NCBI RefSeq assembly: GCF_029265375.1
Contig: NZ_JAJUJJ010000015.1
Location: forward strand, 1 to 64,000
Direction: 5' to 3'
Source of the DNA: Nesterenkonia sp.
Lineage (GTDB): Bacteria; Actinomycetota; Actinomycetes; Actinomycetales; Micrococcaceae
Length of the DNA: 64,000 nucleotides
A program made the translations under genes and the position numbers. Below, piece by piece: positions 1 to 64,000 of the stretch (position 1 is the first letter of the stretch; each line of letters opens with the position of its first letter). The notes beneath the pieces are model-generated. The model was not told the DNA's origin, made no database searches, and worked only from the letters and a program-made list of their open reading frames with translations.

Positions 1-205
1 GCGGCATGCCACCACGATTGCGGAACCACCGAGCGCCGACGGCTTGAGACACACCAGTAGCCTCTGCTGCCTTCTCAGAGGTGATCCCGGTGGCGATGTG
101 CTTCCAGAACTCTCGTTCGACCTCCTGCCGATGAGACGGAGTCCCCGGCGACTTCATCGCTGAACGGCCTGTGAACTGTTGCACCCATGCTGATGGTCTT
201 CCCAT
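1..205 (-). CDS. IS30-family transposase, N-terminal part (cut by window edge)
   Basis: Reading leftward from an ATG at 205 the translation begins MGRPSAWVQQFTGR and continues with MKSPG, a REFWKHIATGITSEKAAEATGVS helix-turn-helix-like stretch in two pieces, and RWFRNRGGMP at the window edge. This is the typical N-terminus of actinobacterial IS30-family transposases (family knowledge). An internal ATG at 157 is an alternative start. About 68 codons are visible; the DDE domain would lie outside the window, so I cannot tell whether the gene is intact. The DNA upstream of the start (206 to about 250) should be the element's terminus. It abuts an IS3-type transposase tail at 253. Almost the same DNA recurs at 46577-46748. 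Confidence 0.72.
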   Translation of the reverse strand, partial: MGRPSAWVQQFTGRSAMKSPGTPSHRQEVEREFWKHIATGITSEKAAEATGVSQAVGARWFRNRGGMP

Positions 206-254
206 TGCACACCTCCATGATCAAGGTGTTGCTACGACCAGTTGAATCCGAGCA
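83..254. repeat. 172-bp repeat, copy A (IS30 5' end)
   Basis: This stretch is repeated at 46577-46748 in the same orientation with one mismatch that I can see (t at 142, c at 46636). It contains the first 40 or so codons of the IS30 transposase plus the element terminus. Identity stops abruptly where each copy meets a different IS3 transposase tail. Confidence 0.9.
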
Positions 255-591
255 GTATCGAGCGATTCGCTACACCGAGCGCCTGGATGAAGCAGAGGCT
301 GTGGCCTCGGTGGGATCGAAGGGCGATTCCTACGACAACGCGATGGCCGAGGCGTTCATCTCGCTGTTCAAAGCCGAATGCGTGCGCAATCCGATCATGC
401 GCCGCGGCGGTGGGCGGGGGATCAATGATGTGGAGATCGCGGTCGCGGAGTACATCGACTGGCACAACCACCGGCGCCTGCACGGCGAGATCGGCCACAT
501 CCCGCCCGCCGAAGCCGAGGAGCTTTACTGGAGCAAGCACCCGGTCGATGAGTATGCTCAAAATCACCCAGCTGCTGCTGGGATCCAATAA
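253..591 (+). pseudogene. IS3-family transposase (OrfB), C-terminal fragment A
   Basis: The translation from QYRAIRYTERL through VGSKGDSYDNAMAEAF and YIDWHNHRRLHGEIGHIPP is the C-terminal part of an IS3-type rve/DDE integrase. It retains the third acidic residue (E in NAMAEAF) but lacks the first two. The open frame extends back to 187, but residues before QY are IS30 DNA read on the wrong strand, so the apparent ATG at 187 is not a real start. The break falls just after the expected conserved HSD-x-GS motif. The protein cannot be active. Confidence 0.85.
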
Positions 592-596
592 TCAGG

Positions 597-622
597 GTCT
601 CTACCAGACCCGGGGCGCTTCA
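597..622 (+). mobile_element. Probable right terminus of the IS3 element
   Basis: The sequence GTCTCTACCAGACCCGGGGC just after the transposase stop resembles right inverted repeats of actinobacterial IS3 elements (pyrimidine-rich start, then ACCCGGGGCG-TTCA). The recombinase reading frame resumes immediately after it. The left inverted repeat is not in the window, so the exact end is a judgement. Confidence 0.55.
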
Positions 623-1301
623 CTCCAAGCGGACCAACTGTGAACAGAAGTCCATGTTCATCCCCGATGTGGAACGCGCGGTGGAGGACTACTACCGGCG
701 GGTGCAGATACCTGAGCACGTGATCACCGCCTTGCGGGAACTGATCACCGCAGAGTTCGACCGGCTCAGCGCCACCAGCAAGCAGGAACGTCAGGCATAC
801 CAGCGTGAACGTGATGACTTGCTGGATGAACGGACCAAGCTGCTCCAAGCCCACTACGCCGGGGCGGTGCCGTTGGACCTGCTGAAGACCGAGCAGGACA
901 GGATCAGCAAGCGCCTGGCCTTCCTAGAGGCACAGATCGAGGCCGGGGCCACTGAGTACGAACAAGCCCAGGCACACCTGGACGACTGCCTAGCCCTGGC
1001 GAAGGACTGCCACGCGATCTACACCAGCATCGATGACTCACTGCGCCGGATCGCGAACCAGGCCTTCTTCGACAAGCTGTACGTCACCGAGGCTGACACC
1101 GTGGACGGTCAGCCGGGTGTGCCCTTCAACATCATGTTCAACCCCGAAGTCCACGCCACCGCACGACGCCGACAGGCGGACGGAGACCTCAGTAGGACTC
1201 AAACCGGTGATGTCGGCGGTTTGAACAACGACGATCTGGTGGGCCCTGCGGGGATCGAACCCGCGACCAGCGGATTAAAAGTCCGATGCTCTACCATCTG
1301 A
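621..1301 (+). pseudogene. Large serine recombinase, C-terminal remnant
   Basis: The open frame from the IS3 end gives NCEQKSMFIPDVERAVEDYY, the end of a recombinase zinc-ribbon followed by a long charged coiled-coil-like region (ERQAYQRERDDLLDERTKLL, HYAGAVPLDLLKTEQDRI) and FFDKLYV. This matches the C-terminal part of phage/transposon-type large serine recombinases (family knowledge). The catalytic N-terminal domain and most of the zinc-ribbon are missing, replaced by the IS3 remnant. The last 20 or so codons (GPAGIEPATSGLKV) are the tRNA-Lys gene read on its opposite strand, so the natural C-terminus is uncertain. It probably marks an old integrated element at this tRNA. Confidence 0.72.
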
Positions 1302-1312
1302 GCTAAAGGCCC
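1237..1312 (-). tRNA. tRNA-Lys (anticodon TTT)
   Basis: The minus strand folds as a standard cloverleaf: acceptor GGGCCTT pairs with AGGGCCC, the D-loop contains AGCTCAGATGGTAGAGC, the anticodon stem CGGA/TCCG encloses the loop CTTTTAA with anticodon TTT, and the T-arm contains GGTTCGATCC. A discriminator A at 1240 is followed by an encoded CCA (1237-1239). The serine recombinase remnant reads into its 3' end, so this gene is a likely attachment site. Confidence 0.93.
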
Positions 1313-1421
1313 TGGTGTGTGGTCTGCGGCCGAAAATGGCCAGCCCCCATGGTATCGCACACCCGCCCCTGGAGTCCCGGCCGCCGTGGGCGGCATAATA
1401 GGTGCGCGAAAGGAGGGCCCG

Positions 1422-2042
1422 ATGAGCCAGCGCTTCCGCCGCCCGGCCTACACCGACCCTGCCTCCTTCGATCAGCGCGAGGGCGGTGCCGACCCGGCCG
1501 ACATCTCCCAAGCCGCCCATGACACGGCCCACGCCCTAGTCCGCCAGGGCCGCGACTCCGCCGACCCGGAGATCACCGAACGTTTCGTCCGGCTGGCCGA
1601 GACCGAAGGCATCGAGGCCATCGCTGAGCTCTGGGCCCATTCCCCGCCGCGTTCCCTGGCCGGAAGCCTGTGGCGGATCTACGCCCTGCGGGCCGCCGTC
1701 CAGCGCAGCCCGGAACGGATGAGCGAGTACTACCGGCTCGGACGCTCCCACTCCGCCCCCTCGGCCATTGCAGGGGTGCCGGAGCCACCCACCGCCGAGG
1801 AGATGACCAAACTGGCGGACATGATCCTCGCCGGGATGTACGCCGGGGACATCGACGTCGCATTCGACCGTGCCGCCGCATTCTGCCGCGTCATCGCCCG
1901 CGGCCAGGCGCTGTGGGCAGACACCCACCGCTCCCCCGCCGAAGACGCTCGCCAGCTGACCTCCAAGGCCAACCAGCTGGTGCGCACCGCCGAAGAGCTG
2001 GAAGCCTCCGCGCGGGCCTACCGCAGCGGCACCCTGGACTGA
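1422..2042 (+). CDS. Conserved actinobacterial protein of unknown function
   Basis: The start at MSQRFRRPAY is supported by AAGGAGG six bases upstream. The 206-residue product has no signal peptide or membrane segment. It has a proline-rich, charged N-terminus, then a mostly helical body (HDTAHALVRQ, ITERFVRLAETEGIEAIAEL, GSLWRIYALR) and a C-terminal helix (LVRTAEELEASARAY). I recall similar proteins of unknown function in Micrococcaceae and relatives, but know no activity. It stands alone between the tRNA and the nucleoside importer. Confidence 0.75.
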   Translation: MSQRFRRPAYTDPASFDQREGGADPADISQAAHDTAHALVRQGRDSADPEITERFVRLAETEGIEAIAELWAHSPPRSLAGSLWRIYALRAAVQRSPERMSEYYRLGRSHSAPSAIAGVPEPPTAEEMTKLADMILAGMYAGDIDVAFDRAAAFCRVIARGQALWADTHRSPAEDARQLTSKANQLVRTAEELEASARAYRSGTLD

Positions 2043-2196
2043 GCGCACACCGAACCCCGGCAGCTGTCACAGGCGCGTAATACCATCACGGCTCACATAC
2101 CCGTAGGATATGGTGCACCGCGCCGGTGTGTGTGGCGAACACCTCACGCCCTGGCGCACCGAACCTTCACTCGTACATGCACCAGGAGAACCCCCA

Positions 2197-3276
2197 ATGA
2201 TGAGGAGCACCCCCTCGCGCGCCGGCGTCGCACTCGCCGGAGTCGCCGCGCTGGCCCTGTCCGCCTGCGGCGAAGCCCCCGATGAGGAGAGCAACGACGC
2301 TGCCGCCGGCGGCGAAAACTCCGACTACACCGCCTGTGTGGTCTCCGACGAAGGCGGTTGGAACGACCAGTCCTTCAACCAGTCGGCCCACGAGGGCCTG
2401 ATGGCCGCCGTGGAAGACTTCGACGTCGACCACGCCGAGGCAGAGTCCTCCTCCGAGTCGGACTTCGTCCCGAATGTGGACTCCATGGTCCAGCAGGGCT
2501 GCGACATCACCTTCGGTGTCGGCTACCTGCTGGCTGACGCGATCAACGACGCCGCCCTGGAGAATGAGGACCTCACCTTCGGCCTGATCGACGAGTGGCT
2601 GCCTGACGAGCCGGAGAACGCCAAGTCTCTGGTGTTCAACACCTCCGAGGCCGCCTACCTGGCCGGCTACCTGGCGGCCGCGATGAGCGAGACCGGCACA
2701 GTGGGCACTTGGGGCGGACTCCAGATCCCCTCGGTGACCGTGTTCATGGACGGCTTCGCCGACGGCGTGGAGCGCTACAACGCTGACAACGACGACGACG
2801 TCGAGCTGGTCGGATGGGACAAGGACGCCCAGGACGGCTCCTTCGCCGGCAGCTTCGACGACCAGAACGCCGGCCGCACCCTGACCGAGCAGCTGCTGGC
2901 CCAGGATGCCGACATCATCATGCCGGTGGCCGGCAACGCCGGCATCGGCGGCGCCGCCGCGATCGAGCAGGACGGCGAGGCTCTGATGATCTGGGTGGAC
3001 TCCGACGGCTACGAGTCCACCGACTACGGCAGCATCATCCTGACCTCCGTGCTCAAGGAAATCTCGCAGGCGGTCTACGACACCATCGAGGAGGGCGTCA
3101 ACGGCGAATTCAGCTCCGAGCCCTACATCGGTGACCTGGAGAACGACGGCGTCGGCCTGGCTCCCTTCCACGACTACGAGGACGAAGTTCCCGAGGAGGT
3201 CAAGGAGAAGCTGGAGCAGCTCCGCGAGGAGATCATCAGCGGCGAGACCCCCGTCGAGTCCGAGAACGCTCCGTGA
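2197..3276 (+). CDS. BMP-family (nucleoside-type) substrate-binding lipoprotein
   Basis: The start at MMRSTPSRAG is set by AGGAGAA seven bases upstream; the longer frame from 2110 lacks such a site. Residues 1-24 form a lipoprotein signal with lipobox LSAC (Cys24). The body carries BMP/PnrA-family features: CVVSDEGGWNDQSFNQSAHEG, DITFGVGYLLADA, NTSEAAYLAGYLAA and IIMPVAGNAGIGG. At 359 residues it is a normal length. BMP proteins bind purine nucleosides or related ligands outside the membrane (family knowledge). It is followed by an ATPase and two permeases, so it is the receptor of a complete importer. Confidence 0.88.
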   Translation: MMRSTPSRAGVALAGVAALALSACGEAPDEESNDAAAGGENSDYTACVVSDEGGWNDQSFNQSAHEGLMAAVEDFDVDHAEAESSSESDFVPNVDSMVQQGCDITFGVGYLLADAINDAALENEDLTFGLIDEWLPDEPENAKSLVFNTSEAAYLAGYLAAAMSETGTVGTWGGLQIPSVTVFMDGFADGVERYNADNDDDVELVGWDKDAQDGSFAGSFDDQNAGRTLTEQLLAQDADIIMPVAGNAGIGGAAAIEQDGEALMIWVDSDGYESTDYGSIILTSVLKEISQAVYDTIEEGVNGEFSSEPYIGDLENDGVGLAPFHDYEDEVPEEVKEKLEQLREEIISGETPVESENAP

Positions 3277-3311
3277 TCGTCGCCTGATCCGGCAGAAGGA
3301 ACACCACGCCC

Positions 3312-4895
3312 GTGAAGCTAGAGCTGAGAGGTGTCACTAAGCGGTTCGGCACCTTCACCGCCAATGACGCCATCGACCTAACCGTCGAGCCCGGAGAGAT
3401 CCACGCTCTGCTGGGTGAGAACGGGGCCGGCAAGTCCACATTGATGAACACCATCTATGGGCTCTACCAGCCGGACGAGGGGCAGATCCTCCTCGACGGC
3501 CGGCCGGTCAGCTTCCACGGGCCCGGAGACGCCGTGGCGGCCGGCATCGGCATGGTGCATCAGCACTTCATGCTGGTGCCGGTCTTCACCGTCACCGAAT
3601 CAGTCATGCTCGGCTACGAACCCACCAAGCGGGCCGGGCTCATCGACTTCCAGACTGCGCGCCGCCGGGTGCAGGAGATTTCCGCACGGTTCGGCTTCGA
3701 TGTGGACCCCGACGCCTATATCGAGGACCTCCCGGTGGGCGCCCAGCAGCGGGTGGAGATCATCAAAGCGCTCTCCCGCGACGCGGAGGTGCTCATCCTG
3801 GACGAGCCCACTGCAGTGCTGACCCCCCAGGAGACCGACGAGCTGATCAGCATCATGCGCCAGCTGAAGGAGTCGGGCACCTCGATCGTGTTCATCACCC
3901 ACAAGCTGCGCGAGGTCCGGGCGATCGCCGACACCATCACCGTGATCCGCCGCGGCAAGGTGGTGGGCCAGGCCACCCCAGAATCCACCGAGACCGAGCT
4001 GGCAAGCATGATGGTGGGCCGGGAAGTCAGCCTCACCTCGGAGAAGACCCCGGCCGAGCCCGGCGAGGACGCCCTGCAGGTGGAGAACCTCACCGTGCTC
4101 GACGCCGCCGGCAAAGTCATGCTCGACGACGTCAGCCTCTCTGTCCGCCACGGTGAGATCCTCGCAGTGGCCGGAGTGGACGGCAACGGACAGACCGAAC
4201 TGGCCGAAGCGATTCTGGGCACCCGCGAGCCGGCCGCCGGCCGCATCACACTCGACGGCGAAGACTGGTCCGACCTCAGCGTGAAGCAGCGGCTGAACTC
4301 CGGGCTGGGCTTCGTGCCCGAGGACCGCTCCACCGACGGTGTGGTCGCCGGCTTCTCCATCACCGAAAACTTTGTGCTGGACATGTACGACCAGCCGCCC
4401 TACTCCAACGGCACCGCGATGAAGCCCGCAGTGATGCGGGCCGCTGCCGAAGAGCAGACCTCCCGCTTCGACGTCCGCCTGGGCACGGTGGACGATCCGA
4501 TCTCCACGCTCTCGGGAGGCAATCAGCAGAAGGTGGTGCTGGCCCGGGAGCTCAGCCGGGACCTGAAGCTGCTGGTGGCCAGCCAGCCCACGCGCGGGCT
4601 CGACGTCGGTTCCATCGAATTCGTCCACCGCACCATCATCGAAGAGCGCGATAAGGGCACCGGGTGCATGATCATCTCCACCGAACTGGACGAGGTGCTC
4701 AACCTGGCAGACCGGATCGCGGTGATGTACCGCGGCCGGATCGTCGGCATTGTGGAGGCCGGCACCTCCCGCGATGTGCTGGGACTGATGATGGCCGGGG
4801 TGCCCGCCGCAGAGGCGGAGGTCCAAGCCGCCCAGCATCACACCGTCCTCGGTGAGGCCGACGAAGCAGCCGAAGGGGAGAGCGACCTGGCATGA
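3312..4895 (+). CDS. Nucleoside-type ABC transporter ATPase, tandem domains
   Basis: The product is 527 residues from a GTG start, with two ABC domains as in sugar/nucleoside importers (RbsA/YufO class). The first domain has Walker A GENGAGKST (35-43), a degenerate signature GAQQRVE (near 142) and Walker B VLILDEPTAVL (near 160). The second has an atypical P-loop (VAGVDGNGQTELAEA), a good signature LSGGNQQKV (near 400) and SQPTRGLD in place of a classical Walker B. This asymmetry is normal for the class. It starts 35 bp after the binding protein and overlaps the next gene by ATGA, so the cluster is one operon that powers uptake. Confidence 0.9.
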   Translation: MKLELRGVTKRFGTFTANDAIDLTVEPGEIHALLGENGAGKSTLMNTIYGLYQPDEGQILLDGRPVSFHGPGDAVAAGIGMVHQHFMLVPVFTVTESVMLGYEPTKRAGLIDFQTARRRVQEISARFGFDVDPDAYIEDLPVGAQQRVEIIKALSRDAEVLILDEPTAVLTPQETDELISIMRQLKESGTSIVFITHKLREVRAIADTITVIRRGKVVGQATPESTETELASMMVGREVSLTSEKTPAEPGEDALQVENLTVLDAAGKVMLDDVSLSVRHGEILAVAGVDGNGQTELAEAILGTREPAAGRITLDGEDWSDLSVKQRLNSGLGFVPEDRSTDGVVAGFSITENFVLDMYDQPPYSNGTAMKPAVMRAAAEEQTSRFDVRLGTVDDPISTLSGGNQQKVVLARELSRDLKLLVASQPTRGLDVGSIEFVHRTIIEERDKGTGCMIISTELDEVLNLADRIAVMYRGRIVGIVEAGTSRDVLGLMMAGVPAAEAEVQAAQHHTVLGEADEAAEGESDLA

Positions 4896-6223
4896 GTGAG
4901 AAGACCACCACCTCACAGACCCCCGAGGACCCCTCGGGCGCGCTGCAGGAGGCCGAAGGCCGGCTGCACCACGCCCTGCGCGAGCTCGGACAGTCCAACT
5001 GGCTGATCTCTGCGCTGGCCGTCGTCGTCGCCCTGGCCGTGGGTGCGGTGCTGATCCTGGCCGCCAATCCGCAGGTCCAGGCCACCCTGGGCTACTTCTT
5101 CGCCCGACCCACCGACTTCTTCGCCACCAGCTTCCAGGTCCTCCGCGACGCCTACTCCGCACTGTTCCGCGGAGCCGTCTTCGACTGGAACGCGACCACC
5201 CTCCAGCGCTCCGTGCGGCCGCTGACCGAGACCATGGTCAACGCTGTGCCGCTGATCCTGGCCGGCCTGGGCATCGCCATCGGGTTCCGCTCCGGAATGC
5301 TGAACATCGGCGGCCAGGGCCAAATCATCCTGGGCGCATCCTTCGCCGGCTTCATCGGATACAGCTTCGGCCTGCCGCTGGGAGCCCACATGCTGCTTGC
5401 CCTGGCCGGCGGGCTGCTCGGCGGCGCCATCTGGGGCGGCATCGCAGGTGTGCTCAAAGCACGCACCGGCGCCAATGAGGTGATCGTGACGATCATGCTC
5501 AACAACATCGCCATCTTCCTGCTCGCCTGGCTGCTGCGCCAGCAGTGGTTCACCCAGACCGGCTCCGCCCAGCCGCAGACAGCGGCCGTGGAGGACACCG
5601 CCCGGCTGTTCAGCCTGCTCGGCGGCAGCTTCCGACTGCACGCCGGCATCCTGGTAGCCGTGCTGGCCACCATCTTCGTGTGGTGGCTCATGGAGCGCTC
5701 CACCCTGGGATTTGAGTTCCGGGCCATCGGAGAGAACCCCGAGGCTGCGCGCACTGCCGGGGTCTCCGTAGTCAAAGCCACCGCCCTGGTGCTGATCATC
5801 GGCGGGGCGCTGTGCGGACTCGGCGGGGCCGCTCACCTGCTGGGCACCGAGTACCGGCTCACCGCAGGCATCGCCGGAACCATCGGCTTTGACGCGATCA
5901 CCGTCGCCCTGCTGGGACGCTCCCGTCCGCTGGGCACCTTCCTGGCCGGTCTGCTCTTCGGCGGTCTGAAGGCCGGGGGTGTGCTGATGCAGGCCCAGAC
6001 CGGCACGCCCATCGACATTGTGCTGGTGCTGCAGTCGGTGATCGTTCTGCTGATCGCTGCTCCCCCGCTGGTGCGCGCCATCTTCTTCCTGCCCCGCCCC
6101 GACGGAAAGCCGCGCAGACTGCGCGCACGCACCGCGGGCTCCGGCTCCGCCGGAGATGACGACGGCGAGCAGCCGACCAAGGACACCACAGCCGCCTCAC
6201 AGGCCGGAGGGAGCAGCCGATGA
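4892..6223 (+). CDS. Nucleoside ABC transporter permease 1 (BPD_transp_2)
   Basis: The 443-residue membrane protein begins in an ATGA overlap with the ATPase stop. A cytoplasmic N-terminus of about 35 residues is followed by many hydrophobic spans. The conserved core contains GFRSGMLNIGGQGQIILG and ARTGANEVIVTIMLNNIA, and FRAIGENPEAARTAGVSV forms the ATPase-coupling loop. These are typical of YufP/NupB-type permeases that pair with BMP receptors. The C-terminal 40 residues are a polar tail. It forms the translocation pore with the next permease. Confidence 0.88.
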   Translation: MSEKTTTSQTPEDPSGALQEAEGRLHHALRELGQSNWLISALAVVVALAVGAVLILAANPQVQATLGYFFARPTDFFATSFQVLRDAYSALFRGAVFDWNATTLQRSVRPLTETMVNAVPLILAGLGIAIGFRSGMLNIGGQGQIILGASFAGFIGYSFGLPLGAHMLLALAGGLLGGAIWGGIAGVLKARTGANEVIVTIMLNNIAIFLLAWLLRQQWFTQTGSAQPQTAAVEDTARLFSLLGGSFRLHAGILVAVLATIFVWWLMERSTLGFEFRAIGENPEAARTAGVSVVKATALVLIIGGALCGLGGAAHLLGTEYRLTAGIAGTIGFDAITVALLGRSRPLGTFLAGLLFGGLKAGGVLMQAQTGTPIDIVLVLQSVIVLLIAAPPLVRAIFFLPRPDGKPRRLRARTAGSGSAGDDDGEQPTKDTTAASQAGGSSR

Positions 6224-7515
6224 GCATCGACACCACCGCCGTGCAGGCCGAGCAGCAGCCCGAGGGCGAGGCGCGGCTGCAGCCGATCCGCTGGAAGTTC
6301 CCCATCACCTACGCCGTGCTGGCGCTGCTCGCCCTGGGAGTCTTCGCCGCCTTCAGCCCCGCCGGAACGCAGACTCAGTTCCGGCTGGCCACCGCTGCCG
6401 ACTTCTTCACCATCCCGCTGGTGAATGTGCCCGCAGCACCCACCGCCTGGGTCCTGGGGATCGCCCTGGCAGCACTGGCCGGGCTGGCTATCCACTTCGC
6501 CGTGCGCCGACGCCGGCTCGGAGTGTGGCACCCGATCCTCTTCGGCGTGCTGTTCGTGCTGGCCTTCCTGGTGTGGGCCGGCGCCGGAAGGGATGCCGTG
6601 ATTCCGCTGGTGACGGTGCTCACCGGGACACTCGCCCTGTCCGTACCGCTGATCTTCGGGGCCATGTGCGGCCTGGTCGGGGAGCGCTCCGGAATCATCA
6701 ACATCGCCATCGAAGGTCAGCTGCTGGCCGGAGCGTTCCTGGCCGCCGTCGCCGCCTCCTTCTTCACCTCAGCCTATGTGGGGCTGCTCGCCGCCCCTTT
6801 CGCCGGGGCCGCTGTGGGTGCGCTGCTGGTGCTGTTCTCTGTGAAGTACCACGTCAACCAGATCATTGTGGGCGTGGTGCTCAACGTCCTGGTGATCGGT
6901 GTGACCAGCTTCCTGTACTCCACAGTGCTGACCCAGAACGCCGAGCTGTGGAACGCCCGCCAGCAGCTGCCGCGGCTGCCGATCCCTGGGCTGAGCCAGA
7001 TCCCGATCATCGGGCCGGTGCTGTTCAACCAGACCATCCTGGTCTATCTGATGTACGCGTTGGTCATCCTGCTGCAGATCTTCGTGTTCAAGTCCCGGTG
7101 GGGACTGCGCATGCGGTCCGTGGGCGAGCACCCCAAGGCCGCGGACACAGTGGGCGTCAACGTCAACCGGACCCGAGCGGTCAATACGATCTTCGCCGGC
7201 TGCATCGCCGGTCTGGGCGGCGCCTTCTTCACCGTGGGTCAGGGACTGGCCTTCGGCGCAGAGATGTCGGCCGGGCAGGGATTCATCGCGCTGGCTGCGA
7301 TGATTCTGGGACGGTGGAACCCGGTGGGTGCGCTGTGCGCGGCCCTGCTGTTCGGCTTCTCCACCTCCATCGGGAATGTGCTCTCCACCATCGGGACGCC
7401 GGTGCCCAGCGAGATGCTGCTGATGCTGCCCTACATCATCACCATCTTCGCTGTGGCAGGATTCGTCGGCCGCGTGCGTCCCCCGGCAGCTGAGGGCGTT
7501 CCCTACATCAAATAG
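6220..7515 (+). CDS. Nucleoside ABC transporter permease 2 (BPD_transp_2)
   Basis: The 431-residue second permease overlaps the first by four bases (ATGA), indicating translational coupling. It contains GAMCGLVGERSGIINIAIEG, the coupling-loop motif MRSVGEHPKAADTVGVNVN and several hydrophobic spans, matching YufQ/NupC-type partners. A region near residues 65-125 adds extra hydrophobic segments before the conserved core. It ends the four-gene importer (lipoprotein, ATPase, two permeases). The ligand may be a purine nucleoside; nothing in the sequence proves it. Confidence 0.88.
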   Translation: MSIDTTAVQAEQQPEGEARLQPIRWKFPITYAVLALLALGVFAAFSPAGTQTQFRLATAADFFTIPLVNVPAAPTAWVLGIALAALAGLAIHFAVRRRRLGVWHPILFGVLFVLAFLVWAGAGRDAVIPLVTVLTGTLALSVPLIFGAMCGLVGERSGIINIAIEGQLLAGAFLAAVAASFFTSAYVGLLAAPFAGAAVGALLVLFSVKYHVNQIIVGVVLNVLVIGVTSFLYSTVLTQNAELWNARQQLPRLPIPGLSQIPIIGPVLFNQTILVYLMYALVILLQIFVFKSRWGLRMRSVGEHPKAADTVGVNVNRTRAVNTIFAGCIAGLGGAFFTVGQGLAFGAEMSAGQGFIALAAMILGRWNPVGALCAALLFGFSTSIGNVLSTIGTPVPSEMLLMLPYIITIFAVAGFVGRVRPPAAEGVPYIK

Positions 7516-7888
7516 GCCCGCTCACCGCGGCCCCGCGCCGTGCTCGAGGCGCCGTCGCCCGGATCCAGCGGCCGGTGCCGCGGGAGTTTGACCGTGCTGG
7601 GGAGACAGCGGCACACTGGATGCAGGTGTCGGGCTGCAGGCAACCCCCGGGCTCCAACCTTTAGCCGCTTCGAGCGGCCACGCGCCGTGAGGCGTTCCCA
7701 GCCCGGCACCGCCCCCTCTCTTTCAGTACGCGTCCCCGCCCGGCAGAACTGGAACGGTTGATCACGCCCTGCGCGTCATTCTGGGGTAGCGTATCTTCGG
7801 CCATTCACCCGGTGGCTATACACTCACCACGTGCAGGACACCTGCCGTTCAACTGCTGGACTAGCACCGCGGGGGAAGTGCTCACCTG
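7516..7888. other. 373-bp intergenic region
   Basis: No convincing gene is seen. It holds a 6-bp hairpin (GCCGCT-TCG-AGCGGC, 7664-7678) with no T-tract, which may end the nucleoside operon. Closer to the DUF47 gene is a weak promoter-like region (TAGCGT near 7787, TATACA near 7817). I found no PHO box here. Confidence 0.4.
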
Positions 7889-8500
7889 ATGATCAACCGA
7901 CAGCGCCACGCCCAGGCCACGGACCTGTTGACCGACATCGCCCAGGAAGTTCGGGCCGGCGTCGGGCTGCTGGCCCAGCTGCTGGGCACTCCTGCCGGGC
8001 AGAGGTCTGCCCACCGCGAGCGGCTGCTCGGACTGGAGGGCAGGACGATGGACCTGCACTTCGCCCTGATGACGCACATCCGCAGCGTCTTTCTCACTCC
8101 CCTGCCCCGGGAGGACATCTACGCGCTCTCTCAGCAGCTGAACCGCACAATGGAGCATGTGGTGGCTGCCGGGGACCTCATCCTCTCCCGGGAGAGCCTG
8201 CAGCTTCCGCCCGCCAGCCAGGACCAGGTGGAGACTCTGCAGCGTCAGGTGGAGCTGACCTCGACCGCGATGAGCCGGATGGAGGACTTTGACCATTTGG
8301 AGGACTACTGGGCGAAGATGCAGCGACTCTCCAAGCAGGCCAACCGGACCCACCGGGAGTGGATCACCTCCACCGACAGCGCTTTCCAGCCCAATATCGC
8401 ACTGCAGCAGTCTGAGCTCTCCGGTGAGATTCTGCGGGCGGTCCATGCTCAGCGGGAGGTCGCAGTGATCTGCGGATCAATCATTGTGCGGGAGTCCTGA
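7889..8500 (+). CDS. DUF47/PhoU-like Pit accessory protein
   Basis: The 203-residue, all-helical soluble protein has no signal peptide. Segments such as AQATDLLTDIAQEVRAGVGL, LHFALMTHIRSVFLTPLPRE and LSQQLNRTMEHVVAAGDLI resemble DUF47 (PhoU_div) proteins, in which the T-P-L-x-R-E-D pattern is conserved. Such proteins are encoded beside Pit transporters and are thought to modulate them (family knowledge). The pit gene starts six bases after its stop, supporting that pairing. The ATG follows a modest ribosome site. Confidence 0.8.
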   Translation: MINRQRHAQATDLLTDIAQEVRAGVGLLAQLLGTPAGQRSAHRERLLGLEGRTMDLHFALMTHIRSVFLTPLPREDIYALSQQLNRTMEHVVAAGDLILSRESLQLPPASQDQVETLQRQVELTSTAMSRMEDFDHLEDYWAKMQRLSKQANRTHREWITSTDSAFQPNIALQQSELSGEILRAVHAQREVAVICGSIIVRES

Positions 8501-8506
8501 TCCGCG

Positions 8507-9520
8507 GTGGAGCTGCTGCTGATAGTGCTGGTCGGCGCCGTGCTGGTGCCGAACCTTTACGTTGCGGGCCTGCATGATGTGCCCAACTCCATCGCCATTC
8601 CGGTGCGCACCCGGGCACTGACCCCGCGGATGGCGGTGCGCGTGGCCGCCGTCTTCAACACCTTGGGCGTGCTGCTGGCGCTTCCCCTGGGCATCTACCT
8701 CTATGCCTGGTTCGACTTCCCGGACATGGACCCGGGCCTGACACTGGCGGTGATCCTCTCGGCCCTGACTGCGGTGCTGGGCTGGAACCTGTTCACCTAT
8801 TTCCGGGGGATGCCGACCTCCGTGACCCACGCGCTGCTGGCCGCGCTGCTGGGAAGCTCGCTGGCGGCACTGATCACGGCAGATATCGACACCTCCCAGA
8901 TTCTGGGGCTGCCGTGGCTGACCCCGTTGGCCACTCTGCTGCTCTCCCCTCTGGTGGCCTTCGGTGCTGCCTATCTGCTGGTCTTTCTCGCAGTGCGGGT
9001 AGCCCGGGGTGAGGATCCCGACGACGTGAACCGGATCGCACGCGGACTGCAGTCAGTCTCGGTGGGTGTGACGTCCCTGGGCACCGGGCTTCAGCAGGGG
9101 CAGCGGTTCGCGTTCCTGCTGCTGGTGGCTCTGGGCGCAGCCGGGGTGAGCGACCCGGCCACCTGGGTGGGGTGGGCCGCGGTCCCAGTGGCTGTGCTGA
9201 TCGGGGCCGGCGTGCTGCACGGCGGCTGGAGGATCGGCCACGTTCTGGCCCACCGGCTGGTGGCCATCGACCCGCTGCGGGGCATGGTGGCCACGGTGAC
9301 GACCTCCGGGCTGCTGTTCATCGGCTCGATGGGGCTGGCACTGCCGCTGTCGACATCGCTGACCGCTGCCAGCACGATTATGGGTGCGGGAACCAATCAG
9401 CGCTTCGCCACGCTGAACTGGCGGCAGTTCCGGCGCGTAGCGTTCTTTTGGGCGGCCACCCCTGTGGCATCGGGCACTGCTGCCGCGATCTTGACCCTCA
9501 GCCTCAGCGCGCTGCTCTGA
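8507..9520 (+). CDS. pit: PiT-family inorganic phosphate transporter
   Basis: The 337-residue integral membrane protein starts with GTG. It carries the PiT duplicated signature: GLHDVPNSIAIPVRTRALTP in the N-terminal half and TTSGLLFIGSMGLALPLS with a GAGTNQRFATLNW tract in the C-terminal half, where NSIA and TNQR occupy the usual positions. The family imports metal-phosphate or phosphate driven by protons or sodium. It is shorter than many homologues. It forms an operon with the DUF47 gene and ends facing pstB, so low- and high-affinity phosphate uptake systems are adjacent. Confidence 0.85.
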   Translation: MELLLIVLVGAVLVPNLYVAGLHDVPNSIAIPVRTRALTPRMAVRVAAVFNTLGVLLALPLGIYLYAWFDFPDMDPGLTLAVILSALTAVLGWNLFTYFRGMPTSVTHALLAALLGSSLAALITADIDTSQILGLPWLTPLATLLLSPLVAFGAAYLLVFLAVRVARGEDPDDVNRIARGLQSVSVGVTSLGTGLQQGQRFAFLLLVALGAAGVSDPATWVGWAAVPVAVLIGAGVLHGGWRIGHVLAHRLVAIDPLRGMVATVTTSGLLFIGSMGLALPLSTSLTAASTIMGAGTNQRFATLNWRQFRRVAFFWAATPVASGTAAAILTLSLSALL

Positions 9521-9570
9521 GGTCGCGCCCGCGCGGGCCGGACGCCGCCCTCAGTCACCGGGAGCGGTGC

Positions 9571-10350
9571 TTATCCGAACTTGCCGGAGACGTAGCGCTC
9601 GGTCTGCTCGTTGGAGGGATTGTTAAAGATGACGTGGGTGTCATCGTACTCAATCATCTTCCCCGGTTTGCCTGTGCCGGCGATGTTGAAGAACGCGGTC
9701 TTCTCGCTCACCCGAGCCGCCTGCTGCATATTGTGGGTGACGATGACGATGGTGTAGTCCTGCTTCAGCTCGCCGATGAGGTCCTCGATGGCCAGCGTGG
9801 AGATGGGGTCCAGCGCGGAGCAGGGCTCGTCCATCAGGATCACGTCCGGCTTCACCGCCACGGTCCGGGCGATGCAGAGCCGCTGCTGCTGACCACCGGA
9901 GAGACCGGAGCCGGGGTTGTCCAGCCGGTCCTTGACCTCGTTCCACAGGTTGGCCCCGCGCAGCGCCTCCTCCACAATCTCATCGGCGCGCGACCGGGAG
10001 AGCCGGGCGCCGTTGAGCTTGTAGCCGGCCAGCACGTTCTCCCGGATGCTCATAGTGGGGAACGGGTTGGGCCGCTGGAAGACCATGCCGACCATGGTGC
10101 GCACGGTCACCGGGTCCACCCCGGGAGCGTAGATGTTGTCGTCATCGAGCAGCAGCTCGCCCTCCACGCGGGCGCCGGGCAGCACTTCGTGCATCCGATT
10201 CAGTGAGCGCAGGAAGGTCGTCTTCCCGCAGCCGGAGGGCCCGATGAACGCGGTGACCGACCGGGCGGCGATCTCAATGTTGACGCCCTCCACGGCCAGG
10301 AAGTCTCCGTAGTAGACGTTGAGGTCCTTGGCGGTGATGCTCTTGGACAT
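9571..10350 (-). CDS. pstB: Phosphate ABC transporter ATPase PstB
   Basis: The 259-residue ABC ATPase has Walker [10 protein letters not shown] (37-45), the PstB hallmark [17 protein letters not shown], signature [13 protein letters not shown] and Walker [14 protein letters not shown], with a C-terminal [18 protein letters not shown]. Length and motifs are canonical. It is the last gene of the minus-strand pstSCAB order, 34 bp after pstA. It energises phosphate import through PstA/PstC. No phoU follows it. Confidence 0.96.
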
Positions 10351-10384
10351 GGGCTTCAGCTCACTCTTTCTGGGTCAGATGTTG

Positions 10385-11596
10385 TCAGCGGCCGGTCTTC
10401 TTCGGCGCGAAGAGGGCGGCGATGATGCGGGCGATCAGGTTCAGCCCCATCACGATCAGGATCAGGACCAGGGCGGCGGCCCAGGCCCGCTGGTGGGAGG
10501 GGTCGGAGAAGTTCGGGGAGGTGGGATTCTGGAACTGACGGTAGATGTAGACCGGCAGCGCCGTCATCCACCCCTGGAACATATTCCAGTTGGTGTAGAC
10601 CACGAATCCCGCGGTGACCAGGATGGGAGCGGTCTCACCGATGACCCGGGCGATGGCAAGCGTGACGCCTGCGGCGATGCCGGAGATCGCAGTGGGGATG
10701 ACCACCTTGAGGATGGTGCGCCATTTGCGCACTCCCAGCGCGTAGGAGGCCTCACGCAGCTCATTGGGCACCACGCGCAGCATCTCCTCAGTGGTGCGCA
10801 CCACCACCGGGATCATCAGCACCGAGAGTGCGACGGCGGCAGTGATGCCCATGGTGGAGCGGCTCGGCAGGGGAAGGCCCAGACTGTTGGCCGTGCTGAG
10901 GAACCATCCCATTGCGGCTGCGCCGAAGAGGCCGGCCACGATCGAGGGAATGCCGGTCATCACGTCCACGAAGAAGGTGATGGCGCGCGCCAGCGTTCCG
11001 CCCCGGGAATACTCCACCAGGTAGATGGAGGTCATCAGGCCGATCGGCACGGAGATGAGCGTGGCCGTGAGCGTGATCAGCAGGGAGCCGATCATTGCGT
11101 GGCGGATTCCGCCGAGCACTGCAGTGCCCTCCTCCTGGGACTGCTGATCGATGCTGCCGTCGATGCCGCGCATATCGGAGGCCAGGAAGCCCGGCTCCAG
11201 CAGGCCGGGCACGCCCACTGAGACCACTGACCAGATCACCGAGACCAGCGGCAGCAGGGCGACGATGAAAGCCAGGTAGACCAGGTTCTTCCAGAAGCCG
11301 TCGGTGGCTTTGCGCCGGTTGACCCGTGTCCGGGTCACCACATAGCTGATGATCACATAGCTGACAGCGGTGAAGATCAGCCACAGGGCGATGCTGAATG
11401 AGATCAGAGCACTGAGCGCAGCCCCGAGGACGGCAGCGGCTGCCAGCACCACCAGCCCTACCCACCACGGGATGGAGTTCTGGGTCAGCGAGCGGGGCCG
11501 CAGCGCTGCTGCGGGATCCGGCCGTCGCTGGGCAGGGGGGCCGGCAGGCCCCTCCACAGAGGTCGGCGTCGGCTGCTTTTGGTCGGTCTGGCTCAT
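10385..11596 (-). CDS. pstA: Phosphate ABC transporter permease PstA
   Basis: The 403-residue product is longer than usual because of a polar, proline-rich N-terminus of about 40 residues before the first membrane span. The core has MIGSLLITLTATLISVPIGL, a MTGIPSIVAGLFG periplasmic region and the coupling loop ELREASYALGVRKWRTI, as in PstA/BPD_transp_1 permeases. The ATG shares one base with the pstC stop. It forms the phosphate channel with PstC. Confidence 0.93.
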   Translation of the reverse strand: MSQTDQKQPTPTSVEGPAGPPAQRRPDPAAALRPRSLTQNSIPWWVGLVVLAAAAVLGAALSALISFSIALWLIFTAVSYVIISYVVTRTRVNRRKATDGFWKNLVYLAFIVALLPLVSVIWSVVSVGVPGLLEPGFLASDMRGIDGSIDQQSQEEGTAVLGGIRHAMIGSLLITLTATLISVPIGLMTSIYLVEYSRGGTLARAITFFVDVMTGIPSIVAGLFGAAAMGWFLSTANSLGLPLPSRSTMGITAAVALSVLMIPVVVRTTEEMLRVVPNELREASYALGVRKWRTILKVVIPTAISGIAAGVTLAIARVIGETAPILVTAGFVVYTNWNMFQGWMTALPVYIYRQFQNPTSPNFSDPSHQRAWAAALVLILIVMGLNLIARIIAALFAPKKTGR

Positions 11597-12588
11597 CAGT
11601 TGGCTCCCGAGAATTCCTTATGCCGGCTTACGATCCAGCGGGCCGTCATATTGACGATGAGGGTGATGATGAACAGCACCAGCCCGATGGCGATCAGCTG
11701 CGCCTGCCGCTCCGAGCCCGGCGGAGCCTCCGGGAAGCCCAGGGCGATCTCCGCGGGGATGGTGCTGTTGCCCGCCGAGATCAGCGAGGCGGTCAGCAGT
11801 CCGGGCGAGAGCACCAGCGTGACTGCCATCGTCTCTCCCAGCGCACGCCCCAGGCCGAGCATGACTCCGGAGATGATGCCGGCACGCGCGAAGGGGAAGA
11901 CGGCCATGCGAATCATCTCCCAGCGGGTGGCTCCCAACGCCAGGGCGGCCTCCTCATGGAGCTTCGGCGTCTGGATGAAGATCTCGCGGCAGACCGAGGT
12001 GATGATCGGCAGCACCATCACGGCAAGCACCACTCCGGCAGTCAGGATCGTGCGACCGGTCTGCGATGGGCTGCCTGAGAACAGCGGGATGAAGCTGAGG
12101 TACTGGTGCAGCCAGGCGTAGACCGGCACCAGAGCCGGACCCAGGAAGCTCATACCCCATGCGCCGTAGACCACAGAGGGAATGGCGGCAAGGAGGTCGA
12201 TCACGTATCCGATCGATTTGCTCAGCCGCGGCGGCGCGAAATGTGAGATGTAGAGGGCCACGCCCACCGCCACCGGGGTGGCCAGCACCAGTGCGATCAA
12301 CGCGGCGATCAGTGTGCCGACCACCAGCGGGTAGGCATATTCCACGAACTGCCCGACGATCCAGCCTTCTTCCTCCCGGTGGATCGCTCCGGTGGAGTTG
12401 GCCGTCAGAAACAGTGCCACAAAGGCCAGCGTCACCAGAATGGTGACGCCGGCCAGCAGGGCCAGAGTGGAGAAGACGCGGTCTCCGAAGACTCCGGGCG
12501 AATCCGACGTGCGCAGCGATGAGGCCTGGGGTCTCGTCGCAGTGCTGACGGCGGTGGGAGAAGACTGCGGCTCGTCTGAACTGGTCAC
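11596..12588 (-). CDS. pstC: Phosphate ABC transporter permease PstC
   Basis: The 330-residue membrane protein has a GTG start. It shows an N-terminal polar segment, then spans including VFSTLALLAGVTILVTLAFV, the LAAIPSVVYGAWG periplasmic motif and the coupling loop LHEEAALALGATRWEMIRMA. It lies 142 bp after pstS and is joined to pstA by a one-base stop-start overlap. All features are typical of PstC. Confidence 0.93.
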   Translation of the reverse strand: MTSSDEPQSSPTAVSTATRPQASSLRTSDSPGVFGDRVFSTLALLAGVTILVTLAFVALFLTANSTGAIHREEEGWIVGQFVEYAYPLVVGTLIAALIALVLATPVAVGVALYISHFAPPRLSKSIGYVIDLLAAIPSVVYGAWGMSFLGPALVPVYAWLHQYLSFIPLFSGSPSQTGRTILTAGVVLAVMVLPIITSVCREIFIQTPKLHEEAALALGATRWEMIRMAVFPFARAGIISGVMLGLGRALGETMAVTLVLSPGLLTASLISAGNSTIPAEIALGFPEAPPGSERQAQLIAIGLVLFIITLIVNMTARWIVSRHKEFSGAN

Positions 12589-12730
12589 GAGATAAGCCTC
12601 TCAGATGCTGGGGGACAATCGGCCGCGCGGTGCATGGCGCGGACGCCGGGGCCGGCGAAGCGCATTGCGCCCTCCGACCCCGACGTCCTCACTCGCACCA
12701 TGGAAAAGCAGCTGCTCGACGTCGCAAGCG

Positions 12731-13852
12731 TCACTCAGCTGCCGAGATCTCGGAAATGGCCTCCATGGCCTGGTCGCGCAGATCCTGAGACATCGGAGCG
12801 TTGCCTGCGGCCTCTTCAGCAGTGGCCTGGCCATCTTCGGAGACGACGTACTCGGCGAAGGCGATCGCCAGGTCGGCGGTCTCCTGGTCCGGGTATTCAC
12901 TGCAGAAGATGTGGTAGGAGACCAGCACGATCGGGTACGCGCCGGACTCTTCGGTCTCGCGGTCCAGCTCCACGGCCATGTTGTTGGGGGCCTGGCCCTC
13001 CACCGGGGTGGAGGAGGCCACAGCCTGGGAGGCCGCCTCGGCGCTGTACTCCACGTACTCCTCACCGACCTGGACAGCCACGGTGCCGAGGTCGCCGATC
13101 TGAGAGGCATCCGCGTAGGTGATTGCGCCGTCGGTCTGGGTGGTCAGGTCCACCACGCCGGAGGTCTGCTGGGCATTCTCCGAGGTGATATCGGAGGGCC
13201 AGGTCTCAGAGGCCTCCCACTCCCAGGTCTCGGCGGCAGCCTCCAGATACTCGGTGAAGTTCTCCGTGGTGCCGGAGTCGTCCGAGCGGTGCACAACGGT
13301 GATCGGAGTGTCAGGCAGCTCCACGCCCTCGTTGTGCTCGGCGATGGCCTCGTCGTTCCAGGTGTCGATCTCACCGGCGAAGATGCTCGCCAGGGTGTCG
13401 GGGTCCAGGTTGATGGGGCCCTCGACGCCTTCGAGGTTGTACGCCACAGCGATCGGGGAGATGTAGGACGGGATGTGGAATGCGCCGTTCTCGCCGCAGA
13501 TCTCCTTGGAGGCCTCCCACTCCTCGTTATCCATGGCGGCGTCGGACCCGGCAAAGTCGTATTCTCCGCCGAGGAATCCTTCGCGTCCGGAGCCGGAGCC
13601 CACGGAGGCGTAGTTGACCTGCGCGCTGGAGGCCACCGAAGCGAAGCCCTGGGTCCAGGCGGTCATCGCGGCCTCCTGGGAGGATGCGCCGCCGCCGACC
13701 AGAGTGCCCTGGACCTCGACGCTCTCGCCTCCGCCGTTGTCCCCGCCGTTGCCGTTCTCGGCGGGGGGGTTGTTGGCCTCGCCGCAGGCCACCAGGCCCA
13801 GCGATACCACGGACAGAATGGCCGCTGCGCGGCCGAAGCTTGATGCTTTCAC
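12731..13852 (-). CDS. pstS: Phosphate-binding lipoprotein PstS
   Basis: The 373-residue product starts with a lipoprotein signal ending in LVAC (Cys23), then a Gly/Asn/Glu-rich linker. The mature part has PstS features: GTLVGGGASSQEAAM, SVGSGSGREGFLGGEYDFAG, and the phosphate-loop region HRSDDSGTTENFTEYL. It captures phosphate outside the membrane for PstCAB. The promoter region carries a PHO box at 14020-14041, so PhoP control is expected. Gene order S-C-A-B is standard. Confidence 0.95.
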   Translation of the reverse strand: MKASSFGRAAAILSVVSLGLVACGEANNPPAENGNGGDNGGGESVEVQGTLVGGGASSQEAAMTAWTQGFASVASSAQVNYASVGSGSGREGFLGGEYDFAGSDAAMDNEEWEASKEICGENGAFHIPSYISPIAVAYNLEGVEGPINLDPDTLASIFAGEIDTWNDEAIAEHNEGVELPDTPITVVHRSDDSGTTENFTEYLEAAAETWEWEASETWPSDITSENAQQTSGVVDLTTQTDGAITYADASQIGDLGTVAVQVGEEYVEYSAEAASQAVASSTPVEGQAPNNMAVELDRETEESGAYPIVLVSYHIFCSEYPDQETADLAIAFAEYVVSEDGQATAEEAAGNAPMSQDLRDQAMEAISEISAAE

Positions 13853-14019
13853 AATGTCCCTCTCTGAGGTGTCAACGTCAGCGCGTCAGCAGCGCTGAGA
13901 ATCCTAGGTGCCGATGTGCCGGTCCGCCGCAGGATCCGGCAGAAGCCGGCGCGGTGGGGCTCTCTGCCCTGAGCGGACCGAGGATCACGCTAGGCAGGCA
14001 AAGTGACAGGAAGTTGCTG

Positions 14020-14041
14020 ACAAGATGAACGGGCGGTGAAC
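14020..14041 (-). promoter_or_regulatory. PHO box (PhoP operator) upstream of pstS
   Basis: On the minus strand two adjacent 11-nt direct repeats read GTTCACCGCCC and GTTCATCTTGT. Each has the seven-base GTTCAYC core plus four less conserved bases, the layout described for PhoP boxes in Streptomyces. The box lies about 170 bp before the pstS start. A possible -10 TAGCGT is at 13987-13992, with a poor -35, as expected for an activator-dependent promoter. Confidence 0.85.
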
Positions 14042-14088
14042 AGCGAGGGACTAAACGGTTGAGCTGGCCCGACGGTGTGATGCGCCTC

Positions 14089-14616
14089 TCACTGATGCAG
14101 GTGCAGCAGCATGCGGGTGTTGCCCAGGGTGTTGGGCTTCACCCGGGCCAGGTCCAGGAACTCCGCCACACCCTCATCCGGTGAGCGCAGCAGCTCGACA
14201 TAGACCTCCGGATCCACCGGTGTCTGGTCGGCCATCACCTCGAATCCATGGCGGATGAAGAACTCCACCTCGAAGGTCAGGCAGAAGACTCGGGAGACCC
14301 CCAGAGTCTCGGCGCGGTCCAGCAGCGCGCGCAGCAGGGCTGAGCCCACACCCCGGCCGCGCCAGGAGTCCAGCGTGGCCAGCGTGCGGACCTCCGCGAG
14401 GTCCTCCCACATCACGTGCAGGGCGCCGAAGCCGATGAGTTCGCCCTCGGGGCCCTCGGCCACCAGGAACTCCTGGATGGACTCGTAGTAGGCCACAGCC
14501 TCTTTGGGCACCAGCACGCGCTTGGCCACCAGGGGGGCCGCCATGTCGATGATGCGGCGCACATCGGAGGTGCGTGCCGGCCGGATGCTGAATTCGGCGG
14601 TGCTCTGCCGGCTCAC
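14089..14616 (-). CDS. argA: Amino-acid N-acetyltransferase (ArgA-type GNAT)
   Basis: The 175-residue GNAT protein has the acetyl-CoA loop RGRGVGSALLRALL and features of the short actinobacterial glutamate N-acetyltransferase (Rv2747 type): FGALHVMWEDLAEVRTLA, VFCLTFEVEFFIRHGFEVM, ELLRSPDEGVAEFLDL and a C-terminal VKPNTLGNTRMLLHL. This enzyme makes N-acetylglutamate, the first step of arginine synthesis (family knowledge). Its ATG overlaps the stop of the upstream membrane-anchored gene by four bases. Confidence 0.85.
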   Translation of the reverse strand: MSRQSTAEFSIRPARTSDVRRIIDMAAPLVAKRVLVPKEAVAYYESIQEFLVAEGPEGELIGFGALHVMWEDLAEVRTLATLDSWRGRGVGSALLRALLDRAETLGVSRVFCLTFEVEFFIRHGFEVMADQTPVDPEVYVELLRSPDEGVAEFLDLARVKPNTLGNTRMLLHLHQ

Positions 14617-15320
14617 GGCTCCACCCCCAAGACCTCGAAGGTGTGCGGCTCGCTGCTGATCCCGGAGACGGAGACGATCAGCTGGTACTCGCCGGTGACC
14701 AGTTCGGCGGCTTCGGTGCAGTCCACGGACGAGTCAGAGCGCGGCCAGACCAGGTGGGCGCTTTCGGTCTGTCCCGGCTCGAACTCCATCTCCAGGGACT
14801 CCCCGCTGAGTCCGCACTGGTCGGTGTTGAAGATCTCCCGGCTGCCGCTGCTGACCCGGAAGACCTGCTCAGCCGTGCCGACGTCCAGCGTGCACTCCTG
14901 GCTTCCGGTGTTCTCGATCTCCATGATCAGCAGCGGGGCCACATCGGTGCCGTAGGACTCCTGGTTGGTGGAGGCTCGGACCTCTATATCGGAGGGCGCG
15001 CACCTGCCGTCGGACTCAGAGTCCTCGTCCTCCTCAGCGGGGGCCTCTGTCTGCGCCTCGGCGTCCTCGCCGGCGGGGGTCTCCTCCGGCTCCTCAGCCG
15101 GGGACTCCTCAGCCGAGGATGAGGCTGCAGTGCCGGCGTCGTCGTGGTCCTCTGCGCTCTGCTGCGGCGCGGCTGCGGGCGCCTCGTCCTGACCGGTGAA
15201 GGTGTCGATGAGGGCACGGACACCCCAGGCCGCCAGCGCCAGAACGAAGACCGCCAGCAGCGCCGCGACCAGCCGCCGCCGGCGGTAGACGGCAGGGGAA
15301 TGACGGCGGCGCTGATTCAT
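14613..15320 (-). CDS. Membrane-anchored extracytoplasmic protein, unknown
   Basis: The start at MNQRRRHSPAVYRRRR is chosen because a basic tail followed by one hydrophobic span (residues 17-38) makes a sensible type II anchor; the frame is open further upstream to 15380 without a better start. Residues 45-100 are Ala/Glu/Pro-rich and unstructured. The C-terminal 130 residues (CAPSDIEV, ENTGSQECTLDVGTAEQVF, LVWPRS) look like an immunoglobulin-like beta domain with four Cys, reminiscent of DUF4232-type domains. Function is unknown. It is translationally coupled to argA. Confidence 0.7.
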   Translation of the reverse strand: MNQRRRHSPAVYRRRRLVAALLAVFVLALAAWGVRALIDTFTGQDEAPAAAPQQSAEDHDDAGTAASSSAEESPAEEPEETPAGEDAEAQTEAPAEEDEDSESDGRCAPSDIEVRASTNQESYGTDVAPLLIMEIENTGSQECTLDVGTAEQVFRVSSGSREIFNTDQCGLSGESLEMEFEPGQTESAHLVWPRSDSSVDCTEAAELVTGEYQLIVSVSGISSEPHTFEVLGVEP

Positions 15321-15417
15321 AGGCACCAGAGTAGTCAGCCACGAGCCAGGATCACGGCGGCGACACCGGTCAGAGCCCAAGCAGGAGGTCTGGGGTCGCC
15401 CCCTGGGCGACGAGGAG

Positions 15418-15629
15418 TCAGGACGTTGTGCTGATGAGCTGGGACACCAGGCTCCTCACCCGGCGGTGAATATCGTCACGGATGATCTCCATGCGCTGGC
15501 GGCCTTCGATTCCGCGGGCGCTGGGTTCGTCAGTCTCCCAGCGCTCCACCTCAACGCCGTCCACCGGCGGAACCTGCCCCGGTTGCGCACGCAGACGAAC
15601 AGCACTGCCGGGGTGCTTTCCAGGCTCAT
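15418..15629 (-). pseudogene. Decayed arsenate reductase (LMW-phosphatase-type ArsC)
   Basis: The ATG at 15629 overlaps the arsR stop (ATGA). It opens with TPAVLFVCVRN, the start of a low-molecular-weight phosphatase-type ArsC. The catalytic loop (normally C-V-x-N-x-G-R-S) breaks off after RN-RG. Downstream, in a different frame, VERWETDEPSARGIEG and MEIIRDDIHRRVRSL match the C-terminal end of that family up to a TGA at 15418-15420. The whole is about 70 codons against a usual 130-140, so roughly the middle half is deleted and the frames no longer match. Non-functional. Confidence 0.75.
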
Positions 15630-16006
15630 CCGCGGGGCGTCCGTTCTGCGCCGGACTCGGTGAGGAGATCGGTGTCGGAGCACAGCTGGTGGCACAGGCC
15701 GGCGAGCGCTGCGGGGACCAGGGAGTAGTAGGACCAGGTGCCGCGCCGCTGGCGGGTCAGGAACCCAGCGTCCATCAGGATCTTCAGGTGGTGGGACACC
15801 GTGGGCTGGCCCAGGTTCAGCGGTTCGGTGAGGTCGCAGACGCAGGCCTCACCGTTCTCTCCGGCTGCGATGAGCGAAAGCAGCATCAGGCGGTTGGGGT
15901 CGCCCAGCGCCTTGAACCGCGCCGCCAGCTCCGCCGCGCTTTCGGACTCCAGGCGCGGCGGCTGCGGCGGAGAGGTGCAGCATGCCAGATCCTCAGCTGC
16001 GGACAT
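15626..16006 (-). CDS. arsR: ArsR-family metalloregulator
   Basis: The start at MSAAEDLACC is backed by GAAGGAG six bases upstream; a GTG at 16021 is an alternative. The 126-residue protein has the ArsR winged helix: RFKALGDPNRLMLLSLI, then CVCDLTEPLNLGQPTVSHHL (recognition helix) and FLTRQRRGTWSYYSL. The CVCDL motif at the DNA-binding helix and a Cys pair near the N-terminus are plausible As(III)/metal ligands. It would repress its own promoter until metal binds. The coupled arsC is destroyed and no efflux gene is adjacent, so its present target is unclear. Confidence 0.85.
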   Translation of the reverse strand: MSAAEDLACCTSPPQPPRLESESAAELAARFKALGDPNRLMLLSLIAAGENGEACVCDLTEPLNLGQPTVSHHLKILMDAGFLTRQRRGTWSYYSLVPAALAGLCHQLCSDTDLLTESGAERTPRG

Positions 16007-16035
16007 CCGGGGCTCCTTCACTCATCCAGACGGCA

Positions 16036-16053
16036 TATTGATGAATATCGATA
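16036..16053. promoter_or_regulatory. Candidate ArsR operator
   Basis: The dyad TATTGAT-GAAT-ATCGATA has 7-bp arms with one mismatch and sits 30 bp before the arsR start, in unusually AT-rich DNA. ArsR/SmtB operators are AT-rich imperfect dyads, so autoregulation is likely. Confidence 0.6.
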
Positions 16054-16100
16054 CACCTACTGTAGCGGGAGACCTGCTCCGGTGTCGATGCTTCAGCGGC

Positions 16101-17267
16101 TCAGCGGGCGCGGAACTGGGAGATCAGCGGGCATTCCATCGGGTTCCCGCCTTTGCCCAGGCCCACACGATTCAGGTAGGAGATCACGATGCCGTAGGAC
16201 TCCACCAGGCCCGCCTCGGTGTAGGGGATGCCGCGTTCGGCGCAGAACCGGCGGACCATCGGCTGAACCTTGTGCAGATTCGGGCTGGGCATCCGGGGGA
16301 AGATGTGGTGCTCGATCTGGTAGTTCAGCCCGCCCATGGCCCAGTCCGTCAGGCGTCCGCCGCGGATATTGCGGGAGGTCAGCACCTGACGCTGCAGGAA
16401 GTCCACCTTGACTCCGGCCGGGATCAGCGGCATGCCCTTGTGGTTCGGCGCGAAGCTGGCGCCCATGTAGACGCCGAAGACTGCCAGCTGCACGGCCAGA
16501 AAGCCCAGGCCCAGCCAGGGGCCCAGCAGCCAGATCACCAGGGCTGGGAAGCCGATGACCCGCACCGCCAGCAGCGCCGCCTCTGCACCGCGGTGTTTGA
16601 GCTTATCGGCCCGCAGGATCGTCTCGGCGGCCTTGTAGTGCAGCACCAGGCCGAACAGGGTCAGCAGCGGGAAGAAGAACCAGCCTTGGCGGCGGCCGAG
16701 CCAGCGCATGAAGCCGGTGCGCTTGGCCGCGTCCTCGGGGACGAACACCAGGGCGCCGGCTTCAATATCGCCGTCCTTGCCGATGGTGTTGGGGTGCACA
16801 TGGTGCTTGCTGTGCTTGTGGGTCCACCAGCCGTAGGAGAGCCCGACCACCAGGTTGCCCACAATGCGTGCCGTCCACTCATTGCGCGTACCGGTGCTGA
16901 AGATCTGCTGGTGAGCGGCGTCGTGGGAGAGGAACGCGACCTGGGTGAACAGCACTCCGAAGAGTGCGGCCACTGCCAGCTGCCACATGCTCTCGCCGAG
17001 GGTGGCCAGCAGTGCTCCGGCGGCGGCGAAGCCTGCCACCAGCACGGCAGCGCGGCCCAGATAGCTTGCCGCGCCGGTCTCCATCAGTCCGGCGTCCTTC
17101 ACCTGACGGGAAAGCTCCAGGAAGTCCTTGGTCTGCCGGTTGCCCGCGCCCGCTTTGGACCTTCCAGCAACGGTCCTGCGGCCAGTGTGGGGGGTGGCCG
17201 CCGGCTGCGCTGTGGGCGCCGGAGTGCCCGGGGGCGAGACCGCCGGCGCATTCTGTGTGATCGTCAT
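16101..17267 (-). CDS. Membrane fatty-acid desaturase (acyl-lipid/acyl-CoA type)
   Basis: The 388-residue di-iron desaturase has all three histidine boxes: HDAAH (115-119), HKHSKHH (around 150-156) and QIEHH (around 320), with hydrophobic spans between them. The N-terminal 60 residues are Pro/Ala-rich and polar. Box 3 of QxxHH type places it with front-end/linoleoyl-CoA-like or DesA3-like desaturases. It introduces a double bond into membrane fatty acids, relevant to cold or salt adaptation. The upstream same-strand histidine kinase gene and its divergent regulator resemble the DesK-DesR arrangement, so control by that pair is plausible. Confidence 0.88.
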   Translation of the reverse strand: MTITQNAPAVSPPGTPAPTAQPAATPHTGRRTVAGRSKAGAGNRQTKDFLELSRQVKDAGLMETGAASYLGRAAVLVAGFAAAGALLATLGESMWQLAVAALFGVLFTQVAFLSHDAAHQQIFSTGTRNEWTARIVGNLVVGLSYGWWTHKHSKHHVHPNTIGKDGDIEAGALVFVPEDAAKRTGFMRWLGRRQGWFFFPLLTLFGLVLHYKAAETILRADKLKHRGAEAALLAVRVIGFPALVIWLLGPWLGLGFLAVQLAVFGVYMGASFAPNHKGMPLIPAGVKVDFLQRQVLTSRNIRGGRLTDWAMGGLNYQIEHHIFPRMPSPNLHKVQPMVRRFCAERGIPYTEAGLVESYGIVISYLNRVGLGKGGNPMECPLISQFRAR

Positions 17268-17418
17268 GGTTTCACGCTAGGTGGAGACTATGCGCCTGCG
17301 CGTCACCCCAGAGAGCCAACCTGACCCCCTACCCCAGTAGGGCCGCTCCTCCGCCAGAGGCTCTGGGAGTGCAGGCTGCAGGTGTGCAGATGCGTGCCCT
17401 GCTCCGCCGAATCAGGCG

Positions 17419-19272
17419 CTACCGCAGCGGCAGCAGGGCCTGCACTGAGAATCCCCCGTCTGGGGTAGGGCCGGCGTGCATCTGACCTCCGACGGCGGCC
17501 GCTCGCTCCCTGAGTCCGGCCAGGCCGAGTCCGGCTCCGGGGGCGGGATCCACCGCCGGCTCCGGTGGGGCGGTGTTGACTACGCGGATGCGGAGCTGCG
17601 GGTGCCCGGCGTCGTCGTCGGAGATCTCACAGTCCACGCTCACCTCGGCAGAGGGGGCATGGCGCAGAGCATTGCTCAGCGCCTCCTGAACAATGCGGTA
17701 GGCCGCCAGTCCGGTGGCTGAGCTGGTCGCCGGCAGCTCCGCTGCCGCCAATCCGCGGTGGCGGATGGGTGTGCCGGAGGCCCGGGTGGCCTCCACCAGA
17801 GCGTCGATGTCCTCCAATCCCGGCTCCGGTGCGGTGGGCGCCTCGTCCCCTTCCCCGCGGAGGATGCTCAGCAGCATGCGCATCTCCCCCAGCGCCTGGC
17901 GTGAGGATCCGGCGATCTCGGCGAACTCCCGGCGGGCGGCTTCATCCATTCCGGGATTGCGGTATTGGGCGGTGGCCGCCTGCACGCTGATCACCGACAT
18001 GCTGTGGGCCACCACGTCGTGGAGTTCGCGGGCGATCCGGTTGCGCTCCTGCAGTTCCTTGCTGCGCCGGTCCTGCTCTGCACTGGAGCGCTCGGCGGCT
18101 TCCAGCCGGCCTGCGTTGAGGATCCACAGCCGTGCCAGGGATCCGATGAGTACGACGGCGGCACTGACGGAGGCGAAGACGATGCTGGAGGCCACAACGC
18201 CGGGCTGCAGTCCCGGGGAGGCTCCCAGCAGGGCGGCCAGGGTGAGCACTGCTCCGGCGCACCATGCCGAGGCTGCGTAGTACCAGGGGCGGGCGAGAGC
18301 GCCGACCGTCAGCGCTGCGCACTGGGTGATCAGCGCGGTCACCGGCCACGGCCAGACCGACTCCCCTGCGAAGGTGGCCAGCATGAGGGTGCCGGCTGCG
18401 GCCAGGGACAGCCCCAGTCCCCGCCACGCCCACCGCAGGGCCAGCACCACTGACGCGCTGTGTGCGGCCACCAGCACCATGGCCAGGGCGACGGGGACCT
18501 GGTAGACGGCGGCTGTGACCGGCCAGCCCACTGCCAGCAGCACGACTGCGGCGAAGCTCGCGCCGATCCAGGACCAGGCCTGGGGGCTGAATGAGGCGCT
18601 GGTGCCGCGCGCCGTGGTGGTCGGCCTGCCGGCGTCGGCGTCGTCGGTCCTCTGCGCCCCGGATCCCAGCAGCGCGGCGGTCAGCTGCGCATCCGCCCGG
18701 GCCAGTCCGGTCAGTGCTCGCGGGAGGGTGACCAGCAGCATCAGCCCGAGCACAAAGTGCACGGAGGAGTCCAGCAGATACTGCACGGAGGCGGACTCCG
18801 GCACCAGCTCCGGCTCGATCAGCTCCAGCAGCTGGATCAGCGTTCCGCCCTCGGGCAGGAACAGCGACCAGAAGAAGTAGGTGATCCCGGCGGGTGCCGC
18901 CAGCGTCCACACCAGCGCGGTCAGGCCGGTGAGCAGCCGCAGCGGCAGAGCTATGAGCGCTTCGAACACCAAGTCCAGCCAGCGCCTGGGATCGCCCATC
19001 AGCCGCAGCGGCCCCGTCAGGCCCGGGCCGGGCGGCCGGTAGACCATCGGCTCCACCTGCATCCCCCAGTACCGCAGCCGGCTGCGGTCCAGCTCGGCGA
19101 ACCCGGAGGCCACCATGAGGGTCAGCGGCATCAGCAGCGCGCCCACCCAGATCACGGCAGTGGCCAGGGAGACGGCGGTCATCGCGGCCAGCAGGCTGAA
19201 GCTGAAGACAGCTATCGGCGGTCCCGGCAGCAGGTAGGCGTAGTGGCGGGCCAGGGAGGTCACGATCTTCAC
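17419..19272 (-). CDS. Sensor histidine kinase, NarL-partner type
   Basis: The 617-residue protein has a GTG start. The N-terminal 200 residues match the actinobacterial 'putative sensor' domain (membrane spans flanking RLRYWGMQVEP and DPRRWLDLVFEALIALPLRL). They are followed by more spans to about residue 390, then a HisKA_3 box (NRIARELHDVVAHSMSVIS, near residue 413; His in ELHD) and a C-terminal ATPase domain (LAAYRIVQEALSNALRHAP; GAGLGLAGLRERAAAVGG). It should autophosphorylate and signal to the divergently encoded regulator 138 bp away. The signal is unknown; membrane state is one option given the desaturase downstream. Confidence 0.88.
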   Translation of the reverse strand: MKIVTSLARHYAYLLPGPPIAVFSFSLLAAMTAVSLATAVIWVGALLMPLTLMVASGFAELDRSRLRYWGMQVEPMVYRPPGPGLTGPLRLMGDPRRWLDLVFEALIALPLRLLTGLTALVWTLAAPAGITYFFWSLFLPEGGTLIQLLELIEPELVPESASVQYLLDSSVHFVLGLMLLVTLPRALTGLARADAQLTAALLGSGAQRTDDADAGRPTTTARGTSASFSPQAWSWIGASFAAVVLLAVGWPVTAAVYQVPVALAMVLVAAHSASVVLALRWAWRGLGLSLAAAGTLMLATFAGESVWPWPVTALITQCAALTVGALARPWYYAASAWCAGAVLTLAALLGASPGLQPGVVASSIVFASVSAAVVLIGSLARLWILNAGRLEAAERSSAEQDRRSKELQERNRIARELHDVVAHSMSVISVQAATAQYRNPGMDEAARREFAEIAGSSRQALGEMRMLLSILRGEGDEAPTAPEPGLEDIDALVEATRASGTPIRHRGLAAAELPATSSATGLAAYRIVQEALSNALRHAPSAEVSVDCEISDDDAGHPQLRIRVVNTAPPEPAVDPAPGAGLGLAGLRERAAAVGGQMHAGPTPDGGFSVQALLPLR

Positions 19273-19410
19273 ACTGGACCCCGATCAGCCCTGCGCGCAT
19301 CACCCTGCAGGTCACAGATGAGTCGGCGAGGCTCATACTTCGGAGGGACATGGTGCGCCAGAGGCGCGGGAACCCCGACAACGCAGGCGGCTCTGGGATA
19401 GCGTGGGGCC

Positions 19411-20091
19411 GTGAGCAAGACTGACCCATTCCCGGTGCGAGTGCTGATAGTGGACGACCAGTCGATGATTCGCGCCGGATTCGCTGCTCTGCTCGACGCC
19501 CAGGAAGGGTTGGAGGTGGTCGGCACAGCAGAGGACGGAGCCGGAATCACCGACGTGGTGCGCCGCACCCGGCCCGATGTGGTCATCATGGATATCCGGA
19601 TGCCCAAGGTCAATGGTCTGGAAGCTGCGCGCACAGTGCTCAGTATGCCGGGCGACCCGCCACGAATCCTGATGCTCACCACTTTTGATGCCGACGAGTA
19701 CGTATTCTCCGCGCTGCGTGCCGGCGCCAGCGGTTTTCTGCTGAAGGATGCGACCCCGGAGGAGCTGGTGCACGCGGTGCGGGTGGTGGCCTCAGGCGAG
19801 GCGCTGCTCTCGCCGAAGATCACCCGCACCCTGATCGCCGACTACGCAACGCGCCCCTCCGGCCCAACCCCGGATTCCACCCTGCTGAATGCGCTGACCG
19901 ACCGCGAACTGGATGTGATGCGGCTGGTGGCCCGGGGCCGTTCCAATGGTGAGATCGCCGATGAGCTGCATCTGGCCGAGCAGACGGTGAAGACCCACGT
20001 GTCCCGGATCCTGTCCAAGCTCAGCCTGCGGGACCGCACCCAGATCGTGGTGACCTCCTACGAATCCGGGCTGGTCCGCGCCGGCGAGTAG
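19411..20091 (+). CDS. NarL/LuxR-family response regulator
   Basis: The 226-residue protein starts with GTG. The receiver domain has DD (15-16), phospho-acceptor Asp61 in VIMDIRMPK, and the conserved Lys in FLLKDATPEE. The C-terminal LuxR-type helix-turn-helix spans LTDRELDVMRLVARGRSN to KTHVSRILSKL. It is the partner of the divergent histidine kinase and may control the desaturase gene. Confidence 0.92.
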   Translation: MSKTDPFPVRVLIVDDQSMIRAGFAALLDAQEGLEVVGTAEDGAGITDVVRRTRPDVVIMDIRMPKVNGLEAARTVLSMPGDPPRILMLTTFDADEYVFSALRAGASGFLLKDATPEELVHAVRVVASGEALLSPKITRTLIADYATRPSGPTPDSTLLNALTDRELDVMRLVARGRSNGEIADELHLAEQTVKTHVSRILSKLSLRDRTQIVVTSYESGLVRAGE

Positions 20092-20293
20092 CGCCCGTCT
20101 GTGGGAGCGCCACTGTGCGCTCACTGCAATGCCACGAAGGCCGGGCTGCGCAGACGAACCCCCGCAGCCCGTGCGTGTGCTGTGCTGCGGCTGGACCAGA
20201 ACATCAAGGCTTGAACGTGCTCTGATTGAATGGTCTGCGGAGACGATGCCGTTTACGGCACCCGCACCTGCCCGGAACCTGGAAGCGAGCCCG

Positions 20294-22486
20294 ATGACCA
20301 CCCACCCCACACCGCCCGTCGCGCAGAAGATCCCCACTGAGCGGACTCACCACGGAGACACGGTCGCCGACCCCTACGAATGGCTGCGGGACAAGGAGTC
20401 CGAGGAGGTCCTGGCGCATCTGCGGGCGGAGAACGCCTACACCGAGCAGGTGACCGCAGACCAGCAGCCGCTGCGGGATGCCATCTTCGCCGAGATCAAG
20501 CACCGCACAGTGGAGACCGACCTCTCGGTGCCGGCCCGGCGGGGCGACTGGTGGTGGTTCACCCGGACCATTGAGGGGCAGCAGCACCCGATCTACTGCC
20601 GCGTTCCGGTGGCGGACCCCGAGTCCTGGGAGCCGCCGGTCATCGAGCCTGGGGTCCCGCTGGAGGGCGAGGAGACCTACTTCGACACCAACGCGGAAGC
20701 CGCCAAGCACCCGTTCTACTCCATCGGCGGGATGGCCACCGACGACGCCGGCACGCTGCTGGCCTACTCCGAGGACACCACCGGCGATGAGCACTACACC
20801 CTGCGCTTCCGCCGCCTGGATACCGGAGAGACACTGGAGGAGCAGATCAGCAACGTCCACGGCGGACCGCTGCTGGACCCTGCTGGTGACTATGCCTACT
20901 ACATGGTGGCTGACGCCGCCTGGCGGCCCTACCGGCTCTACCAGCATCGCCTCGGCACCGACCCCGCCGCCGACCGGCTGCTGCTGGAGGTCACCGACGA
21001 GCAGCTGTGGAGCTTCCCCTACCTGTCGGCCGATAAGCGCGATCTGGTCATCTACTCCGGCAATTCGGAGTACAACGAAACCCGGATCATGGACCTGAGC
21101 GATCCGGCCTCCGAACCGGTGCTGCTCATCGGCGCAGACCGCCGGCTGGAGCACAATGTGGAGCCCTTCGAGCTCGACGGTGAGCGCATGCTGCTGATCA
21201 CCCACAACCAGGACGGGCCGAATAAGTCTGTCTCGCTGACCACTGCCGAGGCGCTGCGGTCTCAGCTCGAGGCGCCTAGTCTGGACCTGGGTCCGCGCGT
21301 GCTGGCCCATGAGGACACGGTGAAGCTGGATGATTCAGTGGCTGTGACCCGGGCCCAGATTCTGGTGCAGGCCCGGGTCAACACCAACCAGTCGGTCTAC
21401 CTGCTGCCGCTGCAGACTGTGCGGGCGGTGCGTGACGGCGCAGCTGCGGTGCCGACCTCCGAACTGTCTGGTCCAGCATTCGAAGCGGAGATGTTCACCG
21501 TGGAGCTGGTCCAGGCCGAATATGAGGCTCCGCTCTTCCGCGTGCGGTTCTCCTCCTGGCTGATTCCCGACCGGGTCTACGACGTCCCGCACGCCGAACC
21601 CACACCGCTGCTGCGGAGGGAGACTCCGGTCAACGACGTCGACCTGGACAACTACCGGGCTCTGCGGCTGTGGGCCCCCACCGGCCAGCAGTGGCCCGAC
21701 GGCAGCGAGGTCAGCATTCCTGTCACGGTGCTGCATCACAAGGATGTGACCCCTGACGGCACCAATCCGACGCTGGTCTACGGGTACGGGTCCTATGAGA
21801 TCTCCATGGATCCGGGATTCGGCATTCCGCGGCTGAGCCTGCTGGACCGCGGGATCGTGTTCGCAGTGGCCCACGTGCGCGGCGGCGGCGAGCTGGGCCG
21901 CAAATGGTACGACCACGGCAAGAAGCTGCAGAAGAAGAACACCTTCACCGACTTCCTCACCGCCACCGACTACCTGGTGGAGACCGGCTGGGCTGATCCG
22001 CAGCGAATCGCGGCCCTGGGAGGATCAGCTGGCGGGCTGCTGATGGGCGCTGTGGCGAATATGGCGCCGGAGAAGTACCGGGCGATCGTGGCGCAGGTGC
22101 CGTTCGTGGACAATCTGACCAGCATCCTGGATCCGGATCTTCCGCTCTCGGCTCTGGAGTGGGAAGAGTGGGGCAACCCGATCCAGGACCCGGAGGTGTA
22201 TCAGTACATGAAGTCCTACTCGCCGTATGAGAACGTGCAGGAGGCGCAGTATCCGGCGATCGCCGCGGTCACCTCACTGCATGACACACGCGTGCTCTAC
22301 GTGGAGCCGGCCAAGTGGGTGCAGAGGCTGCGCGAGCACCAGCAGGGGGATGCCCCGATTGTGCTGAAGACCGAGATGGACGGCGGCCACGGAGGCGCCT
22401 CCGGACGGTATGAGAAGTGGAAGGACCGCGCCTGGGACTACGCGTTCGTGGCCCACTGGCTGGGCGCTGCGGACCGCAGGTTCTGA
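20294..22486 (+). CDS. S9-family oligopeptidase (prolyl oligopeptidase/oligopeptidase B)
   Basis: The start at MTTHPTPPVAQKIP fits the family N-terminus; an in-frame ATG at 20246 is possible. The 730-residue protein has a beta-propeller N-terminal part (for example YEWLRDKESEEVLAHL, DTNAEAAKHPFYSIGG, YSGNSEYNETRIMDL) and a C-terminal alpha/beta hydrolase. The catalytic triad is Ser578 (ALGGSAGGLLMG), Asp664 (TSLHDTRVLY) and His699 (MDGGHGG). GGELGRKWYDHGKKLQKKNTF segments are typical of oligopeptidase B. It is cytoplasmic (no signal peptide) and cleaves short peptides, probably after basic residues. Confidence 0.9.
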   Translation: MTTHPTPPVAQKIPTERTHHGDTVADPYEWLRDKESEEVLAHLRAENAYTEQVTADQQPLRDAIFAEIKHRTVETDLSVPARRGDWWWFTRTIEGQQHPIYCRVPVADPESWEPPVIEPGVPLEGEETYFDTNAEAAKHPFYSIGGMATDDAGTLLAYSEDTTGDEHYTLRFRRLDTGETLEEQISNVHGGPLLDPAGDYAYYMVADAAWRPYRLYQHRLGTDPAADRLLLEVTDEQLWSFPYLSADKRDLVIYSGNSEYNETRIMDLSDPASEPVLLIGADRRLEHNVEPFELDGERMLLITHNQDGPNKSVSLTTAEALRSQLEAPSLDLGPRVLAHEDTVKLDDSVAVTRAQILVQARVNTNQSVYLLPLQTVRAVRDGAAAVPTSELSGPAFEAEMFTVELVQAEYEAPLFRVRFSSWLIPDRVYDVPHAEPTPLLRRETPVNDVDLDNYRALRLWAPTGQQWPDGSEVSIPVTVLHHKDVTPDGTNPTLVYGYGSYEISMDPGFGIPRLSLLDRGIVFAVAHVRGGGELGRKWYDHGKKLQKKNTFTDFLTATDYLVETGWADPQRIAALGGSAGGLLMGAVANMAPEKYRAIVAQVPFVDNLTSILDPDLPLSALEWEEWGNPIQDPEVYQYMKSYSPYENVQEAQYPAIAAVTSLHDTRVLYVEPAKWVQRLREHQQGDAPIVLKTEMDGGHGGASGRYEKWKDRAWDYAFVAHWLGAADRRF

Positions 22487-22493
22487 ACTCCCG

Positions 22494-22566
22494 CGTCGAG
22501 TGGCGGATTTACTGCAGCAAACCGGTCAGAATCGCCGATGAGGTGCAGTAAATCCGCCACTCGACG
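22494..22566. repeat. Perfect 23-bp inverted repeat between convergent genes
   Basis: The arms at 22494-22516 and 22544-22566 are exact reverse complements (CGTCGAGTGGCGGATTTACT-GCA and its complement), with a 27-nt loop. It begins 8 bp after the oligopeptidase stop and ends 42 bp before the ppa stop. It could act as a bidirectional terminator, but lacks a T-tract and is unusually long and AT-rich at the stem top, so a mobile palindromic element is also possible. Confidence 0.92.
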
Positions 22567-22607
22567 GTAGTGGGGGCGGGCGGCGCAGGCCGTGAGCGGC
22601 TGGGGGT

Positions 22608-23093
22608 TCAGCCGGCGAAGCGCTCGATAGAGCGCTGCAGTTCCGCCTCGGCCTCCTGACGGCCGGCCCAGCCTTCGATCTTCACCCATTTGCCGGGCTC
22701 CAGATCCTTGTACCGGGTGAAGAAGTGCTCGATCTCCTTCACCAGGAAGTCATTGAGGTCTGAGATGTCCTGGATCTCATCGAACCGCTTGTCGTCCGGG
22801 ACGCAGACCAGCTTGGCGTCGCCGCCGCCGTCGTCGGTCATATTCAGCACGCCGATGGGACGAGCCTCCACCACCACGCCGGGGATCAGGTCCACACCCG
22901 GAATGTAGACCAGTGCGTCCAGGGGGTCGCCGTCCTCACCCAGGGTGTCGTCGAAGTAGCCGTAGTGAGTGGGGTACTGCATGGGGGTGTACAGCACGCG
23001 GTCCAGGCGGAGCCGGTGGGTCTCGTGGTCGATTTCGTACTTCACCCGGGAGCCGGCAGGGATTTCGATGGTCACATCGCGGACGAGGGCCAC
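22608..23093 (-). CDS. ppa: Inorganic pyrophosphatase
   Basis: The 161-residue family I enzyme has [36 protein letters not shown] with the catalytic DxDPxD-type acidic cluster, and [19 protein letters not shown]. Length and motifs are canonical for actinobacterial soluble pyrophosphatases. It hydrolyses PPi in the cytoplasm. Upstream, ribosome site AGGAGG-like DNA (GAAGGAGG) precedes the ATG. Confidence 0.95.
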
Positions 23094-23188
23094 GGTTCCT
23101 CCTTCAAGAACATGGAAAAATTCACTGCTCAGCGTATAACGGCGCCAGCCATCTCCGCTGTGCGCCTACCTTCGGCCCTCGCGCCCCA

Positions 23189-24615
23189 TCAGGACTGCTC
23201 GGCGCCGGAGCGCCGGTCCGCCGAAGGAGTGTCCTCAGATTGGGGCGCAGGCCCGGCCGCGCCGTCGCCCTCTTGCTCGGCAGGCCCTCGGCGGAAGAGA
23301 CGGGTTCTTTCGATGGCGAGGTAGAGCACCACGCCGGTGACGATGCCGGCGATAGCGCCGTGAGTGGCCAGCACCACCGCTGTCACACCGGCGACGCCGC
23401 GCTGGGCGGAGGTCTCAATCTGACCCAAACCGATGGTGATGCTGACATATCCGGTCAGGATCAGGGTCAGCGCCAGCGCGATCGGCAGCACCGGCTGGAA
23501 GATGGACACCAGCGGCAGCAGGAAGATCCCGATCATGAATGCCAGCATCATGGTGCCGATGCCGCCATAGATGGAGTCCATGGCTTTGCGGCCCTGCTTA
23601 TGGCGTTCCAGCACGGAGGCGTGTCCGGCGGTCCAGATCGGTCCGGCCAGCGCCGGGGGGGCGCCAGGAGCGCGACTGCCAGATTGCGCACTCCGGTGAC
23701 CAGATGCAGCCGGGTGATGCTGGTGTCGATCTTTTCGTCCTGGCGGACCTTGTCCGCGTTCGTGGTCAGCTCATTGCCCACCACCATGTTCCCGAAGGCG
23801 ATGACATAGGCGATGATCGCGGTGGGGATCGCCAGCAGGAAGACTTCGGCAGGCAGCAGACCCACGGCAAACGGGGTGTAGCTGAACATTCCGACGAAGT
23901 CGGGCTTGGCGATGCAGCACTCCACATCCGGACGCGGATACTCAGCCACGGCCCAGCCGATGGCGATAGCAATGAGCATCGGCGGGATGCGACCGTAACT
24001 GGAGATCAGCCGCGCAAGCTTGTTCTTCTCCGCCAGCCGGCGGAAGGAGAGTGAGAAGAGGAAGATGAACGACAGCAGGGCTCCAACAACAATGGAGACC
24101 GGGGTCTCCACCACGGATTCGCCCTCGGAGATCTCGCCCAGCAACGCGGCGATCCCGGCCCCGATGAGGATTCCAGCCTTGATGAACTTCGGCAGATTGG
24201 TGACCAGCTTCCCACCCAGTCTCGTCACACCCAGCACCGTCATCAGCGCGAAGACCAGCAGCTGCAGGGCAAAGACGGCCTGGACTGCTTCCGGACCGGG
24301 TTCGCAGTCGCTGAGGTAGATCAGCACGATCGGGATCCCGGCAGTGATGAATCCCGGGAACATCGGCACTCCTAGAGCGATGCCTGCGAGCATGAAGACT
24401 TTGAACGTGATCACGAAGGCCAGCGCCACCTCGAAGGACATGCCCATGGTCTGCTGCAGCAGCGGGATCAGGCCCAGGCCGACCACGAACATGACCATGC
24501 CCTGGATGAACTCGGGAAGCTCCAACCGGTAATGCACCAGCGGCAGACGGATCTTGAAGGGGCCGAGGGGCCAATACGGCTGCTCCTGGCCGTGGGCCCG
24601 GGTGTAGATGGGCAT
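23189..24615 (-). pseudogene. Multi-pass permease, frameshifted at a homopolymer
   Basis: One gene is split over two frames. The first part (start MPIYTRAHGQ, preceded by GAGGAG) has about ten hydrophobic spans (for example GMVMFVVGLGLIPLL, FPGFITAGIPIVLIYL, AIPTAIIAYVIAFGNMVVG). The second resumes at LAGPIWTAGHASVLERH and adds four more spans. The switch occurs at a run of seven G on the plus strand (near 23655-23661). One extra base, or two fewer, would join them into about 475 residues. The fold looks NCS2/SulP-like, but I do not recognise the substrate. Sequencing error, true mutation or slippage are all possible. Confidence 0.7.
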
Positions 24616-24814
24616 CGGGGCGCTGCTCCTCTGCTGAAGGCTCGGGGAAAGAGTCGGGGTGACAGCCCTATCATTCAGCTGCGTGATGCACCTCATCTAA
24701 GCGACGTTTCGCTGTACGGACCGCTGCGGACAGGCAACGGCGCCGTATCCGGCGTGCACTCCGCCCCGGACTTTCCACCGCAGCTGCGAGAAGAGTCCCC
24801 TGCAGCAGCGCTGT

Positions 24815-25993
24815 TCAGCTCGGCAGGCTCAGCTCTACACCAAGCTGCCGGGCCAGCGTGCGGCCGGCAGTCTTCACCCGAGCCGTCACGCTGCGGGTCG
24901 GTACGCCCGGTTCGGGGAAGACCGTGTTGACCTGCAGCAGGCCGCCGGCGCGCTGCAGATCCACCCGTCCGATCAGCCGGTGACCCGAGAGCAGAGCCAT
25001 CACATAGTGGCCGTAGATCCGTTTGCTGCGCGGAACATAGGCCTCGAAGGTGTAGTCAAAGCCGAAGATCCGCCGGGCCCGGCCGCGGTCACGCAGCAGC
25101 GGGTCGAATGGGCCGATCAGCCGCGCAGTCCGGGCTTCTCCCAGCCCGTGGTCCTCCGGCATCGGGGCATCCAGCAGCTCCGGCAGGCAGTACGCCGTCT
25201 CTTTCCAGCCGGGCACGGTCAGCTGCGCCAGCTGTGCCAGAGCAATGCCCTGCTCGGCGTCGGGCCGGCTGAGGTGATAGTGGTGGGCGAAGTCCGCGGC
25301 GGTCATCACGCCCAAATGCGCGGCGGCACGCTGCGCCAGGCGGGCACGCAGCGCGTCCGGCGGGTCGTGCTCGGCCTCGCGCACGGCGGCCGGCAGGGCC
25401 CGCTCGGGCAGGTCAAAGAGCCGCACGACGCCGTCGCGGGCGGTGATCACCAGCTCCCCGGTCCTGACCATATACTCGGCAGCCTGTTTCACCTCTGACC
25501 AGTTCCATCCGGTGGTCCGCGCCGAACCGAGGGCCTTCTCTATGGTGCCGATCTGCACACCGCGGGGTTGGGCGCCGACCACCTCGCGGATCTGCGAGCG
25601 CAGCGCGGGGGTGAGCGTCCCGGCGTAGCGCTGGCGGGCCCGCTCGCGGAAATACTGTCTGCGCAGCTCCAGCAGCGGCCAGTCCTGCATCGGGAACAGG
25701 CAGGCCACTTTGGTGAACGCCTCGAAGGAGACCGGACTCTTCTGAGGCCACAGGGACGCATCGACGTCGTCGGCCCGGTGCTGCCGGGGCAGCCGGGTCA
25801 GACAGGTCAGCCGCTGAGCGGTGGAGACCCGCATGAGCGGATCGAGCTGGATCAGCCCAGCAGAACGCAGAACATCGGCCGCAGTGCTGTACTCACCCGG
25901 ACCGCTCGGATCGGGGATCCTTTGGGCAGAGACGACGGCGGCACGCACCCACTCCTGGGTGACCGGGATTGTGTCGGCAGTCACAGGCCCCAT
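24815..25993 (-). CDS. YcaQ/winged-helix (HTH_42) family protein, possible DNA glycosylase
   Basis: The product is about 392 residues; starts at 25993 (ATG) or 25984 (GTG) are both plausible. IQLDPLMRV near residue 50 carries the Q-x-D motif reported as catalytic in YcaQ-type interstrand-crosslink glycosylases. The centre has winged-helix segments (IGTIEKALGSARTTGWNWSE, AAEYMVRTGELVITARDGV), and the C-terminal half has GPFDPLLRDRGRARRIFGFDYTFE and GRVDLQRAGG, typical of the family. Related proteins in antibiotic producers protect against alkylating natural products. No biosynthetic cluster is adjacent, so a general repair role is more likely. Confidence 0.8.
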   Translation of the reverse strand: MGPVTADTIPVTQEWVRAAVVSAQRIPDPSGPGEYSTAADVLRSAGLIQLDPLMRVSTAQRLTCLTRLPRQHRADDVDASLWPQKSPVSFEAFTKVACLFPMQDWPLLELRRQYFRERARQRYAGTLTPALRSQIREVVGAQPRGVQIGTIEKALGSARTTGWNWSEVKQAAEYMVRTGELVITARDGVVRLFDLPERALPAAVREAEHDPPDALRARLAQRAAAHLGVMTAADFAHHYHLSRPDAEQGIALAQLAQLTVPGWKETAYCLPELLDAPMPEDHGLGEARTARLIGPFDPLLRDRGRARRIFGFDYTFEAYVPRSKRIYGHYVMALLSGHRLIGRVDLQRAGGLLQVNTVFPEPGVPTRSVTARVKTAGRTLARQLGVELSLPS

Positions 25994-26027
25994 CCTGCCA
26001 CGGCACCGCGACACGCTCCGGGGCGCC

Positions 26028-26627
26028 TCAGAGTTCAAGGTCGAAGAGCTCGCAGACAGTGTTGTAGTAGCGGCGGGTGGTGCCCCGATAGGTCATGCCG
26101 AGCCGCCGGGCCACGGCCTGGGAGGCAGCGTTGTCCGGATGGGTGACCGCTACCAGTCTGGCCAGCCCCTGGGCGCAGGCATGCTCCACCAGCGCCTGGG
26201 CTGACTCGGAGGCGATGCCCTGTCCCCAGGCTGTGGGGTGCAGGTGCCAGCCGATCTCCGTCTCATCCTGCTGCCCGGATACCCCGTCGGAGAGGGGAAT
26301 GGGCTTCAGCAGCGCGAATCCGGCGGGCTCGGGATCCGCGGCGCCCCGGGCACGGCGCTCGACCAGCCACACACCGCTTGCCGGGCCGAACAGGGAGCCG
26401 TAGCGCTCGATCCGCGCCGCAGCCTGCTCGCGAGTGGTCTGCACCTCGCCCTTGCCGATGTATCGGACCACCTCCGGACGGGAGTACATGTCCAGGACGA
26501 ACTCGAGGTCCTGCTGCACCGGCGGACGCAGCCGCAGCCGGCCGGTCTGCAGCACGGCCCCGGTTCCTCCGCTCACCGGCTGCGCCCCGCCAGCCGGTGC
26601 TCCAGGCCGGCACGTACGGCTGGCCAT
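26028..26627 (-). CDS. GNAT N-acetyltransferase (RimJ/RimL-like)
   Basis: The product is up to 199 residues. It has the RimJ-like pattern LQTGRLRLRPPVQQDLEFVL, then VRYIGKGEVQTTREQAAARI, EIGWHLHPTAWGQGIASESAQ (acetyl-CoA site) and VAVTHPDNAASQAVARRLGM. A GTG at 26555 preceded by GGAGGA would give a shorter and more family-like N-terminus, so the start is uncertain. It lies 11 bp after another GNAT gene on the same strand. The substrate is unknown. Confidence 0.82.
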   Translation of the reverse strand: MASRTCRPGAPAGGAQPVSGGTGAVLQTGRLRLRPPVQQDLEFVLDMYSRPEVVRYIGKGEVQTTREQAAARIERYGSLFGPASGVWLVERRARGAADPEPAGFALLKPIPLSDGVSGQQDETEIGWHLHPTAWGQGIASESAQALVEHACAQGLARLVAVTHPDNAASQAVARRLGMTYRGTTRRYYNTVCELFDLEL

Positions 26628-26637
26628 TCAGTGGTGC

Positions 26638-27354
26638 TCATACCTCGGTGTCCTCCAACTGGTAGAACGACTTCAGCCGGTCGCTGCCTTTCACCGTCAC
26701 AGTCCACGGCGGGCGCAGGAAGTCGTCGGCGGCCATGCGGAACTGCAGCTCCCACTCGGCCTGCTCGCCGTAGGCATCAGCGACCCGTTTGGTGCCGGAG
26801 ACGAAGTACCCCAGGGACTGGGAGACCCGCTTGGACGGCTCATTCCACTCATAGGCCCCGGATTCGGCGTACTGGGCGCCGAAATGGTCGAAGGCCCACA
26901 TCAGCATGGCGGCGCGCATCTCCTTGCCGTAGCCCTGCCCCTGGGCGTCGCGGCGCATCCAGGAGCCGGTCACAACTGTGCGCAGCACCTGCCAGCGGTC
27001 CGCGGAGACGTCCTGCATCCCGATCAGCCGTCCTTCGCCGCCGTCGTCGTCCTTCTCGAAGACCGCCAGCATCAGGAACCAGGAGTCGGGGCCGATGCTC
27101 GCACGGCGCGAATAGACCCAGGTCAGCGAGTTCCGCGCCATCTCTTCGGGAGAGTTCTCATCCCAGGGGGAGATGAAGGGACACTTCTGCGAGTTGCGCA
27201 CCCCCGAGGACGCGGCAGCCAGATAGGCGGGGAAGTCGGTCTCGCGCAGCTGCCTCAGCACCAGGCGGGGAGACTCGATGCGCAGCCCGAATGGGGGCCA
27301 CACCTCCTCCAGAGTGTGGGCAGGGTGATCGGCGTGGAGGCGGAACTCACTCAT
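26638..27354 (-). CDS. GNAT N-acetyltransferase (RimL-like)
   Basis: The 238-residue protein begins MSEFRLHADHPAHTLEEVWPP and carries RIESPRLVLRQLRETDFPAY, GSWMRRDAQGQGYGKEMRAA (acetyl-CoA binding, Q-G-x-G) and GAYEWNEPSKRVSQSLGYF. These are hallmarks of the ribosomal-protein-acetyltransferase-like GNAT group; many members act on small molecules. It precedes a second GNAT gene by 11 bp and probably shares its transcript. Confidence 0.85.
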   Translation of the reverse strand: MSEFRLHADHPAHTLEEVWPPFGLRIESPRLVLRQLRETDFPAYLAAASSGVRNSQKCPFISPWDENSPEEMARNSLTWVYSRRASIGPDSWFLMLAVFEKDDDGGEGRLIGMQDVSADRWQVLRTVVTGSWMRRDAQGQGYGKEMRAAMLMWAFDHFGAQYAESGAYEWNEPSKRVSQSLGYFVSGTKRVADAYGEQAEWELQFRMAADDFLRPPWTVTVKGSDRLKSFYQLEDTEV

Positions 27355-27394
27355 GCGACCACCCTATGCCGTGGCCCGCCGGCGCCGCCGCCCT

Positions 27395-28798
27395 TCAGGA
27401 CAGCGCGAACTCTAAGGAGAAGTTGTTCAGCAGGGCCGGCAGCTCCCCGGGAACCAGCTGGTGGCTGGTGACTTCGATCTGCCGCTCGGCCAGCAGCTCC
27501 GCCATAAACGTGCTGGTCAGCAGCAGCACCAGATGACGTCCCGGGCAGATTCCGGGACCGGCGCTGAACGGCACCAGCGGCCACTCCTCGCGCGTTCGCT
27601 CGTGGTCCCCCACTTCCGGGACGAACCGGTGGGCGAAGTCCAGGTTGCGCTCATCGCGGTGGAAGAACGGCGTGAAGATCAGCACTGAGGTGCCGCGGGG
27701 CATCACGCCGTGCTCAAACTCCACCTCCCGGGTGGTCTCGCGCAGCAGCATCGGGGTGGTGGCCCAGAGCCTCAGGGACTCCAGCACCGTGGCGCGCAGC
27801 AGCGGCAGCGTGGGCGCGGTTTCGGCGGCCTGCTCGGTGATCTGCAGCCGCGCGGACTGCAGCCGGTCCGGGTGGCTGGCAAGCAGCGCCAGCCCGCGGT
27901 AACTGGCCATTCCGGCGGGGTCGAAGGCGAAGAGCCACTGGGGAACCTGCTGCTCGGGGGCGTCCTCGGCCTGGTAGTCCTGCTGCCCCATGAATGCGGC
28001 GATGCTGCCGGGCTCAGCCCGGTCGATGGCCTGCTGAATCCGGTCCGGAATCTGCTGCCGCGCCTCGGTGTCCACCGGCCGCAGGAACGCCCAGTTGCCG
28101 CGTGCCCGCTGGGTCTCCATCAGCTCCAGCAGTTCGTCGTCGTCGCGGTAGGAGTCCCCCAGCACTACCCGGTTGACCATGCGGAACCAGGCGGCGAAGT
28201 AGGCGCTGTAGTCCAGCCGGCCGCCGGCGGCGTCCACCTCCCGCAGCAGCGCGGCAGCCTCCTGGCGCACGGCCGGCATGAACTGCTCGGCCATCCGGTG
28301 GATCGGATGTCCATGGTCCAGGGCCTCCTCGTTGACCTGGCGGCGTCGCCGCCGCTCGGATCCGTGGGAGACCAGCGCGACCTTCGGCTCGAAGTGCTTC
28401 AGCGCATGCCGCTTGAGCGTCTCCGCCGGCGCGAAGGGCTCCGGAGATTCCTCCAGAATGCGGTGCACATGCTCTGGGTCCAGCACCAGCGCCATGTTCC
28501 TGCCCGGCACTTTCAGCATCAGCGGGCCTTTGCCGTACTTCTCAGCCACCGCCTGCATCCACTTCACCGCCCTGGCCTCCAGGCCGAAACGCTCGACGGC
28601 GGCGACCACCCTCGGACGGCGGATGATCGGGCCCTTGGCAACGGTGGGAAGCTCCACCTCCGCCAGTATTTGAGCTGTTTCGGCAGCGGTGGCCCTCGGC
28701 AGCGGGTTCTGCACCGCATTGGGCCCGGCTGCCGAGGAGACTGGTTCCGGCACGCGGATGCTGCCGGTGGTGGGGTGTGAGCTGTGTGAATAGGCCAT
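27395..28798 (-). CDS. Cytochrome P450
   Basis: The 467-residue product has the heme loop FSAGPGICPGRH (Cys near 417), the K-helix ExxR in VLESLRLWATTPMLLRETTR, and a C-helix-like W-rich region. The I-helix, normally A-G-x-D-T, reads FDPAGMASYRGLALLASHP and lacks the usual acid-Thr pair. This variant occurs in an actinobacterial P450 group of unknown substrate. No redox partner gene is adjacent. It is transcribed away from cstA. Confidence 0.88.
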   Translation of the reverse strand: MAYSHSSHPTTGSIRVPEPVSSAAGPNAVQNPLPRATAAETAQILAEVELPTVAKGPIIRRPRVVAAVERFGLEARAVKWMQAVAEKYGKGPLMLKVPGRNMALVLDPEHVHRILEESPEPFAPAETLKRHALKHFEPKVALVSHGSERRRRRQVNEEALDHGHPIHRMAEQFMPAVRQEAAALLREVDAAGGRLDYSAYFAAWFRMVNRVVLGDSYRDDDELLELMETQRARGNWAFLRPVDTEARQQIPDRIQQAIDRAEPGSIAAFMGQQDYQAEDAPEQQVPQWLFAFDPAGMASYRGLALLASHPDRLQSARLQITEQAAETAPTLPLLRATVLESLRLWATTPMLLRETTREVEFEHGVMPRGTSVLIFTPFFHRDERNLDFAHRFVPEVGDHERTREEWPLVPFSAGPGICPGRHLVLLLTSTFMAELLAERQIEVTSHQLVPGELPALLNNFSLEFALS

Positions 28799-28950
28799 GG
28801 CTGCAACGGCTTCCTGGTCGGGGACTCATACCGACGGCGTCCTGCCCCCTGCGGTGCGGTGAACACCAGCCAATCAGCGTGACCTGGACGTTTGCTTACC
28901 TCCGCGGGCCCACGGCGCGCCCGGTGCGTGTCCCGGATAACACAGGGCCA

Positions 28951-28956
28951 TATACT
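28951..28956 (+). promoter_or_regulatory. Candidate -10 element for cstA
   Basis: TATACT matches the sigma-70-type -10 consensus in five of six positions, 88 bp before the cstA start in the divergent region between P450 and cstA. No good -35 is seen at the right distance. Confidence 0.4.
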
Positions 28957-29043
28957 GGCCCCAGCCCGTTTGAGCCTCATGCGGACCTCAGGCGACCGCA
29001 CCGCACCTACGAGTCACTCGTTTCCGCTGGACAGGAGATCGAC

Positions 29044-30768
29044 ATGGACGCGCCGAATTCCCTGGTGCTGGCCATCATCGGCATCGTGATGATGCTGGCC
29101 GGCTACTTCCTGTACTCAAAATTCCTGGCCAAGAAGGTCTACAAGCTCAATGCTGAGTTCAAGACCCCTGCTCACCAGTTCAACGACGGCGTGGACTTCG
29201 TGCCCACCAACCGCTACGTGCTCTGGGGCCACCACTTCACCTCGGTGGCCGGAGCGGCGCCGATCGTCGGTCCTGCCGTCGCGGTGATCTGGGGATGGCT
29301 TCCCGCTTTCCTCTGGGTCACCATCGGGACGGTGTTCATCGCCGGTATGCACGACTTCGGCGCCCTGTGGGCCTCGGTCCGCAACCGGGGCAAGTCGATG
29401 GGCGCGCTCTCCGGCACCTACATCGGCAACCGGGGCCGCAACCTGTTCCTGGTGGTCATCTTCCTGCTCATTCTGATGGTGCTGGCCGCTTTCGCTGTGG
29501 TGATCTCCAACCTGCTGGTCGCTCAGCCCGGGGCGGTGATCCCCACCTGGGGCGCCCTGGTGGTGGCTGTGCTGGTAGGCCAGGCGATCTACCGGTTCAA
29601 GTGGAATCTGATGGCAGTGACCGCGGTCGGCGTCGTCGCCCTCTACGCGCTGATCCTGCTGGGCAACGCCTACCCGATCTCGCTTCCCGAGGAGGGCGTG
29701 GCCGGCCTGACCCCGAATGCGATCTGGATCATTCTGCTGTTCCTCTACAGCGGTGTGGCCTCGATGCTGCCGGTCTGGGTGCTGCTGCAGCCGCGCGACT
29801 TCATCAACGGCGTCCAGCTGTTCATCGGCCTGGGCATCATCTACGCGGCGGTGCTGTTCGCCACCCCGTCGGTGGTGGCCCCGGCGGTCAACGACGCCCT
29901 GCCGGAGGATACGCCCTCCATCGTGCCGCTGCTGTTCGTCACCATCGCCTGCGGTGCGATCTCCGGGTTCCACGGCATCGTCTCCTCGGGAACCAGCTCC
30001 AAGCAGCTGAACCTGGAGACCGATGCGAAGTTCGTGGGCTACTTCGGCGCGGTGGGCGAAGGTCTGCTGGCCCTGGGCGCGATCATCGCCACCACAGCCG
30101 GGTTCCAGACCGCTGCACAGTGGCGCGAGCTCTACTCCTCCTTCGATGCCGGCGGTGTGCCGCTGTTCGTCGAAGGCGGCGCGAGCATCGTGAATGCGGG
30201 ACTGGGCGTGCCCAACGACCTGGCCGCCACCATCCTGGCGACGATGACCATCCTGTTCGCCGCCACCACCTTGGACACGGCGACCCGTCTGAAGCGGTTC
30301 GTGATTCAGGAGATCGGACAGATCGCCGGGGTGAAGGTTCCCACCGTGGTGGCTACGGTCATCGCCGTGGTGCTGGCCTTCGGCCTGACCTTCTCCCAGG
30401 GGGCCGATGCCTCCGGCGGTATGCGGCTGTGGCCGCTGTTCGGCACCACCAATCAGCTGCTGGCCGGCCTGACGCTGACCATTCTGACGGTGATGCTCAT
30501 CCGGAAGGGCCGGCCGTTCCTGCCGGTGCTGCTGCCGGCGGTGTTCGTGCTGTTCATGACCATCTACGCCGCGCTGGTGCAGCTGGTGGATCTGTTCGTG
30601 GCCGGGGACTGGCTGCTGTTCATCCTTGATGTGGTGATCGTGGTGGCCGCCACCTGGGTGCTGCTGGAGGCCGTGCTGTCCATGCTCAAGGCGTGGAAGG
30701 GTCCCAAGGAGCCGGAGGACGACGTCGCGCTCACCGAGGAGGAGAAGATCTCCGGTTCCACCCCGTAG
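29044..30768 (+). CDS. cstA: Carbon starvation protein CstA (pyruvate/peptide transporter family)
   Basis: The start MDAPNSLVLAI is preceded by ACAGGAG. The 574-residue protein has about 14 hydrophobic spans and CstA hallmarks: VPTNRYVLWGHHFTSVAGA near residue 60, GPAVAVIWGWLPAFLWV, GMHDFGALWASVRNRGKSMG, ISGFHGIVSSGTSSKQL and the C-terminal LFGTTNQLLAGLTL. CstA/BtsT proteins take up pyruvate or peptides during carbon limitation (family knowledge). A small cory-CC-star gene and an ArsA-like ATPase follow directly, an arrangement that suggests a linked function. Confidence 0.92.
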   Translation: MDAPNSLVLAIIGIVMMLAGYFLYSKFLAKKVYKLNAEFKTPAHQFNDGVDFVPTNRYVLWGHHFTSVAGAAPIVGPAVAVIWGWLPAFLWVTIGTVFIAGMHDFGALWASVRNRGKSMGALSGTYIGNRGRNLFLVVIFLLILMVLAAFAVVISNLLVAQPGAVIPTWGALVVAVLVGQAIYRFKWNLMAVTAVGVVALYALILLGNAYPISLPEEGVAGLTPNAIWIILLFLYSGVASMLPVWVLLQPRDFINGVQLFIGLGIIYAAVLFATPSVVAPAVNDALPEDTPSIVPLLFVTIACGAISGFHGIVSSGTSSKQLNLETDAKFVGYFGAVGEGLLALGAIIATTAGFQTAAQWRELYSSFDAGGVPLFVEGGASIVNAGLGVPNDLAATILATMTILFAATTLDTATRLKRFVIQEIGQIAGVKVPTVVATVIAVVLAFGLTFSQGADASGGMRLWPLFGTTNQLLAGLTLTILTVMLIRKGRPFLPVLLPAVFVLFMTIYAALVQLVDLFVAGDWLLFILDVVIVVAATWVLLEAVLSMLKAWKGPKEPEDDVALTEEEKISGSTP

Positions 30769-30778
30769 GCTCGGTGCT

Positions 30779-31033
30779 ATGGGTTGGTTCAGCACCGCTG
30801 AGAGGGGGCTGCGTGAGTTCTACGCGGCCCCCTATCGGCGTATCTTCGGCCGGGCTAAGCGCGACGAGGAGGACCTGTTTATGATGCTGGTGCTCTCCGA
30901 AGCGCTGGGCGTGCCCAATCCTGCCTCCGGGGCGACCCTGGAGCTGCTGCCGGAGATGCTGGACCGGATGCATGACTGGCACATCCGCCAGGGCCTGGAC
31001 CGCTCCCCCATCGATGGGTTCTCATGCTGCTAG
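30779..31033 (+). CDS. cory-CC-star small protein
   Basis: The 84-residue protein begins [20 protein letters not shown], has a central [40 protein letters not shown] and ends with DGFSCC immediately before TAG. A C-terminal Cys-Cys and this core define the actinobacterial 'cory-CC-star' family (family knowledge). No signal peptide or membrane span is seen. It starts 10 bp after cstA and overlaps the ATPase gene by 10 bp. Function is unknown; the terminal cysteines could bind metal or a thiol ligand, or be modified. Confidence 0.82.
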
Positions 31034-32001
31034 AGCTGGCACAGGGACGCGAGGTCCTGTTCATCGGCGGCAAGGGCGGTGTGGGCAAAACCTCGGTGGC
31101 CTCCGCCGTCGGCCTGTCTCAGGCGCAGGCGGGACGGCGAGTGCTGCTGGTCTCCACCGACCCGGCCCATAACCTGGGGCATCTGTGGGGCAGGCCGGTC
31201 GGTGATGAGCCGGTGCTGCTGGCCGATGACGACGCCGGCGGGGTGCTCGCCGGAGTGGAGGTCGACCCGCAGGCCACTATTGAGGACCATCTGCGGCAGG
31301 TGGGTGCCACACTGCGGGACTTCATGCCGGAGCATCTGCACAAGCAGGTCGACGAGCACCTGCGCCTGGCTGCCCAGTCCCCGGGCACCCATGAGTCGGC
31401 GATCCTGGAGCGCATCGCGCAGCTGACCCAGGATGCCGCCGGCGACTATGACCTCATCCTGTTCGACACCGCGCCCTCCGGCCATACCGCACGACTGCTG
31501 GCGCTTCCAGAGATCATGTCCGCCTGGACCGAGGGTCTGCTGCAGCGGCGCACCAAAGCTGAACGGTTCGGCGCGGCGGTGCGCGCCCTGGACGGCGACG
31601 ACGACCCCGCCTCCTCGCAGGCCGCCAACCGGGACCGGCGGATCCGGCAGGTGCTCACCGCCCGGCGCCAGCGGTTTGAGCGGCTGCGCGACCTGGTGAC
31701 TGATTCCTCGAGGTGCAGCTTCGTGGTGGTGCTCACCGCCGAGCGGCTCCCGGTGCTGGAGTCCGCGGAGCTGACTGCCGAACTCGACCGGCTGGGAGTC
31801 GACGTCGGAGGTGTGGTGGTCAACCGTCTGGCCCCGAAGGACCAGGGGGAGTTTTTGGCCCGGCGGCGCGAGCAGGAGCAGCGGCATCTGGACGAGCTGC
31901 GCCGGCTGCTGCCGCAGACGCCGCTGGACGCTCTCCCGATGCTCGGCGGCGACCTGGTGGGACCTGAGGCGATCGGGGAGCTGGCCGGACAGCTGCGCTG
32001 A
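31024..32001 (+). CDS. ArsA/GET3-like ATPase
   Basis: The 325-residue P-loop ATPase has the deviant Walker [13 protein letters not shown] (15-26), switch region [20 protein letters not shown], and Walker B-like [22 protein letters not shown], all typical of ArsA/GET3. The A-loop-type end [18 protein letters not shown] also fits. It has only one ATPase domain. I do not see the paired cysteines needed for arsenite binding, so arsenite export is unlikely. Its start lies inside the end of the cory-CC-star gene, so the two proteins are probably made together. Confidence 0.88.
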
Positions 32002-32018
32002 GAACCGCCTGCGAAGAG

Positions 32019-32927
32019 TCAGTCCTGCTCCAGGACAGAGCAGAGCACCGGGACCAGGCCGTCCTCCTCCACAGTGCCGGTGACCTCATCGGCCACAGCC
32101 TTGACCTCCTCGACCGCCTGCCCCATGGCGATGCCGCGGTGGGCCCACTGCAGCATCTCTATGTCATTGCGCCCGTCCCCGCAGGCGAGGGTCTGCTCCC
32201 TCGGGATGCCCAAGGAGTCCCGCAGGGCCTCCAGGGATGAACCTTTGGTCACACCCTTGGCTGCGATGTCCAGCCAGGCTGACCACCCCACCGAGTAGGT
32301 CACTCCGTGCAGGCCGATGTCCTCCACAGTCCGGGCGAACTCCTGGGCGGTGGAGTCATCGGAATTCACCACCAGGCGCACCGCCTCGATCTGCTTCATC
32401 TCCTTCAGACCCATCACCTCCGGCGCCATGCCGAAGGTGAGGTCGTCGAAGCGCTCGGTGGCGATGAAGTGCCCGGCCGAGGTCTCCACCGCGAATCGGG
32501 CGGTGGGCAGCCGCTCGTGGAGGGCGCGCAGGGCCGGCTCCGGATCGAACACCTGCTGATCGATCACCTCATAGCCGTCCTCCAGCCCGCCCTCTTCCGG
32601 GCTGCGTGCATCAATCCGCAGGGTCACCCCGCCGTTGGAGCAGACTGCATAGCCGTGCGTGATGCCGAACTTCTCGATGATCGGAAGCACCGCAGGCAGT
32701 GACCGGCCGGTGGAGATCACCACAGTGTGCCCGTCCCCCACCAGGGCGCGGCCGGCCTGACGCACCGCTTCTGACATGTGACCGTCGTGGTTGACGATGG
32801 TGCCGTCGACGTCCAGGCAGACCATCTTCTTTCCGGGCTGGTGGGCGAAGCTTCCGCCATCGCCTGCCGACGGCACGGAAAAATCTGCCTGACGGTGCCC
32901 TTCAGCGGTGTAGAGTGCAGAATCCAT
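32019..32927 (-). CDS. HAD-superfamily (Cof-type, class IIB) phosphatase
   Basis: The start at MDSALYTAEG gives 302 residues; the frame is open far upstream, but that DNA is the opposite strand of the epimerase and regulator genes. HAD motif I is CLDVDGTIV (Asp39, Asp41), motif II VVISTGRSLPAV, motif III Lys in KGVTKGSSLEAL, and motif IV ACGDGRNDIEMLQ. It is a cytoplasmic sugar-phosphate or similar small-molecule phosphatase. The N-terminal 33 residues before the fold are unusual and polar; an internal Met35 is a possible start. Confidence 0.88.
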   Translation of the reverse strand: MDSALYTAEGHRQADFSVPSAGDGGSFAHQPGKKMVCLDVDGTIVNHDGHMSEAVRQAGRALVGDGHTVVISTGRSLPAVLPIIEKFGITHGYAVCSNGGVTLRIDARSPEEGGLEDGYEVIDQQVFDPEPALRALHERLPTARFAVETSAGHFIATERFDDLTFGMAPEVMGLKEMKQIEAVRLVVNSDDSTAQEFARTVEDIGLHGVTYSVGWSAWLDIAAKGVTKGSSLEALRDSLGIPREQTLACGDGRNDIEMLQWAHRGIAMGQAVEEVKAVADEVTGTVEEDGLVPVLCSVLEQD

Positions 32928-32941
32928 AGGATGATCAGTGT

Positions 32942-32975
32942 ACGACGCCGCCGCAGGGCGAGTGGGCGGCGTCGT
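32942..32975. repeat. 11-bp perfect hairpin in divergent promoter region
   Basis: ACGACGCCGCC (32942-32952) and GGCGGCGTCGT (32965-32975) are exact complements around a 12-nt loop. They lie between the divergent HAD and epimerase genes, so it is not a terminator for either. It could be a regulator site or a 5'-leader structure. Confidence 0.75.
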
Positions 32976-33062
32976 GTGCTGTTTGCCCGATGTTGACCCA
33001 GTTGTCACCTGGCGTGCTCTGCGAGCGCGAGTCCCAGGCCCTGACGTGAGGAGCTTTACCTG

Positions 33063-34016
33063 ATGAGCACGACGACGCCGTCGGTGACCATCACCGCAGA
33101 TGGATACACCGCTGAGATCGCCCTGCGGGGAGGCCAGCTGCTGTCCCTGACCAGCGCCGACCCCGCCAGCGGGAAGGCACAGAACCTGGTGGTGCCCGCC
33201 GAGCGCGGCGAAGGCGCCTACCCAGGGATGGTGCTGGCGCCCTGGCCGAACCGGATTGCCGGGGCCAGCTACACCTATGAGGGCACCGAGTACTCGCTGA
33301 CCGCCAATGAGCAGGAGACCGGCGCCGCGCTGCACGGGCTGCTGTTCAGCACGCTGCTGCAGGTGCAGCACCAGAAGGACAATGAGGTCCACCTCGCCGG
33401 AGTGCTGCCGCCCAGCGAGGGCTACCCCTTCCGCCTGGAGGTCTCGCTGGTCTACCGCGTAGCCGGGCATCTGGGGCTGACTGCCACCCTGAGCACCCGC
33501 TTCGCGCCGGCTGCCGAGGATGGGGCCGAGCCGGGGACCAGCGCGCCCTTCGGCGTCGGGTTCCATCCCTACCTCACCGCCGATGATGCACCGCTGAAGG
33601 CCTGCCGCCTCCGACTTCCGGCTTCCACCGTGGCCCAGACCCAGGCCAATGGGCGGGTGACCGGGAGGCAGCCCGTCTCCGGGGATCTGGATCTCACCGA
33701 CGGACCGCTGCTGGCCGGACTGCGGATCGACCACGCCTACACCGACCTGCCCCAGGAGGGCTGGAGTGCGGAGCTGCAGCACGGGCCCAGCGGACTGGTG
33801 GTGCGGATGATCTCTGACACCCCGTGGGCCCAGGTCTACACCGGGGACCGGATCAGCCGCGCCGGGGTTGCCGTGGAGCCGATGACCTGCCCGCCGGATG
33901 CCTTCAACTCCGGTGAGGATCTGATGACGCTCACCGCAGGAGGCGACGACGACGGCGCGGCGACGCCCAGCCCGTGGGTGCGCGTGGGCTACAGCATCGA
34001 AGCCATCCGCCGCTAG
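33063..34016 (+). CDS. Aldose 1-epimerase (mutarotase)
   Basis: The 317-residue protein starts at MSTTTPSVTITADGY with AGGAG upstream. GalM features include LRGGQLLSLTS, YPGMVLAPWPNRIAGASYTYEG, ALHGLLFS (catalytic-type His), FGVGFHPYL and AVEPMTCPPDAFNSG with the catalytic-type Glu region. It interconverts sugar anomers in the cytoplasm. It lies next to the xylose gene cluster and may supply alpha-xylose to XylA. Confidence 0.88.
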   Translation: MSTTTPSVTITADGYTAEIALRGGQLLSLTSADPASGKAQNLVVPAERGEGAYPGMVLAPWPNRIAGASYTYEGTEYSLTANEQETGAALHGLLFSTLLQVQHQKDNEVHLAGVLPPSEGYPFRLEVSLVYRVAGHLGLTATLSTRFAPAAEDGAEPGTSAPFGVGFHPYLTADDAPLKACRLRLPASTVAQTQANGRVTGRQPVSGDLDLTDGPLLAGLRIDHAYTDLPQEGWSAELQHGPSGLVVRMISDTPWAQVYTGDRISRAGVAVEPMTCPPDAFNSGEDLMTLTAGGDDDGAATPSPWVRVGYSIEAIRR

Positions 34017-34051
34017 CGCTACCCCTGCCTGGCTGCCCTCCAGCCCGGCTG

Positions 34052-35446
34052 TCAGGCGGCGGGGATCCAGTCCTGCGGGGCATCCACCACCGCGCGCAGG
34101 GCACGCAGCGCACCGCCGGTGGTGGCCGGGGCGTTGCCGGTGTCGCGCTGGCGGACGCTGAACTGGGTCCACGGCGAGGCCAGCACCCGGCGCTGCAGCT
34201 CCTCCTCGATGCAGGGGCGCAGCAGGTCGGTCAGCGGGCCGAACTCTCCGCCGAGCACCACGTCGTGGACGTCCAGCACGTTCATCGCAGCCGACAGCGC
34301 CACTCCCAGTGCCCAGCCGGCACGCTCCACCGCCTCGACTGCGGTGCTCGCTGCGCTCTCCGGGGCCGAGCACTGGGTGAGGACGTAGAGATCCTCCGCC
34401 GTCACCCCGGCCGGCAACCCGGCCGAGGCCATCAGCGCCCGCTTGCCCGCGTAGACCTCCAGGCATCCGGTGGAGCCGCAGCCGCACTCCGGCCCGTTGG
34501 GCTCGACTGCGACGTGGCCGATCTCCCCGCCCCAGCCGTGCGGACCGGCCTCTACCACTCCGTCGACCACCACGGCCGAGCCGATGCCCATCTGCGCGGA
34601 GACATAGAGGAACGTCTGCTCCTTATCCTCCTCGCGGGTCAGCTCCTGGGCCACCGCCAGTGCGGCGAGCTTGGCCTCATTGGCCGCCGTGATGAAGGAG
34701 CCGAAGCCCTCGTCGCCCTCGCCTGCCTCTGAGGCTCGGCCCAGCAGGGCGACGAGGTCCACGTCCTTCCAGCCCAGGTTCGGAGCCAGCAGCAGCGTGC
34801 GTTCATCAGAGTCCACCAGGCCGGGCACGGCCAGCACAGTTCCCACGGTGCGGGCCCCGGCACGGGCGGCCTCATCAGCCACCCGCAGCGCCAGCCGGCC
34901 AGCCTCCACCAGTACAGCGGCCGGATCGGAGGAGCGGTAGTCGGCCCAGATGATCTCCTCGGCCAGCACCGCGCCGGTCAGGTCCAGCGCCCGGGCGGCC
35001 ATGAAATCCACGTTGACCTCCACCCCCAGCCCCACCAGGGTGCGGCGGGCAGGTGTCAGCGGTACGGCCGGGCGCCCGCGGGTGCCGCCGACCACCGGGG
35101 ACCCCTCACACACGATGCCCGCGGCCAGCAAGTCATCGACCAGACGCGAGACGGTGGAGCGGGTCATACCGGTGCGGATGGACAGGTCGGCCCGGGAGAG
35201 CGCCTCCGTGGAGGCGAAGATCTCCTCGGTGATCAGCAGCAGGTTGGCCTCCCGCAGCGTCTCCTGCCGGGCCCCGGGGCGCAGCGCCTCGTGGTGCGGC
35301 GGCCGGTCGCGCCGCTGCGGGCGCTGAAAGTCGTGGCGGCCCTGCCCGTTGCTGCCGCCGTTGAGCCCGAAGGCGCGCGTCAGCGACCGCCGTCCCAAGC
35401 GCGCGAAGGAGCTGGGCGTCGTCGAACCGGCGCCGTTGCGAATCAT
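34052..35446 (-). CDS. xylR: ROK-family transcriptional regulator, XylR-like
   Basis: The 464-residue protein has a long basic N-terminus (about 65 residues), a winged helix (SRADLSIRTGMTRSTVSRLVDDLLAAGIV, GTRGRPAVPL) and a ROK domain with a sugar/zinc motif (GWGGEIGHVAV, CGCGSTGCLEVYAG). XylR-type ROK repressors release DNA on binding xylose or glucose (family knowledge). It is transcribed divergently from xylA over a 143-bp gap holding a dyad at 35477-35491. Its -10-like TAAGAT lies so close to the ATG that the mRNA may be leaderless. Confidence 0.88.
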   Translation of the reverse strand: MIRNGAGSTTPSSFARLGRRSLTRAFGLNGGSNGQGRHDFQRPQRRDRPPHHEALRPGARQETLREANLLLITEEIFASTEALSRADLSIRTGMTRSTVSRLVDDLLAAGIVCEGSPVVGGTRGRPAVPLTPARRTLVGLGVEVNVDFMAARALDLTGAVLAEEIIWADYRSSDPAAVLVEAGRLALRVADEAARAGARTVGTVLAVPGLVDSDERTLLLAPNLGWKDVDLVALLGRASEAGEGDEGFGSFITAANEAKLAALAVAQELTREEDKEQTFLYVSAQMGIGSAVVVDGVVEAGPHGWGGEIGHVAVEPNGPECGCGSTGCLEVYAGKRALMASAGLPAGVTAEDLYVLTQCSAPESAASTAVEAVERAGWALGVALSAAMNVLDVHDVVLGGEFGPLTDLLRPCIEEELQRRVLASPWTQFSVRQRDTGNAPATTGGALRALRAVVDAPQDWIPAA

Positions 35447-35450
35447 GGAC

Positions 35451-35479
35451 TTGATCTTAGCCCTACGAGCAATTAGGTT
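35451..35479 (+). promoter_or_regulatory. Probable xylA promoter
   Basis: TTGATC (35451-35456) and TAGGTT (35474-35479) are separated by exactly 17 bp. The -10 overlaps a dyad that would suit a repressor. Confidence 0.6.
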
Positions 35480-35491
35480 TCATCTAGAAAC
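35477..35491. promoter_or_regulatory. Candidate XylR operator
   Basis: The dyad GTTTC-ATCTA-GAAAC has perfect 5-bp arms and covers the end of the predicted xylA -10 and start site. The surrounding TTAGGTTTC is similar in style to XylR operators of firmicutes (TTAGTTTG...). Binding here would block xylA transcription. Confidence 0.65.
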
Positions 35492-35589
35492 AAAATGAGA
35501 CGCGGATCACCGGCCGCCGTCGTGCCCCCTCCGCTGGGGACATCGCGGCGATCCGTCTCGACTCGCCACCCTAACCTGTGGAGGAACCC

Positions 35590-36768
35590 ATGACATCGAC
35601 GCCTGCTGACTACAAACTCTCCTTCGGCCTGTGGACCGTCGGCTGGACCGCCCGCGACCAGTTCGGCGAGGCCTCACGGCCCGCACTGGAGCCCTGGGAC
35701 TACCTGCCCAAGCTCAAGGAGGCCGGCGCCTCCGGGGTGACATTCCACGACGACGACGTGGCACCCTTCGGCACCGACGACGCCGAGCGGGAGAAGTACT
35801 TCACCAGGTTCAAGGAGACCGCGGAGCAGGTGGGGCTGAAGGTGGAGATGGTCACCACCAACACCTTCTCCCATCCGGTGTTCAAGGACGGCGGGCTGAC
35901 CTCCAACGACCGGTCTGTGCGCCGCTTCGGCCTGCGCAAGCTGCTGCGCAATGTGGACCGGGCCGCAGAGTTCGGCGCGGAGACCTTTGTGATGTGGGGC
36001 GGGCGCGAAGGCTCGGAGTATGACAACGCCAAGGACCTCAACGCCGCCCACGAGCGCTACGCCGAGGGCGTGGACACCGTGGCCGCCTATATCAAGGAGA
36101 AGGGCTACGATCTGCGCATTGCGCTGGAGCCGAAGCCCAATGAGCCGCGCGGCGATATCTTCCTCCCCACCATCGGCCACGCCCTGGCTCTGATCGCGAA
36201 GCTGGACAACGGCGACATCGTGGGCCTGAACCCGGAGACCGGTCACGAGCAGATGGCCGGGCTGAACTTCACCCACGGCATCGCCCAGGCGCTGTGGGCC
36301 GGGAAGCTGTTCCACATCGACCTCAACGGTCAGCGCTCCATCAAGTATGACCAGGACCTGGTGTTCGGCCACGGTGATCTGATCTCCGCGTTCTTCACCA
36401 TCGACCTGCTGGTCAACGGCTTCCCCAACGGCGGGCCGCGCTACGACGGCTGGCTGCACTTCGACTACAAGCCCTCGCGCACCGACTACCTGGACGGCAT
36501 CTGGGACTCTGCCAAGGCCAATGCCGAGATGGTCACCATGCTGGCGGATAAGGCCAAGGCCTACCGCGCCGACCCGGAGGTGCAGGAGGCTTTCGAACAG
36601 TCCGGCATCTTCGAGCTGGCCGAGCCCACGCTGGCGGCCGGCGAGTCGATCAGCGATCTGCTCAATGACCGCAGCGCCTATGAGGACTTCGACCCGGAGA
36701 AGGCCGCGGAGCGGAACTTCGGCTTTGTCCGGCTCAACCAGCTGGCGCTGAAGCACCTGGTGGGCTGA
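35590..36768 (+). CDS. xylA: Xylose isomerase
   Basis: The start [10 protein letters not shown] follows GGAGGAA at a good distance. The 392-residue TIM-barrel has the expected active-site strands: [12 protein letters not shown] (catalytic His), [28 protein letters not shown] (metal ligand Glu), [22 protein letters not shown] (metal Asp) and [11 protein letters not shown]. Length fits class I actinobacterial enzymes. It converts D-xylose to D-xylulose. xylB follows after 156 bp. Confidence 0.96.
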
Positions 36769-36785
36769 GCGGCTCACCTGGCGAC

Positions 36786-36853
36786 GCGAGCGGCCGATGC
36801 GTGGACCGGGCCAGCGCTGTGGGCGTCGGCGAGGCCTCGCACTGGCCGCTCGC
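36786..36853. repeat. 10-bp inverted repeat between xylA and xylB
   Basis: GCGAGCGGCC (36786-36795) and GGCCGCTCGC (36844-36853) are exact complements with a 48-nt loop. It could partly terminate or protect the xylA transcript ahead of xylB. No T-tract follows. Confidence 0.5.
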
Positions 36854-36924
36854 TGTATGTTGAAGGCATGACCGTTCAGTTCCTGGTGGGAGTCCCCAGC
36901 GCCCGTTCTGCGAAGGAGTAACCC

Positions 36925-38370
36925 GTGGCAACGCTCGTGGCAGGCATCGATTCCTCCACTCAGTCCTGCAAGATCGTCATCCGCGATGCCGAGACCGGCG
37001 AACTGGTCCGTTCCGGCTCGGCGAAGCACCCTGACGGCACTGAGGTGAACCCGCAGGCCTGGTGGGAGGCGTTCCTGCAGGCCGCTGAGGCAGCCGGCGG
37101 CCTGGACGACGTTGCCGCCGCATCAGTCGGGGGCCAGCAGCACGGTCTGGTGGCCCTGGATGCTGAGGGTCAGGTGATCCGCGACGCACTGCTGTGGAAT
37201 GACACCCGCTCGGCCGAGGCGGCGGAGGCGCTGATCGCTGAGCACGGCGGCGCCGAGACCGGCAAGGCGGCCTGGGCGAGGATGGTCGGTTCGGTCCCGG
37301 TGGCCTCGCTGACGGTGACCAAACTGCGGTGGCTGGCCGACGCCGAGCCGGAGAACGCACAGCGCGTGGCCGCCGTCGCCCTCCCCCACGATTGGCTGAC
37401 CTGGAAGATCTCAGGAGCCCAGCGTCTGGAGGATCTGGCCACTGACCGGTCCGAGGTCTCCGGAACCGGCTACTACGACGCCGCGGCCGGCCAGTACCGC
37501 TATGACCTGCTGGCCCAGGCGCTGCGCATCAGCGAAGACCAGGCGCGCCAGATCATCCTGCCGAAGGTGGCCGGCCCCAGTGAGCAGGTCGGCACCGGTG
37601 ATGCGTCCCGGGGCTGGGGCGCGATGATCCTGGGGCCCGGCGCCGGGGACAATGCGACCGCTTCCCTGGGGCTGGGGATGAGCACCGGGGATGTGTCCAT
37701 CTCCATCGGCACCTCCGGTGTGGTCGCGGCGGTGTCTCCGCAGCCGATGCGGGATCCCAGCGGACTGATCGCCGGGTTCGCCTCAGCCACCGGGGAGTTT
37801 CTGCCGCTGGCGGTGACTCTGAATGGTTCGCGCGTGCTCGATGGGGCTGCCCGCATGCTCGGTGTGGACCACACCCAGTTGGCCGAGCTTGCGCTGCAGG
37901 CCGAGCCGGGAGCTCACGGGCTGACTCTGGTGCCGTACCTGGAGGGCGAGCGGACGCCGAACCTTCCGCGGGCCACCGGCTCCTTTGTGGGGCTCTCGCT
38001 GGCATCGATGAACCCGCAGGATGTGGCCCGCGCCGCGGTGGAGGGCCTGCTGTGCGGGCTCGCCGATGGTCTGGAGGCGATGACGGACCTCGGCGTACCG
38101 GTGAACTCCATCCAGCTGATCGGCGGAGCTGCGCGCTCGGCGGCGGTGCAGCAGATCGCCCCGGCGATCTTCGAACGCGATATCCAGGTTCCTGAGCCCG
38201 GGGAGTATGTGGCCGACGGCGCAGCCCGCCAAGCCGCATGGGTGCTCTCCGGGGCCGCGGAGCCGCCGCAGTGGACGGCGTCGTCGGTGACCACCTTCAG
38301 CGCCGAGCCCGCCCGGTTCGTCCGCGAACGCTACGCCGAGCGGCGCCATCTCTTCGCCGAACGGCCCTGA
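36925..38370 (+). CDS. xylB: Xylulokinase
   Basis: The 481-residue FGGY-family kinase starts at GTG after AAGGAG. N-terminal phosphate loop [15 protein letters not shown], the substrate loop [13 protein letters not shown] and [13 protein letters not shown], and the C-terminal FGGY-type [13 protein letters not shown] and [16 protein letters not shown] are all present. It phosphorylates D-xylulose to the pentose phosphate pathway. With xylA it completes xylose use. Confidence 0.94.
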
Positions 38371-38427
38371 AGCGAACCCTCTGCCGCTGCCAGCAGGTCC
38401 GCCCCAGCTGAGCAGCCTTCGCTGGTC

Positions 38428-38814
38428 CTAAACCCGGGCGTCACGTACCCACGGCAGTCCGAGGCTCAGCAGCGTCCGGTCTGAGGTGAGCAGGTCGAGG
38501 TTCTCCGCCTGGGCCTGCGCGAGGATCATCCGGTCAAAGGGATCATGCCGGGCAAGATCTGGGAAGTGCCGCATGGCCGCAATGTGGGCAGAACCGAGTG
38601 GGAGCTCCTCCAGCCCCGACCGGGGGAAGACGTCCGGAAAGTGCTCACCCCCGGGGAGACTGAGCTTACCGAGCATGTGCTTGATCTGAATCTCGGCGAT
38701 CGACACTCCGGAGAAGAAGGCGGTCCCGGCCTGGGTGATGTGCTCTCGCGCCTGGGCACCTAGATGAGAGCTGTCCGCATAGACCCAGAGCAGGGCATTT
38801 GTGTCCAGCAGCAT
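38428..38814 (-). CDS. PIN-domain toxin (VapC-like)
   Basis: The roughly 128-residue PIN RNase opens MLLDTNALLW with the first catalytic Asp, has GVSIAEIQIKHMLGKL (Glu) and HDPFDRMILAQAQ (Asp pair), and ends DLLTSDRTLLSLGLPWV. The order fits type II toxins that cut RNA. The initiating ATG can be 38817 or 38814, overlapping or touching the antitoxin stop at 38814-38816. It is paired with the upstream Phd-like antitoxin. Confidence 0.88.
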   Translation of the reverse strand: MLLDTNALLWVYADSSHLGAQAREHITQAGTAFFSGVSIAEIQIKHMLGKLSLPGGEHFPDVFPRSGLEELPLGSAHIAAMRHFPDLARHDPFDRMILAQAQAENLDLLTSDRTLLSLGLPWVRDARV

Positions 38815-39056
38815 CAAGGATTCTGCCCGTAGAACATGGCGTTGATCTCCTCATCCGGCCCGTCGAACACCTCGGGGTCTGGGAGCTGCTCCCCCCTGCC
38901 CAGGCCGAAGACCACCTGCTTGTCCTGATGAGGCACCAGATCAGCCACCGGAACACCGGCGCGGGCAATTGTCACCTTCTGACCTGCGACTACCTTCTCC
39001 ACTAGGGACGAGAGCTGCGATTTGGCCTCGTGCATGTTCACCTGGATACCCACCAT
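38814..39056 (-). CDS. Phd/YefM-type antitoxin
   Basis: The 80-residue protein has the Phd N-terminal DNA-binding pattern IQVNMHEAKSQLSSLVEKV followed by GQKVTIARAGVPVADLVP, then a variable acidic C-terminus (FDGPDEEINAMFYG) that would wrap the toxin. Its stop overlaps the toxin start. The ATG coincides with the predicted transcription start (leaderless). Confidence 0.88.
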   Translation of the reverse strand: MVGIQVNMHEAKSQLSSLVEKVVAGQKVTIARAGVPVADLVPHQDKQVVFGLGRGEQLPDPEVFDGPDEEINAMFYGQNP

Positions 39057-39062
39057 ACATCC

Positions 39063-39091
39063 ATCTTAGCTAAGTCGGGCTAATGATGTAA
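39063..39091 (-). promoter_or_regulatory. Antitoxin promoter with palindromic operator
   Basis: On the minus strand TTACAT (39086-39091) and TAAGAT (39063-39068) are 17 bp apart. The 10-bp palindrome CTTAGCTAAG (39065-39074) overlaps the -10, and a second TTAGC lies 13 bp upstream; both suit autorepression by the antitoxin. The expected start is about 7 bp downstream, at the ATG at 39056. Confidence 0.65.
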
Positions 39092-39096
39092 CCGGG

Positions 39097-39840
39097 TCAG
39101 GCCTTCCAGGTCTGCAGGCGCCCGCACATCCCGTAGAGGCGGGGGCCGGGCTTGGGCTCGCCGCGAATGACGGAGGCCTCCCCCAGGTGGTGGCCGTCGC
39201 CTCCGGAGAGTGCGGCCAGCTGCTGCTGAACGCGGCGGGTCTCGGAGGCCACATTGGCCTCGAAGATCTCCTTCCAGCGCTCAGTCTTGAGCTGCACCAG
39301 GTTCACCGCGTGGCGGTGCAGCCGGCCCAGGGCCTCCTGAACGCCGTCGGACTCGATGGCGCTGAACAGCTGCTGGTAGCCCTGGAGGGCCAGGTCCCGG
39401 CGGGCGCGGGCGGCCTCGGCCTTGGCGTCCTCATCCTCCGGCAGAGCCACCGCAGCGGCGTACTTGTCCGGGTCGGCCAGGATCTCCTCCGGGAAGGTCA
39501 GCACCGCGTCCCCGGCCTCGGGCAGCCCGGCATTGGACATCACCACTGCCAGCTCCAGTCCGGAGTGGTTGACCAGGCGGTGCACCGTGCCGGGGGTGAA
39601 CCACAGCAGCGAACCGGGCTTCAGCTCATCGCGGGCGGGCCCGTCGGAGCTGACAGTGTGCACCTCACCCTCTCCGGCGGTGACCACGTAGGCCTCGGTG
39701 GAGAGGGTGTGCAGGTGGGGGGAGCCGCCGTGGAATCCGTCAGCGGCCTCCCAGTCGTAGACGCAGAGGTGGCTAACCGATGTGCCGCCGGGGAATCCCG
39801 GCAGCGCCCGGCTCACCGGTGAAGTGGGCTGTGCACTCAC
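39097..39840 (-). CDS. Cupin-domain protein
   Basis: The start is a GTG that overlaps the stop of the DUF6807 gene (GTGA), giving 247 residues; the longer open frame to 40008 is the opposite strand of that gene. The cupin barrel holds HLCVYDWEAADGFHGGSPHLH and TLSTEAYVVTAGEGEVH (metal-type His/Glu), and GSLLWFTPGTVHRLVNHS. The C-terminal half is helical (ALQGYQQLFSAIESDGVQEAL). It may be an isomerase or sugar-binding protein of the same pathway. Last gene of the minus arm. Confidence 0.8.
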   Translation of the reverse strand: MSAQPTSPVSRALPGFPGGTSVSHLCVYDWEAADGFHGGSPHLHTLSTEAYVVTAGEGEVHTVSSDGPARDELKPGSLLWFTPGTVHRLVNHSGLELAVVMSNAGLPEAGDAVLTFPEEILADPDKYAAAVALPEDEDAKAEAARARRDLALQGYQQLFSAIESDGVQEALGRLHRHAVNLVQLKTERWKEIFEANVASETRRVQQQLAALSGGDGHHLGEASVIRGEPKPGPRLYGMCGRLQTWKA

Positions 39841-40763
39841 AGTGCGTACTCCTTCGCCGTCGCGGTCAGTTCGTCTCCCTCCAACTGCCGGGCGACGAAC
39901 ACGAAGCGGTGGTTGAGGTTCAGCGTACCCTCGTGCGGCAGGTGAATCTCCTGGTCGAAGGCCGGGGAGGGGCTGGCGACGGCGAAGATGCCGGTGCGGG
40001 TGAACCACTTCACCGGGGGCACCTCGGTGTCCGGCGAGGCGGAGGTGCCGGAGTAGACCAGCACGGTGCCTCCGCCGTCGAGGTCATCGTGGGCCGAGGA
40101 GAACGCGACCCATTCGGACTCGGTGCCCATAATCTCGGCCTCATCGCTCAGCCCGGTGGCTGAGGTGATCGCGCAGCCGTTCCATGCCCGGGGGCCGCGC
40201 CAGAACCACCCGGTGTAGCCGGCGTTGGGGCGCCCGGCGGTGGTGGGGCTGCCCAGGTCGATGGTGCTGCCGCGCACGTTGGTGATGGAGGTGGTCAGGT
40301 CCACCGCCCAGACTCCGCGGTGGAGGTCCAGGGAGTGGATCCGCTGGATGCGGTGCTCATCGATCCAGTGCTCCCCGGCCGCGGTGATCCACTGCAGGTC
40401 CTCATCCAGGACGACGTCGTCGCCGCCGGTGGGTTCGGAGCGGAAGCGCAGGTGCTTCATGGTGCCCAGGTTGTCCTTGTCCACGTACCACTGGGTCTCT
40501 TTGTCGAAGCTGCCTCCGCCCCAGAAGTTCTGGTCGTCGACGTGGGACCAGGTGAACTGCAGGCCGGTGTGCCACCGGTGGTCCCAGGGACGGCGGATGG
40601 AGGCTTCGCCGCCGTCGGTGAACCTCAGCGGGTAGAGATAGGGCTTGGGCGCCTCATCCTGCGGAGAGTTGGGGTCTGTCTCATAGCGGGCGATCTCCAC
40701 CTCACCGGCGCGCACGCCGATGGTGGCGCCGCCGTCGTGGTGCTCAACCTCGAAGCTGGTCAC
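39837..40763 (-). CDS. DUF6807/PmoA-like protein
   Basis: The 308-residue protein starts with a GTG that overlaps the oxidoreductase stop (GTGA). Its features, YLYPLRFTDGGEASIRRPWD, HHTGL-like RWHTGLQFTWSHV, NFWGGGSF and GRPNAGYTGWFWRGPRAW, match the DUF6807 family, which accompanies sugar oxidoreductases in actinobacterial catabolic operons. It has no signal peptide and looks like a beta-sandwich. Biochemical role is unknown. Confidence 0.8.
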   Translation of the reverse strand: MTSFEVEHHDGGATIGVRAGEVEIARYETDPNSPQDEAPKPYLYPLRFTDGGEASIRRPWDHRWHTGLQFTWSHVDDQNFWGGGSFDKETQWYVDKDNLGTMKHLRFRSEPTGGDDVVLDEDLQWITAAGEHWIDEHRIQRIHSLDLHRGVWAVDLTTSITNVRGSTIDLGSPTTAGRPNAGYTGWFWRGPRAWNGCAITSATGLSDEAEIMGTESEWVAFSSAHDDLDGGGTVLVYSGTSASPDTEVPPVKWFTRTGIFAVASPSPAFDQEIHLPHEGTLNLNHRFVFVARQLEGDELTATAKEYAL

Positions 40764-41857
40764 TGGGGTCCTCCGTAGACGTAGTTCTCATCATGCATGC
40801 CGGTGTAGTAGATGCCGTCCTTGGTCAGCTCGCTGCGGCGCACCCGCTGGCCGGTCTCGGCCGACTGGTAGAGAGCGGCGATGAACTCCAGAGTGCGCCG
40901 GCCGTCGTGCCCGGAGGCGCGCGGGCGGACCCCGGACTCCATGGCGTCGAGCAGCTCAGCCAGCTGCTGCTTATGCGAGCTGGGGATGTTCTCCTGCGGG
41001 GCCCACGACTCCACTGCGGCGGTGTCCTCGGCCCGGTGGGGGGCCGGCGTCCACCGCCAGGAGGAGTTGTCATAGCCGTAGAGGTGCTCCACCTCCACGG
41101 TGGCGTCCTGGAAGTCGAAGCGCAGGTAACTGGTCTCCCGCGGGGAGAGAACCGAGTTGACGATGGAGGCCATCGCGCCGGATTCGAACTTCACCACCGC
41201 GAAGGAGACGTCCTCGGTCTCGATGTTCCGGTCCAGGGTGTCGGCCATAGCGGTGACCTCGGTCCAGTCGCCGAGCACCTCGAAGAGCAGGTCCATCTGG
41301 TGGATGCCGTGGCCCATGGCCGGCCCGCCGCCCTCGGTGGCCCACTTACCGCGCCAGGGGACGTCGTAGTAGGCGTGGGGCCGGTACCAGAGGGTGTTGC
41401 ACAGCGCCACCAGCGGCTTGCCGAGGCTGCCTTCGGCCACATGCTTCTTCAGCGCAGTCGCTCCGGAGCCGAAGCGGTGCTGGAACACATAGCTGGCATA
41501 GGGGCCGCCCTCACGCTCATAGGCCTCCACCTCGTCATAGTCGGAGAGGGTGAGCATCGGCGGCTTCTCGCACCAGACCCACGCGCCGGCCTGCAGGCCC
41601 TTGATCACGGCCTCCTTATGCGCCGAAGGGGGCGTGCACACAATGAGCAGATCCGGCTTCTCCGCCTCCAGCAGCTGGTCCACGTCGGTGTGCCGCCCGG
41701 GGATGTTCCACTCCTCGGCGACCTTGACCACGGCCTCTTCGTTGATATCGGCGATGGCAGCCACCTCCACGCGGTCCTGGTGCGCCTTCAGCGTGGGCAG
41801 ATGTGCAATGGTGGCAATTCCGCCGGCTCCGATGATGCCGGCCCTGATTTTGGACAT
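40760..41857 (-). CDS. Gfo/Idh/MocA-family oxidoreductase 1
   Basis: The 365-residue NAD(P)-dependent enzyme has the Rossmann start GIIGAGGIATIAHLPTLKAH, VCTPPSAHKEAVIKGLQAG and the catalytic-type EKP motif (WCEKPPML). The C-terminal beta sheet domain includes HGIHQMDLLFEVLGDW. It likely oxidises a sugar or its derivative to a keto form. First gene of the minus arm; a LacI-type operator lies 44 bp upstream. Confidence 0.9.
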   Translation of the reverse strand: MSKIRAGIIGAGGIATIAHLPTLKAHQDRVEVAAIADINEEAVVKVAEEWNIPGRHTDVDQLLEAEKPDLLIVCTPPSAHKEAVIKGLQAGAWVWCEKPPMLTLSDYDEVEAYEREGGPYASYVFQHRFGSGATALKKHVAEGSLGKPLVALCNTLWYRPHAYYDVPWRGKWATEGGGPAMGHGIHQMDLLFEVLGDWTEVTAMADTLDRNIETEDVSFAVVKFESGAMASIVNSVLSPRETSYLRFDFQDATVEVEHLYGYDNSSWRWTPAPHRAEDTAAVESWAPQENIPSSHKQQLAELLDAMESGVRPRASGHDGRRTLEFIAALYQSAETGQRVRRSELTKDGIYYTGMHDENYVYGGPQ

Positions 41858-41900
41858 ATGACAGACTCCTTAGACGCCGTGATCCGCTTCACAGCCTAAA

Positions 41901-41914
41901 GGAAAACGTTTACC
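41901..41914. promoter_or_regulatory. LacI-type operator 1
   Basis: GGAAAACGTTTACC (reverse GGTAAACGTTTTCC) has the central AACGTT dyad typical of LacI-family operators. It sits between the divergent oxidoreductase and LacI genes and differs at one position from the site at 43179-43192. Confidence 0.85.
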
Positions 41915-41998
41915 CTATGCAATGACCACCTTATGCCACCCGGCGGCCGGCGTGAGCGCCTGCCGAATCCGACGCCGAAACGACCTGCAGGAGCCGCT

Positions 41999-43027
41999 AT
42001 GCCGCACAGCACCCACGTGACCCTGGCCCAGGTGGCCGCGGCCGCTGGAGTCTCCATCGCCACCGCATCCCGAGCCATCAACGGCAGTACCCGCAAAGTC
42101 AGCGAGGATATCCGCCAGCGGGTGGCGCAGACCGCCGAAGAGCTCGGCTACCTGCCGAACCTCTCCGCCCAGACGGTGGTCAAGGGGGCCGCCCCGGTGG
42201 TGGCGGTGCTGGTCAGCGATATCGCCGACCCGTACTTCAGCTCCATCAGCGCCGGGGTGATGGCCGGGGCCCGGGAGGCTGGGCTGATGGTCACCATGGC
42301 CACCTCGGAGCGCCGCAGCGAGGATGAGCTGGAGATGATCCGCACCTTCCGCGCCCAGCGGCCGCGGGCGATCATTGTGGTCGGCTCCCGGCAGGAGCCC
42401 GATGAGCGGACCGCCGAGATTGAGAACCAGCTGCAGACCTACCGGGACTCCGGCGGCCACGTGGTGCTCATCTCCCAGGGCCCCTCCCCTTTCGACCTGG
42501 TGGAGATCCAGAACTACGACGGCGCCAAGCAGCTGGCTCATGCGCTGGTGGACCGCGGCGGGCGCAGCTTCGGCATCGCTGCCGGCCGGCGGAGCCTGCG
42601 CACCAACGTGGACCGGATCGCCGGGTTCACCGACGGGCTGGCCGAGCGCGGTCTGAGTCTGGCCGACGGCGCGATCGCCGAGGCGCCGTTCACCCGCGAC
42701 GGCGGCTTCACCGCCATGACCGAGCTGCTGGGCCGCCGCGAGGAGCTTCAGCTGGACACCGTCTTCGCCACCAGCGACCTGATGGCCTTCGGGGCCGCCA
42801 CCGCTATGCGCTCAGCCGGTGTGATCCCGGGGCAGGACATCTCCCTGGCGGGATTCGACAACATTGCCCTGGCCGAGGACGTCACCCCGGCGCTGACCAC
42901 CGTGGACGTCCCCCTCGAAGAGGCCGGCTACCGCGCGGTGAAGCTGGCTTTGGCCGAGGATCCCGCACCCGAGAGCCTCCAGCTGGGAACCTCGGTCATC
43001 CTGCGCGGTTCCACTCCGCAGCGCTGA
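41999..43027 (+). CDS. LacI-family transcriptional regulator
   Basis: The start MPHSTHVTLAQVAA follows CAGGAG; the open frame to 41933 lacks a site. The 342-residue protein has the LacI headpiece (VTLAQVAAAAGVSIATASRAI with hinge region RQRVAQTAEELGYLPNLSA) and a periplasmic-binding-like sensor domain (VLVSDIADPYFSSISAGVM, VFATSDLMAFGAATAMR). It probably represses both arms of the surrounding sugar cluster and itself, through the operators at 41901-41914 and 43179-43192. Confidence 0.93.
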   Translation: MPHSTHVTLAQVAAAAGVSIATASRAINGSTRKVSEDIRQRVAQTAEELGYLPNLSAQTVVKGAAPVVAVLVSDIADPYFSSISAGVMAGAREAGLMVTMATSERRSEDELEMIRTFRAQRPRAIIVVGSRQEPDERTAEIENQLQTYRDSGGHVVLISQGPSPFDLVEIQNYDGAKQLAHALVDRGGRSFGIAAGRRSLRTNVDRIAGFTDGLAERGLSLADGAIAEAPFTRDGGFTAMTELLGRREELQLDTVFATSDLMAFGAATAMRSAGVIPGQDISLAGFDNIALAEDVTPALTTVDVPLEEAGYRAVKLALAEDPAPESLQLGTSVILRGSTPQR

Positions 43028-43178
43028 GCTGCGCGCCTGCGCCGACCTTGGCGGCGCCGACCGTCCTGGGTCTGCGCCGCGCGGCCCTCTCGCCCCCGGC
43101 AGGCCCAGCCGCCCGCCGTCTTGTGACCCTTCACTCCCCCGACCCCCGTTGCTCCGCATGACGGTCTGCACTTGCGCC

Positions 43179-43192
43179 GGTAAACGCTTTCC
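43179..43192. promoter_or_regulatory. LacI-type operator 2
   Basis: GGTAAACGCTTTCC matches operator 1 in 13 of 14 positions when that is read on the opposite strand. It lies 105 bp before the plus-arm oxidoreductase gene. Confidence 0.85.
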
Positions 43193-43296
43193 CATACGCT
43201 GTGACTCACGTCACCGATGACTTGCCGGCCGCTGCCGGCCTGACCTGAGAACGCATTCACCACGTATTCACGCGCTGAAGCAGAACGGATGGGGAC

Positions 43297-44484
43297 ATGA
43301 CCGCAGAACCCCTTGGCATCATCGTCAACGGCGCCACCGGGCGCATGGGCTACCGTCAGCACCTAGTGCGCTCCCTGCTGGCCCTGCGCGACGAGGGCGG
43401 GGTGCCGCTGCCCGATGGCAGCCGCCGCCCCATCGAGCTGCTGCTGGTGGGCCGCAACGCGGAGAAGCTCGCCGAAGTCTCAGCCGCCCACGGCATCGAG
43501 CGCTGGACCACCGACCTGGACGAGGCCCTGGCTACCGAGGGCTTCCCCATCTACTTTGATGCACTGATCACCCAGCTGCGCGTACCGGCCATCCGCAAGG
43601 CCATCGCAGCCGGCAAGCACATCTACACCGAGAAGCCCACCGCCGAGTCCTATGCGGAGGCGCTGGCACTGGCCGAGGAGGCCGAGGCCGCCGGCATCCA
43701 CAACGGGGTGGTGCACGACAAGCTCTACCTGCCCGGACTGCTGAAGCTGCGCCGTCTGATCGACTCCGGCTTCTTCGGCGAGATCCTCTCGGTCCGCGGC
43801 GAGTTCGGCTACTGGGTCTTCGAAGGCGACTGGCAGCCTGCCCAGCGGCCCAGCTGGAACTACCGAAGCGAGGACGGCGGCGGCATTGTGGTGGACATGT
43901 TCCCGCACTGGAACTACGTCATCGAGAACCTCTTCGGTCAGATCGAAACCGTCTACACCACCACCCGCACCCATATTCCGCAGCGAGTCGATGAGTCGGG
44001 CAAGACCTACACCGCCACCGCCGACGACGCCGCCTACGCGATCTTCGAGCTGCAGGACGGCCCGCTGGTGCAGTTCAACTCCTCCTGGACCACTCGGGTG
44101 AACCGCGATGAGCTGGTGGAGCTGCATGTGGACGGAACCCGCGGCTCCGCCGTCGTCGGCCTGTTCTCCGCCAAGATCCAGGAGCGCAACGCCACCCCGA
44201 AGCCGGTGTGGAACCCGGATATCCCCGATCCCATCGACTACTCCGCCACCTGGCAGCCGGTTCCGCAGAACGAGGAGCCGGAGAACGGCTTCAAACTCCA
44301 GTGGGTGGAGTTCCTGCGCTCGGTACTCGGCGCCGGGGAGCACCGCTTCGACTTCCGCTCCGGAGCCGCCGGCATGCTGCTGGCCGAGGCCGCGCTGGCC
44401 TCCCACGAGCAGGGCCGCCGCGTCACGCTGACTGAGCACGCCCAGGCGCTCTCCGCCGGCGCGGGGAAGGAGGCCGGAGCATGA
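43297..44484 (+). CDS. Gfo/Idh/MocA-family oxidoreductase 2
   Basis: The 395-residue protein begins PLGIIVNGATGRMGYRQHL, a Rossmann loop of GxTGxxG type, and has IYTEKPTAESYAEALALAEE (the EKP motif) and YLPGLLKLRRLIDSGFFGEI. GGGIVVDMFPHWNYVIENLFG is the substrate-side segment. It is clearly divergent from oxidoreductase 1, so the two probably act at different steps. First gene of the plus arm, overlapping the next by ATGA. Confidence 0.9.
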   Translation: MTAEPLGIIVNGATGRMGYRQHLVRSLLALRDEGGVPLPDGSRRPIELLLVGRNAEKLAEVSAAHGIERWTTDLDEALATEGFPIYFDALITQLRVPAIRKAIAAGKHIYTEKPTAESYAEALALAEEAEAAGIHNGVVHDKLYLPGLLKLRRLIDSGFFGEILSVRGEFGYWVFEGDWQPAQRPSWNYRSEDGGGIVVDMFPHWNYVIENLFGQIETVYTTTRTHIPQRVDESGKTYTATADDAAYAIFELQDGPLVQFNSSWTTRVNRDELVELHVDGTRGSAVVGLFSAKIQERNATPKPVWNPDIPDPIDYSATWQPVPQNEEPENGFKLQWVEFLRSVLGAGEHRFDFRSGAAGMLLAEAALASHEQGRRVTLTEHAQALSAGAGKEAGA

Positions 44485-45683
44485 GCACCGATCCGCTGAG
44501 CACCCGTAGTGAGACCGGACTGCAGCTGCGGCTCATCGACGCCGACCGCCAGCTGGTCACCGCCCCGCTGCTGAGCGCACCGGACTTCCGCCGCCCTGAG
44601 CAGCCGCTGTCCTCCCGGACCCTGTTCGCCGCCGCCCACGTGGTGCCCGACCCGCTGAGCGAGACGGTGCCGGGCGAACCGGCGGAGCTGGACTGGGACG
44701 CCACGCTGAACTACCGGCGTCAGCTGTTCTCCTGGGGACTGGGTGTGGCCGACGCCATGGACACCGCCCAGCGCAATATGGGGCTGGACGCCGAGGCCAC
44801 CCGGGAGCTGATCGCTCGCTCGGCGGCAGTGGCCAAGGAGGAGGGCGCCTCGGTGGCCGTGGGCGTCAACACCGACGCCCGCACAGAGCAGGACTTGACC
44901 CTGGATGAGATCGAAGCCGCCTACCAGGGCCAGCTGAGCTTCGCCGAGTCCCGCGGCGCCATCCCGGTGCTGATGGCCTCCCGCCATCTGGCGCGCGCCG
45001 CCCGCGACGCCGAGGACTACCGGCGAATCTACGGCAGCCTGCTGCAGCAGGCCCAGACCCCGGTGATCATCCACTGGCTGGGCGAGGCATTCGATCCGCA
45101 GCTGCGCGGCTACTTCGGCTCCACCGACTGGCGCCAGGCGGCCGAGACGCTGATCAGCATCATCGAGGCCCACCCGCAGAAGGTCAGCGGCGTGAAGATG
45201 AGCCTGCTGGACGCCGAGGCGGAGAAGGCAGTGCGTGCACGGCTGCCGGAGACCGCAACTATGTTCACCGGCGATGACTTCAACTACGTGGGCCTGATCG
45301 ACACCGACGACGACGGCCGCTACTCCGACGCCCTGCTGGGCGCCTTCAGCGTGCTGGCACCGAATGCCTCAGCCGCAGTGCAGGCCCTCGACGCCGGAGA
45401 CCATGATCTGTACCGGCGGATCCTGCTGCCCACCCAGGAGCTGAGCCGGCAGGTCTTCGCCGTGCCGACCTTCTACTACAAGACCGGGGTGGCCTTCCTC
45501 TCCTGGCTCAACGGTCACCAGGCCAGCCCGGCGATGGTCGGCGGCCTGCATGCCGCACGCAGCCTGCCGCATCTGAGCCGCATCGTGGAGCTGGCCAATG
45601 ACTGCGGCGCACTGGAGAAGCCTGAATTTGCCCACGCCCGGTGGCACCAGCTGCTGGATCTGCATGGAATCGGAGGCGCCTGA
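44481..45683 (+). CDS. DUF993 TIM-barrel protein (dihydrodipicolinate-synthase-like)
   Basis: The 400-residue protein overlaps both neighbours by stop-start sharing (ATGA before, TGATG after). It has LNYRRQLFSWGLGVADAMDT, ASVAVGVNTDARTEQDLTL, TPVIIHWLGEAFDPQLRGYF and KVSGVKMSLLDAEAEKAV, where the Lys of KMS is in the place of the Schiff-base Lys of aldolase-type TIM barrels (inference). DUF993 proteins occur with Gfo/Idh/MocA enzymes. A carbon-carbon bond cleavage (aldolase or retro-aldol) role is plausible but unproven. Confidence 0.8.
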   Translation: MSTDPLSTRSETGLQLRLIDADRQLVTAPLLSAPDFRRPEQPLSSRTLFAAAHVVPDPLSETVPGEPAELDWDATLNYRRQLFSWGLGVADAMDTAQRNMGLDAEATRELIARSAAVAKEEGASVAVGVNTDARTEQDLTLDEIEAAYQGQLSFAESRGAIPVLMASRHLARAARDAEDYRRIYGSLLQQAQTPVIIHWLGEAFDPQLRGYFGSTDWRQAAETLISIIEAHPQKVSGVKMSLLDAEAEKAVRARLPETATMFTGDDFNYVGLIDTDDDGRYSDALLGAFSVLAPNASAAVQALDAGDHDLYRRILLPTQELSRQVFAVPTFYYKTGVAFLSWLNGHQASPAMVGGLHAARSLPHLSRIVELANDCGALEKPEFAHARWHQLLDLHGIGGA

Positions 45684-46549
45684 TGAGCAGCGCACACCCT
45701 CGCCTGTCGCTGAACCAAGCCACCATCAAGCACGCGTCGCTGGACCAAGCCCTGAAGGTCACCGCCGAGGCGGGGATCGGCAGCATCGGGCTGTGGCGCG
45801 AACCGGTGGCGGAGGTGGGCCTCGAGGCGGCCTGCGCTGCGCTGCGCAGCTCTGGGCTGCGCTTCTCCAGCCTGTGCCGCGGCGGCTTCCTCACCACCGA
45901 TGACGACGAGGAGTTCGCCGCCTCTGTGGAGGACAATAGGCGCGCCATCGAGGAGACCGCCGCCCTGGCGGAGGCTGGGGCCGACGGCTCGGCACCGGTG
46001 CTGGTGCTGGTGGCGGGAGGCATACCGGCCGGCGGAACCATCGAGGCCGCCCGGCAGCGATTCTTCGACGGGCTGAGTCAGCTCATCCCGGCTGCAGCCG
46101 GGGCCGGGGTCACCCTGGCGATCGAGCCGCTGCACCCGATGTACGCCTCAGACCGGGCCGTGATCTCCACCTTGGCGCAGGCCCTGGACCTGGCCGAGGA
46201 GACCGCGTCGCAGCACGTCGGTGTGGTGGTGGACTCCTTCCACATCTGGTGGGACCCGGCAGTCTATGCCCAGATCCGCCGCGCTGGTGCGGCCGGGCGC
46301 ATCGCCACCTACCAGGTCTGCGACTGGCGCACACCGCTGGAAGAGGACGTGCTGCTGAGCCGCCATCTCCCCGGCGACGGCGTCATCGACTTATCTGCGA
46401 TGACCCGGGCGGTGGAGGACACCGGCTACCGCGGCGATATTGAGGTGGAGATCTTCCACGCAGCCATCTGGGACCAGGACCCCGCCGTCACCGCGGCTCG
46501 CACCGCTGAGGCCTTCAGCCGCTCGGTCGCCCCTCATCTGCGCGGCTGA
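45683..46549 (+). CDS. Xylose-isomerase-like TIM-barrel (sugar phosphate isomerase/epimerase)
   Basis: The start MSSAHPRLSLNQATIKHASL lies within the previous stop. The 288-residue protein has TIM-barrel signature segments VTLAIEPLHPMYASDRAVIS (metal Glu), HVGVVVDSFHIWWDPAVYA (metal Asp/His), YQVCDWRTPLEED and GDIEVEIFHAAIWDQDP (metal Glu). The family isomerises or epimerises sugars and keto-sugars. Last gene of the plus arm; the IS30/IS3 scar begins 28 bp later. Confidence 0.86.
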   Translation: MSSAHPRLSLNQATIKHASLDQALKVTAEAGIGSIGLWREPVAEVGLEAACAALRSSGLRFSSLCRGGFLTTDDDEEFAASVEDNRRAIEETAALAEAGADGSAPVLVLVAGGIPAGGTIEAARQRFFDGLSQLIPAAAGAGVTLAIEPLHPMYASDRAVISTLAQALDLAEETASQHVGVVVDSFHIWWDPAVYAQIRRAGAAGRIATYQVCDWRTPLEEDVLLSRHLPGDGVIDLSAMTRAVEDTGYRGDIEVEIFHAAIWDQDPAVTAARTAEAFSRSVAPHLRG

Positions 46550-46576
46550 CAGTACTCCCGGCCGACATCCATCGGC

Positions 46577-46699
46577 GATCCCGGTGGCGATGTGCTTCCA
46601 GAACTCTCGTTCGACCTCCTGCCGATGAGACGGAGCCCCCGGCGACTTCATCGCTGAACGGCCTGTGAACTGTTGCACCCATGCTGATGGTCTTCCCAT
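46577..46699 (-). pseudogene. IS30-family transposase, N-terminal scrap
   Basis: The minus strand gives the same MGRPSAWVQQFTGRSAMKSPG...IATGI start as the element at the window's left edge, then breaks off at 46577 into unrelated DNA next to the isomerase stop. Only about 40 codons remain, so it is dead. A deletion must have removed the rest of the transposase. Confidence 0.8.
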
Positions 46700-46748
46700 T
46701 GCACACCTCCATGATCAAGGTGTTGCTACGACCAGTTGAATCCGAGCA
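46577..46748. repeat. 172-bp repeat, copy B (IS30 5' end)
   Basis: This is the second copy of 83-254, same orientation, one visible mismatch. The right boundary, like copy A, falls at the codon before QY of an IS3 transposase tail, but a different IS3 type. Confidence 0.9.
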
Positions 46749-47055
46749 ATACACGTCGTTGGCCTTCACCGAGGCGCTGGCCGAGGCAGGCATCACCGGG
46801 TCCATCGGATCAGTCGGGGACGCGCTGGACAATGCGCTGATGGAGTCCACGATCGGGCTCTACAAGGTCGAGGTCATCGACCACGAGAGGTCCACCTGGT
46901 CCTCGTGGAGACAGGTCGAGGCCGCCACCGCCGAGTGGGTCTACTGGTACAACCACCAACGCCTGCACGGCGGCCTCGCAGACATCCCCCCGGAGGAGTT
47001 CGAGCAGGCCTACTATGATGCTCACCAAGACCGCAGCAACACCGCTGCAGCCTGA
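46747..47055 (+). pseudogene. IS3-family transposase (OrfB), C-terminal fragment B
   Basis: From QYTSLAFTEALAEAGI through VGDALDNALMESTIGLYK and WVYWYNHQRLHGGLADIPP the sequence is another IS3 OrfB C-terminus. It retains the third catalytic Glu (ALMES) but differs strongly from fragment A, so it derives from a different IS3 subgroup. The frame upstream of QY is IS30 DNA. Non-functional. Confidence 0.87.
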
Positions 47056-47061
47056 TTCACC

Positions 47062-47088
47062 GAGCCTCCATCATTCCCAGGCCGGTTC
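47062..47088 (+). mobile_element. Probable right terminus of the second IS3 element
   Basis: GAGCCTCCATCATTCCCAGG and CCGGTTCA resemble IS3 right inverted repeats (GCCTCC-AY--N--CGG-TTCA). The truncated YesL-like frame resumes directly after it. Confidence 0.55.
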
Positions 47089-47640
47089 ATCGAGCGGCAT
47101 CCGAGCAATATCCCGCTCTACGCGGGGTTCGCGCTGTTCTTCGGTCCCGCCATCTCAGCGGGCATCTACGCCTGGCGCGCAGACCAGGACATTGTGCCGT
47201 GGCTGCGGTTCTGGAAGGGCTGGATCGAGTCGTTCAAACAGTCGATGATCGTCTGGACCCCGGCAGTGGCGCTGTGCGCGCTGGTGGCCTTTAACACCGC
47301 CTACGCCGACGTGCCGAGGGTCTTCATCCTCGGCGGCATCATCATTGCCTGCGCAGCGGCGATCGTCGCGGTGGCCCTGCTGGTGATCGTAGCCAACTTC
47401 ACCTTCCGCACCCGCGACCTGTTCAGCGTAGTGATGTACGGGACAGCCTCTGCCCCGCTGGGAGCACTGGGCATCATCAGCACCACCATCCTCGCCGGAG
47501 CAGTCGTGTTCTTCTGGTCCGACTGGGTGCTGCTTCTGCTGGCCTCATTCATGCTGGTGCTGCTGGCCCGCATCGTGCGGCCGATGATCATCCAGATCCA
47601 CGCCGACCTCGTGGAGCCCGGCAGCGGGCCGGTGACGTGA
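47089..47640 (+). pseudogene. YesL/DUF624-like membrane protein, 5'-truncated
   Basis: The frame open from the IS3 end encodes YAGFALFFGPAISAGIYAW, VPWLRFWKGWIESFKQSMIV and three further hydrophobic spans, ending LVEPGSGPVT. This matches DUF624 (YesL) proteins, which accompany sugar ABC importers. The first 20-30 codons and start are missing, replaced by the IS. A Met at 47194 could restart translation, but would lose the first span. It probably belonged with the nearby sugar genes. Confidence 0.72.
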
Positions 47641-47646
47641 GCAGCG

Positions 47647-48495
47647 CTACTTCAGGCTGAATCCGGCACGTTCGAACACCCCTCGCAGCAGGTGACGCTT
47701 GGCCACCTTCACCGCCTTGGGCCCGACCCGGGAGACCAGCCCCGCGGACCAGGAGCCGGGCTGGTCATACTGGGCGAAGTAGTCGGCCAGGATACGGTCA
47801 TACTCACCCACATCGGTGGCGGCGTCGGCGTCGTAGCGGTCCCAGTGAAGATAGGCCCCCTGCGGGATGCGCGGCTTGACCCCGGCCGGCTCCTCCGGGT
47901 CCGCATAGCCGATCTCCAGGCCCACAAAGGGCACCACGTGCTCCGGGGCGCCGATGATCTCCCCCACCCGTTCGGCGTCGTTGCGCAGCGAGCCGAGGAA
48001 GCAGGTTCCCAACCCCAGGGAGCGGGCCGCGATCACCGCGTTCTGCGCATTGATGCCTACATCGCAGGCGCCCACCAGCACCTCGTCGAGGTACTCCGCA
48101 GCGGTGTATTCGATCACCGGCTTCTCCCTCCGCGCCCGTTCCACCGAGGCGCGGATCCGAGAGGTGTCGATCAGCCACACGAGCACCACCGGCGCAGTGG
48201 AGATATGCGCGGCCTGCCGCGGTCCTCCCACCTCCGCCAGGGCTCGCTTCTGCTCTGCATCGCGCACTGCCACCACTGAGACGATCTGCTTATTCGAACT
48301 GGTCGAGGCCGACTGCGCCGCCGCGACGATGGTGCGGATGGTGTCCTCCGAGACCGGACGGTCCAGCCAGCGGCGCACCGAGCGGTGCTGCAGCAGCGTG
48401 GTCAGCGTCTGGTTCCACTGCGGCGGATCGAATCCGGGGTCGGAACCGTAGCGGGCGGCGAGCAGCTCAGCGGGAGTAGGGCTCTGATCGGTCAT
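47647..48495 (-). CDS. Nitroreductase-family (NfsA/FRP-like) FMN oxidoreductase
   Basis: The 282-residue protein (ATG 48495; GTG 48501 also possible) has HRSVRRWLDRPVSEDTIRTI (FMN-binding Arg pair), AAQSASTSSNKQIVSVV, and AVIAARSLGLGTCFLGSLRN with PFVGLEIGYADPEEP, as in NADPH-dependent NfsA-type enzymes. The C-terminus adds a helical, basic tail. It likely reduces flavins, quinones or nitro compounds; the physiological substrate is unknown. Confidence 0.86.
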   Translation of the reverse strand: MTDQSPTPAELLAARYGSDPGFDPPQWNQTLTTLLQHRSVRRWLDRPVSEDTIRTIVAAAQSASTSSNKQIVSVVAVRDAEQKRALAEVGGPRQAAHISTAPVVLVWLIDTSRIRASVERARREKPVIEYTAAEYLDEVLVGACDVGINAQNAVIAARSLGLGTCFLGSLRNDAERVGEIIGAPEHVVPFVGLEIGYADPEEPAGVKPRIPQGAYLHWDRYDADAATDVGEYDRILADYFAQYDQPGSWSAGLVSRVGPKAVKVAKRHLLRGVFERAGFSLK

Positions 48496-48561
48496 AGGCA
48501 CGAATCTACCGGCAGCACCGATGCCGGAGACCGCGTGTGACCCCGCACGACGCCGCCGTGA

Positions 48562-50931
48562 TCAGCTGATGCGCGCCGGCGTGGTCATCACCCGATCTCC
48601 GGTGACCTCGCGGGTCTGGCCCACCAGCAGCAGCTCACCGGACAGGGGCAGGTCCCCGGACGAGGGGCCGACCCAGATGTCGATCGCACCGGGCTCCACA
48701 ATGCGGGTGTAGTCCAGCCCGGTGAAGGCGAAGCGGTCTGCGTGCACCCAGAAGGTGACCTCCTTGGTCTCCCCGGGCTGCAGCTCAACCCGCGCGTAGG
48801 AGAGCAGCTGGCGCACCGGCCGTGCCACCTGGGCGTTGCGGTCTCCGAAGTAGATCTGCACCACCTCGCTGGCCGGCCGCTGCCCCGTGTTGGTCACCCG
48901 GGCGGAGATGTTCACCGTCCCGTCCACCGCGATCTCCTCAGACTCGATGGACAGGTCGGAGTACTCCACAGTGGTGTAGCTCAGCCCGTGCCCGAAGGGA
49001 TACAGCGGTGTCGGGTCCAGATTGGAGACTCCCTGGCTGTTCTGGCCCAGGGGCGCGGCGATGTAGCCGGAGGGCTGGCCACCCGGTGCGGCGGGAATGC
49101 TGATGGGCAGCCGGCCGGCGGGTTCGGCGGTGCCGGTGAGCAGATCCGCCACAGCAGGGCCGCCCTCCTCCCCGGGGAAGAAGCCCTGCACAATGGCTGC
49201 GCACTTCTCGGCCACGTCACCCAGCGCGTAGGGGCGCCCGGAGATGACAACCAGCACAGTGGGAGTGCCGGTGGCCAGCACTGCCTCCACCAGCTCCTGC
49301 TGCGCCCCGGGCAGACGCAGGTCCTCTGCATCGCATCCTTCGCCGGATGTGCCGGCGCCGAACATGCCGGCCACGTCTCCGACCGTCACCACGGCCATAT
49401 CAGCTTCCGCTGCAGCCCGGGCCGCCTGCTCGATCTGCGAGGCGTCGTGCTCCACAATCGCCGCGCCGACGCTGTAGGTGACCTCCGAATCGGCGTAGGC
49501 CTGCCGCAGCGATTCCAGGATTGTGGGCATCGGCAGACCGATTCCCTTGTGCGGGAATGTGCCGGCCGGATACTTCGCCAGCACGTGGTTGGGGAAGGAA
49601 TAGCAGCCCATCATGGTGCGCGGCTCATCCGCCGAGGGGCCCACCACCGCGATCCGCTTGCCGGCCAGCTCCTCAGGAGCCGCCGGCAGTGTGCCGCCGT
49701 CGTTCTTCACCAGCACCAGCGACTCGGCGGCCACCCGGCGGGCCAGGCGCCGGTTGGACTCCGAGTCCAGATCCACCGACTCGTCGATCTGAGGCTGCCA
49801 CGGCTTTCCGTCCTCGGTGAGGTCCAGCAGACCCAGCTCCACCTTCTGACGCAGCACCCGCCTCACCGAACGGTCGATCACGGCCTCGTCGATGCGTCCC
49901 TCGCGCACCTGCTGGGAGAGAGTGCGGTAGCCGCCGGTGTGCGGAAGCTCCACATCCAGCCCGGCGGAGATCGCCAGCCGTGCGGCGTCGGCCTGGTCGA
50001 CTGCCACCCGGTGCATCTTCTCCAGGAAGGCTACGGACCAGTAGTCGGCCACGACTGTGCCGTCGAAGCCCCACTGGTCCCGCAGCACGTCGGTGAGCAG
50101 CCATTTCGACGCCGCCGGCGCCTCGCCGTCGATGTCGGCATACGAGTTCATCACTGAGCCGACCTTGCCCTCGCGGACTGCCATCTCAAAGGGGAAGAAG
50201 ATCAGATCCATCAGCTCGCGGCGGCCCATATGCACCGGGGCGTGGTTGCGGGCGGCCCGGGATGCCGCGTAGCCGGCGAAGTGCTTGAGGGTGGCGATGA
50301 TTCCGGCTGACTGCAGACCTTTGACGTAGGCGGTGCCCAGTGTGCCCACCACGTAGGGGTCCTCGCCCATCGTCTCCTCGACCCGGCCCCAGCGTGCGTC
50401 GCGGACCACGTCCAGCACCGGGGAGAGGCCCTGCTGGACGCCGGTGGCGGCCATATCCCGCCCGATGGCCGCGGCCATCTGCTCGATCAGCTCCGGGTTG
50501 AAGGTCGCGCCCCAAGCCAGCGAGGTGGGGTAGACCGTGGCCTGATAGGCGGTGTAGCCGGTCAGGCACTCCTCGTGGGCGATGGCAGGGATGCCGAACC
50601 GGTTGGCCTCCACAATGGCGGCCTGCCGTCGGCGCAGATCAGCAGCCCCCTCCGGCACCGAGAGCGCGACGGTGCCGTAGGTTCTGGTCAGGTGGCCTTC
50701 GCCGTCGACGATCTCGCGCTCGAAGGGCAGTTTGCCCGAGGACATGGCGTCCTCCATGGGAGCGACTTCGCCCTGAGCCTCCTCATCCTCGCGCATCTCC
50801 CAATGCGAGCCGAGCTGGGAGACCTTCTCCTCCAGGGTCATCTGGCCCAGCAGGGACTCCACCCTCTCGTCGACGGGCAGTTCGGGGTCGTTCCACGGTC
50901 CGGTCACATGTTCGGCCGCACGCTGGGTCAT
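48562..50931 (-). CDS. GH3 glycoside hydrolase (beta-glucosidase/beta-xylosidase type)
   Basis: The start MTQRAAEHVTGPW follows AAGGAGA. The 789-residue enzyme has an N-terminal (alpha/beta) barrel with LLGQMTLEEKVSQLGS, GIPAIAHEECLTGY, SPVLDVVRDARWGRVEETMGE, LKHFAGYAAS and the nucleophile region GTVVADYW (Asp near residue 296). A second domain follows (AVVGPSADEPRTMMGCYSF) with a fibronectin-III-like C-terminus (LQPGETKEVTFWVH). No signal peptide, so it is cytoplasmic. It likely trims imported oligosaccharides; xylan or glucan are both possible. It is downstream of the importer genes on the same strand. Confidence 0.93.
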   Translation of the reverse strand: MTQRAAEHVTGPWNDPELPVDERVESLLGQMTLEEKVSQLGSHWEMREDEEAQGEVAPMEDAMSSGKLPFEREIVDGEGHLTRTYGTVALSVPEGAADLRRRQAAIVEANRFGIPAIAHEECLTGYTAYQATVYPTSLAWGATFNPELIEQMAAAIGRDMAATGVQQGLSPVLDVVRDARWGRVEETMGEDPYVVGTLGTAYVKGLQSAGIIATLKHFAGYAASRAARNHAPVHMGRRELMDLIFFPFEMAVREGKVGSVMNSYADIDGEAPAASKWLLTDVLRDQWGFDGTVVADYWSVAFLEKMHRVAVDQADAARLAISAGLDVELPHTGGYRTLSQQVREGRIDEAVIDRSVRRVLRQKVELGLLDLTEDGKPWQPQIDESVDLDSESNRRLARRVAAESLVLVKNDGGTLPAAPEELAGKRIAVVGPSADEPRTMMGCYSFPNHVLAKYPAGTFPHKGIGLPMPTILESLRQAYADSEVTYSVGAAIVEHDASQIEQAARAAAEADMAVVTVGDVAGMFGAGTSGEGCDAEDLRLPGAQQELVEAVLATGTPTVLVVISGRPYALGDVAEKCAAIVQGFFPGEEGGPAVADLLTGTAEPAGRLPISIPAAPGGQPSGYIAAPLGQNSQGVSNLDPTPLYPFGHGLSYTTVEYSDLSIESEEIAVDGTVNISARVTNTGQRPASEVVQIYFGDRNAQVARPVRQLLSYARVELQPGETKEVTFWVHADRFAFTGLDYTRIVEPGAIDIWVGPSSGDLPLSGELLLVGQTREVTGDRVMTTPARIS

Positions 50932-51048
50932 AGTCAGTCTCCTTCGTTCTGGTTCCAATGGCCACTTGTGCCGCTAATTCCCGCGCGTGCGGCGTCAATC
51001 AGCGGCAGAAATGACCGGTGCAGCGGGAGCGGGCGCTCGGGTGTGCAT

Positions 51049-51999
51049 TCACTTGCTGAATCCTGCGGTCAGACCGGCCACAATGTAGCGGCGTCCCACA
51101 ATGTAGGCGATCAGCAGCGGCACTGCTGAGAGCACCACGGCGGCCAGGGTCGCGGGAACATCGACGCCGAACTGTCCCTGATACTCCCACAGCGAGAGCG
51201 GCAGCACGCGCACATCGCGGGATTGGGTGAGCACCAGCGGAAAGAGGAATCCGTTCCAGACCTGAAGCGCCTGGTAGATCCCCACAGTCATCAGCGCCGG
51301 CTTGGACATCGGCAGCACCAGACTGCCCAGGATCTTCCACTCCCCGGCGCCGTCGACCCGCATCGATTCGAAGAGCTCATTGGGGATGTCACGTACGAAG
51401 TTGACGATGATCAGCACGCTCAGCGGGATCGCGAAGGCGATCTGCGGCAGGATCAGCGCCCACAGGGTGTCATAGAGACCCAGCTCCCGGATCAGGTAGT
51501 ACACCGGGATGATAGTGGCCTGAACCGGGATCGCGATGCCCAGCAGGATCAGCTGAAAGAGCCGGCTGCCGCCCAGCGAGGTGGACCGGGTGATGTAGTA
51601 GGCAGCCATCAGGGAGACGGCGAGGACCACTGCGACCGTGGAGACCGTCACGATCACCGAGTTGAGGAAGAACTGAAAGAAATCATTCTCGATGACGCGT
51701 ATGAACGGCGCGACGGTCGGCTCACTGCTGGGCACCAGCTGGTTATTGGCGCGCAGATCCTGGCTGGTGCGGAATGAGGTGATGACGATGTAGTAGATCG
51801 GCAGGATGATCACGGCCAGCCAGAACCAGCCGAAAGCTCCGGCGATCAGGTTCGGCCGCTCCCCCGGTTTGCGGGTTCCCGTCCGGGCAGGACGCCCGGC
51901 CCCGCGCGCTCCACCGGCAGGCTGGGTGAGCTCCAGCGCCTGACCGGCATCGGGGGTTGCTGCGGTGGATGATGCTGCATGTGTCATAGCTCTAGGCAC
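51049..51999 (-). CDS. Carbohydrate ABC transporter permease (MalG/YesQ-like)
   Basis: The 316-residue product starts at GTG 51999, overlapping the upstream permease stop by 8 bp; an ATG at 51987 is the alternative. Six spans are seen after a 45-residue polar N-terminus, with the coupling loop ELFESMRVDGAGEWKIL (EAA motif). It pairs with the MalF-like permease. No ATPase is encoded here. Confidence 0.88.
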   Translation of the reverse strand: MPRAMTHAASSTAATPDAGQALELTQPAGGARGAGRPARTGTRKPGERPNLIAGAFGWFWLAVIILPIYYIVITSFRTSQDLRANNQLVPSSEPTVAPFIRVIENDFFQFFLNSVIVTVSTVAVVLAVSLMAAYYITRSTSLGGSRLFQLILLGIAIPVQATIIPVYYLIRELGLYDTLWALILPQIAFAIPLSVLIIVNFVRDIPNELFESMRVDGAGEWKILGSLVLPMSKPALMTVGIYQALQVWNGFLFPLVLTQSRDVRVLPLSLWEYQGQFGVDVPATLAAVVLSAVPLLIAYIVGRRYIVAGLTAGFSK

Positions 52000-52912
52000 C
52001 TGCCTTGTCAGACTCCATCTTTGTGGAGCCGGAGATCTTGTTGAGCAGCAGCGACATGGTCAGGCCGATGGCCACCAGGAACACAGCGATCACTGAGGCG
52101 TGCCCCAGGTTATTGGCCCCGAATCCGGTGATGTACATGTCCAGCGGCAGAATCCGCACCGCGTCCTGCGGCTGCCCGCCGGTGAGCACGTAGATCAGGT
52201 CGAAGTAGGTCAGCGACCCCACCAGCATCAGGGTGGAGGAGGTGATGATGGTGTAGCGCAGCTGAGGCAGTGTGATGGAGAAGAAGCGCCTGATCCGCCC
52301 CGCGCCGTCGATGGTTGCCGCCTCATACATGTCAGTGGGGATCTGCCGCACGCCGGCCTGGTAGAGCAGCGCGTGGAAGGGGATGAAGCACCAGCCGACC
52401 ACGAAGATCATCACGTACATGACCAGATCGCTGTTGGACAGCCAGTCGCTGGGAAGCCAGTCGAACGGCAGAGCGGCTGAGATGCCGTAGTAGGGGCTCA
52501 GCAGCGACTGGAAGGTCAGTCCAACCGCCACTGAGCTGAACAGCAGCGGAAGAAAGTACAGCACCGCCAGCAATGCGCGGTAGCGCTGCTGGCCGGCCAT
52601 GAACACGCCCAGCAGCAGCGCCACCGGTGCTTGGAAGAGATAGGACCCCAGGACGAAGATGCCGGTCAGGGTGAGTGCCCGCCATGTGAAGGGGCGGTCG
52701 CTGATCACAGTGTCCCAGTTGTCCAGTCCCACCCACGTGGGGCTGGACAGCACGTTCCACTCCATGAAGGAGATCAGCAGGACCCCAATCAGGGGCACCA
52801 GTGCGAAGAAGCCGAAGAACAGGACGGCCGGCAGCGCCATCAGGAAGCTGGGTCCCTGACGGCGCCGGCCGGCGGCCCTGGCCCCGGAGGCAGACGAGGC
52901 AGTATCAAACAT
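51992..52912 (-). CDS. Carbohydrate ABC transporter permease (MalF/YesP-like)
   Basis: The 306-residue inner-membrane protein has six spans and the EAA coupling loop DMYEAATIDGAGRIRRFFSI. An N-terminal polar segment is followed by SFLMALPAVLFFGFFALVPL. It is 38 bp after the binding-protein stop and overlaps the second permease, so all three are one operon. Confidence 0.88.
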   Translation of the reverse strand: MFDTASSASGARAAGRRRQGPSFLMALPAVLFFGFFALVPLIGVLLISFMEWNVLSSPTWVGLDNWDTVISDRPFTWRALTLTGIFVLGSYLFQAPVALLLGVFMAGQQRYRALLAVLYFLPLLFSSVAVGLTFQSLLSPYYGISAALPFDWLPSDWLSNSDLVMYVMIFVVGWCFIPFHALLYQAGVRQIPTDMYEAATIDGAGRIRRFFSITLPQLRYTIITSSTLMLVGSLTYFDLIYVLTGGQPQDAVRILPLDMYITGFGANNLGHASVIAVFLVAIGLTMSLLLNKISGSTKMESDKAGA

Positions 52913-52950
52913 ACGAAGTTGGTCGGTGCCTTTCGGCTCTCAGGCCCGCA

Positions 52951-54234
52951 TCACTGCCGGGCGTTCATATCGTCCACGAACTCCTGCGGGGTCATATTGC
53001 CCTGCAGGATGGCTGCCACATTGTCCATCAGCGGCTGCTGCTGATCAGGATGGACCGCCTGGTCCCAGGAGAGCTGGAAGTGGTTCGCCTCGCCGACCAA
53101 GTCGTTGGCGAAGGTCAGGAAGTCCTCGGCCTCTGTGCCGGCGATGCGGTCTTCCACATCATTGAGCGGCGGCAGAGATCCGGCATTGAGCATGTCGTCG
53201 ACCGCCTCGTCGTTGTAGAGGTGCTCGGAGAGGTAGTCGAACGCGACCTGCTGCGCTTCCTCGGAGGCGTCAGCGGAGACCGACCAGAAATTGGCCGGAT
53301 TGCCGACGATATTGCTCGGGTCACCAGCACCGTCCTCCAACTGCGGGAAGGGGGCGTAGCCGAAAGCACCGGAGTCCGCGAACTCGGGGAAGTCCTGGTT
53401 GATCGTGGCATAGACCCACGAGCCCTGCAGCAGGAACGCTGCGCGGCCATCGGCCAGCAGCTGAGCATCCTCATTCTGTGCGGCGTCGACGGCGTTGTAG
53501 TTGTCGACGAAGCCTTCCTCACCCAGCTCCTGGAGGGTCTCCAGCGCGAAGAGGATGGATTCGTTGTCCCAGGCTCCCTCTTCGCCCTCCACCACAGAGG
53601 CGAATACGCCTTCCCCGCCGTGGCGGTCCGTGAGGTACTGCAGCCACATCAGTGCCGGCCAGATGGAACCGCCGGCCAGGGAGAAAGCGTCGACATCCTC
53701 GACGTCGGCGAGAGTGTCGACGATCTCCTCCACGTCGCTCCAGGTCTCCGGCACCTCCAGCCCATGCTCATCCAGGACGTCCTGGTTGTAGTAGAGCACC
53801 ACTGGCTGCACGTCGTTCATGGGCACGGCGTAGACGGAGTCGTCGACGACGCCGTTCTGCCAGACGGACTCGTGGACACGCTCCTGGAGCTCCCCGACGT
53901 GGTCGTCCAGGGGCACCACGCGGTCTTCCTCCACGTATTCCAGCAGCGTCCCGCCGGTCCAGGACATAATCAGCGTGGGAGCGTCGCCGGATCCCACAGC
54001 AGTGCGGATCTGCTGCTTATAGGCGTCGTTCTCCATGGCTTCGACGCTGATGTCCTCATCATGGGACTCGTTGAAGCGGTCGAGGTCCTCCTCGATAGCG
54101 GGCCAGCCCCCTCCGGTGAGGATCCAGGCATTGGCGCCCTCTCCCCCGCCGCCGCCTCCGCAGGCGGTCAGGGCCAGCAGTGAGGCTGCAGCCAGTCCGG
54201 CGGTGCCGGTGCGAATCTTCCGGTGACGCGTCAT
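52951..54234 (-). CDS. Carbohydrate-binding lipoprotein (family 1 extracellular)
   Basis: The start MTRHRKIRTGTAGL follows GGAGAAAGGA. The 427-residue protein has a lipobox LTAC (Cys25) and glycine linker, then a SBP_bac_1 body (LDRFNESHDEDISVEAMEND, VPMNDVQPVVLYYNQDVLDEHGL, DGRAAFLLQGSWVYATI). It captures an oligosaccharide for the two permeases downstream. Its C-terminal 100 residues are closely matched by the pseudogene immediately upstream. Confidence 0.9.
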   Translation of the reverse strand: MTRHRKIRTGTAGLAAASLLALTACGGGGGGEGANAWILTGGGWPAIEEDLDRFNESHDEDISVEAMENDAYKQQIRTAVGSGDAPTLIMSWTGGTLLEYVEEDRVVPLDDHVGELQERVHESVWQNGVVDDSVYAVPMNDVQPVVLYYNQDVLDEHGLEVPETWSDVEEIVDTLADVEDVDAFSLAGGSIWPALMWLQYLTDRHGGEGVFASVVEGEEGAWDNESILFALETLQELGEEGFVDNYNAVDAAQNEDAQLLADGRAAFLLQGSWVYATINQDFPEFADSGAFGYAPFPQLEDGAGDPSNIVGNPANFWSVSADASEEAQQVAFDYLSEHLYNDEAVDDMLNAGSLPPLNDVEDRIAGTEAEDFLTFANDLVGEANHFQLSWDQAVHPDQQQPLMDNVAAILQGNMTPQEFVDDMNARQ

Positions 54235-54354
54235 CGTGTTATTCCTTTCTCCATGTCGCAGGTCCCGCACCAGGACGGCGGCGCGACGGTCCGTCTACCA
54301 GGCCCGTCAGTCGCGCGCGCTGGGGTGGGACGCTGCAGGTTACGAGTGATCCCT

Positions 54355-54382
54355 TTTCGTCTTGCCGAAAGACTAAATAGTC
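54355..54382. promoter_or_regulatory. Candidate operators of the sugar importer operon
   Basis: Two neighbouring dyads, TTTCG-TCTTGC-CGAAA (54355-54370) and GACTA-AA-TAGTC (54371-54382), lie 120-150 bp before the binding-protein gene in the most AT-rich part of the gap. A sugar-responsive regulator could bind, but none is encoded directly adjacent. Confidence 0.45.
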
Positions 54383-54412
54383 CCGGGGTGGGTGTCAACC
54401 AGATCACACCCC

Positions 54413-54760
54413 TCACGCCTCTGGCTGGGTGGCATTCATATTCTCAGCGAACTGCTCAGGGGTGATCTCCTGCTGAAACTCCAGATCGAGATTCTCCAGC
54501 AGCGCCTGCTCCTGACTTGGATCGACTGCTTGGTCCCAGGAGAGCTGGAAGCTGGGAGCCTGCCGCACAGAATCGTAGACATAGCCCAGGAACTCGCTGC
54601 TCTCGGCCTGCTCGATCTCTTCGCCCAAGCCTTGAAGGGGCGGAATGTTGCCGGTCTCCAGCATTCGGTCCACATATTCCTCGTTGAAAAGGTGCTCGTC
54701 GAGATAGCGCAGCGCCGCCTGTTGGTTCTCCTCAGAGTCAGCGGCGGAGACGGAGTAGGG
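54413..54760 (-). pseudogene. Second sugar-binding lipoprotein, C-terminal remnant
   Basis: The translation YSVSAADSEENQQAALRYL, LFNEEYVDRMLETGNIPPL, FQLSWDQAVDPSQEQALL and ITPEQFAENMNATQ parallels the end of the intact binding protein (YLSEHLYNDEAVDDML..., FQLSWDQAVHPDQQQ). Only about 115 codons remain. Upstream of 54760 the frame dissolves into unrelated, hairpin-rich DNA. It is a decayed paralogue left by a tandem duplication and deletion. Confidence 0.8.
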
Positions 54761-54781
54761 CGACGCCGGGCAGGCACAGCA

Positions 54782-54821
54782 GCGCCCGGGAGCGGAGTGC
54801 TGAGCCTCCGCACCCGGGCGC
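54782..54821. terminator. Strong hairpin (9+6 bp stem)
   Basis: GCGCCCGGG (54782-54790) pairs with CCCGGGCGC (54813-54821), and GCGGAG with CTCCGC inside it, separated by one A-A mismatch and an 8-nt loop. It lies between the dead binding-protein fragment and dps. It lacks a T-tract; a terminator is likely but not certain. Confidence 0.6.
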
Positions 54822-54847
54822 GCTTCAGACTGTCTGTGCCGCATCTG

Positions 54848-54886
54848 CCCCGCCGGCCTGCTGAAGGCCGCGGGGCACCGGCGGGG
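54848..54886 (-). terminator. Hairpin after dps
   Basis: CCCCGCCGG (54848-54856) and CCGGCGGGG (54878-54886) are exact complements enclosing a nested GGCC stem. It begins 9 bp after the dps stop codon on the minus strand, so it is a probable (T-poor) terminator for dps. Confidence 0.6.
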
Positions 54887-54894
54887 CCGTAGAG

Positions 54895-55389
54895 CTAGCT
54901 GATCTTCTCCAAGTGGCTGCGGATGAACCACTGGAACTGCTCCAGCTCCTTGATCTGGCCGATCAGAATGTCCTCGGTGATCGGGTCGGTGTCGCCCACC
55001 TTGCTCATCACCTGGCGGTGGTCCTCAATGAGTCCGGTATAGACCTTGTCCAGTTCCTTGAGGTGGTCGGCGACGTCGGCCTTGAACAGCGGATAGTCGT
55101 TCCAGGTTCGCTCGGAGACCAGCTCGCCGGCCAGCCCAGAGGGCGCAGTGCCCAGGGTCGCCATGCGCTCAGCGATCTCGTCGACGAATCCCCGCACCGT
55201 GACGGTCTGGGGGTCGAGCATCTCGTGGACCGCAATGAAGTTGGGGCCGACCACGTTCCAGTGCACGTGCTTGAGCACCAACTGCAGATCGTTGAGCGCA
55301 TGCAGCCGTCCCTGCAGGAGTCCGGCGATCTCCTCGCCGTTGTCCTTGCCCAGGCCGGGAACGGTGTAGTCCGCATTCTTCTGAGTCAT
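54895..55389 (-). CDS. dps: Dps-family ferritin-like DNA-protection protein
   Basis: The start MTQKNADYTVPG follows AGGAGG by 7 bp; GTG at 55395 is possible. The 164-residue protein has the Dps ferroxidase pattern LKHVHWNVVGPNFIAVHEMLD (His and Asp/Glu) and a helical bundle: IAERMATLGTAPSGLAGELV, DPITEDILIGQIKELEQFQW. It stores iron and protects DNA from oxidants by forming a dodecamer (family knowledge). It is flanked by strong hairpins. Confidence 0.9.
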   Translation of the reverse strand: MTQKNADYTVPGLGKDNGEEIAGLLQGRLHALNDLQLVLKHVHWNVVGPNFIAVHEMLDPQTVTVRGFVDEIAERMATLGTAPSGLAGELVSERTWNDYPLFKADVADHLKELDKVYTGLIEDHRQVMSKVGDTDPITEDILIGQIKELEQFQWFIRSHLEKIS

Positions 55390-55514
55390 GTCCACCCTCC
55401 TACATCTCGGAGACGTCGCTCATCTCCCGATGCTTCCGGCCGCACCTGAAAGATGGCTGAATGTTCTCTGGCAGTGCAGTTGATGCTGCTGTGCCGGTCA
55501 GCGCTGCCCGGCGT

Positions 55515-56801
55515 TCAGCCCAGCGGCTCGATGACCTCCAGGCCGCCGAGGTAGCCGCGCAGAGCCTCAGGCACCCGGATGGAGCCGTCGGCCTGCTGAT
55601 GGTTCTCCAGGATGGCCACCAGCCAGCGCGTAGTGGTCAGGGTCCCATTGAGGGTCGCCACCGGACGGGTGGCGCCTTTGGAGCCGTCCGGGTTCACAGT
55701 GCGTTCGCGGATGTTCAGCCGCCGCGCCTGGAACGTGGTGGTGTCGGAGGTGGAGGTCAGCTCCCGGTAGGTGCCCTGGGAGGGCACCCAGGCTTCGCAG
55801 TCGAACTTGCGGGCCGCAGAGAGACCCAGATCCCCGGCGGCGGTGTCGATCACCCGGTAGGGCAGCTCCATCTTGTGCAGCATCTGCTCCTCCCAGGCCA
55901 GCAGCTTCTCATGCTCGGCGATGGAGTCCTCCTCGCGGCAGTAGACGAACATCTCCAGCTTGTTGAACTGGTGGACCCGGATGATGCCTCGGGTGTCCTT
56001 GCCGTGCGAGCCGGCCTCCCGCCGGTAGCAGGTGGACCATCCGGCATAGCGCTTCGGCCCGCCGGAGAGGTCCAGGATCTCGTCGCCGTGATATCCGGCC
56101 AGCGCCACCTCGGAGGTCCCCACCAGGTACATATCGTCACGCTCGAGGTGGTAGACGTCGTCGTGGGCCTCCAGGTACCCGGTGCCCGCCATCGCCTCAG
56201 GGCGGACAAGAGTCGGAGTGATCATCGGCGTGAAGCCGGCCTGAAGCGCCTGGTCCAGCCCCATCTGCATCATGGCCAGCTCCAACCGAGCACCGATGCC
56301 GGTCAGGAAGTAGAACCGTGCGCCGGAGACTTTGGCGCCGCGCTCCATGTCCACCGCGCCCACCGCTTCGGCCAGCTCCAGGTGATCCTTGGGCTCAAAC
56401 CCTTCGGCGGCGAAATCCCGGGGAGTGCCTTCGGTGCGCAGGGTGACGAAGTCCTCCTCCCCGCCGGCCGGGACCTCGGGGTGGATGAGATTCGGGAAGG
56501 ACGCCTGCAGGCTGCGCAGCTGGTCCTGCGCCTGTGCGGAGGCGGCCTCGGCGCGTTTGACCTCCTCGGCCAGCTGCTTGACCTCGGCCAGCAGCTGCTG
56601 CTTGGCCTCACCCTCAGCCTGGGCCACCTTCTTGCCGTGGGCCTTCTGCTCAGCCCGCAGGGTCTCGAACCGAGTGATGGCCGCAGACCGAGCCTCATGC
56701 GCTGCGATGAGCTTGTCCACAGCGGACTCATCCGCCTGACGCGCACGCTGGCTGGCCTTGTACTTCTCAGGGTCGTCGATGAGGTCCTTGATGTCGATCA
56801 C
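55515..56801 (-). CDS. serS: Seryl-tRNA synthetase
   Basis: The 428-residue class II synthetase starts with GTG ([14 protein letters not shown]). An N-terminal coiled coil (about 30-110, for example [20 protein letters not shown]) precedes the catalytic domain with motif 2 [20 protein letters not shown] and motif 3 region [19 protein letters not shown]. All features are canonical. It charges tRNA-Ser. Confidence 0.97.
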
Positions 56802-56830
56802 GCCCCTAGCGTAGTCGGTAAACTCGGCCC

Positions 56831-57985
56831 ATGACTGCCGCCGGCTGGGAATGGATGCTGATCGCTGCCGCGACGGTGATCGCCGTGCTGACGGTGATCA
56901 TCGCCTGGCAGGCCACCCGGATCAGTGCACTCGGTGCCCAGGTCACCGAGCTGCGGCACCGGATTGAAGTGGGCGAAGCTGTGGCGGCCCATCCCAAGAA
57001 GCCGCACCAGCGACTGGTCGGCGTCGTCGTCAACGTCACCAAAGAGAGCGCCGATGAGGCGGTGCGGCTCATCCACACTGCCTGCGCACAGGCCGGTATG
57101 CCGGACCCGCTGATCATGGCCTCCTCCGCCCAGGACCCCGGGCATGTGATGACCCGCCGCGCGCTGGAGTCCGGCTGCGATGTGGTGATCGCCGCCGGCG
57201 GGGACGGCACCATCCGGGCAGTTGCCACCGAACTGGCCGGAACCGAGACTGCCCTGGGCGTGGTGCCGCTGGGGACCGGGAATCTGTTCGCCCGCAATAT
57301 CGGGCTTCCCCGTCATGATCTTGCCGCCTGCGTCTCCGAGGCCATCCACGGCACCGGCCATCGGGTGGACACTCTGGTGCTGACCTTGGAGCGCGCCGGG
57401 GGCCGGACCGAACGGGAGGTCTCCCTGGTGATCGCCGGCGGCGGGCTGGATGCCGAGGTCATGGCCGACACCCGGGAGGTGCTCAAGCAACGGGCCGGTT
57501 GGCTGGCCTACGGGGAGGCGGGCCTGCGGCATGTGATGGGTCCCCGGCAGACGGTCACCGTCCAGCTCGACGACGGCGACCCGGCCACTTTCCGCGTCCG
57601 GTCAGTGCTGCTGGCCAACTGCGGGATGCTGCAGGCAGGTATGGAGCTGGTGCCTTCTGCCGCTTTCGACGACGGCCATATGGACGCGGTGCTGCTGACC
57701 CCGCGCCACGCGCTGGACTGGGCGCGGATCGTCGCGAAGACCGCTCTGCGGTTCTCCTCGGAGATCCCGGTGATGCGGGTGCGTCAGGCCCGCGCCGGGA
57801 AGCTGACCATGGCTGAGCCGATGCCCTTCCAGATCGACGGCGATGCGGTGGGCGAGGTGATTTCGGTGCGCGCGAAAGTGGCTCCGGGTTCGCTGATAGT
57901 CCACGGGGTCTCCCCGGAGGTGCTGCAGTCCCCTGCTGCGCTCAGCGACCACGCAGCGAGGCCACCCAGGACTGAGCAGCCGTGA
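56831..57985 (+). CDS. Diacylglycerol/lipid kinase-family protein
   Basis: The 384-residue protein has one N-terminal hydrophobic span (residues 7-27) and a DAGK catalytic domain with [20 protein letters not shown] (nucleotide loop) and [17 protein letters not shown]. The C-terminal domain includes [11 protein letters not shown]. Such enzymes phosphorylate diacylglycerol or sphingoid-like lipids. It diverges from serS over 29 bp and overlaps the end of pheA by 44 bp tail to tail. Confidence 0.87.
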
Positions 57986-58865
57986 AGGCCGCTTCAGAGA
58001 CCTCGGGAAGCACCTGCTGGGGCTTCCCGTCGGCGCGTGGGTAGGAGCCCAGGAAGCGGATCTGCGGTGAGATCCGGTGGATGCCGGCGAGCGCGTCGCC
58101 GACTCTGGCTTCGGCGATGTGGCCCTCTAAGTCCATGGAGAAGAAGTAGTCGCCTATCCCATTGCCGGTGGGGCGGGATTCGATGCGGCAGATATTGACC
58201 CCGCGTGTAGAGAAGTGCTCCAGGATCTCCATCAGGGCCCCGGGGCGGTCCTCCGGCAGCGGGATCATCACCGTGGTCTTGTCCGCCCCGGTGGGCTGCG
58301 GCACTTCCTGCGGCCTGGTGACCAGGACGAACCGGGTCACCGCCCCCGGAGTGTCTTCGATCCCTGAGGAGACCACGTGCAGGCCCAGCTGCTCGGCCAC
58401 CAGCGGGGCGCAGATCGCGGATTCGGCCACCGGCGGGCTCTGCAGCAGCCCGTGCGCGGCCGCTGCGGTGGAGGAGGCGGGCACGAACTCCGCATGCGGG
58501 GCCGAAGCCTCGGCCCAGCGGCGCACCTGGGCCCATGCGTGGGAATGGGTGGCGATGGACCCGATCCGGCTGAGCGTGGTCGGTTCGGCCGCGGCCAGCA
58601 CGAACGTCACCGGCACCAGCGCCTCAGCAGTGATCTGCAGGTGGTGGGCCACCGAGACGGCATCCAGCGTGGCGGTGACCCCGCCCTCCACCGAGTTTTC
58701 GATCGGCACCACGGCGCCATCGACGTCGTGATCCTCCACCATGGTCAGCGCCGAGAGCACACTGGCGGCCGGCACCCGCTCAGCCTGCTCGGCTCCGGGC
58801 ATCTGCAGCAGCGCCGCTTCGGTGAAGGTTCCTGAGGGCCCCAGATAGGAGTAGCGCAGACTCAC
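57942..58865 (-). CDS. pheA: Prephenate dehydratase
   Basis: The 307-residue protein has YSYLGPSGTFTEAALLQMPG at the N-terminus, VVPIENSVEGGVTATLDAVS and the catalytic-type TRFVLVTR segment (with Thr-Arg-Phe). The ACT domain follows: RPGALMEILEHFSTRGVNI and ESRPTGNGIGDYFF, which binds phenylalanine for feedback control. It converts prephenate to phenylpyruvate in phenylalanine synthesis. Its GTG start overlaps the rhodanese stop by four bases. Confidence 0.94.
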   Translation of the reverse strand: MSLRYSYLGPSGTFTEAALLQMPGAEQAERVPAASVLSALTMVEDHDVDGAVVPIENSVEGGVTATLDAVSVAHHLQITAEALVPVTFVLAAAEPTTLSRIGSIATHSHAWAQVRRWAEASAPHAEFVPASSTAAAAHGLLQSPPVAESAICAPLVAEQLGLHVVSSGIEDTPGAVTRFVLVTRPQEVPQPTGADKTTVMIPLPEDRPGALMEILEHFSTRGVNICRIESRPTGNGIGDYFFSMDLEGHIAEARVGDALAGIHRISPQIRFLGSYPRADGKPQQVLPEVSEAAFTAAQSWVASLRGR

Positions 58866-59191
58866 AGGATCCGCGGCTCCTCTCCGGTGACGGAGGTCAG
58901 CGGGCGGCCCGCGTTCAGCCAGGCGTCATACCCCCCGGCCACATAGACCACAGAGAATCCCTGGGCGGTGAGCCATTCGGCGATCTGCACGCTGCGGCCT
59001 CCGGTGCGGCAGATCACGTAGTAGTCCTCGTCCGGGTCGAGTTCGGCGTCGTAGCGTCCTGGAACCTCATCCACCGGGATATGCACCGCCCCGGGGGCGT
59101 GCCCCACCTCAAACTCATAGGCCTCACGCACGTCCAGCACGGCGGCGTCCTCGGGCACCTCCGCGGCGGGGACAGTCTCAAAGTCCGGCAC
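58862..59191 (-). CDS. Rhodanese-domain protein
   Basis: A GTG at 59191 is preceded six bases upstream by GAGGAGG, which is better than any other start in the longer open frame. The 109-residue single-domain protein has AAVLDVREAYEFEVGHAPGA, HIPVDEVPGRY and the active-site loop VICRTGGRSVQIA (Cys). It likely carries persulfide sulfur. The stop overlaps the pheA start (GTGA), so the two are translationally coupled for no obvious metabolic reason. Confidence 0.88.
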   Translation of the reverse strand: MPDFETVPAAEVPEDAAVLDVREAYEFEVGHAPGAVHIPVDEVPGRYDAELDPDEDYYVICRTGGRSVQIAEWLTAQGFSVVYVAGGYDAWLNAGRPLTSVTGEEPRIL

Positions 59192-59290
59192 CTGCAGCCT
59201 CCTCGGTCGGCGGGGTCCTTGCCGCACCAGAGTAGCGTGCAGCAGTCCGGGGGTCTGCCCGCAGGCGCTGATATTCCATAGAGTGAGTTC

Positions 59291-60820
59291 ATGCAGCAGC
59301 GCCAGTTCCGCAGATGCCGCCTCAGTCCCATCACCGATCTGTCCCTTGCTGATTTTCGGGCCGCCGCTGCCGTGGACTGGCGTGCGGCGGTGCTGCACGG
59401 CGAGGTCTCCTGCGTGGAGCTGACCTCGACGGCGCTGACTGCCGCGGCCACTCTGCACAGGCTCGGTGCCTTCGCCGAACTGGATCCGGAGTTCGCCCTG
59501 GCCCGCGCGGAGCAGCAGGACGCCACAGTGGCTGCGCTGCGCAGACGCGGGGGATCCTCAGCTGCCCAGGACCTCGCTGCACGGGCTCCGCTGACGGGCC
59601 TGCCGACGGCGTTCAAAGATCTGGTGCCGGTGGCGGGCCTGCCGCTGCGGCTGGGGACTCGGGCGGTGCCGGAGAATGTGCCGGCCGCCGACCACCGGTT
59701 GGCTGGGCGAACTCACCGCGCAGGGGCGATCAGCATCGGCAAGACCCAGGTGCCGGAGTTCGGGCTTCCCTGCTACACGGAGAATCAGCTGGCCGAACCG
59801 GCCCGGAACCCCCTGGACCCCAGTCGCACTCCCGGGGGATCCACCGGCGGCGGTGCCGCAGCCGTGGCCGCCGGCATCCTTCCCTTCGCCCCCGGCAACG
59901 ACGGCGGCGGCTCGGTGCGGATCCCTGCTGCGGCCTGTGGTCTGGTGGGCCTCAAGCCCGGTCGGGGCCGGCTCCCCGATGACGGTCCGTCCGCTTCGGT
60001 GCGGAATCTGGTGACCTCCGGTCCGCTGGCCAGCAGCGCCGAGGACGCCGCCCTGCTGTTCGATGTGATGGCTGGTCACCGCTTCACCCCCGCCCGCGGC
60101 CGGCCACGGTCTGCGGCGCAGCTGGCGGAGGGACCGGCGATGCGCCGGGTCCGTCAGGCGCTGCAGGACGGTCTGGGCACACTGAGCATCGGGGTGACCA
60201 CGGAATCACCGTTCTCCCCGGACCTGGATATTGTGCTGGCTGAGGACGCCGTGCTGGCTCTGGAGGCCGGCATCAGCGCCTTGGCCGCGGCTGGTCACGT
60301 GGTGCAGGGAACCGACCACTGCACCGGGGCCGATCCGTTCTGGCCGCGGGGCTACCACCACAATTTCCGCGCCCTATGGACCTCCGGGCTGGCGGACGCC
60401 CCATTCTCCGACGAGCAGCTCGAGGTCTTGGAGCCGCTGACCCGCCACTTCGTAGAGACCGCGCGCAGCCGGGGGCAGGACCATACTCAGGCGGCAGTGG
60501 GAGCACTGCAGGAGTTTGCCGACTCTGCTGAGGAGATTCTGGGGCCCTGGGATGTGCTGATGACTCCCATGCTGGCCAGCGTCCCTCCGCCGGTGGGCTG
60601 GTTTGCGGGCCTGGAACCGGAGCAGAACTATCTGGAGCAGTGCCGGTTCACCCCGTACAGCTCCGTGGTCAATGTGCTGGGCCTGCCGGCGGTCAGCGTG
60701 CCGGTGCACACCAGCGACGACGGGCTGAGCTGGTCGGTTCAGCTGATCGGCGGCCACCGCAGTGAAGAGCTTCTGCTGGCGCTGGCGGGGCAGATGATGG
60801 AGCGCTCACCCCGGCACTGA
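59291..60820 (+). CDS. Amidase-signature-family protein
   Basis: The 509-residue protein has the amidase Ser-cisSer-Lys parts: Lys in TAFKDLVPVAG, RTPGGSTGGGAAAVAAG (cis-Ser) and GNDGGGSVRIPAAACGLVG (nucleophile Ser). The substrate-binding C-terminus is large, with GPWDVLMTPMLASVPPPVGW. The N-terminus is cytoplasmic. It hydrolyses an amide of unknown identity; the family ranges from aryl-amides to gatA-like activities. Confidence 0.86.
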   Translation: MQQRQFRRCRLSPITDLSLADFRAAAAVDWRAAVLHGEVSCVELTSTALTAAATLHRLGAFAELDPEFALARAEQQDATVAALRRRGGSSAAQDLAARAPLTGLPTAFKDLVPVAGLPLRLGTRAVPENVPAADHRLAGRTHRAGAISIGKTQVPEFGLPCYTENQLAEPARNPLDPSRTPGGSTGGGAAAVAAGILPFAPGNDGGGSVRIPAAACGLVGLKPGRGRLPDDGPSASVRNLVTSGPLASSAEDAALLFDVMAGHRFTPARGRPRSAAQLAEGPAMRRVRQALQDGLGTLSIGVTTESPFSPDLDIVLAEDAVLALEAGISALAAAGHVVQGTDHCTGADPFWPRGYHHNFRALWTSGLADAPFSDEQLEVLEPLTRHFVETARSRGQDHTQAAVGALQEFADSAEEILGPWDVLMTPMLASVPPPVGWFAGLEPEQNYLEQCRFTPYSSVVNVLGLPAVSVPVHTSDDGLSWSVQLIGGHRSEELLLALAGQMMERSPRH

Positions 60821-60853
60821 GCCAGGATGAGCGCTCCAGGGCCGCCGCGGATG

Positions 60854-61075
60854 TCAGAACTGCCGGGGCATCAGGTACAGACCCGCGGCGGCCTCGTCCC
60901 GACGACGCTGCGCTGCCTGCCGCTGCTCGGCGATCTGCCGCAGCAACTGCGGGTCCCGGTCCGCAGAGGCCGAGCGGCGGGCCGAAGCCTGCGCCCACTG
61001 CACCAGAACCGATCCCAACGCCAGCGCGGCGCGCTGCAGCACACTGTACTGATATGCATTACTGATGGAAGACAT
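60854..61075 (-). CDS. Small basic protein of unknown function
   Basis: The 73-residue protein follows AGGAATA and reads MSSISNAYQYSVLQRAALAL, VLVQWAQASARRSA, LLRQIAEQRQAAQRRRDEA and ends GLYLMPRQF. One helix is hydrophobic, the rest basic. I recall similar short proteins in Micrococcaceae and Microbacteriaceae but no function. Coding status is supported by the ribosome site and codon bias only. Confidence 0.55.
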   Translation of the reverse strand: MSSISNAYQYSVLQRAALALGSVLVQWAQASARRSASADRDPQLLRQIAEQRQAAQRRRDEAAAGLYLMPRQF

Positions 61076-61383
61076 TGCTATTCCTATGAGGTGTCATTTG
61101 GGCGCGCCGATAGCAGGCAAATACCCAGAAGAGGCGGGGGAAATATCAGAGCAGCGCGGCGGCACGTGGTGTGCGCCAGGGCTTGACTGACGGGGCTGCC
61201 GCAGACATCCACGCTCGACGGGATCGATGCGCCAGAATGCCCAGCGGCTCGCACGGAGTTCGCGCTGGTGTGGAGAGTCTCAGACGAGAGGCTGCTCGCA
61301 GCTCACAGGCTGGTGCCGGTCTCGGCACGCACGCTGTGCAGCAGCTGTCTCAAGGGATGCGGCTCAGAGCGTATGAACGTCTG
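61076..61383. other. 308-bp region without a clear gene
   Basis: Between the two small minus-strand ORFs I see no convincing gene, RNA or repeat. A 60-codon open frame (61146-61328, minus) lacks a good ribosome site and is not claimed. Confidence 0.4.
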
Positions 61384-61509
61384 TCAGCGCCGATGGCCGG
61401 CAAATCGACCGCCTGGAAGGGGGGTCGCAGCTGCTGCCGCGGCACCTGAGCCGAACGGAGTGAGATCGCCGGTGCGATCCTCCGCGCTCATCATGTCTGT
61501 GATTGTCAT
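61384..61509 (-). CDS. Possible 41-residue small protein
   Basis: A short frame begins MTITDMMSAEDRTGDLTP, then an alanine run and PLPGGRFAGHRR before TGA. It is preceded by GAAAGGAGGGGCACC, one of the strongest ribosome sites in the window, and by a promoter-like pair (GTGACA, 18 bp, TAGGTT). I recognise no family. Short leader or precursor peptides can look like this, but no modifying enzyme is adjacent. Confidence 0.5.
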   Translation of the reverse strand: MTITDMMSAEDRTGDLTPFGSGAAAAAATPLPGGRFAGHRR

Positions 61510-61554
61510 GGTGCCCCTCCTTTCAACAGGCTCGATATGTGCAGTGACAAAAAG

Positions 61555-61584
61555 TAACCTATCACAAGAATTCTCAGGATGTCA
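61555..61584 (-). promoter_or_regulatory. Candidate promoter of the 41-residue ORF
   Basis: On the minus strand GTGACA and TAGGTT are 18 bp apart. The spacer holds the 8-bp palindrome AGAATTCT (61567-61574), a possible repressor site. The predicted start lies about 40 bp before the small ORF. Confidence 0.5.
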
Positions 61585-61632
61585 CGCATTAATTCTGGAC
61601 TGCCGAAGATTTCTTGCGGGATGGTGCGGTGG

Positions 61633-63015
61633 TCAGCGTCCTGTGGTGTCGTCGTCGAGCTGGCCGCCGTCGTCGAGGTGCTCCACGTCTTCGGCCGTGA
61701 TGGGGGTGGCGATGGCTGCCGGATCCTCGTTCTCATAGCCCGCGTCGGTGCCGCGCCAGCGGGCGATGGCGCTCATTCCGTGATGGATGGCCAGCGCTGC
61801 GAAGCTGCCGATGGCGATCCCGGTGAACATGATCTCCCCGAACACCATGGTGTAGTCAGCGATCGCGATGATCAGCGGCACCCCGGCCACAGCAAGGTTC
61901 ACCGGGTTGGAGAAGTCGACCTTGTTCTGCACCCAGATCCGCACCCCGAGGATGCCGATCATGCCGTAGAGGACTGTGCCGGCCCCACCGAGGACTCCGG
62001 CGGGCACAGTGTTGATCAGCGCACCGAACTTCGGCAGCAGCGCCAGCAGAACGGCAAAGATCCCGGCCACCCAGTAGGCGGCGGTCGAGTAGACCCTGGA
62101 GGAGGCCATGACCCCGATGTTCTCCGCATAGGTGGTGGTGCCCGAGCCTCCGCCGGCGCCTGCCAGCATAGTGGCTGCGCCGTCGGCCATCAGCGCCCGG
62201 CCGGTGACCGGGTCAAGGTCCCGTTTGGTCATCAGTGCCACCGACTTCACGTGGCCGACGTTCTCGGCCACCAGCACCAGCACCACCGGGATGAACAGGG
62301 CGACCACACCGATGTGGAAGGTGGGGGTCGTCAGCTCGGGCAGCCCGAACCATCCGGCCTCCCCGATGCCGGAGAAGTCCACCTCCCCGCGCAGGGCGGC
62401 GAACACGTATCCGATGACCACGCCCACCAGGATGGACAGCCGGCCCAGCATGCCGCGGAAGAGCACCCCGGCCACCAGCATGGCCACGATGGTCACCGTT
62501 GCGCTCTCCGGCGCCTGGTTGACGTTGTCCCAGGCGGCCGGCGCCAGATTCAGTCCGATCAGCGCCACAATCGAGCCGGTGACCGCCGGAGGCATGACCC
62601 GCTGGATCCACACTGCGCCGGCGAAGTGAACGATCAGCCCCACCAGGACAAGTCCCAGCCCGGCCAGGAAGATCCCGCCCAGAGCGCCGGACATCCCGTA
62701 CTGGGCGGTGGCTGCGCCCACCGGGGCCAGAAAGGCGAAGGAGGAGCCCAGGTAGCTGGGTACCCGCCCGGCAGTGACGAGCAGGAACAGCAGCGTCCCG
62801 ATGCCGGAGAACAGCAGAGTGGTCGACGGCGGGAAACCGGTGATGACGGGGACCAGGAAGGTCGCACCGAACATCGCCACCACGTGCTGCATCCCCACGC
62901 CGGTGGTCTGGAACCAGCTCAGTCGCTCGTCGGGGGCGACGACGTCGCCGGGGCGGATGGTCTTACCGTCTCCGTGGATCCTCCAGCCGAGGCCGGGAAT
63001 GCTGCGTGTGCTCAC
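61633..63015 (-). CDS. NCS2-family nucleobase (uracil/xanthine) permease
   Basis: The 460-residue protein (GTG 63015; an upstream frame to 63069 lacks support) has about 12-14 spans and UraA/PyrP-type motifs: LSWFQTTGVGMQHVVAMFGATF, PVGAATAQYGMSGALGGIF, IVLVLVAENVGHVKSV (with the transport-type Glu) and GAGGGSGTTTYAENIGVM. The C-terminus is acidic. It likely imports uracil with a proton. It may pair functionally with the nucleoside ABC importer at 2.2-7.5 kb. Confidence 0.9.
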   Translation of the reverse strand: MSTRSIPGLGWRIHGDGKTIRPGDVVAPDERLSWFQTTGVGMQHVVAMFGATFLVPVITGFPPSTTLLFSGIGTLLFLLVTAGRVPSYLGSSFAFLAPVGAATAQYGMSGALGGIFLAGLGLVLVGLIVHFAGAVWIQRVMPPAVTGSIVALIGLNLAPAAWDNVNQAPESATVTIVAMLVAGVLFRGMLGRLSILVGVVIGYVFAALRGEVDFSGIGEAGWFGLPELTTPTFHIGVVALFIPVVLVLVAENVGHVKSVALMTKRDLDPVTGRALMADGAATMLAGAGGGSGTTTYAENIGVMASSRVYSTAAYWVAGIFAVLLALLPKFGALINTVPAGVLGGAGTVLYGMIGILGVRIWVQNKVDFSNPVNLAVAGVPLIIAIADYTMVFGEIMFTGIAIGSFAALAIHHGMSAIARWRGTDAGYENEDPAAIATPITAEDVEHLDDGGQLDDDTTGR

Positions 63016-63089
63016 AGCAGACCACAATACGAGAAAACCCGGGGAGGATCGGTTCCTCCCCGGGTCCATCTCGTTGGTGTTGGCCGGTG

Positions 63090-63308
63090 TCAGTTCTTCT
63101 TCAGACCGTCGGTGAACCCCTTCAGCGAGTTCTTGGCCTCGCCTGCGGCATCCTTGACCGACTCGGCGGCGTCCTTCACTTTGCCCTGAAGGTTCTGCCC
63201 TCTGCCTTCGGCTTCGGTCCGCTCGTCGCCGGTCACCTTGCCGACGCCCTCTTTGGCGGCACCGGCCATCTTGTCCTTGTTCGCATCAGCTTTGTCTTCG
63301 AACCCCAT
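63090..63308 (-). CDS. CsbD-like stress protein
   Basis: The 72-residue, lysine- and alanine-rich protein reads MGFEDKADANKDKMAGAAKE, VGKVTGDERTEAEGRGQNL and SVKDAAGEAKNSLKGF, the classic CsbD repeat-like pattern. It follows GAAAGGAG by 6 bp. CsbD proteins accumulate in general stress in many bacteria; molecular role unknown. Confidence 0.87.
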   Translation of the reverse strand: MGFEDKADANKDKMAGAAKEGVGKVTGDERTEAEGRGQNLQGKVKDAAESVKDAAGEAKNSLKGFTDGLKKN

Positions 63309-63667
63309 AGCGCTCTCCTTTCGCGAGGGAATCTGACAGAGCTGAGGCTACCCAAGGTGCTCGGCCGGTGTCACTGGTTTTCGCCTGAGCCTCAGCAGAC
63401 TCTCAGCCGATACGCACCAGCTGCCCAGGGTGAGCCGCAGCACATCCGTCCTCGGCCCGCGCGGCAGGGATGGAAGAAACACCATCACAGCTGAATTAAG
63501 TTCTTCAGATTTCGGTCTTCAATTCCTGCCCGCCCCGCTGCTTCGGCCAGCAGGCACCGGGCCGGCGTCGTCGTCATTTCTGATCAATGCGCGTCCAGCG
63601 GGGCGCAGAGCCGGTTTTTCGGCCCATTTTGGGAGGTCTTCGGTTGATTCCCAGGATTGGCTTACTA
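63309..63667. other. Intergenic region before ectA
   Basis: About 360 bp of relatively AT-rich DNA between the divergent csbD and ectA genes. It should hold both promoters. TACTAG (63663-63668) could be an ectA -10 with a poor -35. No RNA gene or repeat was seen. Confidence 0.4.
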
Positions 63668-63679
63668 GTGTGGTCACTG

Positions 63680-64000
63680 ATGAACAGCGCTGAGCACACC
63701 CCTGCCCAAAACGGCACCCCCGCATCAGACGCAGAGAGCTCCGACTCCTCGGCGACTCCGCTGCACCACGAGAGCACCGATGAGCTGATCATTCTGCGTC
63801 CACCCACTGTGGCCGATGGCGCCGACCTCTGGCGCCTGGCCGACGGGACGGGCGTGTTGGACACCAACACCCCCTACGCCTACCTGTTGTGGGCCCGGGA
63901 CTTCGCGGCGACCTCCGTGATCGCTGAGGTGGAGGCCGAACCCGCCGGATTCATCTCCGGGTACCTCAAGCCCTCCGACCCGCAGACCCTGTTCATCTGG
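63680..64000 (+). CDS. ectA: Diaminobutyrate acetyltransferase EctA, 5' part
   Basis: The frame from ATG 63680 (GTG at 63668 also in frame) begins with a 30-residue acidic, Ser/Ala-rich extension, then ELIILRPPTVADGADLWRL, DGTGVLDTNTPYAYLLWARD, FAATSVIAEVEAEPAGFISG and YLKPSDPQTLFIW. This is the EctA GNAT pattern (V-LD-NT-YAYLLW, F-SGY--P-----LF-W). It acetylates L-2,4-diaminobutyrate in ectoine synthesis. It is cut by the window edge; ectB and ectC are expected next. Confidence 0.93.
   Translation, partial: MNSAEHTPAQNGTPASDAESSDSSATPLHHESTDELIILRPPTVADGADLWRLADGTGVLDTNTPYAYLLWARDFAATSVIAEVEAEPAGFISGYLKPSDPQTLFIW

Follow-up and report, generated by a model that had tools for sequence, protein, structure and literature searches.

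Which sugar is handled, and by what chemistry, by a set of seven genes arranged around one LacI-family regulator in a Nesterenkonia genome? The set lies within the window, the 64-kb stretch of DNA that was analysed, and forms two arms. The minus strand carries GfoA, a Gfo/Idh/MocA dehydrogenase and the first gene of its arm (40760..41857; PF01408, PF22725 and PF02894 over cut-off), a DUF6807 protein (39837..40763; PF14100, 5e-59) and, last, a cupin-domain protein (39097..39840; Pfam Cupin_2, 1e-07). On the plus strand are the regulator (41999..43027; PF00356 and PF13377 over cut-off), GfoB, a second Gfo/Idh/MocA dehydrogenase (43297..44484; 3oqb, 1.7e-133), DUF993, a putative Schiff-base lyase with a predicted DHDPS fold (44481..45683; PF06187, 6.9e-157; 4dnh; structure model), and an AP_endonuc_2 xylose-isomerase-like TIM barrel, here called TIM, that is a putative sugar isomerase/epimerase (45683..46549; PF01261, 3.8e-36). 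A start for LacI at 41933 is less likely than that at 41999, judging by where the HTH domain begins. This layout is as a preliminary description of the DNA had it, as is the presence of two distinct Gfo/Idh/MocA enzymes, with GfoA and GfoB ~21% identical. The tight coupling by GTGA/ATGA overlaps that was also described holds at three of the four junctions, which are 4-bp overlaps (GTGA at both minus-arm junctions, ATGA at one plus-arm junction), but not at DUF993/TIM, where the overlap is 1 bp (TGATG). The answer that emerges is that this appears to be a conserved, repressor-controlled gene set that oxidises and splits a plant-derived sugar by means of the DUF993 family.

Two near-identical 14-bp operators, both predicted from sequence, had been claimed to precede the arms and they are indeed there: operator 1, GGAAAACGTTTACC (41901..41914), lies 44 bp from the GfoA start and 85 bp from the LacI start, serving the minus arm and lacI, and operator 2, GGTAAACGCTTTCC (43179..43192), lies 105 bp from the start of GfoB and serves the plus arm. 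The pattern GGWAARCGYTTWCC has two exact matches in the window and, with up to 2 mismatches, four against 0.51 expected, a number reached in none of 100 shuffles. In the whole 2.72-Mb genome GGNAARCGYTTNCC occurs without mismatch only as operators 1 and 2, and GGWAARCGYTTWCC with up to 1 mismatch occurs in four places, against none for the reversed pattern used as control. A one-mismatch site on contig C24 falls inside the ORF of a LuxR-type regulator and was taken as chance.

The operators are also kept among relatives, which were drawn from the best 80 of 485 related loci (flanks of up to 10 kb, a gene being counted anywhere in that stretch), a sample biased to Microbacteriaceae in which LacI was counted at identity of at least 38% and GfoA at 35% or above. 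Of 79 related loci, 77 have an exact operator no more than 260 bp ahead of the match to GfoB; the other two (L019 and L069) have none at that place, which speaks against the main reading. In all six loci with relatives of both GfoA and DUF6807, the first match of the minus arm is preceded at 66-142 bp by a site that has no more than one mismatch. At the sequence level, a palindromic operator stands before each target and is conserved across relatives, as in a local LacI regulon. The co-regulation of both arms that was proposed earlier is well supported by the genome-unique operator pair and by this conservation, and repression of both arms by LacI is predicted. The open-licence PMC literature on LacI regulons gave no fitting paper among the matches listed.

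The plus arm contains a block that extends well beyond this genus. GfoB, DUF993 and TIM have the same order and strand in all 20 other genomes of the phylum examined, these being taken from 23 with DUF993 after G013, G227 and G294 were excluded (short contig, fragment, weak hit). Among the 80 loci, a 150-bp test on the match ends failed between GfoB and DUF993 in nine loci, including L021, which starts inside the module, and between DUF993 and TIM in six. A frequent partner is glycerate kinase, which is in 47 of the best 80 of 485 relatives' loci; it was not found within the flanks of the remaining 33, which counts against the main reading given below. It is also present in the loci of 6 of the 20 phylum genomes and in 6 of 15 annotated plasmid regions, the plasmids being 16 of 147 records (L120 is without annotation) with a gene table that is incomplete by its own description. 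The Nesterenkonia genome itself has one copy. The wide conservation of the trio, its glycerate kinase partner and the probable unlinked third arm with transporter genes were all absent from the preliminary description.

Glycosidases also occur in related loci, as do sugar ABC transporters. The kind of glycosidase near the module differs (GH51, GH43, GH35, GH95 and an alpha-galactosidase type) and in L041 and L059 the GH43-like genes are below the Pfam cut-off, therefore no single substrate is pointed to. Galactose genes that lie next to certain Microbacterium modules are adjoined by another LacI and were treated as neighbours. Some relatives are without GfoB and have acyl-CoA dehydrogenase, SDR, CoA-transferase or GMC genes in its place; the main reading does not account for these.

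The regulon probably includes a third, unlinked arm on contig C6, with sugar permeases, a third Gfo/Idh protein (Gfo3) and an epimerase-type protein, and here a second DUF6807 gene adjoins Gfo3. The C6 operator, GGAAATCGCTTTCC, has one mismatch, and in two genomes (L134 and L135) the same 14-mer precedes the permeases homologous to those of C6; both have the C6-type genes and the trio together in a single co-directional run. Of 116 loci, 11 contain a Gfo3 homologue along with the trio. As it carries a mismatch the C6 operator could be used by another LacI protein, a point that counts against the main reading. The L003 permease, a transporter as in Nesterenkonia ebinurensis, was considered and set aside; this genome has only paralogues of it (12 matches, 23-31% identity).

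With the predicted model of DUF993, Foldseek hits 2-50 are nearly all members of the DHDPS/N-acetylneuraminate lyase (NAL) superfamily (E 1e-9 to 4e-8; TM-score by target 0.66-0.81; 10-16% identity), and the model has the (beta/alpha)8 fold of that superfamily. The superfamily has its Schiff-base lysine on barrel strand 6, and a GxTGE-type motif after strand 2 has a carboxylate role. In DUF993 K239, invariant in 114 of 114 sequences, is within strand 235-241 of the model, which is number six of the barrel if two N-terminal strands (11-19 and 25-31) are not counted, and by position this residue corresponds to a Schiff-base-type lysine; a low-confidence region of the model includes the segment 329-333 with Y333. 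The carboxylate motif is lacking, residues 88-97 being GVADAMDTAQ. As an invariant Lys239 on strand 6 is combined with the loss of this motif, the model suggests that DUF993 is a Schiff-base lyase that acts on a neutral keto-sugar. The retro-aldol cleavage proposed earlier is thereby strengthened as far as a lyase is concerned, by the DHDPS-type fold and the strand-6 lysine. In Pfam PF00701 does not match DUF993 at E<=0.001 and only PF06187 does, and hhalign gave no sequence match to the DapA and KdgD of this genome, so DUF993 is tied to these by fold alone.

The same fold would also fit a sugar-acid pathway. After oxidation of an aldose or uronate by GfoB, DUF993 would there act on a 2-keto-3-deoxy acid in the manner of KdgD, KDG aldolase or L-KDA dehydratase to give pyruvate or alpha-ketoglutarate semialdehyde. 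L-2-keto-3-deoxyarabonate dehydratase (7c0c) is at Foldseek rank 49, and in L135 KdgD, an enolase-type dehydratase and an aldehyde dehydrogenase are part of one co-directional run that contains the trio. However, the strand-2 motif, GTTGE in the DapA of this genome and GGTGE in its KdgD, is replaced by DAMDT in DUF993, and both L135 and this genome have a separate KdgD, which makes the sugar-acid pathway distinctly improbable.

The dehydrogenases have the Rossmann and C-terminal domains of the Gfo/Idh/MocA family, with the EKP lysine in GfoB, where E112-K113-P114, D200 and H204 are conserved in at least 97% of 103 sequences. The nearest solved structures to GfoA are 3q2i/3q2k, then DgpA entries. 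GfoA and GfoB both stay below the cut-off of every NCBIfam model that they match, and on that ground neither was accepted as a levoglucosan, inositol or UDP-GlcNAc dehydrogenase; nor did PDB and NCBIfam searches give a close characterised homologue, which counts against the main reading. A cyclitol pathway, with inositol dehydrogenase as the activity of the Gfo enzymes and with TIM of the IolE/IolI type, has in its favour that the best named model for GfoA is the myo-inositol 2-dehydrogenase IolG (TIGR04380) and that IolI (1i60) gives an alignment with TIM at 7e-07. The IolG scores (GfoA 102.8 and GfoB 54.8 bits) fall short of the cut-off of 355 though, no other iol-type model is matched over cut-off by the seven genes and many relatives are accompanied by glycosidases and sugar transporters, leaving this route highly improbable.

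An oxidative deglycosylation like that of Lgd or BT2156-2159 has rather more in its favour. Here GfoA would form a 3-keto-glycoside, which is cleaved, TIM would hydrate the glycal, and GfoB would reduce the 3-keto-sugar to an aldose that enters xylA/xylB or glycolysis, with DUF993 a lyase or hydratase and not a retro-aldolase. The two Gfo enzymes and the TIM isomerase resemble LgdA, LgdC and LgdB in the available part of PMC7676230, and xylA, xylB and a GH3 gene close to a xylosidase/arabinosidase model adjoin the module. Yet DUF993 is tightly linked to GfoB and TIM and glycerate kinase recurs, neither of which aldose reduction needs, the levoglucosan dehydrogenase model NF052479 (LevoglcsnDh) gives 49.6 (GfoA) and 60.3 (GfoB) bits against a cut-off of 650, and none of the seven genes matches PF06439 (DUF1080). 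We regard this route as unlikely.

DUF6807 has a mostly beta AF2 model (pLDDT 85.6) with R58, D61, H62, H65, N79, E136, R138 and R178 invariant in seven sequences, and from its context it is possible that it cleaves 3-keto-glycosides. Relatives of the cupin (46-58% identity) are in 5 of the best 80 of 485 loci, flanks again up to 10 kb. TIM has the structure matches 7vpf, 3ju2 and 3qc0, and its E148, D184 and E256 are invariant in 110 sequences. In open-licence PMC papers DUF6807 is mentioned once, by family number only, DUF993 was not found, the S. meliloti locus tags occur in two of them, nothing was found on 3-keto-glucose with Gfo, and no paper joining glycerate kinase to DHDPS-family enzymes fitted among the matches listed.

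The main reading, held tentatively and with considerable doubt, is a regulon under LacI repression for the oxidative catabolism of a plant-derived glycoside or an uncommon sugar, with a Gfo plus DUF6807 front end, the DUF993 trio as back end and D-glycerate as the exit. The repression itself, the substrate, every reaction and their order are what we infer from gene content, operator sequences, conservation and the predicted fold. In the front end GfoA with DUF6807, and Gfo3 with the second DUF6807 on C6, would oxidise a ring hydroxyl, probably at C3, and then open the glycosidic bond; Gfo-made 3-keto-glycosides have a precedent in the part of PMC7676230 available, and in a Gfo reductase in that of PMC10628242. 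GfoB, the metal-type isomerase TIM and DUF993 would then oxidise, isomerise and split the resulting keto-sugar, with Lys239 of the DHDPS-fold lyase acting on a neutral carbonyl, and one product would become D-glycerate and enter glycolysis through glycerate kinase. LacI would repress both arms, its own gene and the C6 permease/Gfo3 operon. A wider claim, that this is an undescribed carbon pathway of Actinomycetota and Pseudomonadota in which lysine-dependent DUF993 of DHDPS fold splits a neutral keto-sugar, as opposed to a 2-oxo acid, to give a C3 unit on the way to glycerate, fed by interchangeable glycoside-cleaving Gfo plus DUF6807 pairs with DUF6807 a new 3-keto-glycoside-cleaving family, is possible and decidedly doubtful.

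If the reading is true, DUF993 and DUF6807 would gain functions and the DHDPS fold a new class of substrates. What has been outlined is a well-defined orphan pathway, with a three-enzyme block in an order kept across the phylum, a strict operator, solved structures of homologues for all three enzymes and no function found. Since the regulon suggests what the repressor is, which transporter takes part and that glycerate is the likely exit metabolite, direct substrate screening is possible.

Among known systems, structural genomics has supplied near homologues of DUF993, TIM and GfoB in 4dnh (SMc04132), 3ju2 (SMc04130) and 3oqb respectively, the molecule names of which state no specific function. 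DUF993 is like the DHDPS/N-acetylneuraminate lyase superfamily in its model fold and in the position of the strand-6 lysine, and plasmid records label it as dihydrodipicolinate synthase family, but it is ~100 residues longer. The 3-keto-glycoside pathway of BT2156-2159/DUF1080, as the part of PMC9007349 available presents it, has in common Gfo dehydrogenases with a glycoside-cleaving partner, although DUF1080 has no counterpart among the seven genes here and the BT_2158/2159 models match only Gfo3, weakly (26.3/25.3 bits against 750/650). The levoglucosan Lgd cluster of Bacillus smithii, in the available part of PMC7676230, shares two Gfo/Idh enzymes and the TIM isomerase family and holds LacI and sugar ABC transporter genes, and by that account the present set differs in having one AP_endonuc_2 TIM and not two, and in adding DUF993, DUF6807 and the cupin.

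The placing of the seven genes in the preliminary description is confirmed, with a LacI regulator gene between two arms. The minus arm is transcribed in the order GfoA (a Gfo/Idh/MocA dehydrogenase), DUF6807 and cupin, and the plus arm, here called the trio, in the order GfoB (a different dehydrogenase of that family), DUF993 and a xylose-isomerase-like TIM barrel (TIM). Tight GTGA/ATGA coupling, which had been claimed for each arm, holds for two GTGA overlaps in the minus arm and one ATGA overlap in the plus arm, the last plus-arm junction being TGATG. The pair of operators reported ahead of both arms is also found, at 41901-41914 (GGAAAACGTTTACC, operator 1) and 43179-43192 (GGTAAACGCTTTCC, operator 2), and the whole 2.72-Mb genome has no other exact match to GGNAARCGYTTNCC. 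At one mismatch GGWAARCGYTTWCC is found at two further sites (contigs C6 and C24), and the reversed-pattern control at one mismatch gave 0 matches in the genome. Situated between GfoA and lacI, the start of which is most likely 41999, the putative operator 1 can serve both genes.

Conservation was assessed by tblastn in the best 80 of 485 genome relatives of DUF993, among which Microbacteriaceae predominate, the two highest-ranking loci being those of Nesterenkonia (DUF993 79 and 78%, GfoB 89 and 88%). DUF993 and TIM are present in 80/80 of these loci and GfoB in 79/80, with GfoB immediately 5' of DUF993 in 71/80 and DUF993 5' of TIM in 74/80 by a 150-bp test. Of the 79 loci with GfoB, 77 have an exact operator no more than 260 bp upstream of its match (the exceptions are L019 and L069), and the 80 loci, 1.64 Mb together, contain 81 exact sites. 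Counted over the whole locus, 67/80 have a LacI relative and 47/80 a glycerate kinase, and relatives of GfoA, DUF6807 and cupin occur in 14, 6 and 5. In a phylum sample DUF993 is matched in 24 of 296 genomes, own genome counted, and the order and strand of the trio are kept in all 20 of those fetched, with LacI (17/20), glycerate kinase (6/20) and DUF6807 (3/20) near it. The DUF993 match of Herbiconiux moechotypicola (L069:10001-11206), which has no operator before GfoB, contains one in-frame stop and may be a gene copy in decay or a product of misassembly. NMT1/THI5-type ABC transporter genes, an odd fit for a sugar regulon, adjoin the module in loci L004, L006, L007, L009-L011, L013, L047, L053 and L065, with one-mismatch operator-like sites near them.

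Relatives of GfoA and DUF6807 share a locus with the trio in Demequina (L041, L055), Agromyces (L022), Glaciibacter (L059), Arthrobacter (L080) and Microbacterium (L038), and in 6/6 of these an operator-like site (at most 1 mismatch) precedes the first minus-arm match by 66-142 bp, as calculated from the positions of the matches. By cluster labels the minus arm of L041, L022 and L059 goes on with a GH43-like gene and the genes of a sugar ABC transporter; for L041 the binding protein is confirmed, and the GH43 match, under the cut-off in L041 and L059, is above it in the related locus L017. The trio of N. ebinurensis (L003) is directly followed by an exact operator, which stands ahead of genes for permeases, a binding protein and a xylosidase-type GH43 enzyme, whereas in the window TIM is directly followed by an IS-type integrase fragment (rve_3, 46681-47055). 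A search of the own genome for the orthologue of the L003 permease gave paralogues only. A transporter may formerly have followed TIM in the window and been lost.

A third arm probably lies on contig C6, where the site GGAAATCGCTTTCC stands 91 bp before a run that encodes two permeases, the long Gfo/Idh enzyme Gfo3 and a protein of the NAD-epimerase family. Genes for a binding protein, an MGH1-like glycosidase and an enolase-type dehydratase are close to this run, and beside the permease/Gfo3 operon lies a second DUF6807 (L143:77-1006) with 25% identity to that of the window. Homologues share a locus with the trio in 11/116 loci for Gfo3 (at least 50% identity), 8/116 for the epimerase protein and 9/116 for the dehydratase. 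In L134 and L135, from a different family of the same phylum, one strand carries permeases, binding protein, Gfo3, GfoB, DUF993, TIM, epimerase-type protein and dehydratase in that order. An NCBIfam scan adds KdgD (above the PRK03620 cut-off) and an aldehyde-dehydrogenase-type protein (under every cut-off shown) to the L135 run, and a glycerate kinase (above cut-off) in L134. As both an exact operator and the identical C6 14-mer precede the L134/L135 permeases, the best evidence and of a comparative kind, the C6 operon probably belongs to the same regulon. The sole glycerate kinase of the own genome and its KdgD both sit on C6.

The AF2 model of DUF993 (pLDDT 88.3) has as its closest PDB match 4dnh, SMc04132 of Sinorhizobium meliloti, and the matches that follow are nearly all DHDPS and sialic-acid lyases. 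Lys239, on the sixth barrel strand of the model, is invariant in 114 sequences (42 to 79% identity), as are D94, Q97, R98, S167, R168, H198, W199, D205, D265, D266, Y269, Y333 and K334, and after strand 2 the expected carboxylate motif is absent. Because of this lysine and the absence of that motif we infer from model and alignment a Schiff-base enzyme that would act on a neutral carbonyl. A Micrococcales subfamily, the window included, has D91/N130/H169/F212/H357 against E/G/A/W/Q in many others, and possibly has a different substrate. GfoB has the E-K-P, D200 and H204 residues, of types that are catalytic in its family. TIM keeps E148, D184 and E256, and its position 211, presumably the fourth metal position by comparison with IolI, is Q here and H in 11/110 sequences. 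The DUF6807 model consists for the most part of beta strands, with conserved residues of the types R, D, H, N and E.

A second and chemically puzzling context occurs on plasmids of rhizobia, Rhodococcus, Caballeronia and Janthinobacterium (loci L098-L101, L103, L115, L117-L119), where DUF993, in most cases together with TIM, has acyl-CoA dehydrogenase, SDR, CoA-transferase, ETF or GMC genes as neighbours and no GfoB relative. Of the 15 annotated plasmid regions examined, 6 include a glycerate kinase (L096, L097, L098, L101, L115, L118). From these contexts, with other genes in place of GfoB, DUF993 and TIM therefore seem to form a core around which the oxidation steps can be exchanged. In the proposed pathway the Gfo and DUF6807 pairs would oxidise and then cleave a glycoside, GfoB, TIM and DUF993 would oxidise, isomerise and split a keto-sugar, and glycerate kinase would take up one product of the splitting.

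Related loci carry GH51, GH43, GH35, GH95 and alpha-galactosidase-type enzymes. The window has a xylose locus at 34052-38370 (a ROK regulator, xylA and xylB, the last two above the TIGR02631 and TIGR01312 cut-offs), and at 48562-54270 a GH3 enzyme (1014 against a cut-off of 1050 for a xylosidase/arabinosidase model) with a sugar ABC transporter, where no operator match was found at up to 2 mismatches. The glycosidases of related loci, with xylA/xylB and the GH3 gene here, suggest pentose-, galactose- or uronate-rich plant glycans without singling out one substrate. A short minus-strand ORF at 38428-38817 (start MMLLDTNALLWVY) is, we assume, similar to PIN/VapC-type toxins.

The arrangement first observed is real and stronger than originally stated, and its interpretation as a sugar pathway is plausible and unproved. 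A literature search of open-licence PMC papers found none on DUF993 and, for DUF6807, one that gives no more than the family number; a table in one paper lists SMc04132 and SMc04133 without gene names (PMC12542648), and SMc04134 occurs in a network paper (PMC11387232). The chemistry of 3-keto-glycosides is already known (PMC7676230, PMC10628242, PMC9007349), and the system is a local LacI sugar regulon, a known kind, built around an orphan DUF993 enzyme of possibly new chemistry.
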